Assembly (NCBI RefSeq): GCF_029633865.1
Contig: NC_079213.1
Location: 87,146,293-87,210,292, forward strand
Direction of reading: 5' to 3'
DNA from: Lampris incognitus
Taxonomy: Eukaryota > Chordata > Actinopteri > Lampriformes > Lampridae
Length of the DNA: 64,000 nucleotides
Shown here: positions 1 through 64,000 of the stretch, piece after piece
Layout: each line of letters starts with the position of its first letter
How positions within the stretch are numbered: the stretch's first letter is position 1
Made by a program: the position numbers and the translations under genes
The notes under the pieces: generated by a model
What the model was told of the DNA's origin: nothing
The model's input: only the letters and a program-made list of their open reading frames with translations
Database searches by the model: none

Positions 1-614
1 ATCCTACAGACTACTAAAGACAATACTGGTATAGCTTACAAGTAGGTACGTTTGTGGCTACTGCCCTCAGGTGATAACTATTAGTAAGTATATTAGTATT
101 AACTCCTATCACCGCATCCCCTTTCCTTTAGATGTAGCTATACACAAACTGTAATAGAAATATTATTGTCACCCACAAGCATGAACAACTATTTTTTCAA
201 GAGCATAAACAGGCATATATATCTCTTTTTAACAACATAACTAGGTTCAAGCTATGTCGGCATACAAAATGTCATTACTCTGAAATTGCCGATGGATGCC
301 ATCTATAACTGTATCCAGAATTTGGTTATGTACACCAATCCTGTTTGCACTCTCTGCCCCAGTAAAAGTTTCATCTTGTGCTGTCTCTCCAGGCATGGTT
401 TTCTTCTTTCAAGCCCTTTTCGTTGGCAGCGTGGTCTCCAACTCCAGCTTTGTTTCCTCATCCCGTTCCACTAAAACAAGTCACACACAGCCCCAGCGCT
501 ACAGAATCAGACGGGCTTCAGTGCGATCATGTCAGTGCAGGAGCGAGCCAATGATCAAATAAAATGCACCAAGAGGTGGTTAAGTTGATAGTTATTGAAG
601 TTAAAAAGTTAAAA
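1..614. other. no recognisable gene or repeat
   Basis: This is AT-rich sequence upstream of the first SINE. Short open frames near 286-562 have no domain, no splice context and no low-complexity-free segment that I recognise. It could be unique intergenic DNA or the outer part of the endogenous retrovirus relic that follows, but I see no long terminal repeat. Confidence 0.4.
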
Positions 615-1050
615 GCGGGCATCTGGGTATCATAGTGGTCTATTCTGTTGCCTACCAACACGGGGATCGCCAGTTCGAATCCTTGTGTTACCTCCAGCTT
701 GGTCAGGCGTCTCTACAGACACAGTTGGGTGTCTGTGGGTGGGAAGCCGGATGTGGGTATGCGTCCTGGTGACTGCACTAGCACCTCCTCTGGTCGGTCG
801 GGGCACCTGTTCGGTGGGGAGGGGTAACTGGGGGGAATAGCGTGATCCTCCTACGTGCTACATGCCCCTGGTGAAAATCCTCACTGTCAGGTGAAAAGAA
901 GCGGTTGGCAACTCCACATGTATCGGAGAAGGCATGTGGTAGTCTGCAACCCTCCCCGGATCGGCAGAGGGGGTGGAGCAGAGATTGGGATAGCTCGGAA
1001 GAGTTATTTGCCCGCTACAATTGGGGAGAAAAAGGGGGAAATAAAAAAAA
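615..1050 (+). repeat. tRNA-derived SINE, family A, copy 1
   Basis: The copy begins with a tRNA-like head (GGGTATCATAGTGGTC as A-box region, AGTTCGAATCC as B box near 672). It continues through a conserved body seen in four other copies here (33864, 35629, 37481, 48107) and ends in an ATTGGGGAGAAAAAGGGGG purine tail. Sharing of head, body and tail among five copies defines a roughly 400-450 bp Pol III-type SINE, mobilised in trans by a LINE. The A box is diverged (TATCATAGTGG) compared with TAGTGTAGTGG in copy 3, so this is probably an old copy. Confidence 0.85.
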
Positions 1051-1376
1051 GAAGAAAGTTAAAAGCAAGAAGGGCAACAGACAAACACACCGTCAGCTAG
1101 GAACCGATGAAGGAAAGGTCACGATGACCTGGGAGGGGTCAGGCTCTGGAAAAGTGCAGAAAGTCACATGGGTTTACAATCAACAATGGCGGAGGGCGGT
1201 TTTTTACTACTGTTAGTGCTGATGGCCATGAACGCAAGAGGGGGAGCAGCAAAAGGTCTGTCATCTCTTGACATCCTTGTGGGCAGACTGGAATAGCCCT
1301 TCCCCAGCAAAAGCAGGTACTCAGCTCAGACCTCACGGAAGATGTAATCTTTCATTATTGTTTGTAGTTAAACAAA

Positions 1377-1612
1377 ATGCTGAATACTATTCACACACAG
1401 GTGAAAGCAACACTTCCACAGCCAACAGAGGGTCAGCTGCATAACCTGATGCCAGGAGATTGGGTGCTGATAAAGGGCCTAAAGAGGAAGCCACCAGGTG
1501 CTCTTGGCCACCCCTACAGTGGTGAAGATGGAGGGGAGAGTCAGCTGGACACACACCAGCCACTGCAAAAAGATGCTACCACTCAAGATTGAGGCCCAGG
1601 ATGAGAGACCCG
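1377..1612 (+). pseudogene. endogenous retrovirus relic: integrase C-terminal part of pol
   Basis: An open frame here encodes a segment with the retroviral integrase C-terminal signature (short motif PGDWVLIKG after a basic/polar stretch). Downstream the similarity (threonine-rich and TSHCKK-type residues) moves to another reading frame near 1500, so the copy is frameshifted. In intact retroviruses this SH3-like domain lies at the pol end just before env, and env-like sequence does follow at 1740. No LTRs, protease or reverse transcriptase are visible nearby. It is a dead fragment, and assignment to a gamma/epsilon-like fish retrovirus is an inference. Confidence 0.55.
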
Positions 1613-1739
1613 CTCTACTCGCAAACAAGGAAGAGAAGTAGTTTATTGGTCATGGATAAACAGTAATCACTAATGTGTTACTACATGTGGAACAGACTAC
1701 TGCATAGCACTGGTCACAGATGAACTTACAGCTGAGGAC

Positions 1740-1999
1740 TTGAAACAGTCTGTGGTCTGGTGCCAAAAAGATGGAAACCCCACATGCCGTATAGACGCAG
1801 ATTGGACACCAGGGCATCAATCACAGATAGATTATGGTAACTCTATTAGTTGTTGGATTTGTCAACAATTATCAGCGTCGTCTCAATCCCCCATGGTAGT
1901 TTCAGTGCCACTTTCTACAGCAGACTTTAAGGTATTCAGTATTAACCTATTCGACACTTCCTCAGACTGTTATCTCTCCGGACTTGGTTCATTATTATG
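1740..1999 (+). pseudogene. endogenous retrovirus relic: env surface-subunit fragment
   Basis: The 86-codon frame contains a CWIC motif followed by a hydrophobic/proline-containing stretch (SPMVVSVPL). This resembles the conserved C-W-x-C region of the surface subunit in gamma-type retroviral envelopes. It follows the pol integrase fragment in the order expected for a provirus. The frame is closed upstream by several stops and ends at 2000. No transmembrane subunit or fusion peptide is recognisable downstream before the LINE fragment at 2433. A short leader-like frame at 1186-1296 (ATG, then a Leu-rich stretch) may be part of the same relic, but it lies before the pol piece, so its meaning is unclear. 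Confidence 0.4.
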
Positions 2000-2432
2000 A
2001 TTTACCTGATAGTAAGGGAGATATAATCTCGTTTGTCTTGTCCGAATTCAATTAAGTATACAGTCTGCCTGAGTTATACTGTGCAGTATTGTGGAAGGTA
2101 TCTAAATTTGAAACAATGATAAATGCAATGCTTCAATATTGTGTAGAGTTCCTGGCCATGCCTGCTAATGAAGTGATGGTATGGAATGGAATCCTATAGC
2201 TGAACCAGAATGTATTTATCATATTGTGGCTGGGCTGTATTCAGCACCATGGAAATTGCAGATGCAGCTCGCAATTTTAGGTTTTATTGTACATAATTGC
2301 TCTAGGCCTATATTCTCTAATAAATATTTGACTCGCAGCTGTTCATTTACTTGGCCTACTCTGCATGTACATGCTCTGCCTAATGTTTCTGTGTGTGTAC
2401 AGGATGACTACTACTACTTTCAGCTGTTTCTG

Positions 2433-3236
2433 TTAGGGGTTGCCACAGCGGATCATCTGTTTCCATGTCTTCCTGTCCTCTGCATCTTCCTCTGTCACGC
2501 CAGTCACCAGCATGTCCTCCCTCACCACATCCATAAACCTTTACTTGGCCTTTATCTTTTCTTCTTCCCTGGCAGCTCCATATTCAGCATCCTTCTCCAA
2601 ATATACCCAGCATCTCTCCTCCAAACATATCCAAACCATCTCAATCTTGTCTCTCTTACTTTATCTCCAAACCATCCAACCTGAGCTATCCCTCTAATAT
2701 ACTCTTTCCTCATCCTGGCCTTCTTCATCTCTCCCAATGAAAATCTTAGCATCTTCAACTCTGCCACCTCCAGCTCCGCCTCCTGTCTTTTCGTCAGTGC
2801 CGCCATCTCCAAACCATATAGCATAGATGGTCTCATTACCATCTTGTAAACCTTCCCTTTAACTCTTGCTAGTATCGTTCTGTCGTAAATAACTCCTGAT
2901 ACTCTTCTCCACCCACTCCACCCTGCCTGCACTCTCTTCTGCACCTCTCCTCCGCACTCCCTGTTACTTTGAACAGTTTATCTCCAAGTATTTAAACTCA
3001 TACACGTTCGTCGCCTCTACTCCTTGCATCCTCACCATTCCACTGTCCTCCCTCTCGTTCACACACAATGTATTCTGTCATGCTCCTATTGACTTACATT
3101 CCACTTTTCTCCAGTGCATACCTCCACCTCTCCAGGCTCTCCTCAACCTGCACCCTACTTTCGCTACAGATCACAATGTCATCCGCAAACATCATAGTCC
3201 ACAGACTCCTGCCTGAGCTCGTCCGTTAACTTGTCC
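2433..3236 (-). mobile_element. RTE-like non-LTR retrotransposon, 3' part, decayed
   Basis: Read on the minus strand, the segment carries the reverse-transcriptase palm motif FADD near 3185-3200. It is followed by the LERWRYALE region and the C-terminal block RWFGYVWRRDAGYIWRR, ending near GACCCC at 2433. The same C-terminal block occurs at 16.7, 27.3 and 63.7 kb on the plus strand, so this is a high-copy family. Frames are broken by several stops and indels; the longest open piece is 2552-2944. The family is placed with RTE-like LINEs on the basis of FADD and the simple-repeat 3' tail seen in other copies. The exact clade is uncertain. Confidence 0.7.
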
Positions 3237-3490
3237 ATCACAGACAACTAAAAAATGTTCTTTCTTTTAACTTTCTTTGCGTGTACAAGACCCCAGTTAG
3301 GCAATCACAGCAGACACTACTCGCTGTAATAGGACAGTAAAGATTACATTCCATAAGCAACCCACACTACCTGAGAAAGTCTCTAGTTTGTGGCGATCAA
3401 ACTTAGCTGTTTCCTAAGAGAAACCCATAGTCGGCGTTACTTTGCATTTTTAGTTCCCTTAATCAGACAGGTGTCTGTTTCAGAGCTATT

Positions 3491-3690
3491 ATGGGCAGCA
3501 CGGTGGCCCAGTGGTTAGCACTGTCGTCTCATGGCAAGAAGGTCCTGGGTTCGACCCCGGGGGTGTCCAACCTTGGGGATCATCCCAGGTCGTCCTCAGT
3601 GCGGAGTTTGCATGTTCTCCCCATGTCTGCGGTTGGTTTTCTCCAGGTGCTCCGGTTTCCCCCACCATCAAAAAAGAAACATGCATATGT
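3491..3690 (+). repeat. tRNA-derived SINE, family B, head only
   Basis: The sequence has a tRNA-like head: AGCACGGTGGCCCAGTGG and TTAGCAC as the A-box area, and GGGTTCGACCCC as B box near 3547. The body contains GGAGTTTGCATGTTCTCCCC, the hallmark of this common fish repeat. The same body is present in inverse orientation at 33.1, 36.2 and 40.4 kb. This copy ends abruptly in an A-rich stretch near 3675-3690 and lacks the GGAT-repeat tail. Confidence 0.8.
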
Positions 3691-3709
3691 CATGCATAAA
3701 TAGGTCATT

Positions 3710-4590
3710 ATGGAAGTTACAGCAAAACTTGTATACCACTCACTTTACATTATCTCAGTTAGCAGTAAATACGGTTTGAAGTTTATGAGCTGGAACATCA
3801 GAGGCCTCCATAACAGAATTAATAAGAAGAAAGTATTAGCTTTCATTAAATCCAAGAAATGTGACATAGTGTTTATGTTGGAGACCCATTTACTAGCACA
3901 AGGATCCCAGAAGCTTTGTACTGACTGGGTGGGCTTTGTGGGGGCTGCTTGTGGCAGTAGCAAGAGCAGAGGGGTAGCAACATTAATTAATAAGCAAGTA
4001 CAATTCAAATGCACAAGAAAGAGTACAGATGAGGCAGGGAGAATTCTGTTGATGCTTTGTGAGATCCAGGGTAATAGTATCATACTAGAAAATGCGTACG
4101 CTCCAAATATAGATGATCCTGCATTTTTTGGACTACTTGAGAAGAAACTAAACGATATGGGAGACTATCCAATTATCATGGGGGGGGGGGGGATTTTAAT
4201 GAAGTAATGGACCCAGTACTAGATCGTAGCTCTCCATCAGCCCGCACCTTCAGAGCACATGCGGTGCTCAAAGATATGTCCAAGGCATCTGGTTTGATAG
4301 ATGTTTGGTGGCTACAAAACCCATCATCAAGGGATTATACATTCTTCTCTTTGTCCCATAGCTCATTCTCTGGGATAGATTTCTTTTTGGTATCTCAGTT
4401 GCTAATACCCGCTATAGTATCAAGCAATATTGGTAATATAATTCTTTCAGACCATAGTCCAATATTTCTTCATGTACTTCATAGGCCAGTTAAATCAACT
4501 AGATGGAGATTAAACTCCAGCTTTGAAAGGCCAAGAATATGCAAGTTTTCGCTCAGACAGGGAGAGGATGCACAAGCCAGTGCATTCTAA
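3710..4590 (+). pseudogene. L1/Tx1-like LINE ORF2 endonuclease domain, relic
   Basis: The translation shows an apurinic-type endonuclease: MSWNIRGLHN (catalytic Asn strand), METHLL, the NAYAPN region, and after a frame change DPVLDRSS and SDHSPIF (catalytic Asp-His). The two parts, 3710-4207 and 4207-4590, are in different frames. The break lies in a run of about ten G near 4179-4189, where GGDFN is expected, so a homopolymer length change is the likely lesion. The reverse transcriptase is absent and the copy is cut off after the endonuclease. That is the opposite of usual 5' truncation and implies a later deletion. It is diverged from the L1 at 50.7-62.8 kb. Confidence 0.8.
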
Positions 4591-4827
4591 GTGCTGGTCC
4601 CAAGCCCGGATAGACATACATGTTAGGGTTAATACTCCTGTCTGTGCCCCTGACCAAGGCAATGGAAAGAAGAACTGGAGTTGGTTCGCGAACGCTGCAG
4701 ATACTCACTGCTCCTATACAACAGGATAGGTTACATGCAGAGAACAAATTTCATTGTAAAAATACAATTTGTTGTAAGAATACCATGTTGAATAAATTGG
4801 CTTTCACTTCATTTTAAATCAAATATC

Positions 4828-4905
4828 CATCCATCCATCCATTATCCAAACCGCTTATCCTGCCTGCTCTCAGGGTCACGGGGATGCTGGAGCCGATCCC
4901 AGCAG
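4828..4905 (-). repeat. SINE family B tail fragment
   Basis: An (ATCC)n run is followed by ATTATCCAAACCGCTTATCC and a CTCAGGGTC block. On the minus strand this is the tail of family B, ending in GGAT repeats. Confidence 0.7.
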
Positions 4906-5590
4906 CTGATTTATGATCAGCAAATATGCTGATCATGAATCAGATTACCACATCAGATCAGTCAAGTCCTGGGTTACCAATGACCGCCATTGGTACTGTT
5001 AGCCAGCAGGTTGCCGGTGGAAACTATGCTACTCTAGGGCGAAGAAGAAGAGAAGAAGGGGGAAGGTATGTCTAGAGGTAGCGGGAGAGGAAGAAGGGTA
5101 GCAGTGTGGAGGTGACCTTTTGCTGTTCTATGTACTCATGGAAAGCAGTTGACAGGGACTAGAAAGTAGAACCAGAGTTTATTACTACAAATGGTTTGTA
5201 AATCCTCCAAGCAGAGAAAATGCCACCCAGGTTAGGGTTTATTGATTCCCATTAAAGTGGATGTAAATGGGAATCCCTTGTTAGTCTTGCATAATCAGGC
5301 CTATCTCCACACACCGTTTTAGAACTGTGCCAGCACTGGAGAAAGGTCTGGCTGAACCCATTATCATTCTGGTATGGGGGAAAAAAAACACTGGCTTGTT
5401 TTTATTTCTTTAAATCAATCACAATCATTTTGGCGGCGCTTAGCCCAGGATGCAGCTATGAGAACGGTAACACGCAGATAGCGGAAGGGAAGGAAAGTTA
5501 CGACTGAAATAGCCACCCAATGGTAGACCTATACCCAGAGCCGATTTCCTCTGAGTTAGACTAGTCCTGTGTTGAAGAGATTTAGGAATA
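4906..5590. other. no gene seen between SINE tail and NLR pseudogene
   Basis: I see no open frame, tRNA or repeat border that I can support here. A purine-rich GAAGAAGAAG stretch lies near 5040-5100. Confidence 0.4.
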
Positions 5591-5593
5591 CTG

Positions 5594-5775
5594 ACCCAAG
5601 AGTTTCCTGTCTACAGTGTGGACTCCCCAGTCCAGCAGAGAGCAGCTTCACTCCTGAATCCTGCAGATCATTGCTACTCAGTTCCAGCTCTCTCAAACTA
5701 GGAGATGGAGCTGAGAACTGAGGACAAAACTTGACAGCTTCTCTCTGACAGATTACAGGAACTCAACATGAATGG
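5594..5775 (-). pseudogene. NLR pseudogene: leucine-rich-repeat exon
   Basis: On the minus strand the exon encodes the standard fish NLR repeat unit with LSERSC at its start and [20 protein letters not shown] further on. The two halves are in different frames because bases are missing near the SSVLSS segment. It is followed by a GT dinucleotide and no further repeat exon is seen before the element tail at 5787-5850 or downstream. One LRR exon is far fewer than the several usual in the family. Confidence 0.75.
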
Positions 5776-5786
5776 AGACATTCCAT

Positions 5787-5850
5787 TCCATTATCCAAAC
5801 CGCTTATCCCAACTGGGGTTGCGGGATGTTGGAGCCTATCCTAGATATTA
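5787..5850 (-). repeat. SINE family B tail fragment
   Basis: The plus strand reads CATTATCCAAACCGCTTATC, then a GGGTTGCGGGATG block and GGAGCCTATCC. This is the tail third of family B in inverse orientation, without its (ATCC)n end. Confidence 0.6.
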
Positions 5851-5987
5851 TTCTGTCATATTTTAATGGCTTTAATACTTTTTATTTTAAAACAATTTCA
5901 ATGAACAGTGTAATGAAACAATATTTTCTCAACAATAAAAATAACATTTGATAGGTTTAATTTAAAATGCCTAATCCATACACATAC

Positions 5988-7782
5988 AGAGCTGTATTGG
6001 AGGCTTTGACCACTGGCAGCAGCCTCTGAAGACCTTTCTCTGAAGCAGAGTATTTCTTCAAGTCAAACACATCCAGCTCCTTTTCTGAAGACAGTAAGAT
6101 GAATACCAGGGCTGACCACTGAGCAGAAGAGAGTCGGTCTGTGGAAAGTCTTCCTGATCTCAGGTACTATTTGATGTCCTCCACTAGAGAATGGTCATTC
6201 AGTTCATTCAGACAGTGGAACAGATTGATGCTTCTCTCTGGAGGGAGATTCTCCCTTATGTTCTTCTGGATGTACACGAGTGTTTTCTGATTGACCTGTG
6301 ATCTACTTCCTTGTCTGTCTCATCAGGCCTCGTAGAAGATTCTGACTGGTCTCCAGTGAGAAGCCCGGGAGGAAGCACAAGAACAAGTCCAGGTGTACAT
6401 CTGGACTCTGTAAGGCCTTGTCCATGGCTCTCTGGTAGAGGTCTGGTTCTTTACATTTGTCTCTAAATTTTTTAGACCTGTAGGAGCTTGACTGTGTTTC
6501 TGACAGCAGATTGACTCCAGTGTTGATGAATAAGAGAAGGACATAAAGAGCAGCTAGAAACTCTTGAATGCTCAGATGGACAAAGCAGAAGACCTTATCC
6601 TGGTACAGCCCACACTCTTCTTTAAAAAACTGTATGAACACACTGAGGCTGCTCTGATATCAATGCCACACTCTGTCAGATCTGCTTCATATAAGATCAG
6701 GTTGCCTTTCTCCAGCTGCTCAAAGGCCAGTTTTCCCAGAGATGCAATCATCTTCCTATTCTCTGTATTCCAGTGTGGCTCTGTCTTAGCTCTTCCATGA
6801 TACTTCACATTCCCCTGGATGGACTGAACCACCAGGAAGTAGATATACATCTCAGTCAGGGTCTTGGGCATCTCTCCTCTCTCATCGGTTTTCAACATGT
6901 GATCCAGAACTGTAGCAATGATCCAACAGAAGACTGGGATGTGACACGTGATGTGGAGGCTTCGTGTTGTCTCGATTTGTGAGATGATTCTTCTTGCCTG
7001 CTTCTCATCTTTGAATCTCTTCATGAAGTACTCTTCCTTCTGTGACTCAGTGAACCCTCTCACCTCTGTCACCATGTCAACCCACTCAGCAGGGATCTGA
7101 TTGGCTGCTGCAGGTCGTGTGGTTATCCAGAGGTGAGCAGAGGGAAGTAGTTTCCTCTTGATGAGGTTTGTCAGCAGCACGTCCACTAAGGTGGACTCTG
7201 TGACATCAGTCAAGATTTTATTGTTCTGGAAGTCCAGAGGAAGTCAACACTCATCCAGACCGTCAAAGATGAACACAACTAGGAACTCATCAAAGCTGCA
7301 GATTCCTGCTTCTTTGGTTTCAATGAAGAAGTGATGAAGAAGCTCCACCAAGCTGAACTTTTTCTCATTCAGCACATTCAGCTCTTTGAACATGAGTGGA
7401 AACGTGAACTGTATATTGTGGTTGGCTTTGTCTTCAGCCCGGTCCAGAGTGAACTTCTGTGTTAAGACTGCTTTACCGATGCCAGCCACTCCCTTTGTCA
7501 TCACTGTTCTGGTTGGTTTATCTTGTCCAGGTAAGGGTTTAAAGATGTCTTCACATCTGATAATTTTTTCTGGTCTCACTGGTTTCCTGGATCCTGTTTC
7601 AATCTGTCTGACCTCATGTTCATTATTGACCTCTCCACTCCCTCCCTCTGTGATGTAGAGCTCTGTGTAGATCTGATTCAGAAGTGTTGACTCTCCTGGT
7701 TTTGCGACGCCCTCAAACAAACACTGAAACTTCTCCTTCAGAGCAGCTTTGAGTTTACTCCGGCACACAGCAACAAAAGTTT
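5988..7782 (-). pseudogene. NLR pseudogene: FISNA-NACHT exon
   Basis: The exon starts after TTCAG at 7783 and ends before GTATGT at 5987. The N-terminal part has the FISNA signature ([23 protein letters not shown]). The NACHT P-loop reads [12 protein letters not shown], where NACHT proteins have GKT or GKS; the change to Ala removes the residue that binds the nucleotide-associated magnesium. Walker B is FIFDGLDEC, followed directly by TGA (7246-7244), an expected Arg codon changed by C-to-T. Sensor and winged-helix segments follow (LWITTRPAAANQIP; FVHLSIQEFLAALYV). The 2-nt insertion near 6640 duplicates GT; later breaks at about 6313 and 6169-6167 split the NACHT-associated helical region. 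Confidence 0.9.
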
Positions 7783-8103
7783 CTGAACAAACCAACAAAT
7801 AAATGAAATAAATAAACAAAGCTTTAAAAAGAAATGTATTATAATTGTCTTAAAGAGGTTCTCTCTGGTATTATTGTTCTGATGAGAACCACTGTCATCA
7901 GCATTTTACACCCACATTAACCAATCAATAATTTAACCAGATTATCCATTATATTTCTGCTCATTTACCATCTAAATCAAAACTGTCTGAACCTTGTTTC
8001 ATAAAGCTATATTTTCAGCAGGGTTTGAAAATAATTCCCTCTCCCATTTTGCCTCCATTGACCCATTACATGGTGTTGAGCTTTTGAATAAAGAGCCTCT
8101 TAC

Positions 8104-8315
8104 TGCTCTCCAGAGAGTCAGCCAGCTCCTCCTGCTTCATACTGCTCAGGAAGTGCAGTGTGTTATACAGAAGTGCCTCTTTGGCATGCCTCCTCTGCTC
8201 CTCCCCCTCCTCCCTCCATATCTCTAAGCACTCTGGGTAATCTGGACTCAGAACCTTCTGGAACCTCTTCAGCTCCTTCTTCACAAAATTGGCAATGTTT
8301 TGTTTCCTCCATCAG
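8104..8315 (-). pseudogene. NLR pseudogene: exon upstream of FISNA
   Basis: The exon is bounded by TCCAG on its 5' side (8316) and GTAAGA on its 3' side (8103). It encodes the conserved linker with KKELKRFQKVLSPDYPEC and MKQEELADSL found just before the FISNA exon in fish NLRs. Four extra bases in the ACAAAAC stretch near 8295-8300 shift the frame relative to the family. The preceding exon, 8985-8907, encodes GQSVQEHQTGLDSIFM and ends in ATG|GTGTGT, also as in the family. Confidence 0.8.
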
Positions 8316-8344
8316 CTGGAAATTAAATGATAAATACATTAAAC

Positions 8345-8753
8345 CAGGGGTTCCCAAACTTTTCCATGCCAAGGCCCCCCAAATAGCATTATCTTCTGGC
8401 TGGGGCCCCCCTTTTTGCAATATGTCTTTAAAAACCCATTGACAATACTATGGCAAATGTTAAAAAGAAGAAAAAAACCCTCCTCAATATATTTCCTTAC
8501 TTTTGTTAATGCAATAATAATGACATTTATACTTCAAATTTTAATCCTTCCATTATATTGAATATTTCTGTTTTCCATTATAAGCATTTTTTGTTATAAA
8601 ATATATTTGATCATAATATACATAATAATTCAATTTATTTTTCAAATTTTTTTTTTAGCATTTTCCCTCCTCTTCCCTCCAATTTGCTGAGGCCCATTTG
8701 GCGTCCCCTGGCGGCCCCCTACGGGACCGCGGCCCCCACTTGGAAAACCGCTG
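8345..8753. mobile_element. hAT (Charlie-type) MITE, 409 bp
   Basis: The element is bounded by an exact 8-bp duplication CATTAAAC (8337-8344 and 8754-8761), diagnostic of hAT transposition. The ends are CAGGGGTTCCCAAAC and, inverted, CAGCGGTTTTCCAAG, matching the CAGnGGTTCTCAA terminus of Charlie-type hAT elements. The interior is non-coding, with C-rich flanks and an AT-rich centre. It was inserted in an intron of the NLR pseudogene. Confidence 0.9.
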
Positions 8754-9018
8754 CATTAAACAATTTTAAACTTGTGGAACAAAACATCAAAACCATGTCA
8801 TTGATTAAAATCCACAGATGTAAAAAGCAGAGCATGGAGACGATTCTGACCAGAATGGTTGTTTTTCATTTGCAGGTGAAGTAAAAAGTGTTGTACATTT
8901 ACACACCATAAATATGGAGTCCAGGCCTGTTTGATGCTCCTGGACAGACTGACCACTGGGAACCTCTGACCTCTCCTGATGGTCTCTGTGGAGAAAACAT
9001 ATTAGATCTCTCGATATC

Positions 9019-9121
<103 letters not shown>

Positions 9122-9420
9122 TTAAAGGCAGAGGTGGAAAAAGTACAAAAATATTGTACTCAAGTAAAAGTACCAATACTTTGATTAAATATTACTCAAG
9201 TAGAAGTAAAAGTACTCATCTGAAAATGTACTCAAGTAAAAGTAAAAAGTAGTTCATTTGAAATGTACTTTAAGTAAAAGTTACTTAGTTACTTTCTTTG
9301 TGTGGGGTGTGAGGGTAGTAAAAATAGGACAAGGGGTCAGAAATCCATAACTGTTTTGTTTTTAATTAAAGAACAAGTGTAACACATGTAAGCGCAATAA
9401 CAACAACTTCACAACAACTG

Positions 9421-9644
9421 AACTTCTTGTTCAGTTTAAGTAGCATCTTAAAGTTAGTTGAGCTCATCCATTTAGTGGTACAACATTAAACATGCTTACT
9501 CTCACGTTTTCTCTCTCTCACTCTCTCTCTCTCACACGCACACAGGTAAAAAGTACAAAGTAATGCCCACATGATGACGCTCATAAGTGTTGCTACAAAG
9601 TCAAACTGACATAAAGGAGCAGCAATATTCCAGAGGAGGCATGC

Positions 9645-9681
<37 letters not shown>

Positions 9682-10240
9682 TTAACCGTCAGAGAATGAG
9701 AATGTGTTAATGCCATCTCCACAGCTGCAAGAGCGCTATAGAGGGCATATGTGTGTAAGTGCGATAACAACAAAGAATACCTACACAAATGTAAGTGTAA
9801 TTACAACAACATACATGTCAACACCAACAGCAACAGCTGTTATACTGCAAATCAAGGCCGCTAGTTTTGTGACACCCTGAATCACCTGTAACCTAGTCTA
9901 CAAACTTCTTGTTCAGTTTAAGCAGCTGCTGATTTTCAAAGTTAATTGAGCTCATCCATTTAGTGGTAAAAAACATTAAACAGGCTTGTGCACGCCTACT
10001 TTCTCTCTCTGTCTCTCTCTCTCAGAGAGGTACAAACTACAAAGTAATGTCCACATGATGATGCTCACAAGTGTTACAAAATTAAAGGAACTAACATAAA
10101 AGAGCAGCAATATTCCAGAGAGGAATATTGCAAATCAAGGCCACTAGTTTTGTGACACCCTAAATCACCTATAACCTAGTCTACAAACTTCTTGTTCAGT
10201 TTAAGCAGCAGCTGATTTTCAAAGTTAGTTGAGCTCATCC
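9421..10240. repeat. tandemly repeated 3' region of the hAT element
   Basis: The block AACTTCTTGTTCAGTTTAAG, with following bases through GAGCTCATCC, appears at 9421, 9903 and 10186. The last copy forms the transposase 3' end. Between the first two, a longer shared block recurs (ACAAAGTAATG, CACATGATGA, AGCAGCAATATTCCAG). The unit is therefore about 482 bp with a partial third copy 283 bp further. The copies differ by scattered substitutions, so the duplication is not recent. Confidence 0.8.
9646..9678. repeat. (TG)n microsatellite inside the hAT element
   Basis: About 16 TG units. Confidence 0.95.
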
Positions 10241-13200
10241 TTGCTCGCTTTGCAGTGAACAGTAATCCAGCACAACTGAAAAGCCGCTCGCAGGCAGCTG
10301 AAGCAGGCAGGCCAGTGTTGAGTTTCAGAGAGAGTTTTTTTAAATTTGGAAAGGAGTTTAGCAGATCCATATCGTTTGGGATACAGGCTAGGTACCCTTC
10401 CAACTCCCCTGTACCTTCTGACCTTCTGGACTTCATTGAGGAGAAGAAATCCTCTTCATCTGAGGAATGTTGTCCAACTTGCTCCACTTCCACCTCTGCC
10501 ATCTGGTCAAGGTGTTGTCTGACATAAGCCAGACCTGTCGAGTGACAAACAACACATTTCTGACAATTAAGACTTGATTAATTTACCAAGAGTGCACCAT
10601 AATGCATAATGCCTTATAGCACTGACCACATTGTATTGAGTATAAAACAAAGTAGATCTCCAATAAACTGTTGAAAAGCAGTTTATTATAAGATGCAATC
10701 ATACCTGTTTCTATGACATCAGGCCTCTCTGTCCAGGTGGTCTTGAACTTCGGTAGAAGTATTGCTGCCGCAATCAGTTCTGGGTCCATCATCATCTCAC
10801 CAAAACGCTTTTGGACACCATCCTGAATGGCTTTGATGAGTGGTAGACACATCTTGGATGAGGTCTCCTGCCTTTTGAGTTTTGCTTGTAGCTGACATAT
10901 CACTGAAAGAAGCCACCCTAAGTGTGTGTTGGTCTCTGACTGAAGTATGTTCAAGGCCTTTACCAGAGGTTTCATCACCGAGCAGTAATCAGTCAGGAAA
11001 GCAATTTCTGCTTGAGTCAGCCTGGCATAAATAGAATACAAACAATTGTTAGGAAATCAAGCAGGAAAAGTTAAGTTTCAAGTATGTAAACACACATTCA
11101 CACTTTCATACTGTTGAAATGCAAATTAAAACTTACATTTTCAATTTGAATTCTTCACAAATATTCCTGATTGCCTCCCCCCCTTTCTCTTGTATGATCC
11201 GTATGATTCTCTCCACAGCCATGAATGTTGAATTCCACCGCGTTTGATTTGGTCGGATGAGCTGGAGTCGGCAATGATCTTCCACAACTTCTGCTGCCAT
11301 GTATGAACGACCCGTCTTGTTCCACATGGCTTGACATTTCCCAAAGGCTGCACGTGATAGTCTCTTGTATGTGCCCATCTTCTTTTCTGCTATCTCAGCA
11401 TCTGTTGTGGCAACTAAGTTGAGAAGATGGCATGCACACCTTTGGTGTGTAGGAAGTTGGTACTCCAGGCCATTATCTTGCTCCAGGATGCTGAATGTGT
11501 CCAGGTAGTTGGCTGTGGGCTCATCATCAATTGAATCTCTGTCCGACTCAGCATCTGATTCTGCATCCTCAGACTGGCTCTGTTCTCCGAAGACACTAAA
11601 AGCTTTAACGAAGTTTGAGCCACTATCTGTTGTGGTTCTCACCACTTTGCCCCTAATTCTATACTGACAGTGTATGTCGTCAAGTGCCCCTGCAAGGACA
11701 TCAAAGGTGTGGGACCCTCTTAACCTCTTACATGCAAGCGCAGCTGATCTCCTCTCAAAGGTTTCTTCATCCACCCAATGACCCGTCACCCCAATAAAAC
11801 TTTGCTGGTGTGCAGTCCAACAATCTGTAGTGGTGGCAACGTAGCTCACTTTACTGAGATGGGACATGACATTCTTCTTCATCTGAATGGCAGGTGCCTC
11901 TAATCTTGTCCGGACAGTGGGCCTGGAAATGACCTTGCATTGTGGATTTAGCGTTGTCAAAAGTTCTTTGAACGCAGGTTGTTCAACCAAACTAAATGTA
12001 TGAAGGCCCTCACATATTAGCCTAATGATGATCTTGTCGATCTTGCCTTGTGGCACACGGCGGTTGCCTCCCACTGTCGTGGCATCTTTTATATTTGTTT
12101 GCTTGCTTGGACTTGGTGGATTTGCTTGGTGGGTTCGCTTCCCTGGCTTTGCTCGGCTAAAAGCCAACTGTTTCGATGGATGTTTCCTCTGTGAAAAAAA
12201 AGAAAAGGGTATTATCAGTAGAGGAATCAATGTGGTGCTTATTAAACACACTGAAATTAAAACTTTGATAAATAAAAGTTTTCTATTTCCTTAGTCATCA
12301 CATTTTGTCTATTACATTGTATTAAGCACAATATGCCACAATCCAGAGGGCATTACAATGCTGCACCCTTCCCAACAAAATCAATGATTTGGATTTGAAT
12401 GCTAAAATTGAGATTTCAAATCAACATCAAAAGCCAATGTGTTTCTATAGCCTACCAGTATTATGATACAGAGGAAGGAGACATATCAATGCATGTGTAA
12501 TCATCATAGCTGCTTGCATGCACACAGAGCAACAATCGCCTACTAGTGATCTAATCCCTTGTCGTCGATATGAAGGAGTCAAAACAATCTTTTCTGGGTC
12601 TGCCTAGTAGGCGGGGAGCTACGAGGCCTTACCGTGCAGTCGTGCACCCTCCTTACAATCGAACGAAACCAACTTTTTTTGAAAGGTCTGACCGTGCTGA
12701 ACATGTTAACAAATGTTAACATTGAAAATTTTGGGTTGCACGTCATGTTTCAGGTACTCAATGCATTTCAATGTATTTCCCTCCATTGGCTCTCCACGAG
12801 CAAAGGGAAGGTGTGACATCTGTCTCTGCATGTTTAATCACATCTAGAGGACACAAGCTTTTGGAAAATGTATGGTTTCAGTGGTATTATTGGTTTTCCA
12901 TAATAGTAGAGACCGAAATTTAAAGTCTTTCTACTTGATTTGCCTTGTAAATCGAGTAGAAAGACTTTACATTTTGGCCTTTATTATTTAGAGAAAGCCA
13001 ATAATACCACTAAAACCATACATTTATCACTAGATGTGATTAAACTTGCAAAGACAGATGTCACAGTTTCCCCTTGCTCATGGAGAGTCATGTTCCTGTA
13101 ATTGTAATGCATTTCCAATGGAGGGAAATACATTGAAATGCATTGAGTACCTGAAACATGAAATGCAGCCCAAAATTTTCAGTGTTAACATTTGTTAACA

Positions 13201-14094
13201 TGTTCAGCATTGTCAGACGTTTTTTAAAAAAGTTGGTTTCGTTCGATTGTAAGGAGGGTGCACGGTAAGGCCCCTTAGCTCCCCGCCTATAGTGGAGGAG
13301 TGCTGAGTGCCCTGTAATGTTGGTTAGGCAAAGTGCCTCACACTACAACCCTCTCTGTTAACACAGTTGAAATTCAAAGACACAATAAATTGAAACCCGT
13401 GGCAATTTCGATGGGGTAACACCGACTATTCATAGCAGCTAAATTTAACCAAGGCTAATTTCCTAGCACAGTGGCTAGCAGACTACTAGCAACTAACAGC
13501 TAGCCTTTACACACTCAAGTACCAGGGGCTAGCTGTTATGCAAATTTAGCCAATGTCCTAAAGACTTAAACAGACTGCAAATATACACTACGCGTTTTGT
13601 ATCTGTTTGAAGTACGATAAACATGCGGATTGTCGGCTGCAGCGAGTTCATTTGGTACTTAATGATGTGTCACGTTTGATTATGTTAGCATAGCAGCTAA
13701 TTAGAATGTGCTGGCTAGCTCTTCTACTGTCAATGGTTGCAGGTGCTAGCATAAAAATGCCCACGAAATGGGGTGAGCCTGGGTTGGCTATATTAAATAA
13801 AACTACTAACGAGACAGCAGAAATACTTACCAAAACATGCTTCTGCAGATTTGAAGAGGAGTTGTTGAAAGCAGACAGGTACTTCACTGCTGGGAGGCCC
13901 ATCTTGCACTGCATGATGATGCTGTTGCCTTTCCTACGCTTGAACAAAAATAAATCTTCCAAATGTGGCCAAGGATTTGTTTCTGCATCTAGTTCTACAG
14001 ACTTCGATGTTTCAGCTTGAGCTTCATCTATTATTTCTAGGTCCGGGTCTTCTGGACCGCGACCGCTGGCCGTGCCTGTTTTGTCGACCTCCAT
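10176..14094 (-). CDS. hAT transposase, four exons, 663 aa, open
   Basis: The exons on the minus strand are 14094-13831, 12188-11137, 11021-10705 and 10534-10176, with lengths 264, 1052, 317 and 359 (sum 1992 = 664 codons including stop). All three introns have GT-AG ends and the phases match (0, 2, 1). Domains in order: a BED zinc finger (about residues 50-94) with HVLRKH formed across the exon 1-2 junction; an RNase-H-like core with TDCW, TTDSGSN, CACHLLNL and RW motifs; an acidic loop near residues 250-270; and the C-terminal hATC dimerisation region (GLPASAACERLFSCAG). The second zinc-binding Cys of the finger appears as Gly (CKMG for CKMC), which may impair DNA binding. The start MEVDKTG at 14094 is chosen over an in-frame ATG at 14163. 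Splicing is predicted, not shown. Confidence 0.85.
12608..13289. mobile_element. fold-back MITE, 682 bp, in transposase intron 1
   Basis: The two halves are near-complementary over about 335 nt each. TAGGCGGGGAGCT at the left pairs with AGCTCCCCGCCTA at the right, and ATTTCCCTCCATTGG with CCAATGGAGGGAAAT. The axis lies near 12948 (CTACTTGATTT versus AAATCGAGTAG). A TAG triplet flanks both sides (12605-12607, 13290-13292), compatible with a 3-bp target duplication. Small differences (an extra eight bases near 12637, scattered substitutions) keep it from being perfect. No coding capacity. Confidence 0.85.
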
Positions 14095-14879
14095 TCTGGC
14101 ACTAGAAACTAAAAACTTCGCGCCCACTAACCTAGCTTGTCCGCACGCGCCCTCTATGTTCACGCGCCAGTGCTAATCACATCATCATTTGTCACTGTTG
14201 GTTCTGGCCATTGGTTTACTGTCTATGGTTCTGGCGCGTATTTTTCCCCTGTAGGTTGAATTGTTATTTTTACTCAGTAACGGATAGGATTTATAAAGTA
14301 ACTAAGTACAATACTTGAGTCAAAACGTACTCAAGTAAAATACAAAATACCGATTTTAAATTGTACTTAAAAATACAAAATACACAAAAAAGTATTCAAT
14401 ACAGTAACGTGAGTAAATGTATTTCGTTACTTTCCACCTCTGCATAACACTGTCTATTCCATTGTTGAGTATGATCAGGTGTCATGAAGTACATTCTTAG
14501 CTAGTTTTCAAATGAATTCCTTTGCAAGATTCAGCAGAGGTAGACAGCATTAGCTTAACGATAACATGATGACACATTAGCAGCCCGACTTGGAAGGGTT
14601 GGCATAATTAGCCAGCTAATGTTATAACATTAGTGTGTCAGTATTCAGGAAACAACCTGTCAAACATGATAAACAGCATGTCTTGATGCATGCTCAATAA
14701 TCCAGGTAAGAAAATCAAAGAAGGTTGAATCAGTTCATCTGGATACAACATTTATTGACAGTTAGGTTTCATCACTAAACTAAGGGACATCTTCAGTCTA
14801 AACTGACTGCAGGCATCCCCACCCCTTATAAACAACACATTACAATACAGTTGCCCAACGACTGAAACCATCGACCGGT

Positions 14880-15449
14880 TTGTTACCGCCCAAACACAAA
14901 CTAATCAAGGAACAGAGAAACCTGGCCAGGAAACAAGACCCAAAGTCAGTCGAACAGACGGAGAAACAGTCTAAAAAAACTAAAGAGAGACGGAAAGAAG
15001 GAGAGAAAAAAAAAGAGGATGAGGAAGGGTATGTAAAGGAGAGGGGAAGACCTATCCCATTCCAACATCCTGTGGAGGTGGATGTTGACATTGTCTTAGA
15101 AAATGACCATTGTGAGGCCGAAAACGCAAAACCACCTCCAGCTAAACCCAGCTCCAAACGACAATCCACCACCCCACAAAGATGGAGGAGGAAACCCCGC
15201 GCTAATGTTGCGGGAGATGTTTCTGCGTCACCCTCAGTCGGCACAGATGCCAACTCCTACCACCAGAGGCCCCCATTGATCAGCGCTCCGTCCCAGGCCT
15301 CGGTTATCTCTGCAACTACAGCAGAGGAGCTGTGTGACCTGAGGAACTACTACAGCAAGCAGCTCCGAAGAATAAACCACATCTCCCACGAGTACTTGGG
15401 GCAGGATCAGGAGCCAGGGGTGCTGGTGTGTATCGTTGATTTTTTTTAA
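14880..15449 (+). CDS. unrecognised 189-codon open frame, possible exon or retrocopy fragment
   Basis: The frame is rich in Lys/Glu at its start (KKTKERRKEGEKKKEDEE), then Pro/Ser-rich with basic patches (KPSSKRQ, QRWRRKPR), and ends in a helix-like part (EELCDLRNYYSKQLRRI). I do not recognise the family. The composition is that of a real, disordered nuclear-type protein segment rather than of a simple repeat, and the frame is long for this AT/GC mix. There is no clear acceptor at its start. Sequence just upstream (14750-14875, with ACTGACTGCAGGCATCCCC) resembles a dispersed fish repeat, possibly Penelope-like. A GTGTGT that could act as donor lies near 15426. The frame could be a pseudogene exon, a mobile-element ORF1 or chance. 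Confidence 0.25.
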   Translation: MLPPKHKLIKEQRNLARKQDPKSVEQTEKQSKKTKERRKEGEKKKEDEEGYVKERGRPIPFQHPVEVDVDIVLENDHCEAENAKPPPAKPSSKRQSTTPQRWRRKPRANVAGDVSASPSVGTDANSYHQRPPLISAPSQASVISATTAEELCDLRNYYSKQLRRINHISHEYLGQDQEPGVLVCIVDFF

Positions 15450-15459
15450 ATTTTTTATT

Positions 15460-15997
15460 TTTTTACCTCATCCATTTCCTGCCTCTTATGTTCCCGGAGT
15501 ACGCTGCTGGAGATGACGCTGCGGTTCCCTGGGGTCCCTGCACCTGTGGTCAGGTGTCTTATCAGCCTTACTATCATCTGTGCCTTCCCCTAATATATTT
15601 TATTGGGGGTGGCTCAAGGCAAGTGGCTGCTGCTGTGACCATTTCCTGTTCTCTACTGTTGGTCCGCACCTACTCAGCTGTCTGTTGCCCCTGTCTCTCA
15701 TTAGCTGTGTTGTCGTTCCCGGTTCCTGGCTCAAGTCCTGGTGGGTGGATCAAGAGGTTCCAGATTCTGGTCCTGATGGGGGTGCTCAAGTTCCTGTTTC
15801 TTGCCTTGGTTGGTGTTCCCGTTTCCTGCCTGGTGGGTGGATCGAGGACCTTCATGCTGCGCCTGGTCGTCAGAAGTTACCCTGTCCTCCAAGTGGGGGT
15901 AATCATTAAGGCGGGTTTATTTGTTTTTGGTGCTTTTTGATTTTACATTAAATTGCTGCATTTTTTTGTGCATCATTTAATGTCTTATGGGTGGAGG
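15460..15997 (+). mobile_element. probable 3' end region of an LTR retrotransposon
   Basis: The region is non-coding, T-rich and internally repetitive (GGTGGGTGGATC occurs near 15749 and 15832). It ends in the purine-rich tract GGGTGGAGG directly before the TGTTACG terminus of the LTR at 15998, the position of a polypurine tract. No pol or gag is readable. Confidence 0.4.
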
Positions 15998-16599
15998 TGT
16001 TACGCCCTTGCCCATTCTGTCATCTGAGGTGGTGCCTGAGAAGGCGGAGCCAGTGAAGTGGTGCTGATTGCTGCATTGATTGCGGATGGGCTGCACCTGA
16101 GGCCTTCCCCTACTGACTCCTATAAAAGAAGCTCACAAGGCCATGGACATGCCCCCTCACATTGCTGAATGCTGTTTGTTTGATTTTTGTAAACGTCTTA
16201 GTTAACCTTTGCCTGGCACTCATGCTTATGTTCTAGATCCCTTTTTTATTTTGGGGTTAGTACCCTTTCATTTTCATTTGGCTTTGCCAGGCAGGGCGGC
16301 GAGTATTGTTTCACTGGTCTGTTTGTGTTTAGTTTATTCATCGTCAGTCATCACAGTTTGCCCTTATCCCTGCTCTGTCTTAGTTATCCATGAGTTTGCT
16401 GTTTGGTTCATTATCTTTATGCACAGTTATTGAATTTGGTGTGTGTGTGTGTGTTGGAACGTGTTCAAGTTGTAATAAACCCATAATTATATGGTAATAG
16501 TGGCTCTGAACTGTTTTCTTGAGTAGTGGCTTTCCTATGGTACGGCTCTTGCAGCACTCTTTTGGATCTTAATTGTTTGGTCTTAGTTAAGCCGTAACG
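15998..16599 (+). mobile_element. LTR of a Gypsy-like retrotransposon, about 600 bp
   Basis: It starts TGTTACG and ends GCCGTAAC(G), an inverted pair typical of LTR ends; the final base differs from the expected CA. Within it are a TATAAAAG box (16131-16138) and, about 340 bp downstream, AATAAA (16474-16479) after a GT-rich stretch, in the order promoter then polyadenylation signal. No partner LTR is in the window, so this is a 3' remnant or solo LTR. A LINE fragment follows at once. Confidence 0.6.
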
Positions 16600-16604
16600 G
16601 CGTA

Positions 16605-16990
16605 CCACCAAGAGTTAAAGGGAAGGTTTACAAGATAGTAGTGACACCAATGTTGTATGGTTTGGAGATATTGGCACTGATGAAAAGACAGGAGGCGGAG
16701 CTGGAGGTGGCAGAGTTGTAGATGCTATGGTTTTAGAGACAAAGCAAGAGGCAAGATTGAGATGGCTTGGACATGGGTGTAGGAGAGATGCTGGGTATAT
16801 TGGGAGAAAGATGCTGAATATGGGGATGCCAGGGAAGAGGAAAAGAAGGCCAAAGAGATGGTTTATGGATGTGGTGAGGGAGGACATGCAGGTGGCTGGC
16901 GTGACAGAGGAAGATGCAGAGGACGGGAAGAAATGGAAACGGATGATCCAGTGTTGCGAACCCTAACAGGAGCAGCCGAAAGTAGTGGTA
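16605..16990 (+). mobile_element. RTE-like LINE 3' fragment
   Basis: It encodes the same C-terminal block as the copy at 27 kb (RWLGHGCRRDAGYIGRK), ends with CCCTAACAGGAGCAGCCGAAAG and runs into an imperfect AGT/GTA repeat tail. A block near 16720, between the RT-distal helix and the RWLGH segment, is missing compared with the 27-kb copy. Confidence 0.75.
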
Positions 16991-17029
16991 TTGGTAATAG
17001 TAGTCGTCGTTGTAGCTGCAGCTGATTCA

Positions 17030-17575
17030 GAACACTCCCTATGTCCTTACTAAGACCAAAAAAGTGGATCATGTCACTCCAGTCCCGAGGTCATTACATT
17101 GGCTTCCTGTCCATCAAAGAAGTGATTTAAAACTCTGCTCTTGGTTTATAAAGCACTGAATAGTTTAGGGCCAAAACACATTTCTGATCTCCTGCTACAC
17201 TAGGAACCATCCAGACCTCTCAGCTTGTCTGGTTTGCTTTCTGTCCCCGCGGTGAAAACGAAACATGGGGAGGCAGCTTTCAATTTTTATGCATCACATA
17301 TCTAGAACAAACTCCCAGAAAACTGCAGGTCTAATGGAACGCTCACTACTTTTAAATCAAGGCGGAAGACTTTTTTTCTTTCTCTTTGCTGATGCCTTTT
17401 ATTAAATAAAACTTGAAGATTTTGATTTTCATCTTACACTACACTGTGAATTTTATTTTATTTTTTTTCTATCACCTTATGTTGCTTCTCTTAATGCCTT
17501 TTATGTAAAACACTCTTAATTGCCTTGCTGCTGAAATGTGCCATATAAATACATTTGCCTTGCCTAAACGATTTT
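17030..17575 (+). mobile_element. L2/Rex1-like LINE 3' end
   Basis: It contains a decayed RT C-terminus (a segment with the LNSLGPKHISDLL pattern) and a classic 3' end reading GTGCCATATAAATACATTTG followed by CCTTGCC. Several stops interrupt the frame. Confidence 0.65.
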
Positions 17576-17740
17576 CACGTGACCGCACTTGCGTTTTTGG
17601 TTGAAGCAGGTAACCATTGTTAAGTTTAAGTGGTTAACATGTTAAAAGAATATAAAGGATACTACTCCAGAGACGTGCAATGATCAATAGCATTGAAGAA
17701 TTTCAAATGAAGGGCCATCTAACATAACCAACCCCTTAAT

Positions 17741-18126
17741 CCTTCTGTTGTCTACAGGGCAAAAAAGGCCCGTAACAGTGTTTATCAGCAGAGAAAAGAC
17801 TCTAAATGACTTTTCCTAGATTGACCCCAACATTAGAAAAAGGGAAACATTGTTTTTGTTCATATTTCCATGAAAGCTGTACATCACTAGGGTACCAAGA
17901 TTGCTTTAGGGTCATGTTTGACCCTATAAAAACGAGTGGTGTCCACTGATTAAATGCAGTCTTTCTGCACTGTGAAGAGGAAACCCAGGTAGTCACAATG
18001 TTTGTGATGAATGACAGGTTGTTTCTTTGTACAAAACAGATTTGGGTTTTAAAATTAAATTACGTTGCTTTCATTTCGATGTTTAACGAAGGCGGGTCAT
18101 AAATGACCCTTAAGACAAGGGCAGTA
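17741..18126. mobile_element. non-autonomous DNA element (MITE) with TGACCC termini
   Basis: The left end CTTCTGTTGTCTACAGGGC is imperfectly inverted at the right end (ATGACCCTTAAGACAAGGGC). An internal inverted pair, GGGTCATGTTTGACCC near 17909, carries the same core. It is non-coding. I found no certain target duplication, so the superfamily (mariner or piggyBac type) is open. Confidence 0.4.
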
Positions 18127-19680
18127 TACAGAATGTGTGAACAACACATTAAAAACAATCCTAACCACAATTACATTTGTGGTTAGGTTAATCTCTTTCC
18201 AACTCCTGTGCTACAACTATGAATGCAAGTAATTAATTATCTTCATCGGAGGTGAGAATAAATAAAAGACCTCGCCCTCTAGGTAAACCCCTGAAAATGA
18301 CCAAGTTGACTCAGTTAATGAGGACACATTGTTTTTTGACAAATTCTGTCAATCTGTCATCTGTCAGCATCTCTCAACAAACGTTGTGTCCAGATGAACT
18401 GATTCAACTTTCTTTGATTTTCTTACAGGGATTACCGAGCATGCATAAAGACACTGAAAATAACCTTGTTTAAACCTAGAACTTTACTATGCCGCCAGAT
18501 GGCGCCTCAAAACCAGAAAAAAAACCCTCCCTGTAGTTGACGCTTTTACGCATGTAAACGAAGACCACCGATATTGTAATGGAGATGACTCAATAAATTG
18601 GCGACTGTGACCGTGATAAGACAATACATATGCAGATTACTGATCAAATAGACTTCCGGTCATTGCCAGGAGACCGTTTAAAATTTTTTTTTAGATGATA
18701 CTGAGAATCTCGCAAATGGTTTAATCAAGGCTGTTGATTCGTTTGACAATAGAGATTTCGATGTCACTACCAGCGGACACGTGATGCAGCGAAGTGGTGG
18801 TGTTTTTGAGAAACCACTCACGCAACCGTAACGTGTTGAAACATGCCTTTGCAGTATCGGTGCAATGCCTTATTGAAATCAGTAGATGTCGTCTTACGCT
18901 CGTTTTTAAACAGGCGCAACCCCGCTTTTTGTTGGATTAGCTGGGTACGTAGTCAAGAGCGGAGACGAAATTAATATGTTTTAACCAAACGCTCCGTGTG
19001 CATAGGCCATATGGTGCATGCACGCTCATCTCGTGCGTGGGCACGGGTTTGGCTACACATCGGAGGCATGAGGCGCCTCTTCCTAAACAGTGTGCCAGGA
19101 TGTTGAGCATACAAATGGGTGTAAATCTTATTTTTGCTACTTTACTGCAAAGCGAGATTTCGAAACGCAAACAGCCCCACGGTCCATTAATAGGCTGTAA
19201 ACAGCGCCTAATCCTGCGACCAGGGGTATTCTTAGCACCATCTAGAACACGGCCGAAGGATGGACTCTTCAGGGCAGAAACTCGGCCACGTTCTGGATTG
19301 AGTTGTCTGGGAAGCACGCACATTTATTGATGCAGTTATTTCAAGCCCTTGCACAACCCACACCCATGCTCGTTACACAATAGCATGAGAGATGCATGCT
19401 CCCCGCGTAACACGAGGGTTGTCAGGTGCCGCTGCTCCAGCGTCCCCCGCCCCGGAACATATTGTTTTTTGTTTTTTTTAATCAAATAATGTTCGCGCCT
19501 GTTTATGTGGAAATAAGCAATCACAAAGGAGTGAAAAGCTGCAGTGTACAACTGTGCAGACCTGTACAGTAGCCCTTCTTTTTCCTGGTCCCAACAAAAA
19601 AAACAAAAAACAAAATTTGACTAACTAAAGCTTGCAAAGTGTGAAGAAATGGCTGGAAATTCCACCACACTGAAAAGTCA
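18127..19680. other. intergenic sequence upstream of gadd45b, no gene seen
   Basis: I see no domain-bearing frame and no repeat border. Both strands near 18940-19330 hold overlapping open frames of 110-128 codons without recognisable features, probably chance in GC-richer sequence. Distal regulatory DNA for gadd45b could lie here, but nothing specific can be pointed to. Confidence 0.4.
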
Positions 19681-19689
19681 AGTAAACAA

Positions 19690-20067
19690 ATTGGTAGTAT
19701 GAGAGGGGACGGTGGGGGATTCTCCGAAACATCCCACGTGGGTTACCTTCAGAGTGCAACCAATGGCTAGGCAGCACAGAATTTCTACACAGCTCGACCA
19801 ACCAGGATGGGAAGCGTCTGAGTTCCACCACGCCCGCCCCCGAAAGCGAATAAAGAGCTGGAGTTTCACAGCGTTGTGTCAGTTATCGCTCTTGAAGCTT
19901 GCAGAGCATTGACAAGGACTTACAGCTGAAAAGTGAACTAACATTTGCAGGGATCTCTATACTGAACTGGATTACTTATCTAGCACGGACATTCTAACAT
20001 CTTTTCTTCGGAAATACACTCTTTGGATATTACCCTGAACCTTGTGGACTATATTACTAATTTCAAT
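19690..20067 (+). promoter_or_regulatory. gadd45b: gadd45b promoter and 5' UTR
   Basis: In order: an NF-kappaB consensus site (19716-19725), the palindromic E-box CCCACGTGGG (19733-19742), CCAAT (19760-19764), the GC/KLF-type box CCACGCCCGCCCCC (19828-19841) and a TATA-like AATAAAG (about 19849-19855). Transcription would then start near 19880, giving a 5' UTR of about 190 nt without an intron. Mammalian GADD45B is a direct NF-kappaB target; the motif order here fits an inducible promoter. The start-site position is inferred. Confidence 0.7.
19716..19725 (+). promoter_or_regulatory. consensus NF-kappaB site
   Basis: GGGATTCTCC matches the 10-bp consensus GGGRNWYYCC at every position. It lies about 160 bp upstream of the inferred start of gadd45b. 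Confidence 0.75.
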
Positions 20068-20992
20068 ATGACTCTGGAAGAAGTCGTTGGATGCAACATT
20101 ACCGAGAAAAAGTAAGTTGTGTGTGCATCGTGACTAGAGCGCCTTGAATTATGCATTGACAAAGGGTTGCACCATCCAACGTAGACTTGCGTCAAATTGT
20201 AGTCTCTAATCTTTTTTTTTGACATTTTGGTGGTTGTGAACGTTTCACATTTCTAACTGAATTGCACTCTTCTTCTCGAAGGATGGAGACCGTGAGTCAA
20301 GCTTTGGAAGAACTGCTGGTGGCAGCCCAGCGACAAGACTGCCTAACCGTTGGAGTCTACGAGTCTGCTAAACTCATGAATGTGTAAGTATTGGCCTATT
20401 TTGTTTCTTGCACCCGAGTAAGATGCAAATGAGAAAAATTGCAATGATGTTATCATTGGAGTTTGACAGAAGGAAAAAAACAAACAAACCCGTTGACTTA
20501 TGCAAACCCCATTTTCTCTCTGCAGAGATCCGGACAGTGTCGTTCTGTGCTTGTTGGCTACAGACGAGGAGGACGAAGGGGACATCGCTCTGCAGATCCA
20601 CTTCACCCTCCTCCAAGCCTTCTGCTGCGACAACGACATCAACATACTGCGCGTTTCGGGGATGAGACGCCTTGCTCAGGTCCTGGGCGAGCCGAACACC
20701 GACAACAACGACAACAACGGCAATGAGCCCAAAGACCTGCATTGCATTCTCGTCACTGTAAGTACACTTTGGCGTTAAAGTGCATTTCCAAAAATGGGCA
20801 ACGCGTTAAAATGGCATGGTTGTTTTTTTGTAGCATGATATTTCATTATATCTTGTTTCATCCCTCGTTGCTCTGTAGAACCCCCAATGCCAAGCTCTCA
20901 AGTGCCAGGCGCTGCAGGACGTGAGCGACTACTGCGACGAGAGCCGCTGCAAGAACCAGTGGGTCCCCTATCTGTCCCTGCACGAGCGCTGA
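20068..20992 (+). CDS. gadd45b: GADD45 beta, growth arrest and DNA-damage-inducible protein, 163 aa
   Basis: The coding exons are 20068-20111, 20282-20383, 20526-20757 and 20879-20992. All introns (170, 142 and 121 bp) are GT-AG; the total is 492 nt. The protein begins MTLEEVVG, carries [20 protein letters not shown] (about residues 24-43), the acidic loop DEEDEGD (62-68) and the hydrophobic core [15 protein letters not shown] (78-92), and ends VPYLSLHER. This is the L7Ae/Gadd45 fold, at about the length of human GADD45B (160 aa). An Asn/Asp-rich insert at 106-116 comes from GACAAC repeats. Family members are small nuclear/cytosolic stress proteins that activate MTK1/MAP3K4, inhibit MKK7 (beta form), and bind PCNA, p21 and CDK1. 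The start follows a clean 5' UTR. The choice of b over a or g rests on the N-terminus MTLEE and the C-terminus. Whether it is the ba or bb duplicate is not decided. Confidence 0.97.
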
Positions 20993-21740
20993 ACACACCC
21001 GGTCCGCTGTGAAACGGTAACAGCGATGGAAGAAAAGTCAAACCTGTCCTTCATGTGAGGACAAAAAAGGCGTTGGATAGCGGACATCGACAGCTGTCTG
21101 TCTGCCTGCCTGGCCGATTCCCTGTTGCGGTGCTGCTGTCGGAGGCGGAGCGGTTCCGCCGTGACGCATCGGACCAGCCCATTGTCTTCCCCCGCGGAAA
21201 GGAAACGGGTCACTGCGGCGGCGGCAAGGCTGGGAGTAGGAGGTCCGCCGAGGAGGTTTCTTTTTCATGTTTTGCCCATGGCGTGATGGGGAAGGGACTC
21301 GCAGTTTTACGCCACAGGGGAAGGAAAAGGACCCGTGGACGCTGTTGTGTGCTGACTTGCAAAACCTGGGACCCAGCCATGGCTTGTTCGTGGTCCATGT
21401 AACCTATTCGTAAAAATGAAATGTGAATGACTGAACTGTTAGAAGCTGGACGTTATTATGATTGAGATGTAATTGATACTGAGCATGCTCAGAGAAAAAA
21501 GAAAACATATGGACTAATATTGCAATGAAGCCATGATGCACATCAGTAGCTGTGGCTGACTCAGAACAGCACCAGTTACCTAAATATGGAATTTGTTTAT
21601 TGTTTGATAAATCTCTGATGCATATGAACAAATGTGATTTTATTTAAGTTGAAGAGAGTAATATATGTCAATGGAGTGCATTGCTGAAAACAATGTCTTC
21701 TTATTTACTTATTTGAATAAATTATTGAACTCAATAGTTG
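20993..21740 (+). other. gadd45b: gadd45b 3' UTR with polyadenylation signal
   Basis: The UTR runs from the TGA at 20990-20992 to AATAAA at 21716-21721, so cleavage is expected near 21735-21745. The distal half is AU-rich with ATTTA pentamers (21642-21646, 21703-21707), as is common in rapidly degraded stress mRNAs. The proximal half is GC-rich. Confidence 0.8.
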
Positions 21741-22160
21741 AATTCTCTGAGTGATTCATACAAGGAGTGTGTGTTGAGGGGCTGGGTGGGTGGGAGGTTG
21801 ACCGTCTTTCCTTGTGTGACGGATTCCAATACAAGGCTACTAAATTACAATACTCTGATTTGTGCCATGACAGCAAACACTAAGGTTGGCCTCAGGGTGG
21901 ACAGAACCAGATTTTCACACTTTTGACAACTGGAAATTTTGCTGTGTCAAAGCAATGTAACGTCCACCAACATTTAGTCTTCATTTTATCACTGGCTAGC
22001 TACTCCGTTATTGTTGGAGGAAATTGCCTCCAGACGCCGTCAAAGACTACTCACTGCTCTTCAGTTAAGTCTTTCTGGGCCTGAGCCTGTTTTTGCTGAA
22101 ACGTATCCTTCACTGTAAAAGGACTTGAGCGTCTGCTTAGGTGAAGTGAAAAGAAATGTT

Positions 22161-22162
<2 letters not shown>

Positions 22163-22198
<36 letters not shown>
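22163..22198. repeat. (GT)n microsatellite
   Basis: About 18 GT units, 1.2 kb downstream of the gadd45b stop. The rest of 21740-22770 shows no gene or repeat border I can support. Confidence 0.95.
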
Positions 22199-22199
<1 letters not shown>

Positions 22200-22774
22200 G
22201 GGCTTGGATGAGGAGACCTAGAGGAAAAGCTCCAGCGTGGGCTCCTGACAGGGTCAGTCCTATGTAATGCAATGTGTTGTATGCCTGTCTATAAAGATAC
22301 TTCCTTTAGTCCAAGCCTTGTACAAACAGGCAGCTTTACAGCCAATACGCCACATCCTGATACCAAATCCTGTGAACTACAAAGCAGTAGTAATGGTATA
22401 GTGACCCTGCCCTGGAGGTGACAGTGACTGTGAAGCCAAGTGACGCCACATGCTTGTTTACTTTGGCAGCAGGCCCGACCCTGCTGTGCCTCAGACTGCA
22501 GGGCTGATTCCAGTTGATTCCAGTTAAACAATATAAGAAGCCTCCCAGATGACAGACAGTGCAGGGCAACCAATCTGTTGCCAAGACGGTCATGAGCAAA
22601 CGTCAAAGCAGAGTCCAGAGGACGCACTGCAGAGCTGCAATAAAAGTGATCCACATGGTTATATGATTGGGTTGCATGCTTGGAGGCAGCCAGCCTGCAG
22701 AAAGCTACAGTAGACAACACTATATTGTCTTCTAAAGGAAAATGTTACAATAACTAAAGTGACAACGACTATAG

Positions 22775-23114
22775 TGTAACGTGCATGGATAAGAAGACAC
22801 GCTGGCCGCTGGCTCTGACCCCCCCCCCGAATTCGCTACATTGGTGTCAGAAGTGGGATGGAGCGACAGTAAGGCCATCGGAAGCGTATGCGCCCTGAGG
22901 CGTGAAGGAGCTGATATGCTTAAGCGCGGGGACGCGCTTCCCGAAGGAGGGGGGTAGTGTAACGTGCATGGATAAGAAGACACGCTGGCCGTTTGTTCGC
23001 GGGTCTGAACCTTTAGTCGAGCGGTTAGCGATGTCTCCTGCGGTGCAGGCGATACGGGTTCGCTTCCCGGCCGCGGTAGTTCCTGTGGTTGCGTTGTCCC
23101 CCGAATTCGCTACA
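22775..23114 (+). mobile_element. TRIM-like miniature LTR retrotransposon
   Basis: The order is 5' LTR (22775-22840), primer-binding site, 117-bp non-coding interior, polypurine tract, 3' LTR (22958-23114). Both LTRs start TGTAACGTGCATGG and end CGAATTCGCTACA. Directly after the 5' LTR, TGGTGTCAGAAGTGGGAT (22842-22859) is complementary to the 3' end of tRNA-Leu(CAA) as I recall it. GAAGGAGGGGGG (22943-22954) precedes the 3' LTR. The 5' LTR lacks about 90 bp present in the 3' LTR, so it is internally deleted. There is no gag or pol; mobilisation would depend on another element. No clean target duplication is seen (ATAG versus ATAT). Confidence 0.75.
22990..23090 (+). repeat. tRNA-like module within the TRIM 3' LTR
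   Basis: TAGTCGAGCGG (23014-23024) fits the Pol III A-box pattern TRGYNNANNNG. GGTTCGCTTCC (near 23058-23068) fits the B box except for one base. The T arm can form CGGG/CCCG around a seven-base loop. Acceptor and anticodon stems are imperfect, so this is not a tRNA gene. The same module is present in the solo LTR at 43912-44059, so it belongs to the family and is not a local insertion. Confidence 0.6.
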
Positions 23115-23264
23115 ATATGAACAAATGAAAACCTTTCATACTTCTTACATTGGCGTTGTTGGAGGTATATATACTTTACCCACTGAGCTACACAGCATCA
23201 CATAGGTAAGGGGTTGTAAGTTGTATTCTCTGTGCAAACAAATAGATCAAGGAAGGAGAGAAAA

Positions 23265-23962
23265 GGGCCGTTTACACGGCGTTTTCAACATAAAACGGCA
23301 AAGTATTGTTGCGTTTTGGCCGTTCGTTCACACGACAACGGCGTTTTGGGGGCCTCAAAACGCAAACTTTTGAAACCGGGCTCCAGAATGAAATCTTTTG
23401 AAAACGCAACTCCAGCGTCGCCGCGCAAACTAGCAAAACCGGTTCCGGTGAAAACGTCGACGTCACGGCTCCACTTCACACATGCGTATTACGTTTTCAG
23501 TCAAATAGCCGTGTGCGAGTAAGAAGACAACGTTAACAATAGCGGATTATCGAGCTACGTTTGTGCTGTTACCTCTGCTAAATTGATTAATGGAATTTTG
23601 ATGGTTTATAGTCCAGGATCACTTGGAATAGGAACTGCACATCATCGTCCGTCCAGACCAAAATTATCTGTTTTCGGGCGTACACTTCTAATCGTCCGTT
23701 TGTTTACTCACCGTTATGAGAAGTAAGCGTTTGTGCGCAGGCGCGTGGTGTTATTAGGGTCCACCGGAAGACCTCTCTACTACAAAGTTTCACCGCCAAC
23801 TACTGGCCTGGCATGCATACTACAGCGTTTTCAGTCGTTTTTTGCGGATCCGTGTGCATGCGGATCGTATTCAAAACTTTGTCGTCTGAACGCGGAACTT
23901 TTTTAAAACGCAAAGGAAAAACTTTTCCGTTTTTAGCAAGAGCATTGTCGTGTAAATGTAGT
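23265..23962. mobile_element. non-autonomous DNA transposon with TTTACACG ends
   Basis: The left end GGGCCGTTTACACGGCGTTT is imperfectly inverted at the right end (GCATTGTCGTGTAAATG). The interior is studded with AAAACG/CGTTTT motifs in both orientations. It is non-coding. A similar terminal phrase is widespread in fish genomes. Superfamily and exact right border are uncertain. Confidence 0.45.
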
Positions 23963-24598
23963 CAAACAACCGCCCATCAATGGCCAGGTTGTCGGATGTA
24001 TCGCCCCTGTTAGATCATGACTATAGTGAGGACACCGTGTAAATGTGAGGGATGTCGTACTAGCAGCCCTCTCTCAGGCAGGTATCTCCATTTTCCATTT
24101 GTTCCAAACACACACTCACATACTGTAGTACAGCAGATGTGATGTTTCTTTGGGGAGGGAGAGTGTGGATGGGGAAATCAATCAGTTTATGTCACTGTCC
24201 CTGCCTAGTTACATGTTGTATTTAGGGAACTGTGGCGAGTCACAGTCAGCCCTTCACTGCTAAATAGAGCCTAAGCTGTGGTTAGGTGATGAGGATTTAG
24301 ACCAGTCTCAGTCTGTGTCATCCTCTGCTGCACGTACTTTAGAGGTAATTATCTACACTGGACGTTCAGGGCACTTTCTGAAAAACAATGGAGCGACTGT
24401 GCAGGCTAATGCCTTAGTGACAAAAATACTTTAATACAAGTTAAAGTATAAGTGTATATAAGTTGAAAGAATGATAAAAAAACAGACATGTATTTTACTC
24501 ATTTTATTTCTAGAAGAGTCTAGTCTAAAGCTATTAACATGATTTGCAGCATGAGGAGGAGAGTGGCTTTTCAGGACACAGCGCACTTGGGAAGCTCT
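23963..24598. other. no gene seen
   Basis: I see no supported coding, RNA or repeat feature. Confidence 0.4.
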
Positions 24599-24612
24599 GT
24601 GTGCGTGCGTGC

Positions 24613-24662
<50 letters not shown>
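24599..24662. repeat. compound (CGTG)n(GT)n(GA)n microsatellite
   Basis: A GTGC/GTGT block passes into GT and then GA dinucleotides. Confidence 0.95.
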
Positions 24663-24954
24663 ACGAGATAAAATGGGTGCAAGAGTAATTTGTAGACAGC
24701 TATAGGCTGAAAATGTCCAAACGGCACCAAGAGCGAAATTCCCACCCCTAACGAAGAAGGACCTCACAGAATTACGCTGCAATGCACAGATGGACTTTAA
24801 AACGCCGTGTTTGCGCAGAGTGACATTGTGAGTTGGTGGTGTCCTGGAATAGAACAGGAGAATAAGAGCTCAGCATAGCAGGCATATTTTTAGACAGGCC
24901 AAGAGACAATCTCACCGTGTCACACGAATCGCTATTTCTGCCCTGCCGTGATGC

Positions 24955-25230
24955 AGAGAGCAGCGGCCACGTACACGTACAGCGTAGCCACGTTTACCGT
25001 GCGTCACGTCCCCATGGAAACTGCCGGAGTCTTGCTGCCGGAGCATCTCCATCGGCGCGGGGAGTTTCTAGCAATTATTCTTATTTGGCCGAGCACCGGC
25101 TGAACCAATCACAAAGGGATATTTGGCGTTTCCGTCATTACGTATGGGCATCCTGTTTACTCGTCATTGCCCATATAAGGTTGTTTTTTTGCCCGTTCAG
25201 GTGTCCCGGCTTCACAGAGATGACTCAGAC
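24955..25230. promoter_or_regulatory. possible CArG/AP-1 regulatory block
   Basis: A CpG-containing segment holds a perfect SRF CArG box CCATATAAGG (25171-25180) and two near matches (CTTATTTGG at 25080-25088; GGATATTTGG at 25117-25126). It also holds CCAAT (25105-25109), TTACGTA (25138-25144) and an AP-1 site TGACTCA (25221-25227). Such clusters mark stress and serum-response enhancers or promoters. No coding exon is seen beside it, so it may be a distal element of gadd45b, about 4 kb upstream of this block, or chance. Confidence 0.35.
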
Positions 25231-25490
25231 ATCACTGGAGAAAGAAGTCTGTCTTCTGTTACGAAAACAGGGCAGTGTTCAGCTTCCAAAACAAATTTAT
25301 TATTAAACCTACAATTACTTAACGACACAATTTCTCATTCCCAGACTCATCCAAGAGTTGTCTATTTAGTACATTAGTGCAGGGAAAGTGTTTAATGCGG
25401 ACACTGACCATTGAAATGTGTTACCTTAAAACGGCAAACACGTCTGCTCTGTTTTAAGATCCTTACAACGGAAATCCCCCCATGTAGCTG

Positions 25491-25492
25491 CC

Positions 25493-25524
<32 letters not shown>
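25491..25524. repeat. (CTGT)n microsatellite
   Basis: About eight CTGT units. Confidence 0.95.
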
Positions 25525-27020
25525 CGCGTCGAGCGCCAGTGGAATGTCAAGAATGCGGAAAGAGTGGCGCGCTCCTCTTGCAAACTGCGCGCCAGTTTGT
25601 TTTTCTTTTTTTCCCCCCAAACGGTTCATTTGCATTTGTGGCGCTACTGTGCAGCGCCAAGCTGCTCAAACACACATGGGCGTCATTCTTCCGCAACACA
25701 CAGTAGAGCTATCTGACAACCGGATTTTGGGCTGGAGTTCGTTTGATGACTGAGATGTGTGAGTGAGAGTCAGGACTATCCAGTAAGGATTGTTGCTTTA
25801 GGAGAGAATGGCCTCTTGATGCTTGAAGTGATACACTTTAGTGCCCCCTTCTTGGTCATTAAAATGTTCATAGTGTGTCAGCAGATGCTCTTCTAACAGA
25901 CGACAATACAAAGACCAGATCATTTCCTTTCTCTGTGAAGATGATGGATTTACTTGCAGACAATTAAAAAATGCGAAAAGGAGAGCTTTCAGTTTTGTTA
26001 ACTTGTGCAGCGCTGAACACACCCACTATTTCCTCAATTCTGTCTGCTTTTTGCATGCAGGGCTCTTAATGATTGACGTGCGGGATAGTTGAATACCAAT
26101 ATTAGGGTTCTTTCATGTTTTCTATTTCAAGTTTTTCATTTAACTTTCCCACAACTCAGTGATTTGTGTTTCTGACACTAATCACTGATTATTTCATTAA
26201 AAAAAAGAAGCTTTTTAAAGACTTAGAAAACTGTCCAAAGTCAAACTCTCTACTCTTACATCGGTTCCTGACCTGTGTGGGAGCCCCTCTCTCCTGGACT
26301 AGCACTATGAGACTACTGGTCCTCCTCCACCCATGAGACTACCAGTCCTCCACCCTGCCCCTGCCGGCCTGGGAGTCTGTTGGAGGTCACCAACAAAACA
26401 TCTACCAGCAACAAAAGCCCGTACGTTTGGTCAGTTTTGTGTCTGGTAAGACAGTCTTTTCTCCCAGCCACCCTGGCACTTAACCAACCATTATTTGGAG
26501 GTCATATTCTTTATCAACCATCTATTTGGCTAGTAAAGAAGCAAAATTATGACATGTCACACCCCCATTGCTCCATCTTGGTGGGGGAAAGGGGAAGGGG
26601 TGTCTGTTAGAGGAGGTCCATTGGGAGTTGCAGGCACACCACAACGACCCACCGCTGAGAGCAGAGGGCTTGCACAGACCGGCGGCGCGGCTCGCAGCCA
26701 GAGCTTCATATAAAACAAGAGAAAAGGCAGCAGGCGTGTTTTACAACCTCATCACCCTCCTGCAACCAAGAAGCCAAATCAAACAGCGGCAGCCAACAAA
26801 TCCCCTCTCCTCTCTTTTTTATCGTTCATTTAAAATGCTTTCTTTAGGCTGCAATCACTGCCCCTTTTCCAACGCTGTAAAACCCGGGCGCTGACTGACA
26901 CACAGATGAGTTGCTTTATGGCAGATGTCGCCTCCACCACTACTGAACTAAGTGTTCTTTACACACCACTGTGACACTGAAACTGTGATATCTCATCTAG
27001 AAAAAAAAAGCAAAATAATG
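25525..27020. other. no gene seen
   Basis: Mixed-composition sequence. A GC-richer stretch at 26630-26720 with CATATAAAAC resembles a TATA region, but no exon follows that I can support. Confidence 0.4.
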
Positions 27021-27024
27021 AAGA

Positions 27025-27560
27025 ATGCAGGAGAGAGGTGAAGAAGAGCATGGAGGCAGGGTGGAGTGGGTGGAGAAGAATATCAGGAGTGATTTGCAAC
27101 AGAGGGTACCAGCAAGAGTTAAAGGGAAGGTTTACAAAATGGTTGTGAGACCAGTTATGTTGTATGGTCTGGAGACAATGGCTCTGATGAAAAGACAGGA
27201 GGCAGAGCTGGAGGTGGCAGAATTGAAGATGCTAAGATTTTCATTGGGAGGGATGAAGAAGGACAGGATTAAGAACAAGTATATTAGCGGGACAGCTAAG
27301 GTTGGACGGTTTAGAGACAAAGCAAGAGAGACAAGATTTAGATGGTTTGGACATGTGTGGAGGAGAGATGCTGGGTATACTGGGAGAAGGATGCTGAATA
27401 TGGAGCTGCCAGGGAAGAGGAAAAGAGGAAGGCCAAAGAGGAGGCTTATGGATGTGGTGAAAGAGGTCATGCATGTGGCTGGTGTGACAGAGGAAGATGC
27501 AGAGGACAGGAAGAGATTGAAATGCATGATCCGCTGTGGTGACCCCTAATGGGAACAGCC
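27025..27560 (+). mobile_element. RTE-like LINE 3' end, 5'-truncated
   Basis: A single open frame (27025-27549) encodes the RT-distal and C-terminal part: VKGKVYKMVVRPVMLYGLE, KRQEAELEVAELKMLRFS, RWFGHVWRRDAGYTGRR and GRPKRRLMDV, ending in GDP at the 3' end. It finishes with CCCTAATGGGAACAGCCGAAAGC and a few AGC/AGT triplets. The frame is still open over 174 codons, so this is one of the younger copies of the family here. Reverse-transcriptase and endonuclease parts are missing, as expected from 5' truncation. Confidence 0.8.
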
Positions 27561-27572
27561 GAAAGCAGCAGT

Positions 27573-28175
27573 AGACTCTTAAAACCCTACACGGCCTTGC
27601 CCTACATATGAGCCTGGTCACTGGCCTCGTCCTTTTTAACTGTTCCCTCAGCTAGCCTCATTATTAAAGGCAACCGGGAGTTTTCTGTAAGAGCGCCACA
27701 GCTATAGAACTCCCTACCTTAGGAAATTAGGCTAGCAAACCCACTGCCTTCTTTTAAATTACTTCTTAAAACTTACTTTTACATGAAGGCCTTTTGTAGT
27801 AAATCAATTGTTGCCCATTATTTGGTTATTTATTTATTTACTTATTGTTTATGTCTCAAACTTTGATAATTTTACATTTTTATTATTTATGTTTTTATAT
27901 TTTTCTTTCATCACCTCATTTTAATTGTTTCAACATAATCCTTGTTTTATCGGCTGTTATTCTCTTCATTTTAATTATGCTCTTGTGACGTTATCCTGAC
28001 CGTGTTTTACCTTGTTCTGTGTAAAAGATCTGGCATTATGTCCTATATTTGTATTGTATTTTGTTGTTTTATCTTGACTATGTAAATTATTTTATCCTGT
28101 TGTGTAATGGCACCTTGTAACGTTGTTTAGAAAGGTGCGATATAAATAAAGTTGTTTATTATTATTATTATTATT
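27573..28175 (+). mobile_element. L2/Rex1-like LINE 3' end
   Basis: A degenerate RT C-terminus (ATAGAACTCCCTACC pattern) is followed by a long AT-rich 3' UTR. It ends in GGTGCGATATAAATAAAGTTG and an (ATT)n tail, the usual terminus of CR1/L2/Rex1 elements in fish. Confidence 0.7.
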
Positions 28176-28194
28176 ATCATCATTTCGTTCATGT

Positions 28195-29200
28195 TTCCTG
28201 TTTTACATCCTGTCGAGTCGGGTCCAAATAATGGACCTGAGGCACTATAGGGCAGATGTACCTTGATTGACAGTACTCGTCGTAATATGTGGGCTGTCCC
28301 GAATAGGGTGATCTTCTGGGCTACATGGATGTTGATGTTGCCTGGGATATGGTTGGTGAACTTTTCCATTCCCTTCTTCATGAGTCCTAGAGCTCTGATG
28401 ACCACTGGTGTTGTTTCAGTCTTTATTCCCCACATCCTGTTGACTTCATTCTCCAGGTCTTTGTACTTGGTCAGCTTCTCTGTGACTTTCACTGAGGTGT
28501 TTTTTTTTTTTGGATGGCATTGCCATGTCAATGAGCATGCACCTCTTTTGCTTCCTGTTCTTGATAACGATGTTGGGCTTGTTGGCTTTTATCTCTCTGA
28601 CAGTGTGGATGGGCATGTCCCAGAGGGTGGTGACATCATTGTTTCAGTGACCGTTTTTGGCTGATGTTTGTACCACTGCTCAGTCGTCTTGATCTTGTAA
28701 CTCCTGCAGATCTTCCAGTGCAGGTATGCTGCTGCCTTGTTGTGCCTGTATATGTAGATGGGCAGCGACTCTGCTGTCCTGACATCAGTGGGGAGTTCAT
28801 TCCACCACTATGGGGCCAGGACAGAAAATAGCCATAACCGGGTCAATCGGCAGCAGGGGCCTCTGAGCGATGGGGCAACCAGGCATCCCGAGGCGGCAGA
28901 GCGAAGTGGTCGGGCAGGGGTGTAGGGCCTGACCATGGCCTGGAGATAGGAAGGAGCTGTTCCTTTCACTGCCCTGTAGGCTAGCACCAGAGGCTTAAAC
29001 TGGATGCGAGCAGCTACTGGGAGCCAGTTTAGGGACATGAGAAGGGGAGTTGTGTGGGAGAACTTAGGGTGGTTGAACACCAGACGAGCTGCAGCTTTCT
29101 AAACAAGGTCCAGAGGTCTGATGGCCGACGCCGGGGCGCCAGCAAGCAGGGAGTTGCCGTAGCCCAGCCGGGAGAGGACCAGAGCTTAGGGTTAGGTTGA
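28195..29200 (-). mobile_element. mosaic of two LINE fragments
   Basis: On the minus strand, 29200-28780 encodes an L2/Rex1-type RT C-terminus (AAARLVFN, LLMSLNWLPVAARIQFK, GTAPSYLQAMVRPYTP, WWNELPTDVRT). From about 28775 to 28195 it passes into a different LINE protein tail (RHNKAAAYLHWKICR, EQWYKHQPK, KNTSVKVTEKLTKYKDLENE, RALGLMKKGMEKF, GTAHILRRVLSI). The join lies near ESLPIYIYRH. Stops and frame changes occur (for example near 28510-28640). Confidence 0.6.
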
Positions 29201-29204
29201 AGTT

Positions 29205-30340
29205 AGGTTAAGGTTCATCAAGCATCTGTCCCGGTGTTATATTGAACTCTGGCTAGGGGGAAACAGATCTTGACAGGGAAACAGAGTTTGATACAACACC
29301 CGGGACTTGAGAAGGTCCAAACCGACATTCAGTCGGCATTCTTTCTACTGGATCAATAAGTAAGACAACCCGCCTACTTATTAATACTACTGGATGTTTT
29401 CCTCTGCCTTTATCATAGCACTAAGATCGGGGTTTCTAGTTCAAATTGGGATTCTTACGGTTGTTTCTTGGTTTGGACAGTAGCCAGGCTGCTAATAAAT
29501 GGAAAGGGGTCCGTTGTCTTTGCACCAGCGGTACAAACAATAAAAACACTTAGAAATGTTGGAGGGGAAAGTTGAAATGTTGTCTAAAGCCACTTCAGTA
29601 GGTCAAGAGTTCAGGTGGTGTTCAGAGAGCTGACCGGGCAACTTAGATGAGGAAACGATCAGAACTGCCAGGACTTGTGTTGTATAGTCTTAGATAAGTC
29701 TGAGCCAGCAGGACCAGCCTCATTTCTCATCTCGGTACCAATTCTGGGTGGATTCTGAGAGTCTAGGATCAACCAAGGAATGAAATATGCAGATATGCTG
29801 GTTTTGATCATTAGTTGTTGCCTTTTGCACTTTGTACAGATAGACAAGCATTCTGTATTTTCCTGCTTGCTTAAATTGATATTCATTTATTTCCATATTA
29901 TTTACGTGCGGATACTCTTGTAGATTTTTTGAATTTCCTAACTTTTCTATTATAATTTATTTTCTGTATCTTAAGCATCCCACCAAGGCAAATTCCAAGA
30001 ACGTGCAAACTTGTTACTTGACTGCAAATTAAGCCTGAACTGATCTCTTATTTTGAATGTTATCAGTGTCATTGCTTTTAGACACTGATGGTTGGTGAAT
30101 GCATGATATGAGAACACACAGTAAGTTATATATGAGACAAGGAGGTATAAGAGCATGCACTTGGCAGTGTATAAGACTGTATACAAAGACGTATAGTGGT
30201 CTCCTTGTGTCTGCCAAGTTAACTTCTCAAAGACAAGAAATAACTGTGAGGTGGCTCACGGCATGGACCCAGGAGCATAAACCCAGGAATATTAGCAGTC
30301 CTTGTACTGTATGTTCAGCATAGAAACAACCCGTTCCTGT
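29205..30340. other. no gene seen
   Basis: AT-rich intergenic DNA. No domain, RNA gene or repeat border is supported. Confidence 0.4.
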
Positions 30341-30345
30341 GTTTC

Positions 30346-30447
<102 letters not shown>

Positions 30448-30858
30448 TGGAAGGGAAAAAAAAACAGCAGATCAGACCCAAAGGCTCCAGCTCAGCAGAG
30501 AACAATAGCAGGTTTCATGAGAGAGAGAGAGACATACATGGAGGTGGGGGCACAGACAGAAACAGGCAGGCTTTTCTTTGGACTAACTCAGCCTCTGTTT
30601 GAAACTTGCTGACAGAATTAAACACTATAAATAGCTCGGTCAAGTGGGTTATTTTTAGCATGGCTGTGGCTAAATTTAAAAAAGACGGGAGTGGCCCTGT
30701 CCTCAGACTGAAGACCAAGGGCAATTTTTCAATTGACTCCTCTTTTCTGAGGGAATCAAACAGTTCTATTTGAGGTTGCCCCCCCCCCCCCGTCTCTCCC
30801 TTTCTTTCAGTTTTCTTCTGTGTGTTTGGAAATTATGCCAGAGTGTGTTGGAAGTGTG

Positions 30859-30860
<2 letters not shown>

Positions 30861-30925
<65 letters not shown>
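30861..30925. repeat. (TG)n microsatellite
   Basis: About 32 TG units, preceded by a C-homopolymer at 30779-30791. Confidence 0.98.
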
Positions 30926-30928
<3 letters not shown>

Positions 30929-30929
30929 A

Positions 30930-32400
30930 GTCCCCTCACCCAGCCATTGGAATAACCATGTGAATGTAGAAGCAGTGAAGAAACCCACAATTACAGACCC
31001 TCTCCCCCCAAACCCCCTCTCACTCTACCCATCCTAACCCCACCCATCTAAACCACCCTTTCATCTTAAACCCAACATCCCCTCCCTCGCCCCCCAGACC
31101 CTGATGAGGCGGCATTGGTTGGCGTCCTGGCACATGATCCGACCCGTTATGCAGACCACAACAGTGGCTGAGGAACCACAGAGCCAAGACCTGAGCCCTG
31201 TGCCGACTGGTGACCCGCCAGCTAGCTGCAAATCTTGGGCCTACTCCCTGCAACCTGCCTCAGCACGGGGAGTTTTGTAAATCTCTTGTGCTAAAGAGAA
31301 AGGGGAAAGCAGAAGTAAAAGGGAGAGAAGTTTTAGGTAGTCTGGCCATCATGGTGACTCAGCCAGCTGGGCCACATGGCATGCCTTCAGCACCGTGAGT
31401 GTGAAATCTGGCTCATGACCTGCATGTCTCTCTTCTCTTAGATTTCCACTGAGTCATTGTGCAAAAGCTGAAATAGAAAAGGAGTTTCCTCACAACACGT
31501 GCCCCATTTTGGCTAATATTTCTGTATGCATGAATCATTTAAAAAACGGAAAAATACTTGGTTAAGGAACTGACTTAAATTCTATTTACGTTATTCATGA
31601 TTAATGTCATAAAATGTAAGTCAGACGTGAATTTTATACGATTCACCGTTTTGTTTTTAGCTGAGCTATTTTTAGAAAAAAGCAAAAAAAAAAAGATATG
31701 CATGCAATCTGGTTGCCTTGCTGAATGAAGCCTGATGCAGTTAAATCTTTTAGTGGTAGGAATTAACTTACATTTGGTGCATCTTATTTTATATCCGATA
31801 ATAATAATAATAATAATAATAATCAGATAAAGCTGTTTACTGGACTGCTTCTGAAGTCTCTATTGCCTCTACTGGCTTGTGATCAGGTTATGAGTCAGTA
31901 CTTAAGCACGCTCCAATAGAAGAGGTGACATGTTGTCACTATCATATCTAATTTGGCAGTTTTTTTTTTTTGTCTTTTACAACAAAAAGAATTGTTATCG
32001 AGAGTTTACATTTTGTCACCTCAGTGTCAAAAGCCATTGACAATCAACTGGGCCCCCTATCATGAGCGTTGTGGTGTGTGCACGGATTGAGATGAGAGTT
32101 TCTATTCCTCATTGGACGAAGATGGAGTCAGTTTGCATACGTACTTCCTGCCCTGTCAGCAGCCTGGGGAAGACCTGAGCTACATTCAGGGAACGGCATA
32201 TAATAGAAAGAAAAAAATGACCTCAATTACTGTTGTGTCTTTCTCTCTATCATCTATGATCACTTTATTTCCTTGTCACGTCTGACAACTTCGCTTAATC
32301 CACGATCATTGTTTGTCTTTTGCTATTACTGTCGTCTATGGTCATTATTATCCATCTCTCTGTCAAACCTCTATTATGTGTCATCACTTCAGGGCCACAT
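30930..32400. other. no gene seen; (ATA)n at 31798-31823
   Basis: Intergenic sequence with one short triplet repeat and a T-run near 31961. No coding or RNA gene is supported. Confidence 0.4.
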
Positions 32401-32979
32401 ATACCAATCAGCCAAAACATTAAAACCACCTGTGGCCATTGCCATCAGGGAATACTGTTGACGTGAAGGGGTGTACCTGGTCGGCAACGATGTTTAGATA
32501 GGTGATACGTGTCAAAGTAACATCCACATGAATGCCAGGACCCAAAGTTTTTCAGCAGAACATTGTCCAGAGCATCACACTGCCTCCTTCGGCTTGCCTT
32601 CTCCCCACAATGCATCCTGGTGCCATCTCTTCCTCAGGTAAACAACTCACACACACCCAGCCATCAACATGATGTAAAAGAAAACATGATTCATCAGACC
32701 AGGCCCCCTTCTTCTATTGCGCCATGGTCCAGTTCTGATGCTCATGTGCCCATTGTAGGCGCTTTCGGAGGTGGACAGGGGTCATCATAGGCACTCTGAC
32801 TGGTCTGCCGCGACACAGCCCCATAGGAAGCAAGCTGTGATGCACTGTGGTCTTCTGACATCTGTCTATCATAGCAAGCATTAACCTTTTCAGCAATTTG
32901 AGCTACAGTAGCTCTTCTGTGGGATAGGACCAAACGGGCTAGCCTTCACTCCCCACGCACATCAATGAGCCTTGGGCGC

Positions 32980-33506
32980 TGGGCTGGATTATCCATATAT
33001 GACATCGGGCCAATTTGCTGTGCTGGGGGGGGGGCACCAAATGATTAAGACAACAACCAGACTTTTAAAATCCATCCATCCATTATCCCAACCGCTTATC
33101 CAGCTCTCAGGGTTGCAGGGATGCTAGAGCCTATCCCAGCAGTCATTGGGCAACAGTCAGGGAGACACCCTGTACAGGCCGCCAGTCCATCACAGGGCTG
33201 GCACACACACATTCACAAATGGGGACAGTTTAGTACGGCCGATTCACCTGACCTACATGTCTTTGGACTATGGGAGGAAACCGGAGCACCTGGAGGAAAC
33301 CCACGCAGACATGGGGAGAACATGCACACTCCACACAGAGTTTGTGTAAGTCAGTGTAAGGGCTAGTATGGCAATCATGTCTATCCATGGTGTTGTAAGG
33401 TTTTTCGTTGCATCCTAAATTTTTCTATAGTATGTGAGTTGAGCCTAGGGGGGGCACTTCAAGTGTGGACACTCTAGGGCACCACACTGTGTTAATCCGG
33501 GCCTGT
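32980..33506. mobile_element. hAT-like insert within the Tc1 element
   Basis: Compared with the Tc1 copy at 48.8 kb, sequence between GAGCCTTG and CACCCATGACC is extra. The flanks read TTGGGCGC (32972-32979) and TTGGGCAC (33507-33514), an 8-bp duplication with one mismatch. The ends GGGCTGGATTA and, inverted, CAGGCCCGGATTA form short inverted repeats. These features fit a small hAT element. A family B SINE occupies 33073-33345 inside it. Confidence 0.55.
33073..33345 (-). repeat. tRNA-derived SINE, family B
   Basis: The sequence is inverse oriented. It opens with (ATCC)n tail repeats, continues with ATTATCCCAACCGCTTATCC and CAGGGAGACACCCTG, and ends with GGGGAGAACATGCACACTCC. The tRNA-like head is mostly missing (5' truncated). 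Confidence 0.8.
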
Positions 33507-33863
33507 TTGGGCACCCATGACCCTGTAGCCAATTCACCGGTTACCCTTCCTTGGACCACTTTTGGTAGGTACTGATCACTGCATACCGGGAACAACCCAC
33601 AAGACCTGCCATTTTGGAGATGCTCTGAACCAGTCATCTAGCCATCACAATTAATATCCCTCCCCTTGACAGGTGGCATTGTAACGAGATAATCAATGTA
33701 GTCACTTAACTGTTGGTGGTTTTAATGTTTTTGCTGATCAGTGCATTTTATCCATATATGTCAGGGTGCTACGGTGCTCTTGAACACTATACACATGTTT
33801 GCAATGTTCGTAATCCAGGAATTAAATCTTATTCTACCGTTGCACTCACTTTAAACCATTCTG

Positions 33864-34254
33864 GAGCATCCAGGTAGAGTAACGCTCTATTCCATTGGCT
33901 ACCAACATGGGGATCGTCTCTTAGAATCCCCGTGTTATCTCTGGCTTGGTCGGGCATCCCTACAGTCACAATTGGCCGTGTCTGCGGGTGGGGAGCTGGA
34001 TGTGGGTGTATGTCCTGGTCGCTGCACTAGCACTTCCTCTGGTCGGTCGGGGCACCTGTTTGGAGGCTACGTAACCCCGGCGAAACTCCTCACTGTCAGG
34101 TGGAAAGAAGCAGCTGGCAACCCCACATGTATCAGAGGAATCATGTGGTAGTCTGCAACCCTCCCCAGATCGGCAGATGGGGTGGAGCAGTGACCGGGAA
34201 GACTTGGTAGAGTGGGGTAATTGGCCGGATACAACCGGGGAGAAAATGGGGGGA
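33864..34254 (+). repeat. tRNA-derived SINE, family A, copy 2
   Basis: It has the same body as copy 1 (CTTCCTCTGGTCGGTCGGGG, CACTGTCAGGTGGAAAGAAG) and ends in ACAACCGGGGAGAAAATGGGG. The B box is decayed (CTTAGAATCCC), and about 40 bp around 34063 are missing relative to the others. Confidence 0.85.
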
Positions 34255-34924
34255 AAATTTCATTCTGGTTAAGACCCTCAGCTAAATGAGACTGAAGAGT
34301 AAACATGAACAAATAATGGCAGCCCTCTGCAGTCATCAGATGTGGAAGTGGCCAGAGATGGACTTGGAGATCTACATATTGAGTACAATGATGCTCAACA
34401 ACTGGATCTGTTCCCCGGCACACAAACTGAGAGGCGTCAGTCAGAGAGGACACCCTGAGGTCATCATCTACATGTTACGATCCTCAAACAGCCATAAAAC
34501 TGTCTTTCAGATCAAAAAGAAGCAGGAGCCAAGAGCAACGTTTAAAGGAGATAATATGGCTCGTGTGACCTCCAGTTAGCTGAGAAAGATTTATCCAGCC
34601 TGCTATCTGCCTTCCTCCGTTTCTCAGAAGCAGAGAGGGATTCATTAGGAAACCAAATGAAATTGGAATAAACATATTTGCTTCCGTTTTGCATCCATGA
34701 TTAGAGCAAATACTACTTTTATCCCAAGGACCTAGTATTCACAGAAGTGATTGGAGCTTGTGGTTGTATTGTGTGTATTTGTACATGTGTGTTGTATCAC
34801 AGCTTTAATGTTCAACATCTGGTAACAGTGAAGTCAAAATCATTCCTGGGTGGTCTTATTAGGCACAGGCTCGTGGCTTTCTGAAACGTTTCATCTTAAA
34901 TTAGCAAAGTGAAGCTGTTGCATG

Positions 34925-35016
<92 letters not shown>

Positions 35017-35628
35017 GGGATGTCATCTTTAAATAGCCTATAGGAGGTAGATGTGGTGCAGTGGCTACATATCACTCACCTCCACTGTTCAGTTTAATGG
35101 CGCCTTGAGGTAACCCACATTTCTGCCAGAGGTCTATTCTACATAATAGTTTCTGATTACCATGCATTTTTTCTATGATGGGGCACTGCCTGTTTCATGC
35201 CAAAAGTAACGACCCCCTGTCTGCGTTTAAACAATAGGAACAGTACACTCATGTTCAGCAGCAACACCAAGATGCTCTCAAGAGCTAGGGTACAAAACAA
35301 CCCCATGAAAAACCTTCTGACTGACCAGTGTCCCCAATAACAAGAAGTTCTTTTATCAAACGTCTCCTGACCATCGAGTTACAGCTCTTCATTGTGAATG
35401 GAGGGCTGTCTATGATGCACTCTTTCTCACAGAGTATGCTGAGTTCACTCTTAGGTTGAAAGGACATGTGAAAAATAACAGGCATTTCCAGAGGGCATGT
35501 AACCCTCAACCACTGGAGCAACTCAGAGGCCAAACACAGGAGACTGAGCATCTGTGATGGTGAACCAGAGTGAAGATGTAAAGGATGTCCCTTTACCTCC
35601 CCTATAATATTGCAAAGGTTAAGAACAG
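34255..35628. other. no gene seen; (TG)n at 34927-35015
   Basis: Intergenic DNA. The microsatellite ends in CG dinucleotides (35007-35015). No coding evidence. Confidence 0.45.
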
Positions 35629-36360
35629 GTGGGTGTCTGGGTAGTGTAGTGGTCTATTCCATTGCCTGCCAACATGGGGATCGCTGGTTCGAATCATCAT
35701 GTAACCTCTGGCTTGGTCGGGCGTCCCTACAGACACAATTGGCCATGTCTGTGGGTGAGAAGCTGAATGTGGGTATGTGTTCTGGTCGCTGCACTAGCAC
35801 CTCCTCTGGTCGGTCGGTCGGGGCGCCTGTTCGGGAGGGGGGACTGGGGAGAACGGCATGATCCTGACATGCGCTATGTCGGCCTGGTGAAACTCCTCAC
35901 TGTCAGGTGAAAAAAAGCAGCTGGCGTCTTCATCGGAGGAGGCATGTGGTAGTCTGCAGCCCTCCCCGGATTGGCAGAGGGGGTGGAGCAGCGACCAGGA
36001 TGGCTTGGAAGAGTAGGATAATTGGCCGGGTGCAATTTTTTTTGATATACTTTATTAATCCTCGTGGGGAAATTATGCTCTGCATTTAACCCCTCCTAGC
36101 TGTGTAGCTAGGAGCAGTGGGCAGCCGTCATGCAGCACCCAGGGTCCAACTCCAGTTCGTCTTGCCATGCACAGACAGGAGTATTAAAACTAACATGCAT
36201 GTCTTTTTTGGTGAGAACATGCAAATTCCACACAGAGGATGACCTGGGATGACCCCCGAGGTTGGACAACCTGGGGGTTTGAACTTAGGACCTTCTAGTT
36301 GTGAGGTGACAGCACTAACCACTGCACCACCAATTTGGGAGAAAAAAAAAGGGGGGGGGG
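35629..36360 (+). repeat. tRNA-derived SINE, family A, copy 3, interrupted
   Basis: This copy has the best-preserved promoter: A box TAGTGTAGTGG (near 35642) and B box GGTTCGAATC (35686-35695). The body runs to 36033, is broken by a family B SINE, and the last part (GGGAGAAAAAAAAAGGGGGG) resumes at about 36336. Confidence 0.85.
36034..36333 (-). repeat. tRNA-derived SINE, family B, inserted in family A
   Basis: CAATTT flanks both sides (about 36031-36036 and 36332-36337), a short target duplication. On the minus strand the copy runs from a tRNA-like head (GGTGCAGTGGTTAGTGC; B-box equivalent decayed) through GGAATTTGCATGTTCTCACC. Its LINE-like tail contains GAGGATTAATAAAGTATATC before poly(A). 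The tail differs from the (GGAT)n-tailed copies, so this is a subfamily. Confidence 0.75.
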
Positions 36361-37480
36361 AGAAGAACATGCAGCCATCTGCCCTTACTCTCTTGGAAAT
36401 GGTTTACCATTACAGCCGGTGAATTCTGTGATGCAGTTGATTTTGGTCAGCTGATCCATTATTGCCCCATTATAGTCTTTATGGAGGGGAGGTCCAACAC
36501 CTCACCTTGGATTGACCCTGTCACCATGCGGCTCAATAGTTATCATGTGGGCTGGAACAGTCAACACCACTGTAAATAAATCGAGTTTTCCTCCAAAATC
36601 AATTATCCACTGTCTGGAAAAATGTGGACAGCTCGTCTGAGAAAATTATTTAGGGTGCAACATTTCAAAGGCTAGAAGGAAATGTAAGCCCTGGCAAAGT
36701 GACTTTTATTGACTTAAACCTTTACATTTTAGAGATGTTGAATAACAGACTTCAGGTAAAATTTTATTTTCTCTTATTTGGATAAATAAAAGCCTTTGCT
36801 GAAAGGCTTTTTCATTTATTACAATTTTATTTATAATTTGAACCTTGTCAGAAACAACCCTTCATGACTTGGTTTTCATATAAACAATAGTAATTTATAA
36901 TTTATGCAATCTCTGCCTGTGAAACACACCACTGGCTCGAAAAGACAGATATATTTTGAACCATGTATAAATATCATATACAGCTGTAGAGATCAGTATT
37001 GCTTTAGTGTTTGATGAAGAAATCACAAAGTCACTTTTAAGACTGACAGAAAACAAACCAATTGGTCCAGGTCGTCATGGAGGCTCTTGACCTTTCCCAG
37101 TTAAACTAATGATTGCTATAAAGTGAGGAGGATATGCTGTCGGCACGTGTCCCTTGTTCTGCAGATAGTCAGGGTATTGCCAGAAGGCAAAGTGATGACT
37201 GGATCCATTGTATATTCGTTCAAGTGGTCCTCCGATCGATCCACAGCGGGAGAGCCACAGGAGTTCTACCATGTGGTGTCGTGTCAGTACATTATGGCCT
37301 GTCAGGCCACTGACTGAGATTACCCGATATAAATCTACCTATCTAGCCATCCGCCTACCAATCCAGGACTCTATCTGCCATTCTATCTTTTGTCCAGCTA
37401 AATTCTGAGCAGTCCAACTGGGCCGTTGGAATGAGATAGTTCACTTCTAAGTAACATGTTGTCATCTTTTTTCTTTTTTT
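36361..37480. other. no gene seen
   Basis: AT-rich intergenic sequence. No feature I can support. Confidence 0.4.
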
Positions 37481-37914
37481 GGACCCCCCCCTTTTTCTCC
37501 CCAATTGTATCCGGTCAATTACCCCTCTCTTCTGAGCCTTCCAGGTTGCTGCTCCACCCCCTCTGCCGATCCGGGTAGGGCTGCAGACTACCACATGTCT
37601 CCTCCGATACACGTGGAGTCGCCAGCCGCTTCTTTTCACCTGACAGTGAGGAGTTTCGCCAGGGAGACGTAGCGTGTGGGAGGATCACGCTATTCCCCCC
37701 AATTCCTCCTCCCCCCCAAACAGGCGCCTTGACCAACCAGAGGAGGCACTAGTGCAGCGACCAGGACACATACCCACATCTGGATTCCCACCCACAGACT
37801 CGGCCAGTTGTGTCCGTAGGGATTCTCGACCAAGCCGGAGGTAACACGGGGATTCGAACTGGTGATCCCCGTGTTGGTAGGCAACGGAATAGACCGCCAC
37901 GCCACCCGGACACT
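37481..37914 (-). repeat. tRNA-derived SINE, family A, copy 4
   Basis: Inverse orientation. The tail complement CCCCCCCCTTTTTCTCCCC lies at the left, and the tRNA-like head with GGTTCGAA-type B box is complementary to GATTCGAACTGG at 37852-37863. It is nearly full length and the least diverged of the five copies by eye. Confidence 0.88.
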
Positions 37915-37932
37915 CTTAACATGTTTTAGCTG

Positions 37933-37936
<4 letters not shown>

Positions 37937-38023
<87 letters not shown>
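37937..38023. repeat. (TG)n microsatellite
   Basis: About 43 TG units, close to the SINE head. Confidence 0.98.
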
Positions 38024-40190
<2,167 letters not shown>

Positions 40191-40192
40191 AG

Positions 40193-40268
40193 CCATCCAT
40201 TATCTGAACTGCTTTTGAGCAGTCAATGGGCGGCAGGCAGGGAGACACCCTGAACAGGCCATCACACA

Positions 40269-40347
<79 letters not shown>

Positions 40348-40512
40348 ACAATTTAGTATGGCCGATTCACCTGACCTACATGTCTTTGGACCGTGGGAGG
40401 AAACCGGAGCACCTGGAGGAAACCCAAACAGACACGGGGAGAACATGCAAACTCCACACAGAGGACAACCCACGATGACCCCCAAGGATGGACTACCCCG
40501 GGATTTGAACCC
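40193..40512 (-). repeat. tRNA-derived SINE, family B, with expanded (CA)n
   Basis: Inverse orientation. The CAGGGAGACACCCTGAACAGG body is followed by CA repeats (40270-40344) where the family has a short CACACACA, then GGGGAGAACATGCAAACTCC and the head with a GATTTGAACCC B-box complement. Microsatellite growth inside the SINE is direct evidence that it seeded the repeat. Confidence 0.85.
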
Positions 40513-43640
<3,128 letters not shown>

Positions 43641-43911
43641 GAGTATGTCAGTTTCTTTGCATCTGGTAGCAAATGCAGGTGCAGAGGGTAGAACAGTTTA
43701 AAAACTGATGGGATGGCTTTATACAGTGAGGCAACATTAAACAAATATCGTCTCACAGGAGTTTAGATGGAGATAAGGGATACAAGGTGACCCTGGACTA
43801 TCTGGTTAATTTACAAGAAAACGTCTAGCTTTATTGTAGTAAACTCACCCTGTTTTGTTCACATACCAACCTGAGACAAAATGTGTCACAGCACCTGCTA
43901 TTGTAGCGAAT

Positions 43912-44059
43912 TCGAGGGGGCCACGCAACCACAGAAACTACCGCAGCCAGGAAGTGAGCCCGTATTGCCCGCACCGCAGGAGACATTGCTAACCGCTCGA
44001 CTAAAGGATCAGATTCGCCAGTGAGCGGCCTGCATGTCTAATTATCCATGCGCGTTACA
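43912..44059 (-). mobile_element. solo LTR of the TRIM-like family
   Basis: On the minus strand it starts TGTAACGCGCATGGATAA and ends CGAATTCGCTACA, 148 bp, collinear with the 3' LTR at 22958-23114 including the tRNA-like module (TTTAGTCGAGCGGTTAGC is shared exactly). No interior, primer site or polypurine tract is attached, so it is a solo LTR left by recombination. Confidence 0.8.
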
Positions 44060-44179
44060 CAATGTTAAAAGGTAGCAGATGTCCGAGTTGAAATTAACCA
44101 GTTCTCTATCAGTGAGCAATGTCATATTTATCAAACAGCTAGGGTGACAATAGCTATTAAAAAGCCATTTCTGGTGTGG

Positions 44180-44950
44180 GAAGATGGCGGTGCAAACTCA
44201 CATTTGTAGAGGCTTCACCCAGTACTGATTATGCAGTGTCTTTGTCCATGTCTACGTTTGTGTCTACGTTTGTGTCATCGTGTGAAGTTTTCAGTTTGAT
44301 CTTTGAATTTTATTTTATTTTTTTCATTTAACGGCTAGGAGAGCTGGTGTTAGATCAGCTGAGAGAGCTTGGTCTGCTGCACCTTGTGGGCCCAGGGACC
44401 ACTGCCCCTACTTGGAGCTGTGTCCGAGAGGAAACACTGAGGCGGTCTGGCGGTGGCCTCGCCTAGCATCGACTGTGCAGTGTTTTTGTCTGTGTCTGCA
44501 TTTGTGTCATCCTGTGGCGTGCGGGGAGGTGTGTCGAAGGTGTCTGGCTGGAGAGGTAGCATTGGATTGGCTGAGGGAGCCTGGTCTGATGCATCCGGTG
44601 GGCCCAAGGACCACAGTCCTGCCTGGAGCTGTGCCTGAAGAGGAAGTACCAAGGGTGGTTTGACAGGACGCGGAAGCGGGGCAGGCTAAGCTAACTGCTA
44701 GCCCATGCAGACTGGCAGTTCCAGCAGTCATCCTGGCTGGCTTTCGTTCTCTTGACAGTGACATTTTTGGACCATGTTGTATTGAATGTACTGTGTTATT
44801 ACGTGTTTTTTCCCCTTTGTTCTGTTTTTGTACGTTCTTGGTGGTGTCGTTTTTGGAAATTTTGGATATGTGTTTTTACCTTTTGTGTTGCACTGCTGTG
44901 GGCTGAGTGAAATGAAATTTCGTTTTTTTGTGTACACAAGTACATGTTAG
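44180..44950 (+). repeat. dispersed repeat with imperfect tandem duplication
   Basis: It begins GGGAAGATGGCGGTGCAAAC. Two copies of a roughly 243-bp unit follow, starting near 44233 and 44478. Shared pieces include GCAGTGT, TTTGTGTCATC, GAGCCTGGTCTG / GAGCTTGGTCTG and GGAGCTGTG. The end AATGAAATTTCGTTTTTTTG resembles a LINE or SINE 3' end. It could be the 5' or 3' region of a non-LTR element; the assignment is open. Confidence 0.45.
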
Positions 44951-46905
44951 AAATAACAATAGCATTTTCCTGATTTCTGAACTATGATTCAGGCTCAAAA
45001 GATATTAGACAACAGTAGGATGAAGACTGGATGATCTCTCCAGACTTTACAATAGTGCAGAAAAAACATAATAGAATAACATTTTCAGTAAAGTACAAAT
45101 TATTTACAGGAGGATTTGAATGGCTGCTCATGTTGTGCAGTGAGTGATCTGAAATGCTCTTTCTGCAGATGGCGGAGCCAGAAAATGGCCACCAATGCCA
45201 GAGTAGGACTCCAGTTATGGATCTTCTCTGTTTAATTTCACTGCTGAGTACAAGATTACAATACATAGACCTGCAAAACAATACTCCAGGCTAATTTCAG
45301 TTAGTATAGAAGAGGGCTGCAAGGAGTGTTGTGCAGCCTCAGATGTGCCACTTTATCAACAGAAAGATATGCAGGACATCGCATGAAATGGGAAACAGAA
45401 CAATCAAGAGGTGAGGCGTATCAGTCATGAGCCCCGAGCGCCCCCCCCCCCCCACACACACACAGGCCTCTGGGTAACTTTGTACCTACAATTCTGTGGG
45501 TGATAGGATTGCAGTAAAATAAGGATAGAAAAACAGAAAATAGGCGAGAAAGAGAGCAGGACTACAAATGGTCGGAAACGATCATACAGACACACAGACA
45601 GACAGATACACACACACATACTCATCACAAATGCAAAAACTAAACAAACAAACCATATAAATGGACAGATCACTAGGCCGGTAGAGAGATGAGCAGAGCC
45701 GGTAGAAGTCTAGGGCTGAGATATAACCCAACACACGCATGCACAGACAGACGAATACCACACACCATCCCACAAGATGACGTCAATATTAGACAACTTT
45801 GCTCGTAATCTAAAAGTTCACTTAACCTGTGGCTATCAACGACCTGACCTGGCTCTCCAGGCCGTGGCTCCCTCTGGCTTGTTTTAAATAGAAATGGGTC
45901 TTTGCGTCAACTCTCCAATGCCAAATTGGGAGAAGAGCCCTTCTCCGAGGCTTCAAATTAGGAAACACGGTAACGGGCTCGAAATGTTACATCAGCTGTA
46001 CTGTCTGATGCAGTCTGCCATGTCCCTTTGCACCACTAGGGAGACCCTGTTGTCCCTCTGTCATTTACACTGTTACAATATATGTCAACCTAAAGTCCAT
46101 GTACCACGCATATCTCTGATCGCCAATATATTCTCTTCCATCATTTTAGGGTCTTATACATATTTTTGACTTTGATATACCTTTTTTAGCAACTCTAGGT
46201 GGAAGATTTGATCATTTGGCTACCAGCAGGTTCCGTGCCACTGGAGCAGATAGGGTTAATTATCTTTCTTAAGGATTCCTTGACATGTAAGGTGATGCAG
46301 GCATCAGACTTGGGCCCTCCAGTTTAGTGATAACCTCACTTAGTGCTGGGCCATCCATTTGGCAGACTGTCTTACCATCTCTCATGTTGCATTTGCCCAA
46401 TGTCATGTTCGAATAAGAGCATCAGCTCAAGTCTGAAAGTTGTCTCTGCACCAGTGTAGCTAAGACTGAGTCCTGGAGAAGAGGGTCTCCAGTCTTGACT
46501 TTGATCAGGAATTTTAATGTCAGGGTAGCAGCCAAACGTCTGGAAAGCTAGGATAGAGTGGAGGAGTAGCCGCTCAGCCAAGCCTGCCATCATAAAAACA
46601 ACAAAGGTTTCCATAATGATTATGTCTGCCTGTGAAAAAGATACGCAGTCATCAAACATCACGAAAACAACTGTGTTTACCTGAGCTGAAGGTAAATCTC
46701 TGCTAATTACTGTGATCCTGCAAACAAAAACTCTAAATCAAGGATCAAGGTTTGGGATTTCATTCCCTCTGTGCAGCACATGTACAAGAAATATAAAAAA
46801 TATATGCCCTCATTTTCTACAAGGCCCATCCCATAACATTTATTTTATAATCAAGATCTACCAGAAGTAGTATCTGAGTGGAGCATGAGGCATTGCATTA
46901 CACCA
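44951..46905. other. no gene seen
   Basis: No coding, RNA or mobile feature is supported. There is a C-homopolymer at 45440-45453 with a short CA tract. Confidence 0.4.
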
Positions 46906-47470
46906 GTGTTTCCCAACTTTTTTTGGGCCAGCACCCTCCTATCCATTAATCAAGTCCCTTCCGTACACCATCAATCAAAATGTAGGCCAATTGTCTTCCC
47001 TGAAAATTAATATTGATTATTGTTCTGTATTATATTATCAAAAAAGCATGTCATTGAATGCCAAATAACAGATTTGATTTAACTGGACAGCTGGAATATC
47101 CTTCTCTTTAGTTTCCCGGGGAGCAAAAAAGCCATGTGAATAGAAATTACATCTATGAGCCTTAAACAAATGCAATGGTTAGAAATTTGACATTCAAACT
47201 TTAATTGTAGGCATCATTAATGATCACAAAGAGCAGCCAATCAGAAATCGATAACTTTGTGCTGGTGTGAAACAAGAAGCATTCTTATTAATTTTTCCAA
47301 CAGAAAACAAGAGCAGCATACCAAGGAAATGGTCGGAGGCTACTGGAAAAAAAAGCAGAAGGATATGTAGGCTACCCTATGTTATGGACCTATTTATCTT
47401 AACATTAGAAGGAAATAAGGTAAATTGCCACGGCTTCCATCAAAAAGACATGAGGGTCTTATGAGACATA

Positions 47471-49144
47471 CACCTATCAGCCAAAACATTATAACCAACT
47501 GCCTAATATGGTGTAGGTCCTCCTTGTGTCACCAAAACAACTCTGACCAATCAAGGCATGGAGTGCACAAGACCTCTGAATGTGTTCTCCGGTATCTGGC
47601 ACCACGACATTAGCAGCAGATCCTTTAAGTCCTGTAGGTTGTGAGGTGGGACCTCCATGGATTGGAATTGTTTTCCAACACATCCCACAGATACTCGATC
47701 GGATTGAGGTCTGGGGAATTTGGAGGCCAAGGCAACACCTTGAACTCTTTGTCATGATTCTTAAACCATTCCTGAGTAATTTTTGTAGCGTGACAGGGCG
47801 CATTATCCTGCTGAAAGAGGCCACTGCCATCAGGGAATAGCGTTGCCATCAAGGGGTGTACCTGGTCTGCAACAATGTTTAGGTAGGTGCTACATGTCAA
47901 AGTAACTTCCACATGAACGCCAGGACCCAAAGCTTCCCAGCAGAACATTACCCAGAGCATCATACTGGCGCTGCTGGCTTGCCTTCTTCCCATAGTGCAT
48001 CCTGGTGCCATGTCTTCCCCAGGTAAATGACGCACACGTACCTGGCCATCCATGATGTAAAAGGAAACAGACAAGGCCACCTTCTTCCATTGCTCCATGG
48101 TTCAGTCCCTTTTTTTTTGGATTCCCCCCCCCCCCTTTCTCTCCTCAATTTTACTTGGCCAACTACGCCACTCTTCCGAGCTTTCCTGGTCACTGCTTCA
48201 CCCCCTCTGCAGATCTGGGGAGGGCTGCAGACTACCAAATGCCTCCTGTGACACATGTGGAGTCGCCAGCCGCTTCTTTTCACCTGACAGTGAGGAGTTT
48301 TGCCAGGGGGACATAGCACATGGGAGGCTCATGCTATCCCCCCCAGTTCCCCCTCCTCCCCCAAACAGGTGCCCCGACCGACCAGAGGAGGTGCTAGTGC
48401 AGTGACTAGGACACATACCCACACCCGGCTTCCCACCTGCAGAAACGGCCAATTGTGTTTGTAGGGAAACCGGACCAAGCCAGAAGTAACACGGGGATTT
48501 GAACCGGTGAGCCCCATGTTGGTAGGCAACGGAATAGACCACCATACCACCCGGATGCTCTCAAGGTCCAGTTCTGACACTCAGGTGCCCATTGTAGATG
48601 CTTTGGATGGTTGACAGGGATCAGCACGCACACTCTGACTGGCCTGCAGCTACACAGCCCCATACACAGCAAGCTGCGATGCACCGTGCATTCTGACACC
48701 TGTCTACCATAGCCAGCATTAACTTTTTCAGCAATTTGAGCTACAGTAACTCTTCTGTGGGATTGGACCAGACGGGCTACCCTTTGCTCCCCACGCACAT
48801 CAGTGAGCCTTGTACACCCATGACCCTGTCGCCAGTTCACCGGTTGTCCCTCTTTGGACCACTTTTGGTAGGTAGTGACCACTGCATATTGGGAACACCC
48901 CAGAAGACCTGCCATTTTGGAGATGCTCTGACTCAGTCGTCTAGCCATCACAATTTGGCCCATGTCAAAGTCACACAGATCCTTCCGCTTGCCCATTTTT
49001 CCTACTTCTAACATGTCAACTGCAAGCACTGACTGTTCACTTGCTGCCTAATATATCCCACCCCTTGACAGGTGTCATTGTAACGAGATAATCAATGTTA
49101 TTCACTAAACCTGTCAGTGGTTTTAATGTTTTGGCTGATTGGTG
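47471..49144 (-). mobile_element. Tc1-like DNA transposon, inactive
   Basis: TA flanks both ends (47469-47470, 49145-49146). The termini CACCTATCAGCCAAAAC and CACCAATCAGCCAAAAC (inverted) match over about 27 bp with two differences. The minus-strand transposase has the N-terminal helix-turn-helix region ([28 protein letters not shown]) and, after a SINE at 48107-48564, the catalytic part with DNAPCH (second Asp) and PPNSPDLNPIE (Glu). The first catalytic Asp region (DESRF expected) is replaced by VSFYIMDG. A frameshift follows WDVLEN. The transposase is dead for three independent reasons. Confidence 0.88.
48107..48564 (-). repeat. tRNA-derived SINE, family A, copy 5, in Tc1 transposase
   Basis: Flanking duplicates GGTTCAGT (48099-48106) and GGTCCAGT (48565-48572) mark insertion into the coding part of the Tc1 transposase. 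Inverse orientation, full length, with head complement GATTTGAACCGG at 48496-48507 and A-rich tail TTTTTTTTGGATT on the left. Confidence 0.88.
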
Positions 49145-49622
49145 TATTAGCCTCACATCCTTGAGATGTGAGGGTTTCATGGCCTCATTTGAAAACACTT
49201 GTTCACACAATAAACAAACTGGAAGCTGGGCATTGGTGGGAGAAGGTACAAATCCATAGCTAAGGTATTCAATAGCACACTGGCGACATTTTTTCTTGTT
49301 CTGTGCCATTTTGTTGATATTTTGATATGATACAAAGGCCCCTCTTGAACACCTCAGCGCCTCCCTTTCAAAAATATTGCTACCAGTGCCCCCCAATGTT
49401 CTCTGAATACCCCCCTTGAGAGACGCTACGAAGTATGTGTCTGCAAGCTTGGCCAAAAGAAATGCTCTGTCCAGACTGCTGGAGGTGTGTGACCTGGCTT
49501 TATGAGGTGGGAAAGGGTTGTGACCCCAAGATCTCCCACCTTGCTGAATTGACACCGCTCACCTGTCATCGTTTAGTACACTAACCCGGTCAACCGCCAA
49601 GCCCACCTGCTAGCACTCTACA

Positions 49623-49624
<2 letters not shown>

Positions 49625-49667
<43 letters not shown>

Positions 49668-49671
49668 CACA
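49625..49671. repeat. (CA)n microsatellite
   Basis: About 23 CA units with one GC interruption. Confidence 0.95.
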
Positions 49672-49674
49672 GTC

Positions 49675-50616
49675 CAATGCTGTCAGCAAGGTTAATCAGC
49701 GTGTCTTGATGGGAAGCTCCATGTGGAGTTTCACAGACCCAGCTAGTTTCATTCTTGAGTCACAGAAACGACATGGTAAACGGTAATAATACTTGCTGTG
49801 AAGAGATCTCTCCATTATCACAACAGTTCTGCGGCAATATGCCGAGACTGAGATACACTTTGTTTTCCAGTGAATCTCAGTACAATTCCTACTGCCAAGT
49901 ACATTGTAGTATTAATGGAAACAAATGACATCTGAACTGACGTCCTTTTGGACATCAGTTAAGACAGAAAATGTTGGCACAGTTTTTCATTCTTCACTTT
50001 TTCTTTCATTTAGTTGAAATATGTTGGAAGTGGGACATCTCGGTGTTTCTTTGGTTTCAGTGAAAGTAATAAGTTGACTGCATTTTGCTCAGCTGGCATC
50101 TTTGTGAGGGTACACTTTTGTGAGCCTTAAAGAAGTGGATGAATCCTGATCAAATCAAAATATTAACAAGGCAGAAAACAAGCCGAAAAGGTTTAGTAAT
50201 AATGATCACAATTTAGGCCAAAAAACTAATAACCACACACAGTTTTATTGTGAGAATAAGAGCATGTCTAAAATTTTCTCAATCAGTAAGTGGACTGGAT
50301 GTAATATATAATTATCTTCAGACTTCTTAACACTTCAACAGCTGTCAAAAACATTTGGCAATATAGTGCAACAGTGTATGACATTGTTTATGTGTGGATA
50401 TGTGCCTGTACATTTGTGCATTTGTGTGTGTGGTCATCTTTGTACACCTGTGCATATGCATGTAAAAGCGTGCGTGCATTTGTGCATATGTGTTTACACG
50501 CGCGAGTGTGTGTGTCTTGCCATGTGTGTGCTGACGATTTGTTAAGAGGCTAAGGTGTGAAAACCCTCACCCAGCTCCCTCAGGTCAGGAGGTCAGCAGG
50601 GTCAGCAGAGAAGCCA
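49675..50616. other. no gene seen
   Basis: Intergenic. A degenerate TG/GCATGTG-rich stretch lies at 50390-50530. Confidence 0.4.
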
Positions 50617-53600
50617 GATCCAAGGCCCCTGAGCAGAAAGGGGCCCCGTCAGTTTGGCTCTGAACTGGGAACGGGTTCGGTGCCAGTTTGCAAACCCTTT
50701 TTTTATTTTTTTTTTATTTTATTTTTTTATAACTTTGTTTATTTAATTTTCCGCACAATAAACATTTACAAAATAATTGTCCTCATAAGTTGTACAGCAT
50801 GAACACAAAACACATCCAACAATACACTAACACACCAGAATACAATGAGGAATAAAAACACACCCTCAAAGGAGAAAAAAAAATCAAATCAAATCAAAAC
50901 AAATTAACTAAAATAATTAAAAAAATAAAAAATAAATAAAAATAAATAAATAAATACAAGTACACATATTCCAATGCACTTGTCCGCAGGCCAGCCAACC
51001 CAGCACAGTCCCTCACAGACATCATGTACACATACACCCTGCCTCCTTCATCACCGGAGCTTGCCACGCCCCCACCTCCATCCAACAAGGACATCAATAA
51101 AAAGGAAAAAATATGTATATATATATATATACACACACATCACTCTGGAATAACAGGGAAATGAAGTCGCTTAACATAAGAAAAGAAGGGGGTCCACATT
51201 GCCCAGAATTTGTTTAGGGACCCTTTGAGTGTGTGCCTAATTTTTTCCAGCTTTATACAATTTAAAACAGACTTAATCCAAAGAGCATGAGAAGGGGGTA
51301 CAGAGGATTTCCAACTAAGCAAAACCAATCGTCTCGCCAACAGGGTAACAAAGGCAATAAAATCCTTATTAATATTGGTCAGTTGCAATGTGGGCGAGGG
51401 CACCCCAAATAGCGCAATAAAAGGGTCTGGCTTGATCTGTGTGTCACATACTTCTGAAAGTGTGCTAAAAATATCTTTCCAAAAACCATCAAGAGATGAG
51501 CAACACCAAAACATGTGCACATGATTAGCAGGAGACTGGTTACACCTCACACAGTTAGGATTTATGTCTTTGTAAATTTTCGCTAGTCTCGCTTTGGTCC
51601 AATGAGCCCTATGAATGATTTTGCATTGAATGAGACCATGTCGGGCGCAGACCGAAGAGGTATGTACCCTTCCGAGTGCCCTCTCCCACAGCCCATCAGA
51701 TATTACCTCCCCCAGTTCCTCCTCCCATGAGGATTTAATGTCATTAAGTGAGGCAATTCTTAAAGAACAAATTTGTCTATAAATTATTGACAAGGTACCT
51801 TTCAGAGTGGGAAGCGGGGTAAGAAAGGTGTCAAACTGTGTTTCACCAGGAAGGGTGGGTAAATGAGGATCCAAATTGCGGACGTAACTCCGGATCTGTA
51901 AAAATCTAAAAAAATGATGCCTGGGAAGACCAAATTTAACTGCTAGTTGCTCAAACGTACTAAATGTATTGTCAATGTAGAGATCTTTAAACCTTTTTAT
52001 ACCAAGACTAGACCATATTGAGAAAGCACTATCAACCATAGATGGGGCAAAAGCAGGGTTCGAGGCCACCGGAGCAGAAAGAGAGGTTGTCTGAAACCCA
52101 AAATGGTGTCTAAATTGATTCCAGATCCTCAATGTTGTTTTGACACACACATTCTTGGTGAAAGAGGAATAAGGGCCTGTAATGGAGGAGTGAGCGAGGG
52201 AAGACAATGATGCCGGTACAGACGAAGCAGCTTCCATCTTTAACCAAATTGGGGACGGGGACATCTCTCCACCTCGCAACCAGAACTGAATGACCCTAAG
52301 ATTAGCCGCCCAATAATAAAATCTAAAATCTGGTAGCGCCATACCTCCGTCTGACTTGGGTCTCTGCAAGAGCTGTTTTCGTATCCTAGGAGTCTTCTTA
52401 TCCCATATGAAAGGTAGAATTAGGCCGTCTATTTTTTTGAAAAATGTGTTGGGAAGAAAAATCGGTAGGCACTGAAAGAGATATAAAAATTTAGGGAGTG
52501 TGTTCATTCTAACAGAATTAATTCTCGCTACTAAAGAGAGGTGCATCACTGACCAGCGTTCAAAATCATCCTTAGTGCGGGTTAAAAGCGAGGAAAAGTT
52601 GGCCCGAAAAAGGTTTTCAAATCGACTCGTGACCTGTACACCAAGATAAGTGAAACAACTATGAGCAACTTTGAATGGCAAGGTATGTAATGGGAATTTT
52701 TCCGCAGTCACATTAAGCGGCATCAATTCACTTTTACTGAGATTCAGTTTATACCCTGATAAATGACCAAAGGATGTAATAGTAGCAAGGGCAGCAGGAA
52801 CAGAAACAGAAAGATTAGATGTGTATAGCAATAAGTCATCTGCATATAAAGACACCTTGTGCTCATGTCCGTATCTAACTATACCTTTGATAAGAGGGTT
52901 GGAACGAAGTGCTATTGCAAGGGGTTCTATGGTGAGAGCAAACAATAAAGGGCTTAGAGGGCAACCCTGGCGTGTTGACCGTTGCAGAGGGAAACAGCCT
53001 GACTGAGTGTTATTAGTCCTGACAGAGGCTTGGGGGGACGCATACAGAAGTCTTACCCAAGTAGTGAATTTTGAACCAAAGCCGAATTTATTTAGTGTAT
53101 AGAAAAGGTACTTCCACTCCACCCTGTCAAACGCCTTCTCCGCGTCCAGGGATATAATGGCCTCCGAGGTGTTGGTGTCAGAGGAATTGTACATGATATT
53201 AAATAGTCGCCTAAGATTGAAGAATGAATGTCTATTTCTAATAAATCCTGTTTGATCAGGAGAGATAATCGATGGGAGAACTGTTTCCAGGCGTGTTGCC
53301 AGAAGTTTGGCTAAAATCTTATAGTCAACATTTAACAGGCTAATTGGACGATATGATGCACATTCAAGAGGGTCTTTATTATTTTTAAGAATTAAACAGA
53401 TAGTCGCTTGAGTGAGAGTCTGTGGAAGAATACCATTAACAAATGTTTCATTATACATTTCAATTAGAATAGGGGGCTATTTTGGGGAAAAGCTTTTTAT
53501 AAAACTCTGTCGAGTAACCGTCAGGCCCTGGGCTTCTCCCGGATTGAAGGGATTTGACAGCTCTAGACAGTTCTTCAACAGTGATTGGTTGTTCTAATTC

Positions 53601-53734
53601 TTTAACCAAATCCTGGTTGACTAAAGGTACATCAAGGGAGTGGAAGAAGTCATCAAATTCTGATAAATCAGCATCACTTTCAGAAGTATATAGAGACTGG
53701 TAGAAACTTCTGAACTCATCATTTATCTCCCTAG

Positions 53735-54462
53735 TGTTAGGGCTCGGTCTGTTGACCAACCTGGCAACCAGCAATGAGAGCGGGGGAGGGGCGCGTCTGA
53801 AACACCTGCAGCCTGCCTACTCGTTTACCACTCTAGTATAAGTTTGTTTGCTTTCCAGAACTCGTCGCGAGTTCGTCCTGAACAGTCCCGTGAGTAAATT
53901 CTTCGTCTCGAGTTTTGTGACATTTCTGTGTCTCCCGGTGGAGTACAGATTGTAGTATTCTCCGTGTTTTTGCTTGTTTGATTATTCCCTTGTGTCAGTT
54001 CTCCTTGAGAGCTTGTTCGGAGAAGAACTCTCTTTGTGTTTTCCCCATTGGATTTTCCCATCGTGATTTTCTAGTTGAGATCAAGTTTTTGATATTCTAA
54101 TTTCTCCCCTCTCACTGTGGATCTTATTACTCGGTTGGACTTCTACCTTAAAGGAGCAGTTTGTGTTTTTTCCCCTTTCGGACTTTAAAGGAGCAGTTTG
54201 TGTTTTTTCCCTTTCGGACTTTAAAGGAGCAGTTTACGTTTTTTCCTTTCGGACTTTAAAAGGAGCAGTTTACTTTTTTTCCTTTTCGGATTAAGGGGGC
54301 AGTTTACGTTTTCCCATTTTTAAGAAGCTATTCTCAAGTTCCGCCTGAAGCGCCTCCCCCTTCTGTCCAGGCCCGGCCGGCTCTCCTCTACGAGTCCTGC
54401 CAGGTTGGTGCTTTACTTTGTCTTGTGTTGTCGCTATTGGGTTCGTTCTACAAACCTTAACA
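53735..54462 (+). repeat. 5' LTR of the Gypsy element
   Basis: It contains TATAAG (53837-53842), about 30 nt upstream of GCGAGTTCGT (53867-53876), the likely RNA 5' end. A block of five roughly 36-bp tandem units (AAGGAGCAGTTT ... TTTCGGACTT) at 54148-54325 could be an enhancer-like array in U5/R. The 3' LTR carries the same array at 59349-59526. Confidence 0.95.
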
Positions 54463-54480
54463 GTACGAACTCGCCTTCAC
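54463..54480 (+). promoter_or_regulatory. primer-binding site, probably self-priming
   Basis: Directly after the 5' LTR, ACGAACTCGC (54465-54474) is the exact complement of GCGAGTTCGT in the LTR at 53867-53876. No match to a common tRNA 3' end is evident. Tf1/Sushi-group elements prime reverse transcription with the 5' end of their own RNA, which this pairing reproduces. Confidence 0.65.
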
Positions 54481-54481
54481 T

Positions 54482-55585
54482 ATGAACCCAGACAACCCAG
54501 ACGCCAATCCTGTCCAGGCTGCTCTCTATAAGCAGATTCAGCTTACAGCCTCCCACGGCCAGCAACTACAAGAGGCCGCTGTTGCCATGCAGGGCCTCCG
54601 GGCTCAGGTGCAACCCCTCCAGGCTTCGGTGGATTCTCTTTCGGCCCAGCAAGCGGCGCTCGCGAGCCAACAAGAGGAGGTTCTTAAGCAGTTGCAAACT
54701 CTCACAGCGGCTATCACCATCCAGCCAGCTGTCCCACCAGTTCCGGCCGCCCCTCCTCCAGCAGTGCCCGCAGCCGTTGCCTTAGACAATCCTACCGTTT
54801 ATGTTTCGGATTTCCGGGAGCCCAGTATCTCCAATCCCAGGCCTTTTGATGGCAACTTTGAGACCTGTGCCACGTTCATCATGCAGTGTGAGCTTGTCTT
54901 CGCCCACCATTCCAGGGGGTTCACCACAGATGCTGCAAAAGTTGCTTACGTGACTAACCTGCTGACTGGCCGCGCTGCTCAGTGGGCCACTGCTTCCTGG
55001 TCCATGGGGGCCAGTTTCTGCTCTTCCTACGATGACTTTGTGGCTGAGCTTCGGAAGGTATTCCATCATCCAGTGTACGGTCAGGATCCGGGTGTCCGAT
55101 TGAGCAGGATCCAGCAGGGCAGTGGCAGTGTCGCTGACTACTCAGTCGAGTTCAGGCTGGCTGCGGCTGAGAGTGGCTGGAACGACCAGTCACTTCGGGT
55201 AACCTTCCGTAGGGGCCTCAGCGATGCCGTCAAGGATCAGCTAGCCACCCGGGAGGATCCTACCTCTCTCGACGACCTTATCAGCCTTGCCATCCGCATC
55301 GATGGACGTCTCCGCGAGAGAAGGCGCGAGCGAGGTCTACGGGGAACCGTTTCTACCTCTCAGCCATCCAGAGCTTCCGAAGGGGGCTCTTCTTCGTCGC
55401 ACTCCACTTCCCCTGTGGCAAGCCTCTCCTCCTCCCAGACAGTGACAGAGGAGGAACCTATGCAGCTTGGGCGTACACGACTGACTCCCGCTGAACGTGA
55501 GGCCCGGTTCAAGGCAGGTCTCTGTCTTTACTGCGGTCTTAAGGGACACCGGATCAGCGAGTGTCCTACGCGGCCAAAAGATTAG
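54482..55585 (+). CDS. gag: Gypsy Gag polyprotein, 367 aa
   Basis: The frame starts 20 nt after the 5' LTR with [12 protein letters not shown] helical/coiled N-terminal part rich in Gln and Ala (about residues 12-80) is followed by a Pro/Ala linker. Then comes the capsid-like domain ([41 protein letters not shown]), a basic/Ser-rich stretch, and one CCHC zinc knuckle [14 protein letters not shown] (about residues 347-360) that binds RNA. It is intact and overlaps pol by 25 nt. Codon use is GC-richer than the surrounding AT-rich DNA, consistent with recent arrival. Confidence 0.93.
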
Positions 55586-58500
55586 GCTCACTGGGACCCC
55601 GGGAGATCCTAGTGAGCCGTCTTTCCTGTTCCCGCCATCCTGCTCCGGCTAACCATCTTGTGAGCGTTACCCTGGCTTGGGCAGACCAGCGGCTCACTGT
55701 AGGCGCACTCATCGATTCGGGAGCTGATGGGTGTTTCTTGGACTCTACGTTTGCTGCTCAAGCTAACATTCCATGTGAGGAATTGGAGAGGCCAATAGAG
55801 GCCTTTGCTCTGGATGAGCGCCGCCTGGCCAGTGTTACCCGACAGTCCTGTCCCGTGTCTCTCACTATTGCTGGAAACCATGTGGAGAGCCTTCAGTTCT
55901 TCGTCATCCAGTCTCCCTTAGTTCCTGTGATCTTGGGGCGTCCCTGGTTGGCTCAGCATGAGCCACACATTGCTTGGTCGTCTGGTAACATTTTGGAGTG
56001 GAGCTCCTCCTGTCACGCCCGGTGTCTTCAGGCCGCACCTGGTCCAGCAGTCCAGACTGTTCCGATTGCCCCTCCTCCCGATCTTTCCTCTGTTCCTCCC
56101 GAGTATCATGATCTCGGGGAGGTCTTCAGCAAGACGCGGGCTCAGTCTCTCCCTCCGCATCGGCCATATGATTGTGCTATCAACCTCCGTCCTGGGGCCT
56201 CTCTCCCTAGCAGTCGTCTTTACAGCCTTTCCATCCCCGAGAAGGCTGCTATGGACGATTACATTTCAGAATCGTTGGCGGCAGGGCTCATCCGACCCTC
56301 ATCCTCCCAGGTGGCAGCTGGTTTCTTTTTCGTTAAGAAGAAGGATGGTGGTCTCCGACCCTGCATTGATTATCGCCAACTCAACGACATCACCATCAAG
56401 AATAAATACCCCCTGCCTCTGATGAGCTCCACCCTCGAACCCCTGACCCAGGCGACTGTCTTCACTAAGCTGGATCTCCGGAACGCCTACCATCTCGTTC
56501 GGATCCGGAAAGGGGACGAGTGGAAGACAGCCTTTAAGACTCCCCGTGGTCATTATGAGTACCTGGTAATGCCGTTCGGCCTCACCAACGCCCCGGCGGT
56601 GTTCCAGGCACTCATGAATGACATCCTTCGCGACATGCTCGACCAATTCGTTGTCGTCTACCTTGATGACATCCTCATCTTCTCCAGGTCCCTCGAGGAG
56701 CATGTCCAGCACGTGCGGCAGGTTCTCGAACGCCTCCTTCGTAACCGGCTGTTCGTCAAGGCTGAGAAATGCCTGTTCCATTCTGAGTCAGTGGACTACT
56801 TAGGTTTTATCGTGGAGGGAGGCAAGACTCGAGCTGATCCTCGCAAGATCAAAGCGGTGGTGGAATGGCCGGATCCTAAGTCACGTAAGGAACTGCAGAG
56901 CTTCCTCGGGTTCGCGAACTTTTACAGGAGGTTCGTCCGAAACTACAGCTCTGTAGCAGAACCCCTCACCCGTCTAACCTCCCCCTCTCAGCCGTTCGTC
57001 TGGTCCCCAGCTGCTCGCTCTGCATTTCTGTCGCTCAAGGAGAGGTTCACCAGTGCCCCCGTCCTACTCCATCCCGATCCCAAGAGGCAGTTCATAGTTG
57101 AGGTGGACGCTTCGGACACCGGATTGGGGGCTGTGCTCTCCCAACGATCAGAGGCCGACCAGAAGGTTCATCCTTGCGCGTTCTTCTCCCGCCGGTTCCT
57201 TCCCGCCGAGGAGAACTACGATGTTGGTAATCGGGAGCTTCTCGCTGTAGTGGCTGCACTTGAGGAATGGCGCCATTGGCTGGAGGGGGCAGAGCATCCA
57301 TTTACCATCTGGACTGATCATAAGAACCTGACGTTCATCCGGGCAACCAAACGTCTCAATGGTCGGCAGGCACGGTGGGCCAGCTTCCTCAGTCGGTTCG
57401 ACTTCACACTGACTTATCGTCCTGGCTCCCGCAACACCAAGGCAGATGCTCTGTCTCGTCAACACCTTAAGGAACCTGTAACGGTGGAACCAAGTCCCGT
57501 CCTCCCTGAGACCAAGGTCGTTGGCGTGGTGACCTGGGGCCTTGAAACGGTGGTCAAGCGCGCCTTGCGCTCCAGTCCAGCCCCGAGCAACGTGCCGCCT
57601 CGCCGACTGTTTGTTCCGGACTCAGTGAGGTCTCGGGTCCTCAAATGGGGCCACACCAGTCAGCTCGCTTGCCACCCTGGAGTCCACCGCACTTTCACTT
57701 TCATAGCTCGACGGTTCTGGTGGCCCACTATGAGGAAGGACGTCAAGGAGTTCGTCATGGCCTGCACCATCTGTGCCCGCAGCAAGGCCTCTCACCAGGC
57801 ACCGGCTGGTCTGCTGCAGCCCCTTCCTATTCCCAGTCGGCCCTGGTCCCATGTGGCGTTGGATTTTGTCTCTGGACTTCCTCCGTCTCAGGGCAACACA
57901 GTGATCCTGACGGTGGTGGATCGCTTCAGCAAGGGTGCTCACCTGGTGGCTTTGCCTAAGCTTCCTTCTGCTTCAGAAACCGCTGACCTCCTGATGAGCC
58001 ACGTCTTCCGTTTGCATGGACTTCCCAAGGACATTGTGTCAGACAGAGGGCCCCAGTTTGTTTCCCGTGTGTGGCGTGCTTTCTGCAAGGGGTTGGGCGC
58101 CTCGGTCAGCCTTTCGTCGGGATATCATCCGCAGACTAACGGACAGACTGAGAGGATGAACCAGAGTGTGGAATCTGCTCTCCGTTGCGTCGCTGCCAAG
58201 AAGCCAACCTCCTGGAGTCAGTTTCTCCCCTGGGTCGAGTATGCGGTCAACTCCCTGGTCAGCTCCGCCACCGGCCTCTCGCCCTTTGAGGCATCCCTGG
58301 GTTACCAGCCGCCCGTCTTCTCTGCACAGGAGTCCGAAGTGGAGGTTCCCTCCTTGCAGACTCATCTGGACCGCTGTCGTCGTGTCTGGGAGATCACCAG
58401 GGCTGCGCTGCTCCGTGCTACGGAACGTGCCAGACGAGGAGCTAACCGTCGCCGATCCACAGCACCAGCTTACCAACCCGGACAGAGAGTCTGGCTGTCC

Positions 58501-58794
58501 ACCAAGGATCTCCCCCTTCAGTCCTCTGCCAAGAAGCTTAATCCCCGGTTCGTTGGACCCTTCAAGATCCAGGAAGTACCCAGTCCTGCAGTTGTGCGTC
58601 TTAAGCTCCCGGCCTCCATGAAGATCCATCCGGTTTTTCATGTGTCCCGAGTAAAGCCTGTCTCCGAGAGCCCCCTTATGCCTCCGGCCCCAGCTCCGCC
58701 TCCCCCTGAGATTGTGGATGGGCATCCACAGTGGAAGTTTCCGTCGGCTGATGGACGTCCGACGCAGGGGACGGGGGTTCCAGTATTTGGTTGA
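55561..58794 (+). CDS. pol: Gypsy Pol polyprotein (PR-RT-RH-IN), 1077 codons from first ATG
   Basis: The frame is -1 relative to gag, so translation probably uses a -1 shift near the gag end; no canonical slippery heptamer is obvious. Domains: aspartic protease IDSGAD (Asp52); reverse transcriptase with LDLRNAYH and YLDDILIF (Asp369-Asp370); RNase H VDASDTG (Asp516) and DHKNL; integrase HHCC zinc site (His705; CTICARS); and the catalytic triad Asp768, Asp828, Glu864 (D-35-E spacing); then the GPFKI and [11 protein letters not shown] parts. All catalytic residues are present. The frame ends in 20 residues of out-of-frame sequence because of a 1-nt change near 58755; the chromodomain lies in the next frame. 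Confidence 0.95.
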
Positions 58795-58978
58795 CTGGGA
58801 GGGCTATGGGGTGGAGGAACGAAGCTGGGTATCCCGCCAGCTCATCATGGACCCTGGTCTGCTCGCTGAGTTCTATCGCCGTCACCCTGACAAGCCTGGC
58901 AGGTCGCCTGGTGGCTCCCGTAGAGGGGGGGGTACTGTTAGGGCTCGGTCTGTTGACCAACCTGGCAACCAGCAATGA
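58755..58978 (+). pseudogene. chromodomain of Pol, displaced by a frameshift
   Basis: In the frame after pol, [20 protein letters not shown], then [17 protein letters not shown] and AEFYRRHP form a typical chromovirus chromodomain with its aromatic residues (Tyr, Trp, Trp) kept. It directly continues the pol C-terminus if one base in AAGTTTCCGTCGG is discounted. It has no start codon of its own except an upstream ATG at 58712. Chromodomains steer integration to histone marks, so this copy's integrase would lack that module. The remaining frame runs into the LTR start. Confidence 0.85.
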
Positions 58979-59663
58979 GAGCGGGGGAGGGGCGCGTCTG
59001 AAACACCTGCAGCCTGCCTACTCGTTTACCACTCTAGTATAAGTTTGTTTGCTTTCCAGAACTCGTCGCGAGTTCGTCCTGAACAGTCCCGTGAGTAAAT
59101 TCTTCGTCTCGAGTTTTGTGACATTTCTGTGTCTCCCGGTGGAGTACAGATTGTAGTATTCTCCGTGTTTTTGCTTGTTTGATTATTCCCTTGTGTCAGT
59201 TCTCCTTGAGAGCTTGTTCGGAGAAGAACTCTCTTTGTGTTTTCCCCATTGGATTTTCCCATCGTGATTTTCTAGTTGAGATCAAGTTTTTGATATTCTA
59301 ATTTCTCCCCTCTCACTGTGGATCTTATTACTCGGTTGGACTTCTACCTTAAAGGAGCAGTTTGTGTTTTTTCCCCTTTCGGACTTTAAAGGAGCAGTTT
59401 GTGTTTTTTCCCTTTCGGACTTTAAAGGAGCAGTTTACGTTTTTTCCTTTCGGACTTTAAAAGGAGCAGTTTACTTTTTTTCCTTTTCGGATTAAGGGGG
59501 CAGTTTACGTTTTCCCATTTTTAAGAAGCTATTCTCAAGTTCCGCCTGAAGCGCCTCCCCCTTCTGTCCAGGCCCGGCCGGCTCTCCTCTACGAGTCCTG
59601 CCAGGTTGGTGCTTTACTTTGTCTTGTGTTGTCGCTATTGGGTTCGTTCTACAAACCTTAACA
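58936..59663 (+). repeat. 3' LTR of the Gypsy element
   Basis: Same length and, by eye, the same sequence as the 5' LTR, including the tandem array and the TATA region (TATAAG at 59038). Preceded by the G-rich polypurine tract. Confidence 0.95.
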
Positions 59664-61669
59664 CCTAGGGTCTAATGATATTCCGGATGATGTATGAATT
59701 TTGGGAATTTGATGTGATGATGAAACTTGACGCAACTTGTGTGCTAATGACTTACTGGCTTTGTCTCCCTGTTCAAAGTAGGTGCTCCTAGACTTGACAA
59801 GCAACTCAGTAACTTGATCTGTTAGCAAAGTGTCAAATTCTGCTTGCAAAGTTAAGCGCTCCTTATAAATATCTGGAGATGGTGAAACGGAATATGCGTT
59901 ATCTAATTGGGCAATGCGGCGTGTTAGCATGGACAATTTATCTTTTTTAAGTTTGTTCTCATATGTGGTGTAGGAAATAATTTCACCTCTAAGATAAGCT
60001 TTCAAAGTTTCCCATAGGGTAGACGCAGAGATACCTGGGGTTCTATTTGTATCCATAAAAAAGTCAATTTGGGCCGAAGCAAAGTTAATAAAATTTTCGT
60101 TACTGAGTAATTGAGTGTTAAGCCGCCAAGGCGGTCTCTGATTATTAGCTGTTTGAAAGACTACTCCCATAGTGACAGGGGCATGGTCCGAAACCACAAT
60201 TGGATTATATAAGCACGAAGATATGGAATGGAGAAGTCTATCATCTACATGGAAGTAGTCTATGCGCGTAAAAGTGTGGTGTACCGAAGAGAAAAAAGAG
60301 TATGCCCTCCCAGATGGATTAAATGTTCTCCAAGGGTCTGAAACAGCGAAATCAGACATAAAGGTACGGACAACCCCAGCTGAGGTTGATAAAGTAGTAG
60401 ATTTAGTGGAGGATCGATCCAAATGTGGGTCCAACCAGCAGTTAAAGTCACCGCCTATGATCAGCATATGGGAGGACATATCAGGGAGTGTGGAGAAAAC
60501 CGATTTGAAAAAATCACCATTGTCCCAATTAGGACCATAAACATTAACAAGAACCACCTTCGTATCGAATAACCTACCACTGACAATTACATATCTACCA
60601 TTGGGATCAGCTATCACATTAGAACATGTAAAAGGTACTGATTTGTGAAGTAAGATAGCCACCCCTCTTGACCTACTCTGAAATGAGGAATGGAACACCT
60701 GACCCACCCATCTGCACCTAAGTATTGAGTGTTGTGATACCTTGAGATGAGTTTCTTGGAGGAAGATAATGTGAGCTTTCAACTGATGGAGGTGGTGGAG
60801 AACCTTACTGCGTTTAACTGGGTTGTTAATGCCCCTAGAATTCCAAGTGAGAAAATTAAAACCATTCCCTCCAGCAGGATGAGCTACGTCAGGCTGAGTC
60901 ATGTCTTAAGAGAGAGAGGACATGTTAAGGACAAGGCATAATGCAAATTAAATATTTTGGCTGATCTCAATAGTGCAAATTCAAAAAACAAAAACAAGTG
61001 ACAAAACACAAGAAAACAAAACACAAATACAGAAGGAAAAAAACCCTCCCACAAAATCCCTCTTGCCGAAGCATCTCCCCAACTGAGATGCAAGCAAACC
61101 CCTAAATACAAAAAACCTTTAGAGCAACGCATACCAACTTAGCTAGCTTACTCTTAGCTACCTGAGATTTGTGACCATTGAACTAAAATAAAGCAAATGT
61201 GCATAAGTCGGTCTCCAATAACATTAGGACCCGAGAAAAACTAACTCAGTTAAGAGAGGTACAAAATCTATAAAGTGGCAAAATTGAACTTCAACCATGT
61301 AAACAACCAAATACTGGCAGTGCAGGCAGCTCAGATCAAAACAAAATGAAATGAGAATGACACAAATAGTAGGCAGTAATGTAAGTGGAATAAAATATAT
61401 CTCCACATTATATCACCTTAATGTGAGTAGTCCGCTGTATACTCATCAACATGTATTGAAAATAAAAATAAAAAACCCACTACATTCAAGTGTCAACAAT
61501 GAGCACTGCAAGGCTAGCTTCACTCTCCAACATGTACTGAAAATAAAAAAAAACAGCTGCGTTCAAATGTCAACAATGAGCACTGCAAGACTAACTTCAC
61601 TAGCTAATCTGCCTACCAGCTAGCCCGCTAACTAGCCTGCTAACCAGACCAGCCAACTGATATTTTGAG

Positions 61670-62624
61670 CTACAGACCCGGCGGTGGCATGACAGCTTTT
61701 TTCACCCTGTTTTTGATGAAATCGGCCGCAACAGCCGGGTCCTCAAACCTGTGTGTGGAGCTGTCCGGCAGGGTCAGTCTCAGAACCGCAGGGTAGATGA
61801 GACCATACTTCACGCCGGGACAGGCGCGCAGCTGGCGCTTCACATCTCCGAAGCTAGCCCGCTTCTTGGCCACAGCCGTGGTGTAGTCCGGAAATATCGA
61901 GACTCTTCTGCCCTTGTAGAGGAGAGGAGACGCATCTCCAGATCTCTTCAGCATGTCGTTCCGGACGTGAAAGAAATGCACCCTGATGACAAATGGTCGC
62001 GGAGGTTCACCCTCCCGGGGTCGGCTCCGCAGGGTGCGATGGGCCCGGTCTAGCAGCGGCTTCTCATCCAGGCCGAGCAGCTCCTGAAGCAGCCCGGCTA
62101 CGAATTCTGTCGGTCGCGGGCCCTCCACTCCCTCCGGTATTCCCAGAAGACGGATGTTGTTCCTCCGCATTCTACCTTCCAGGTCCTCGCATCTGTTGTC
62201 CAGGTATGTCACCCTAGTTGTTAGTGAGCCGACGTTCGCCTCTAGCTCGGTAATCCGAGTGCTGTGATCTGTAGCACTGCGCTCCAGCTCCGATAAAACG
62301 ACTCCATGTGCGTCGAGTTTATTCTGGATCCTCTCGATAGATCTTTTAAGCTCGTCTTTGACCAGTATCATCTCTGATCTGAGAGTGGTAGCTGAAGTGT
62401 CAATCTTACTGAAAATATCGGTTTTGAGGGAGCCCATCATGGATTGTAGCATTTCCGCGGTCAGTACTGTCAAGCTGTCAGCACTAGCTGTAGCACCCGA
62501 TGTTGGGAGCGGATCAGATTCAGGAGAGGGCGCAGGCTTATTGCGGCCTGCTCTTGCAGACTCCGTTTTCGGTCGATTAGATGTAATTTCACCTTCAAAG
62601 TCCTCAAATATAGTGTGAATCGTT
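61670..62624 (-). pseudogene. L1 ORF1 protein (coiled coil, RRM, C-terminal domain)
   Basis: The frame is open from about 62624 but its first ATG is at 62473, giving 267 aa. The amino part is Ser/Pro-rich; then comes a heptad-type coiled coil (about residues 20-95 of the ATG form, with SERIQNK/LSELERSATDHS spacing). An RRM-like part with RRNNIRLLGIPEGVEG follows, then a C-terminal domain with FVIRVHFF, KGRRVSIFPDYT and KRQLRACPGVKYGL. This is the Transposase_22 architecture of L1 ORF1p, an RNA chaperone that trimerises and packages its own mRNA. The lack of an upstream ATG suggests loss of the original start codon. Confidence 0.85.
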
Positions 62625-62936
62625 TAAAGGACTATTTAGACGCTTGACCACCAAAGACATGCACGATTTAGCGAGATTAAATATATAAATTTGGTCACTA
62701 ACTCAGGAGCAATAGAGAAACGTGTCCTACATCCTCGACGTCCCGGCCGCGCCCCCCAAACCCTTTTTTTGAACGGTTCAGAGCATTTCGTCCAAAAATA
62801 TATTGGTTACGAACCCGAAAAATTAGTTCCGAACCGGCACCAAAAAATAGCAGGTTTTTCAGCGCGAACCGTGATGACATCGATGGGCACGTGACATTCC
62901 AGAGGAAGAAGAGAGGAGATAGCCTAACGGTAGATA

Positions 62937-63228
62937 ATGGCGAAATCGGCAGATAAAAAGGGGTTGCGGTGGTCAGCTGAGGAAACTCAGTGTTTGGTTG
63001 TTATCTGGGCATCTCCCGAGTTTCAGGAAAAACTAGAGAGTAGCACGAGAAAGAGTAAGCTGTATTGCGAATTAGTAGAAGAGATGGCCAAGAATGGGTT
63101 CACTCGAACGCAAGAACAAATTATCAACAAGTTAAAAAAAACGTAAGAAGGACTACCGAGACAATAAAAAAGAGTTGTTCAAAAGTGGAGCTGGACGATG
63201 TAATAATATGATGCCATATTATTGCTAG
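62937..63228 (+). pseudogene. Myb/SANT-like DNA-binding protein fragment
   Basis: The frame opens MAKSADKKGLRWSAEET and contains the three-helix Myb/SANT-like pattern with spaced Trp and hydrophobic residues (LVVIWASPEFQEKL; VEEMAKNGFTRTQEQIINK). Similarity moves to the next frame after the A-run at 63134-63141 (KKDYRDNKKELFKSGAGR), where one extra A is the likely lesion, and ends at TAG 63226-63228. This MADF/Myb-type module is the accessory DNA-binding protein of PIF/Harbinger-like transposons; host genes with the same fold also exist. Confidence 0.6.
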
Positions 63229-63585
63229 CTAGTGGGTTTTAGTGGGATGTAGCTAATGTTTACATCCGGTGTGCAATGTTCAAAGTCCCCCGTTGATGAC
63301 GTACAACAGTTCCGCTAAAAACTGGTCGAAACGCGGGCCCGTTCGCCACACAACACCAAGGTTCTCAGAATCCTGAACGGAACCGGTGCCTGAACCAGAG
63401 CTACTTTGATCGAAAAGGGCTTTAAAGTCTCTCCCCCCCATGTTATTCTCACTCTCTCCAACCACCATTCACACTCACAGCTGTTCTAGTAGGGAAGGGG
63501 GCTGTCTCTGAAATGGGGGACATTTCAATTCAACAAATGTGCAGAATGCTTACTCTGAAACACACACTCACACAGTCCTCCACTG
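63229..63585. other. right flank of the old DNA transposon, no further gene
   Basis: It contains the inverted terminal-type motif near 63365-63402 and then unassigned sequence up to the LINE fragment. Confidence 0.4.
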
Positions 63586-63587
63586 GG

Positions 63588-63904
63588 CGTGACAAAGAAG
63601 GACAGCATTAGGAACAATTATATTAGAGGGACAGCTCAGGTTGGACGGTTTGGAGACAAAGCAAGAGAGACAAGATTGAGATGGCTTGGACATGTGTGGA
63701 GGAGAGATGCTGGGTATATTGGAAGAAGGATGCTGAATATGGAGCTGCCAGAGAAGAGGAAAAGAGGAAAGCCAAAGAGGAGGTTTATGGATGTAGTGAG
63801 GGAGGACATGTAGGTGGCTGGTGTGACAGAGGAAGATGCAGAGGACAGGAAGAAATAGAAACAAATGTTCTGCTGTGGCGACCCCTAACAGGAGCAGCCG
63901 AAAG
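63588..63904 (+). mobile_element. RTE-like LINE 3' end, 5'-truncated
   Basis: It opens near GTGACAAAGAAGGACAGC and encodes RNNYIRGTAQVGRFGDKA, RWLGHVWRRDAGYIGRRM and GKPKRRFMDVVRED before a stop at 63811-63813. It ends CCCTAACAGGAGCAGCCGAAAG. This is the fourth copy of the family in the window. Confidence 0.8.
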
Positions 63905-63937
63905 TAGCAGTAGTAGTAGTAGTAGTAGTAGTAGTAG
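63902..63937 (+). repeat. (AGT)n tail of the LINE
   Basis: About ten AGT units directly after the LINE 3' end. Copies at 16.98 and 27.56 kb end in shorter AGT/AGC triplets, so the tail is a family trait. Confidence 0.85.
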
Positions 63938-64000
63938 CCATTCCTCTGCCAGTCACTGATGATCCACTGGGGAACACAATTCTACATTTCATATGCACTT

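Follow-up and report, generated by a model that had tools for sequence, protein, structure and literature searches.

A probable Helenus-type mini-LTR retrotransposon with a partly tRNA-like LTR module, damaged in its left LTR

The name "TRIMp3" has been proposed to unite three kinds of TRIM, namely Helenus, Ajax and Cassandra (Kojima, 2024; PMC10886601). According to this published description, Helenus elements are TRIMs with tRNA-derived sequence in their LTRs and occur in fungi, animals and one plant; among fishes, they are described in zebrafish and other ostariophysans, sturgeon, paddlefish and coelacanth. Most are shorter than 1000 bp and are composed, like LTR-11_DR of zebrafish, of two LTRs with tRNA-derived A and B boxes, a primer site for the 3' end of a cellular tRNA and a purine tract, without coding capacity, and solo LTRs also occur. 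Animal Helenus elements have 4-bp target duplications, the vertebrate ones are primed by tRNA-His, tRNA-Leu or tRNA-Lys, and their mobilisation by a Gypsy-type partner was inferred in the same study. Cassandra, in plants, shares with the element described below a TRIM organisation and a Pol III promoter position in the LTR, but its promoter is derived from 5S rRNA and its Pol III transcripts have been reported. Ajax, in nemerteans, shares the TRIM organisation, a promoter derived from a small RNA and a tRNA-Leu primer, and differs by its partial 5S rRNA promoter and its 5-bp target duplications (PMC10886601).

The element studied here occupies positions 22775-23114 of a 64-kb window, i.e., the whole stretch of DNA that was analysed. 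By direct reading and by comparison of the window with itself, its 340 bp are composed, on the forward strand, of a left (5') LTR (22775-22840, 66 bp), a primer-binding site, TGGTGTCAGAAGTGGGAT (22842-22859), starting one base past this LTR, an interior of 117 bp (22841-22957) that includes the primer site and ends with a polypurine tract, GAAGGAGGGGGG (22943-22954), followed by TAG, and a complete right (3') LTR (22958-23114, 157 bp). The LTR pair with its TG...CA ends, the primer site, the 117-bp interior and the purine tract, all proposed by the initial annotation, were thus seen in this order. The two LTRs are identical over their initial 34 and their final 17 bases, and self-comparison detects two direct terminal repeats, one of 44 nt at 93% identity (from 22772 and 22955) and one of 17 nt at 100% (from 22824 and 23098). 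As TAG precedes both LTRs (22772-22774 in the left flank, 22955-22957 at the end of the interior), the true left boundary may lie up to 3 bases farther out. The primer site is complementary, at 18 of 18 positions, to the terminal bases of vertebrate tRNA-Leu(CAA), its CCA included; the next best match to it elsewhere in the window has 4 mismatches, and its letters were not found in the open-licence literature.

The interior, whose length was read from the single interior-bearing copy in the window, was described initially as non-coding. The open frames that cross it extend into an LTR or into the flank, and the sole frame searched against proteins, a minus-strand frame of 125 codons spanning the element, gave 479 candidates, none with E<=1. 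The length is as described, and the interior is read as non-coding. Exact-pattern scans of viral contigs and of genome contigs gave 0 matches in each, and a distant-mode comparison with phage records gave no match either.

The right LTR contains an A-box-like sequence, TAGTCGAGCGG (23014-23024), and a B-box-like sequence, GGTTCGCTTCC (23057-23067), the latter inside a T-arm-like hairpin, and the spacing of the two boxes is tRNA-like. Their letters are TAGTC (one base off), CGG and GGTTC. Pairs of boxes with at most one mismatch per box were observed three times in the window, versus 0.19 expected per 64 kb under a first-order Markov null (about 0.0005-0.0008 per LTR), the two other pairs, at 3504 and 35642, being the heads of SINE-like repeats. 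Accepting up to 2 mismatches for the B box raises the observed number to 4 and the expected one to 3.3; there is no excess, and this looser rule is therefore uninformative.

Likeness to tRNA extends beyond the boxes, but only in part. In local alignments with 11 human tRNAs, the core of the right LTR scores 39 with tRNA-Gly(GCC), 36 with tRNA-Asp and 30 with tRNA-Glu, over a background of mean 20.2 (sd 3.3; 3194 tiles); 0.25% of the tiles reach at least 39, a fraction that includes the tile of the core itself and the SINE heads. When a covariance model is made with 8 tRNAs, it matches the T-arm side only, at 14.3 bits (E 0.021 per 64 kb), which ranks fourth among the 14 matches listed. ARAGORN finds 0 tRNA genes, and no Rfam family reaches its gathering score anywhere in the window; at E<=10, Rfam gives no tRNA within 22700-23200, where the only match is a sub-threshold one to a snoRNA, in the interior. 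Folding is no better than that of shuffles, either for the right LTR core (z -0.13) or for the core of a second LTR copy presented below (z +1.98), and no cloverleaf is formed. A functional tRNA gene is thus rejected by the ARAGORN and Rfam results, and a folded cloverleaf RNA by the comparison with shuffles. The tRNA-like module of the initial annotation is retained as regards its A and B boxes and its T-arm side. A box pair with partial tRNA likeness, but with neither tRNA call nor fold, points to a promoter relic keeping A and B boxes and not to a tRNA; as judged from its letters, the module is only partly tRNA-like.

One alternative would be that an ordinary, autonomous Gypsy-type element, transcribed by Pol II, has suffered an internal deletion, and that the A- and B-like letters of its LTR are fortuitous. 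This would accommodate the single interior-bearing copy, the partial tRNA likeness, and the primer site and purine tract, which are common to LTR elements generally. We nevertheless hold it to be improbable, as so close a pair of boxes is hardly expected by chance in an LTR, and as the full-length Gypsy of the window differs by its 731-bp LTRs, by the sequence past its left LTR and by its 5-bp duplication, CCTAG. Moreover, Gypsy LTRs are usually longer, and 157 bp is short for one of them. The best reading of the module is a putative tRNA-derived, potentially Pol III-promoting sequence in a TRIM-type element.

A second copy of the LTR lies on the reverse strand at 43902-44059 (158 bp), between the flanks ATTG and ATAG. 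It aligns with the right LTR over its full length, including the tRNA-like core, with 85% identity (24 differences in 158 columns, 17 of the 23 substitutions being transitions). Its A box is kept, whereas its B box, GGCTCACTTCC, with GGCTC, shows three departures from the consensus; its alignment score with tRNA-Gly is 29, and it is not among the 14 matches listed for the covariance model. Between box A and the anticodon-like loop, the two LTRs differ at 1 of 37 columns, versus 23 of 121 elsewhere (Fisher p 0.017, for a stretch picked after the alignment had been inspected), which is a weak hint of constraint. We infer that this copy is a solo LTR of the family, left by recombination between LTRs. 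The window thus contains two loci of the family, one of them paired, and every family-level statement made here is based on these two loci.

When the three LTRs are aligned, the tRNA-like core is found in two of them, the right and the solo LTRs, and is entirely absent from the left one. As it is present in both the right LTR and the second copy, the core was present in their common ancestor, and the best interpretation of the left LTR is a later loss of this core, probably by a deletion between C-rich stretches. Beside the gap, about five aligned bases differ between the left and right LTRs, some of them matching the solo LTR, and a complex deletion or a recombination may account for them.

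The opposite order of events, in which the core-less left LTR would be the original form and the core of the right LTR a SINE-like insertion into one LTR, is very unlikely. It is true that the entire core makes the difference between the two LTRs of the element, that a few bases upstream of the gap are common to the left and solo LTRs and not to the right one, and that the score of one SINE-like stretch (36200-36410, reverse strand) against the core is reached by only 5 of 200 shuffles. This stretch is however one of seven, and the scores of the six others do not exceed those of shuffled sequences (they are reached by 53 to 200 of the 200 shuffles); the flanks of the core show, by eye, neither target duplication nor tail; and in the solo LTR, too, this core is found at the corresponding position. 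Taken together, the solo LTR and the shuffle scores lead us to reject the insertion of a single SINE into one of the LTRs. The unrelated SINE, inserted once, that had been named initially as the case to look for is likewise countered by the second copy, which indicates that the tRNA-like part is a feature of the family. As for ordinary tRNA-derived SINE copies misread as an LTR element, short repeats with a tRNA head do resemble SINEs when they occur as solo copies, but the TG...CA ends, the paired repeats, the primer site, the purine tract and a right end common to both loci, without A-rich or simple-repeat tail, make this hardly credible.

The element at 22775-23114 is therefore a damaged copy and not an intact specimen. 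With good confidence, we assign this copy to the Helenus-type TRIMs; its complete LTR would carry a tRNA-derived internal Pol III promoter. The A and B boxes and the T arm ascribed to the LTR by the initial annotation do exist in the right LTR, but the 66-bp left LTR is devoid of them; the mention there of a "complete LTR" hints at an incomplete left one, a point that was left undiscussed. The proposal of a TRIM with a tRNA-like Pol III module accordingly stands as the best reading of the element, except that the module is missing from the very LTR in which it would act.

In intact copies, transcription would start from the A and B boxes of the left LTR, a putative Pol III promoter, and proceed across the interior into the right LTR. 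An autonomous partner, probably of Gypsy type, would supply the proteins for reverse transcription; tRNA-Leu would presumably prime the first strand at its binding site, and the second strand would be synthesised from the purine tract, two sites that are both seen in the element. Integration by the proteins of the partner would then make a short target duplication. As the core of its left LTR is lost, the present copy lacks the promoter needed to move again; the promoter surviving in the right LTR alone would read outward into the flank. There is no TTTT within the element, which is not rare by chance for 340 bases, the next one being at 23282; none is present inside the solo LTR either, and one lies 20 bases downstream of it. 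The predicted Pol III transcript would consequently not be forced to stop inside the element, and would cross it to end in the flank.

A putative 4-bp target-site duplication is formed by the left flank ATAG (22771-22774) and the right flank ATAT (23115-23118), with a match of 3 of 4 bases that is weak when taken at this one locus (about 5% by chance). Since the flanks of the solo LTR also match at 3 of 4 bases, the joint chance is about 0.003, assuming equal base frequencies. The CpG ratio of the element is 1.13, versus 0.49 for the window. Together with the identical LTR ends, which amount to 51 bases picked for being identical, this ratio suggests a fairly recent insertion; the imperfect duplication and the bases that differ next to the gap point the other way.

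Compared with the published description of Helenus (PMC10886601), the element has the same traits: a small size, paired LTRs, boxes A and B in the LTR, a tRNA-Leu primer, a purine tract and no apparent coding capacity. It departs from it in some respects. Its box A reads TAGTC, versus TRGCY in most Helenus elements; its target duplication matches at 3 of 4 bases, versus the 4-bp duplications of animal Helenus; and its core is nearest to tRNA-Gly and tRNA-Asp among the 11 tRNAs compared, whereas fish Helenus elements are aligned with tRNA-Val (Figure 2 legend, PMC10886601). As Helenus was published in 2024, in several fishes, the novelty suggested by the initial annotation, which knew of no described fish family like this, does not hold, and the element is not an undescribed second route to a TRIM with Pol III transcription potential, this kind being already in print (PMC10886601). 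Among the matches listed from the open-licence literature, there was no other fish case of such elements.

What may be new is the host, probably an acanthomorph, and a core nearer to tRNA-Gly/Asp than to the tRNA-Val published for fish. Acanthomorphs are absent from Table 1 of the Helenus study, and neither "Perc" nor "tRNA-Gly" appears in its main text (PMC10886601). The host of the window is likely an acanthomorph, as suggested by fragments of a fish NLRC3-type NACHT gene at 6572-8293 on the reverse strand (the upstream frames being our own reading). The fragment at 6575-7240 (reverse strand) has 418 protein matches with E<=0.001; among the best 120 of these 418, the best named ones by E-value are Diretmus argenteus (79%), Channa argus (76%), Plectropomus (75%), Pungitius (74%) and Perca (75%), with shorter-stretch matches of 78-80% in Scortum, Labrus and Fundulus, versus 67% in the salmonid Hucho and up to about 61% in ostariophysans; NLR genes forming a large family, these similarities are only a pointer to acanthomorphs. 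A codon-usage scan of the window gave no single-copy gene among the segments listed. One tentative possibility, which we think somewhat less probable than its contrary, is that a Helenus lineage of acanthomorphs acquired a Gly/Asp-type tRNA head separately from the lineage of ostariophysans, and that Pol III-driven mini-LTR retrotransposons arose more than once in ray-finned fishes. Should the host be an acanthomorph, the vertebrate range of TRIMs with a tRNA promoter would come to include a very large bony-fish group, in support of repeated origins. Such LTRs scatter tRNA-like promoters, and call for caution, as they may be taken for SINEs or for pseudogenes of tRNAs.

SINE-like repeats derived from tRNA are also present in the window. 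They share A and B boxes with the element, but their heads (near 3493 on the forward strand, 36336 on the reverse and 35635 on the forward) are of Val type, and no LTR, primer site or purine tract was seen in them. The tRNA-Val-like heads are located at 3493-3569, 35635-35719 and 626-693 on the forward strand and at 36267-36336 and 48488-48556 on the reverse strand, and copies of a related repeat of about 400 bp lie at 619-1058, 33864-34255, 35633-36037, 37466-37919 and 48112-48564.

The full-length Gypsy-type retrotransposon mentioned above, at 53732-59663, has LTRs that are 99.86% identical and open gag and pol frames, and seemingly is a very recent insertion. It was rejected as the parent of the element because of its different LTR length, its lack of such a primer site and its 5-bp duplication; having no tRNA-Leu-type primer site, it is also unlikely to be the mobilising partner. 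Within each of its LTRs, a stretch of about 73 bp is duplicated in tandem with 86% identity (54145-54312 and 59346-59513). In a protein search with its gag, the leading named match is Hippocampus comes, with 69% identity over 74% of the query, below six higher rows at 63-76%; this, too, points to an acanthomorph host. By our own reading, LINE-like frames flank this Gypsy on the reverse strand, at 51140-53476 (reverse transcriptase part) and at 59658-62623 (endonuclease-like part and preceding ORF), so that it seems to have inserted into a LINE. Finally, our reading of the translations points to hAT-type transposase-like frames at 10176-12290 and to broken Tc1-type transposase frames at 47625-49047, both on the reverse strand.
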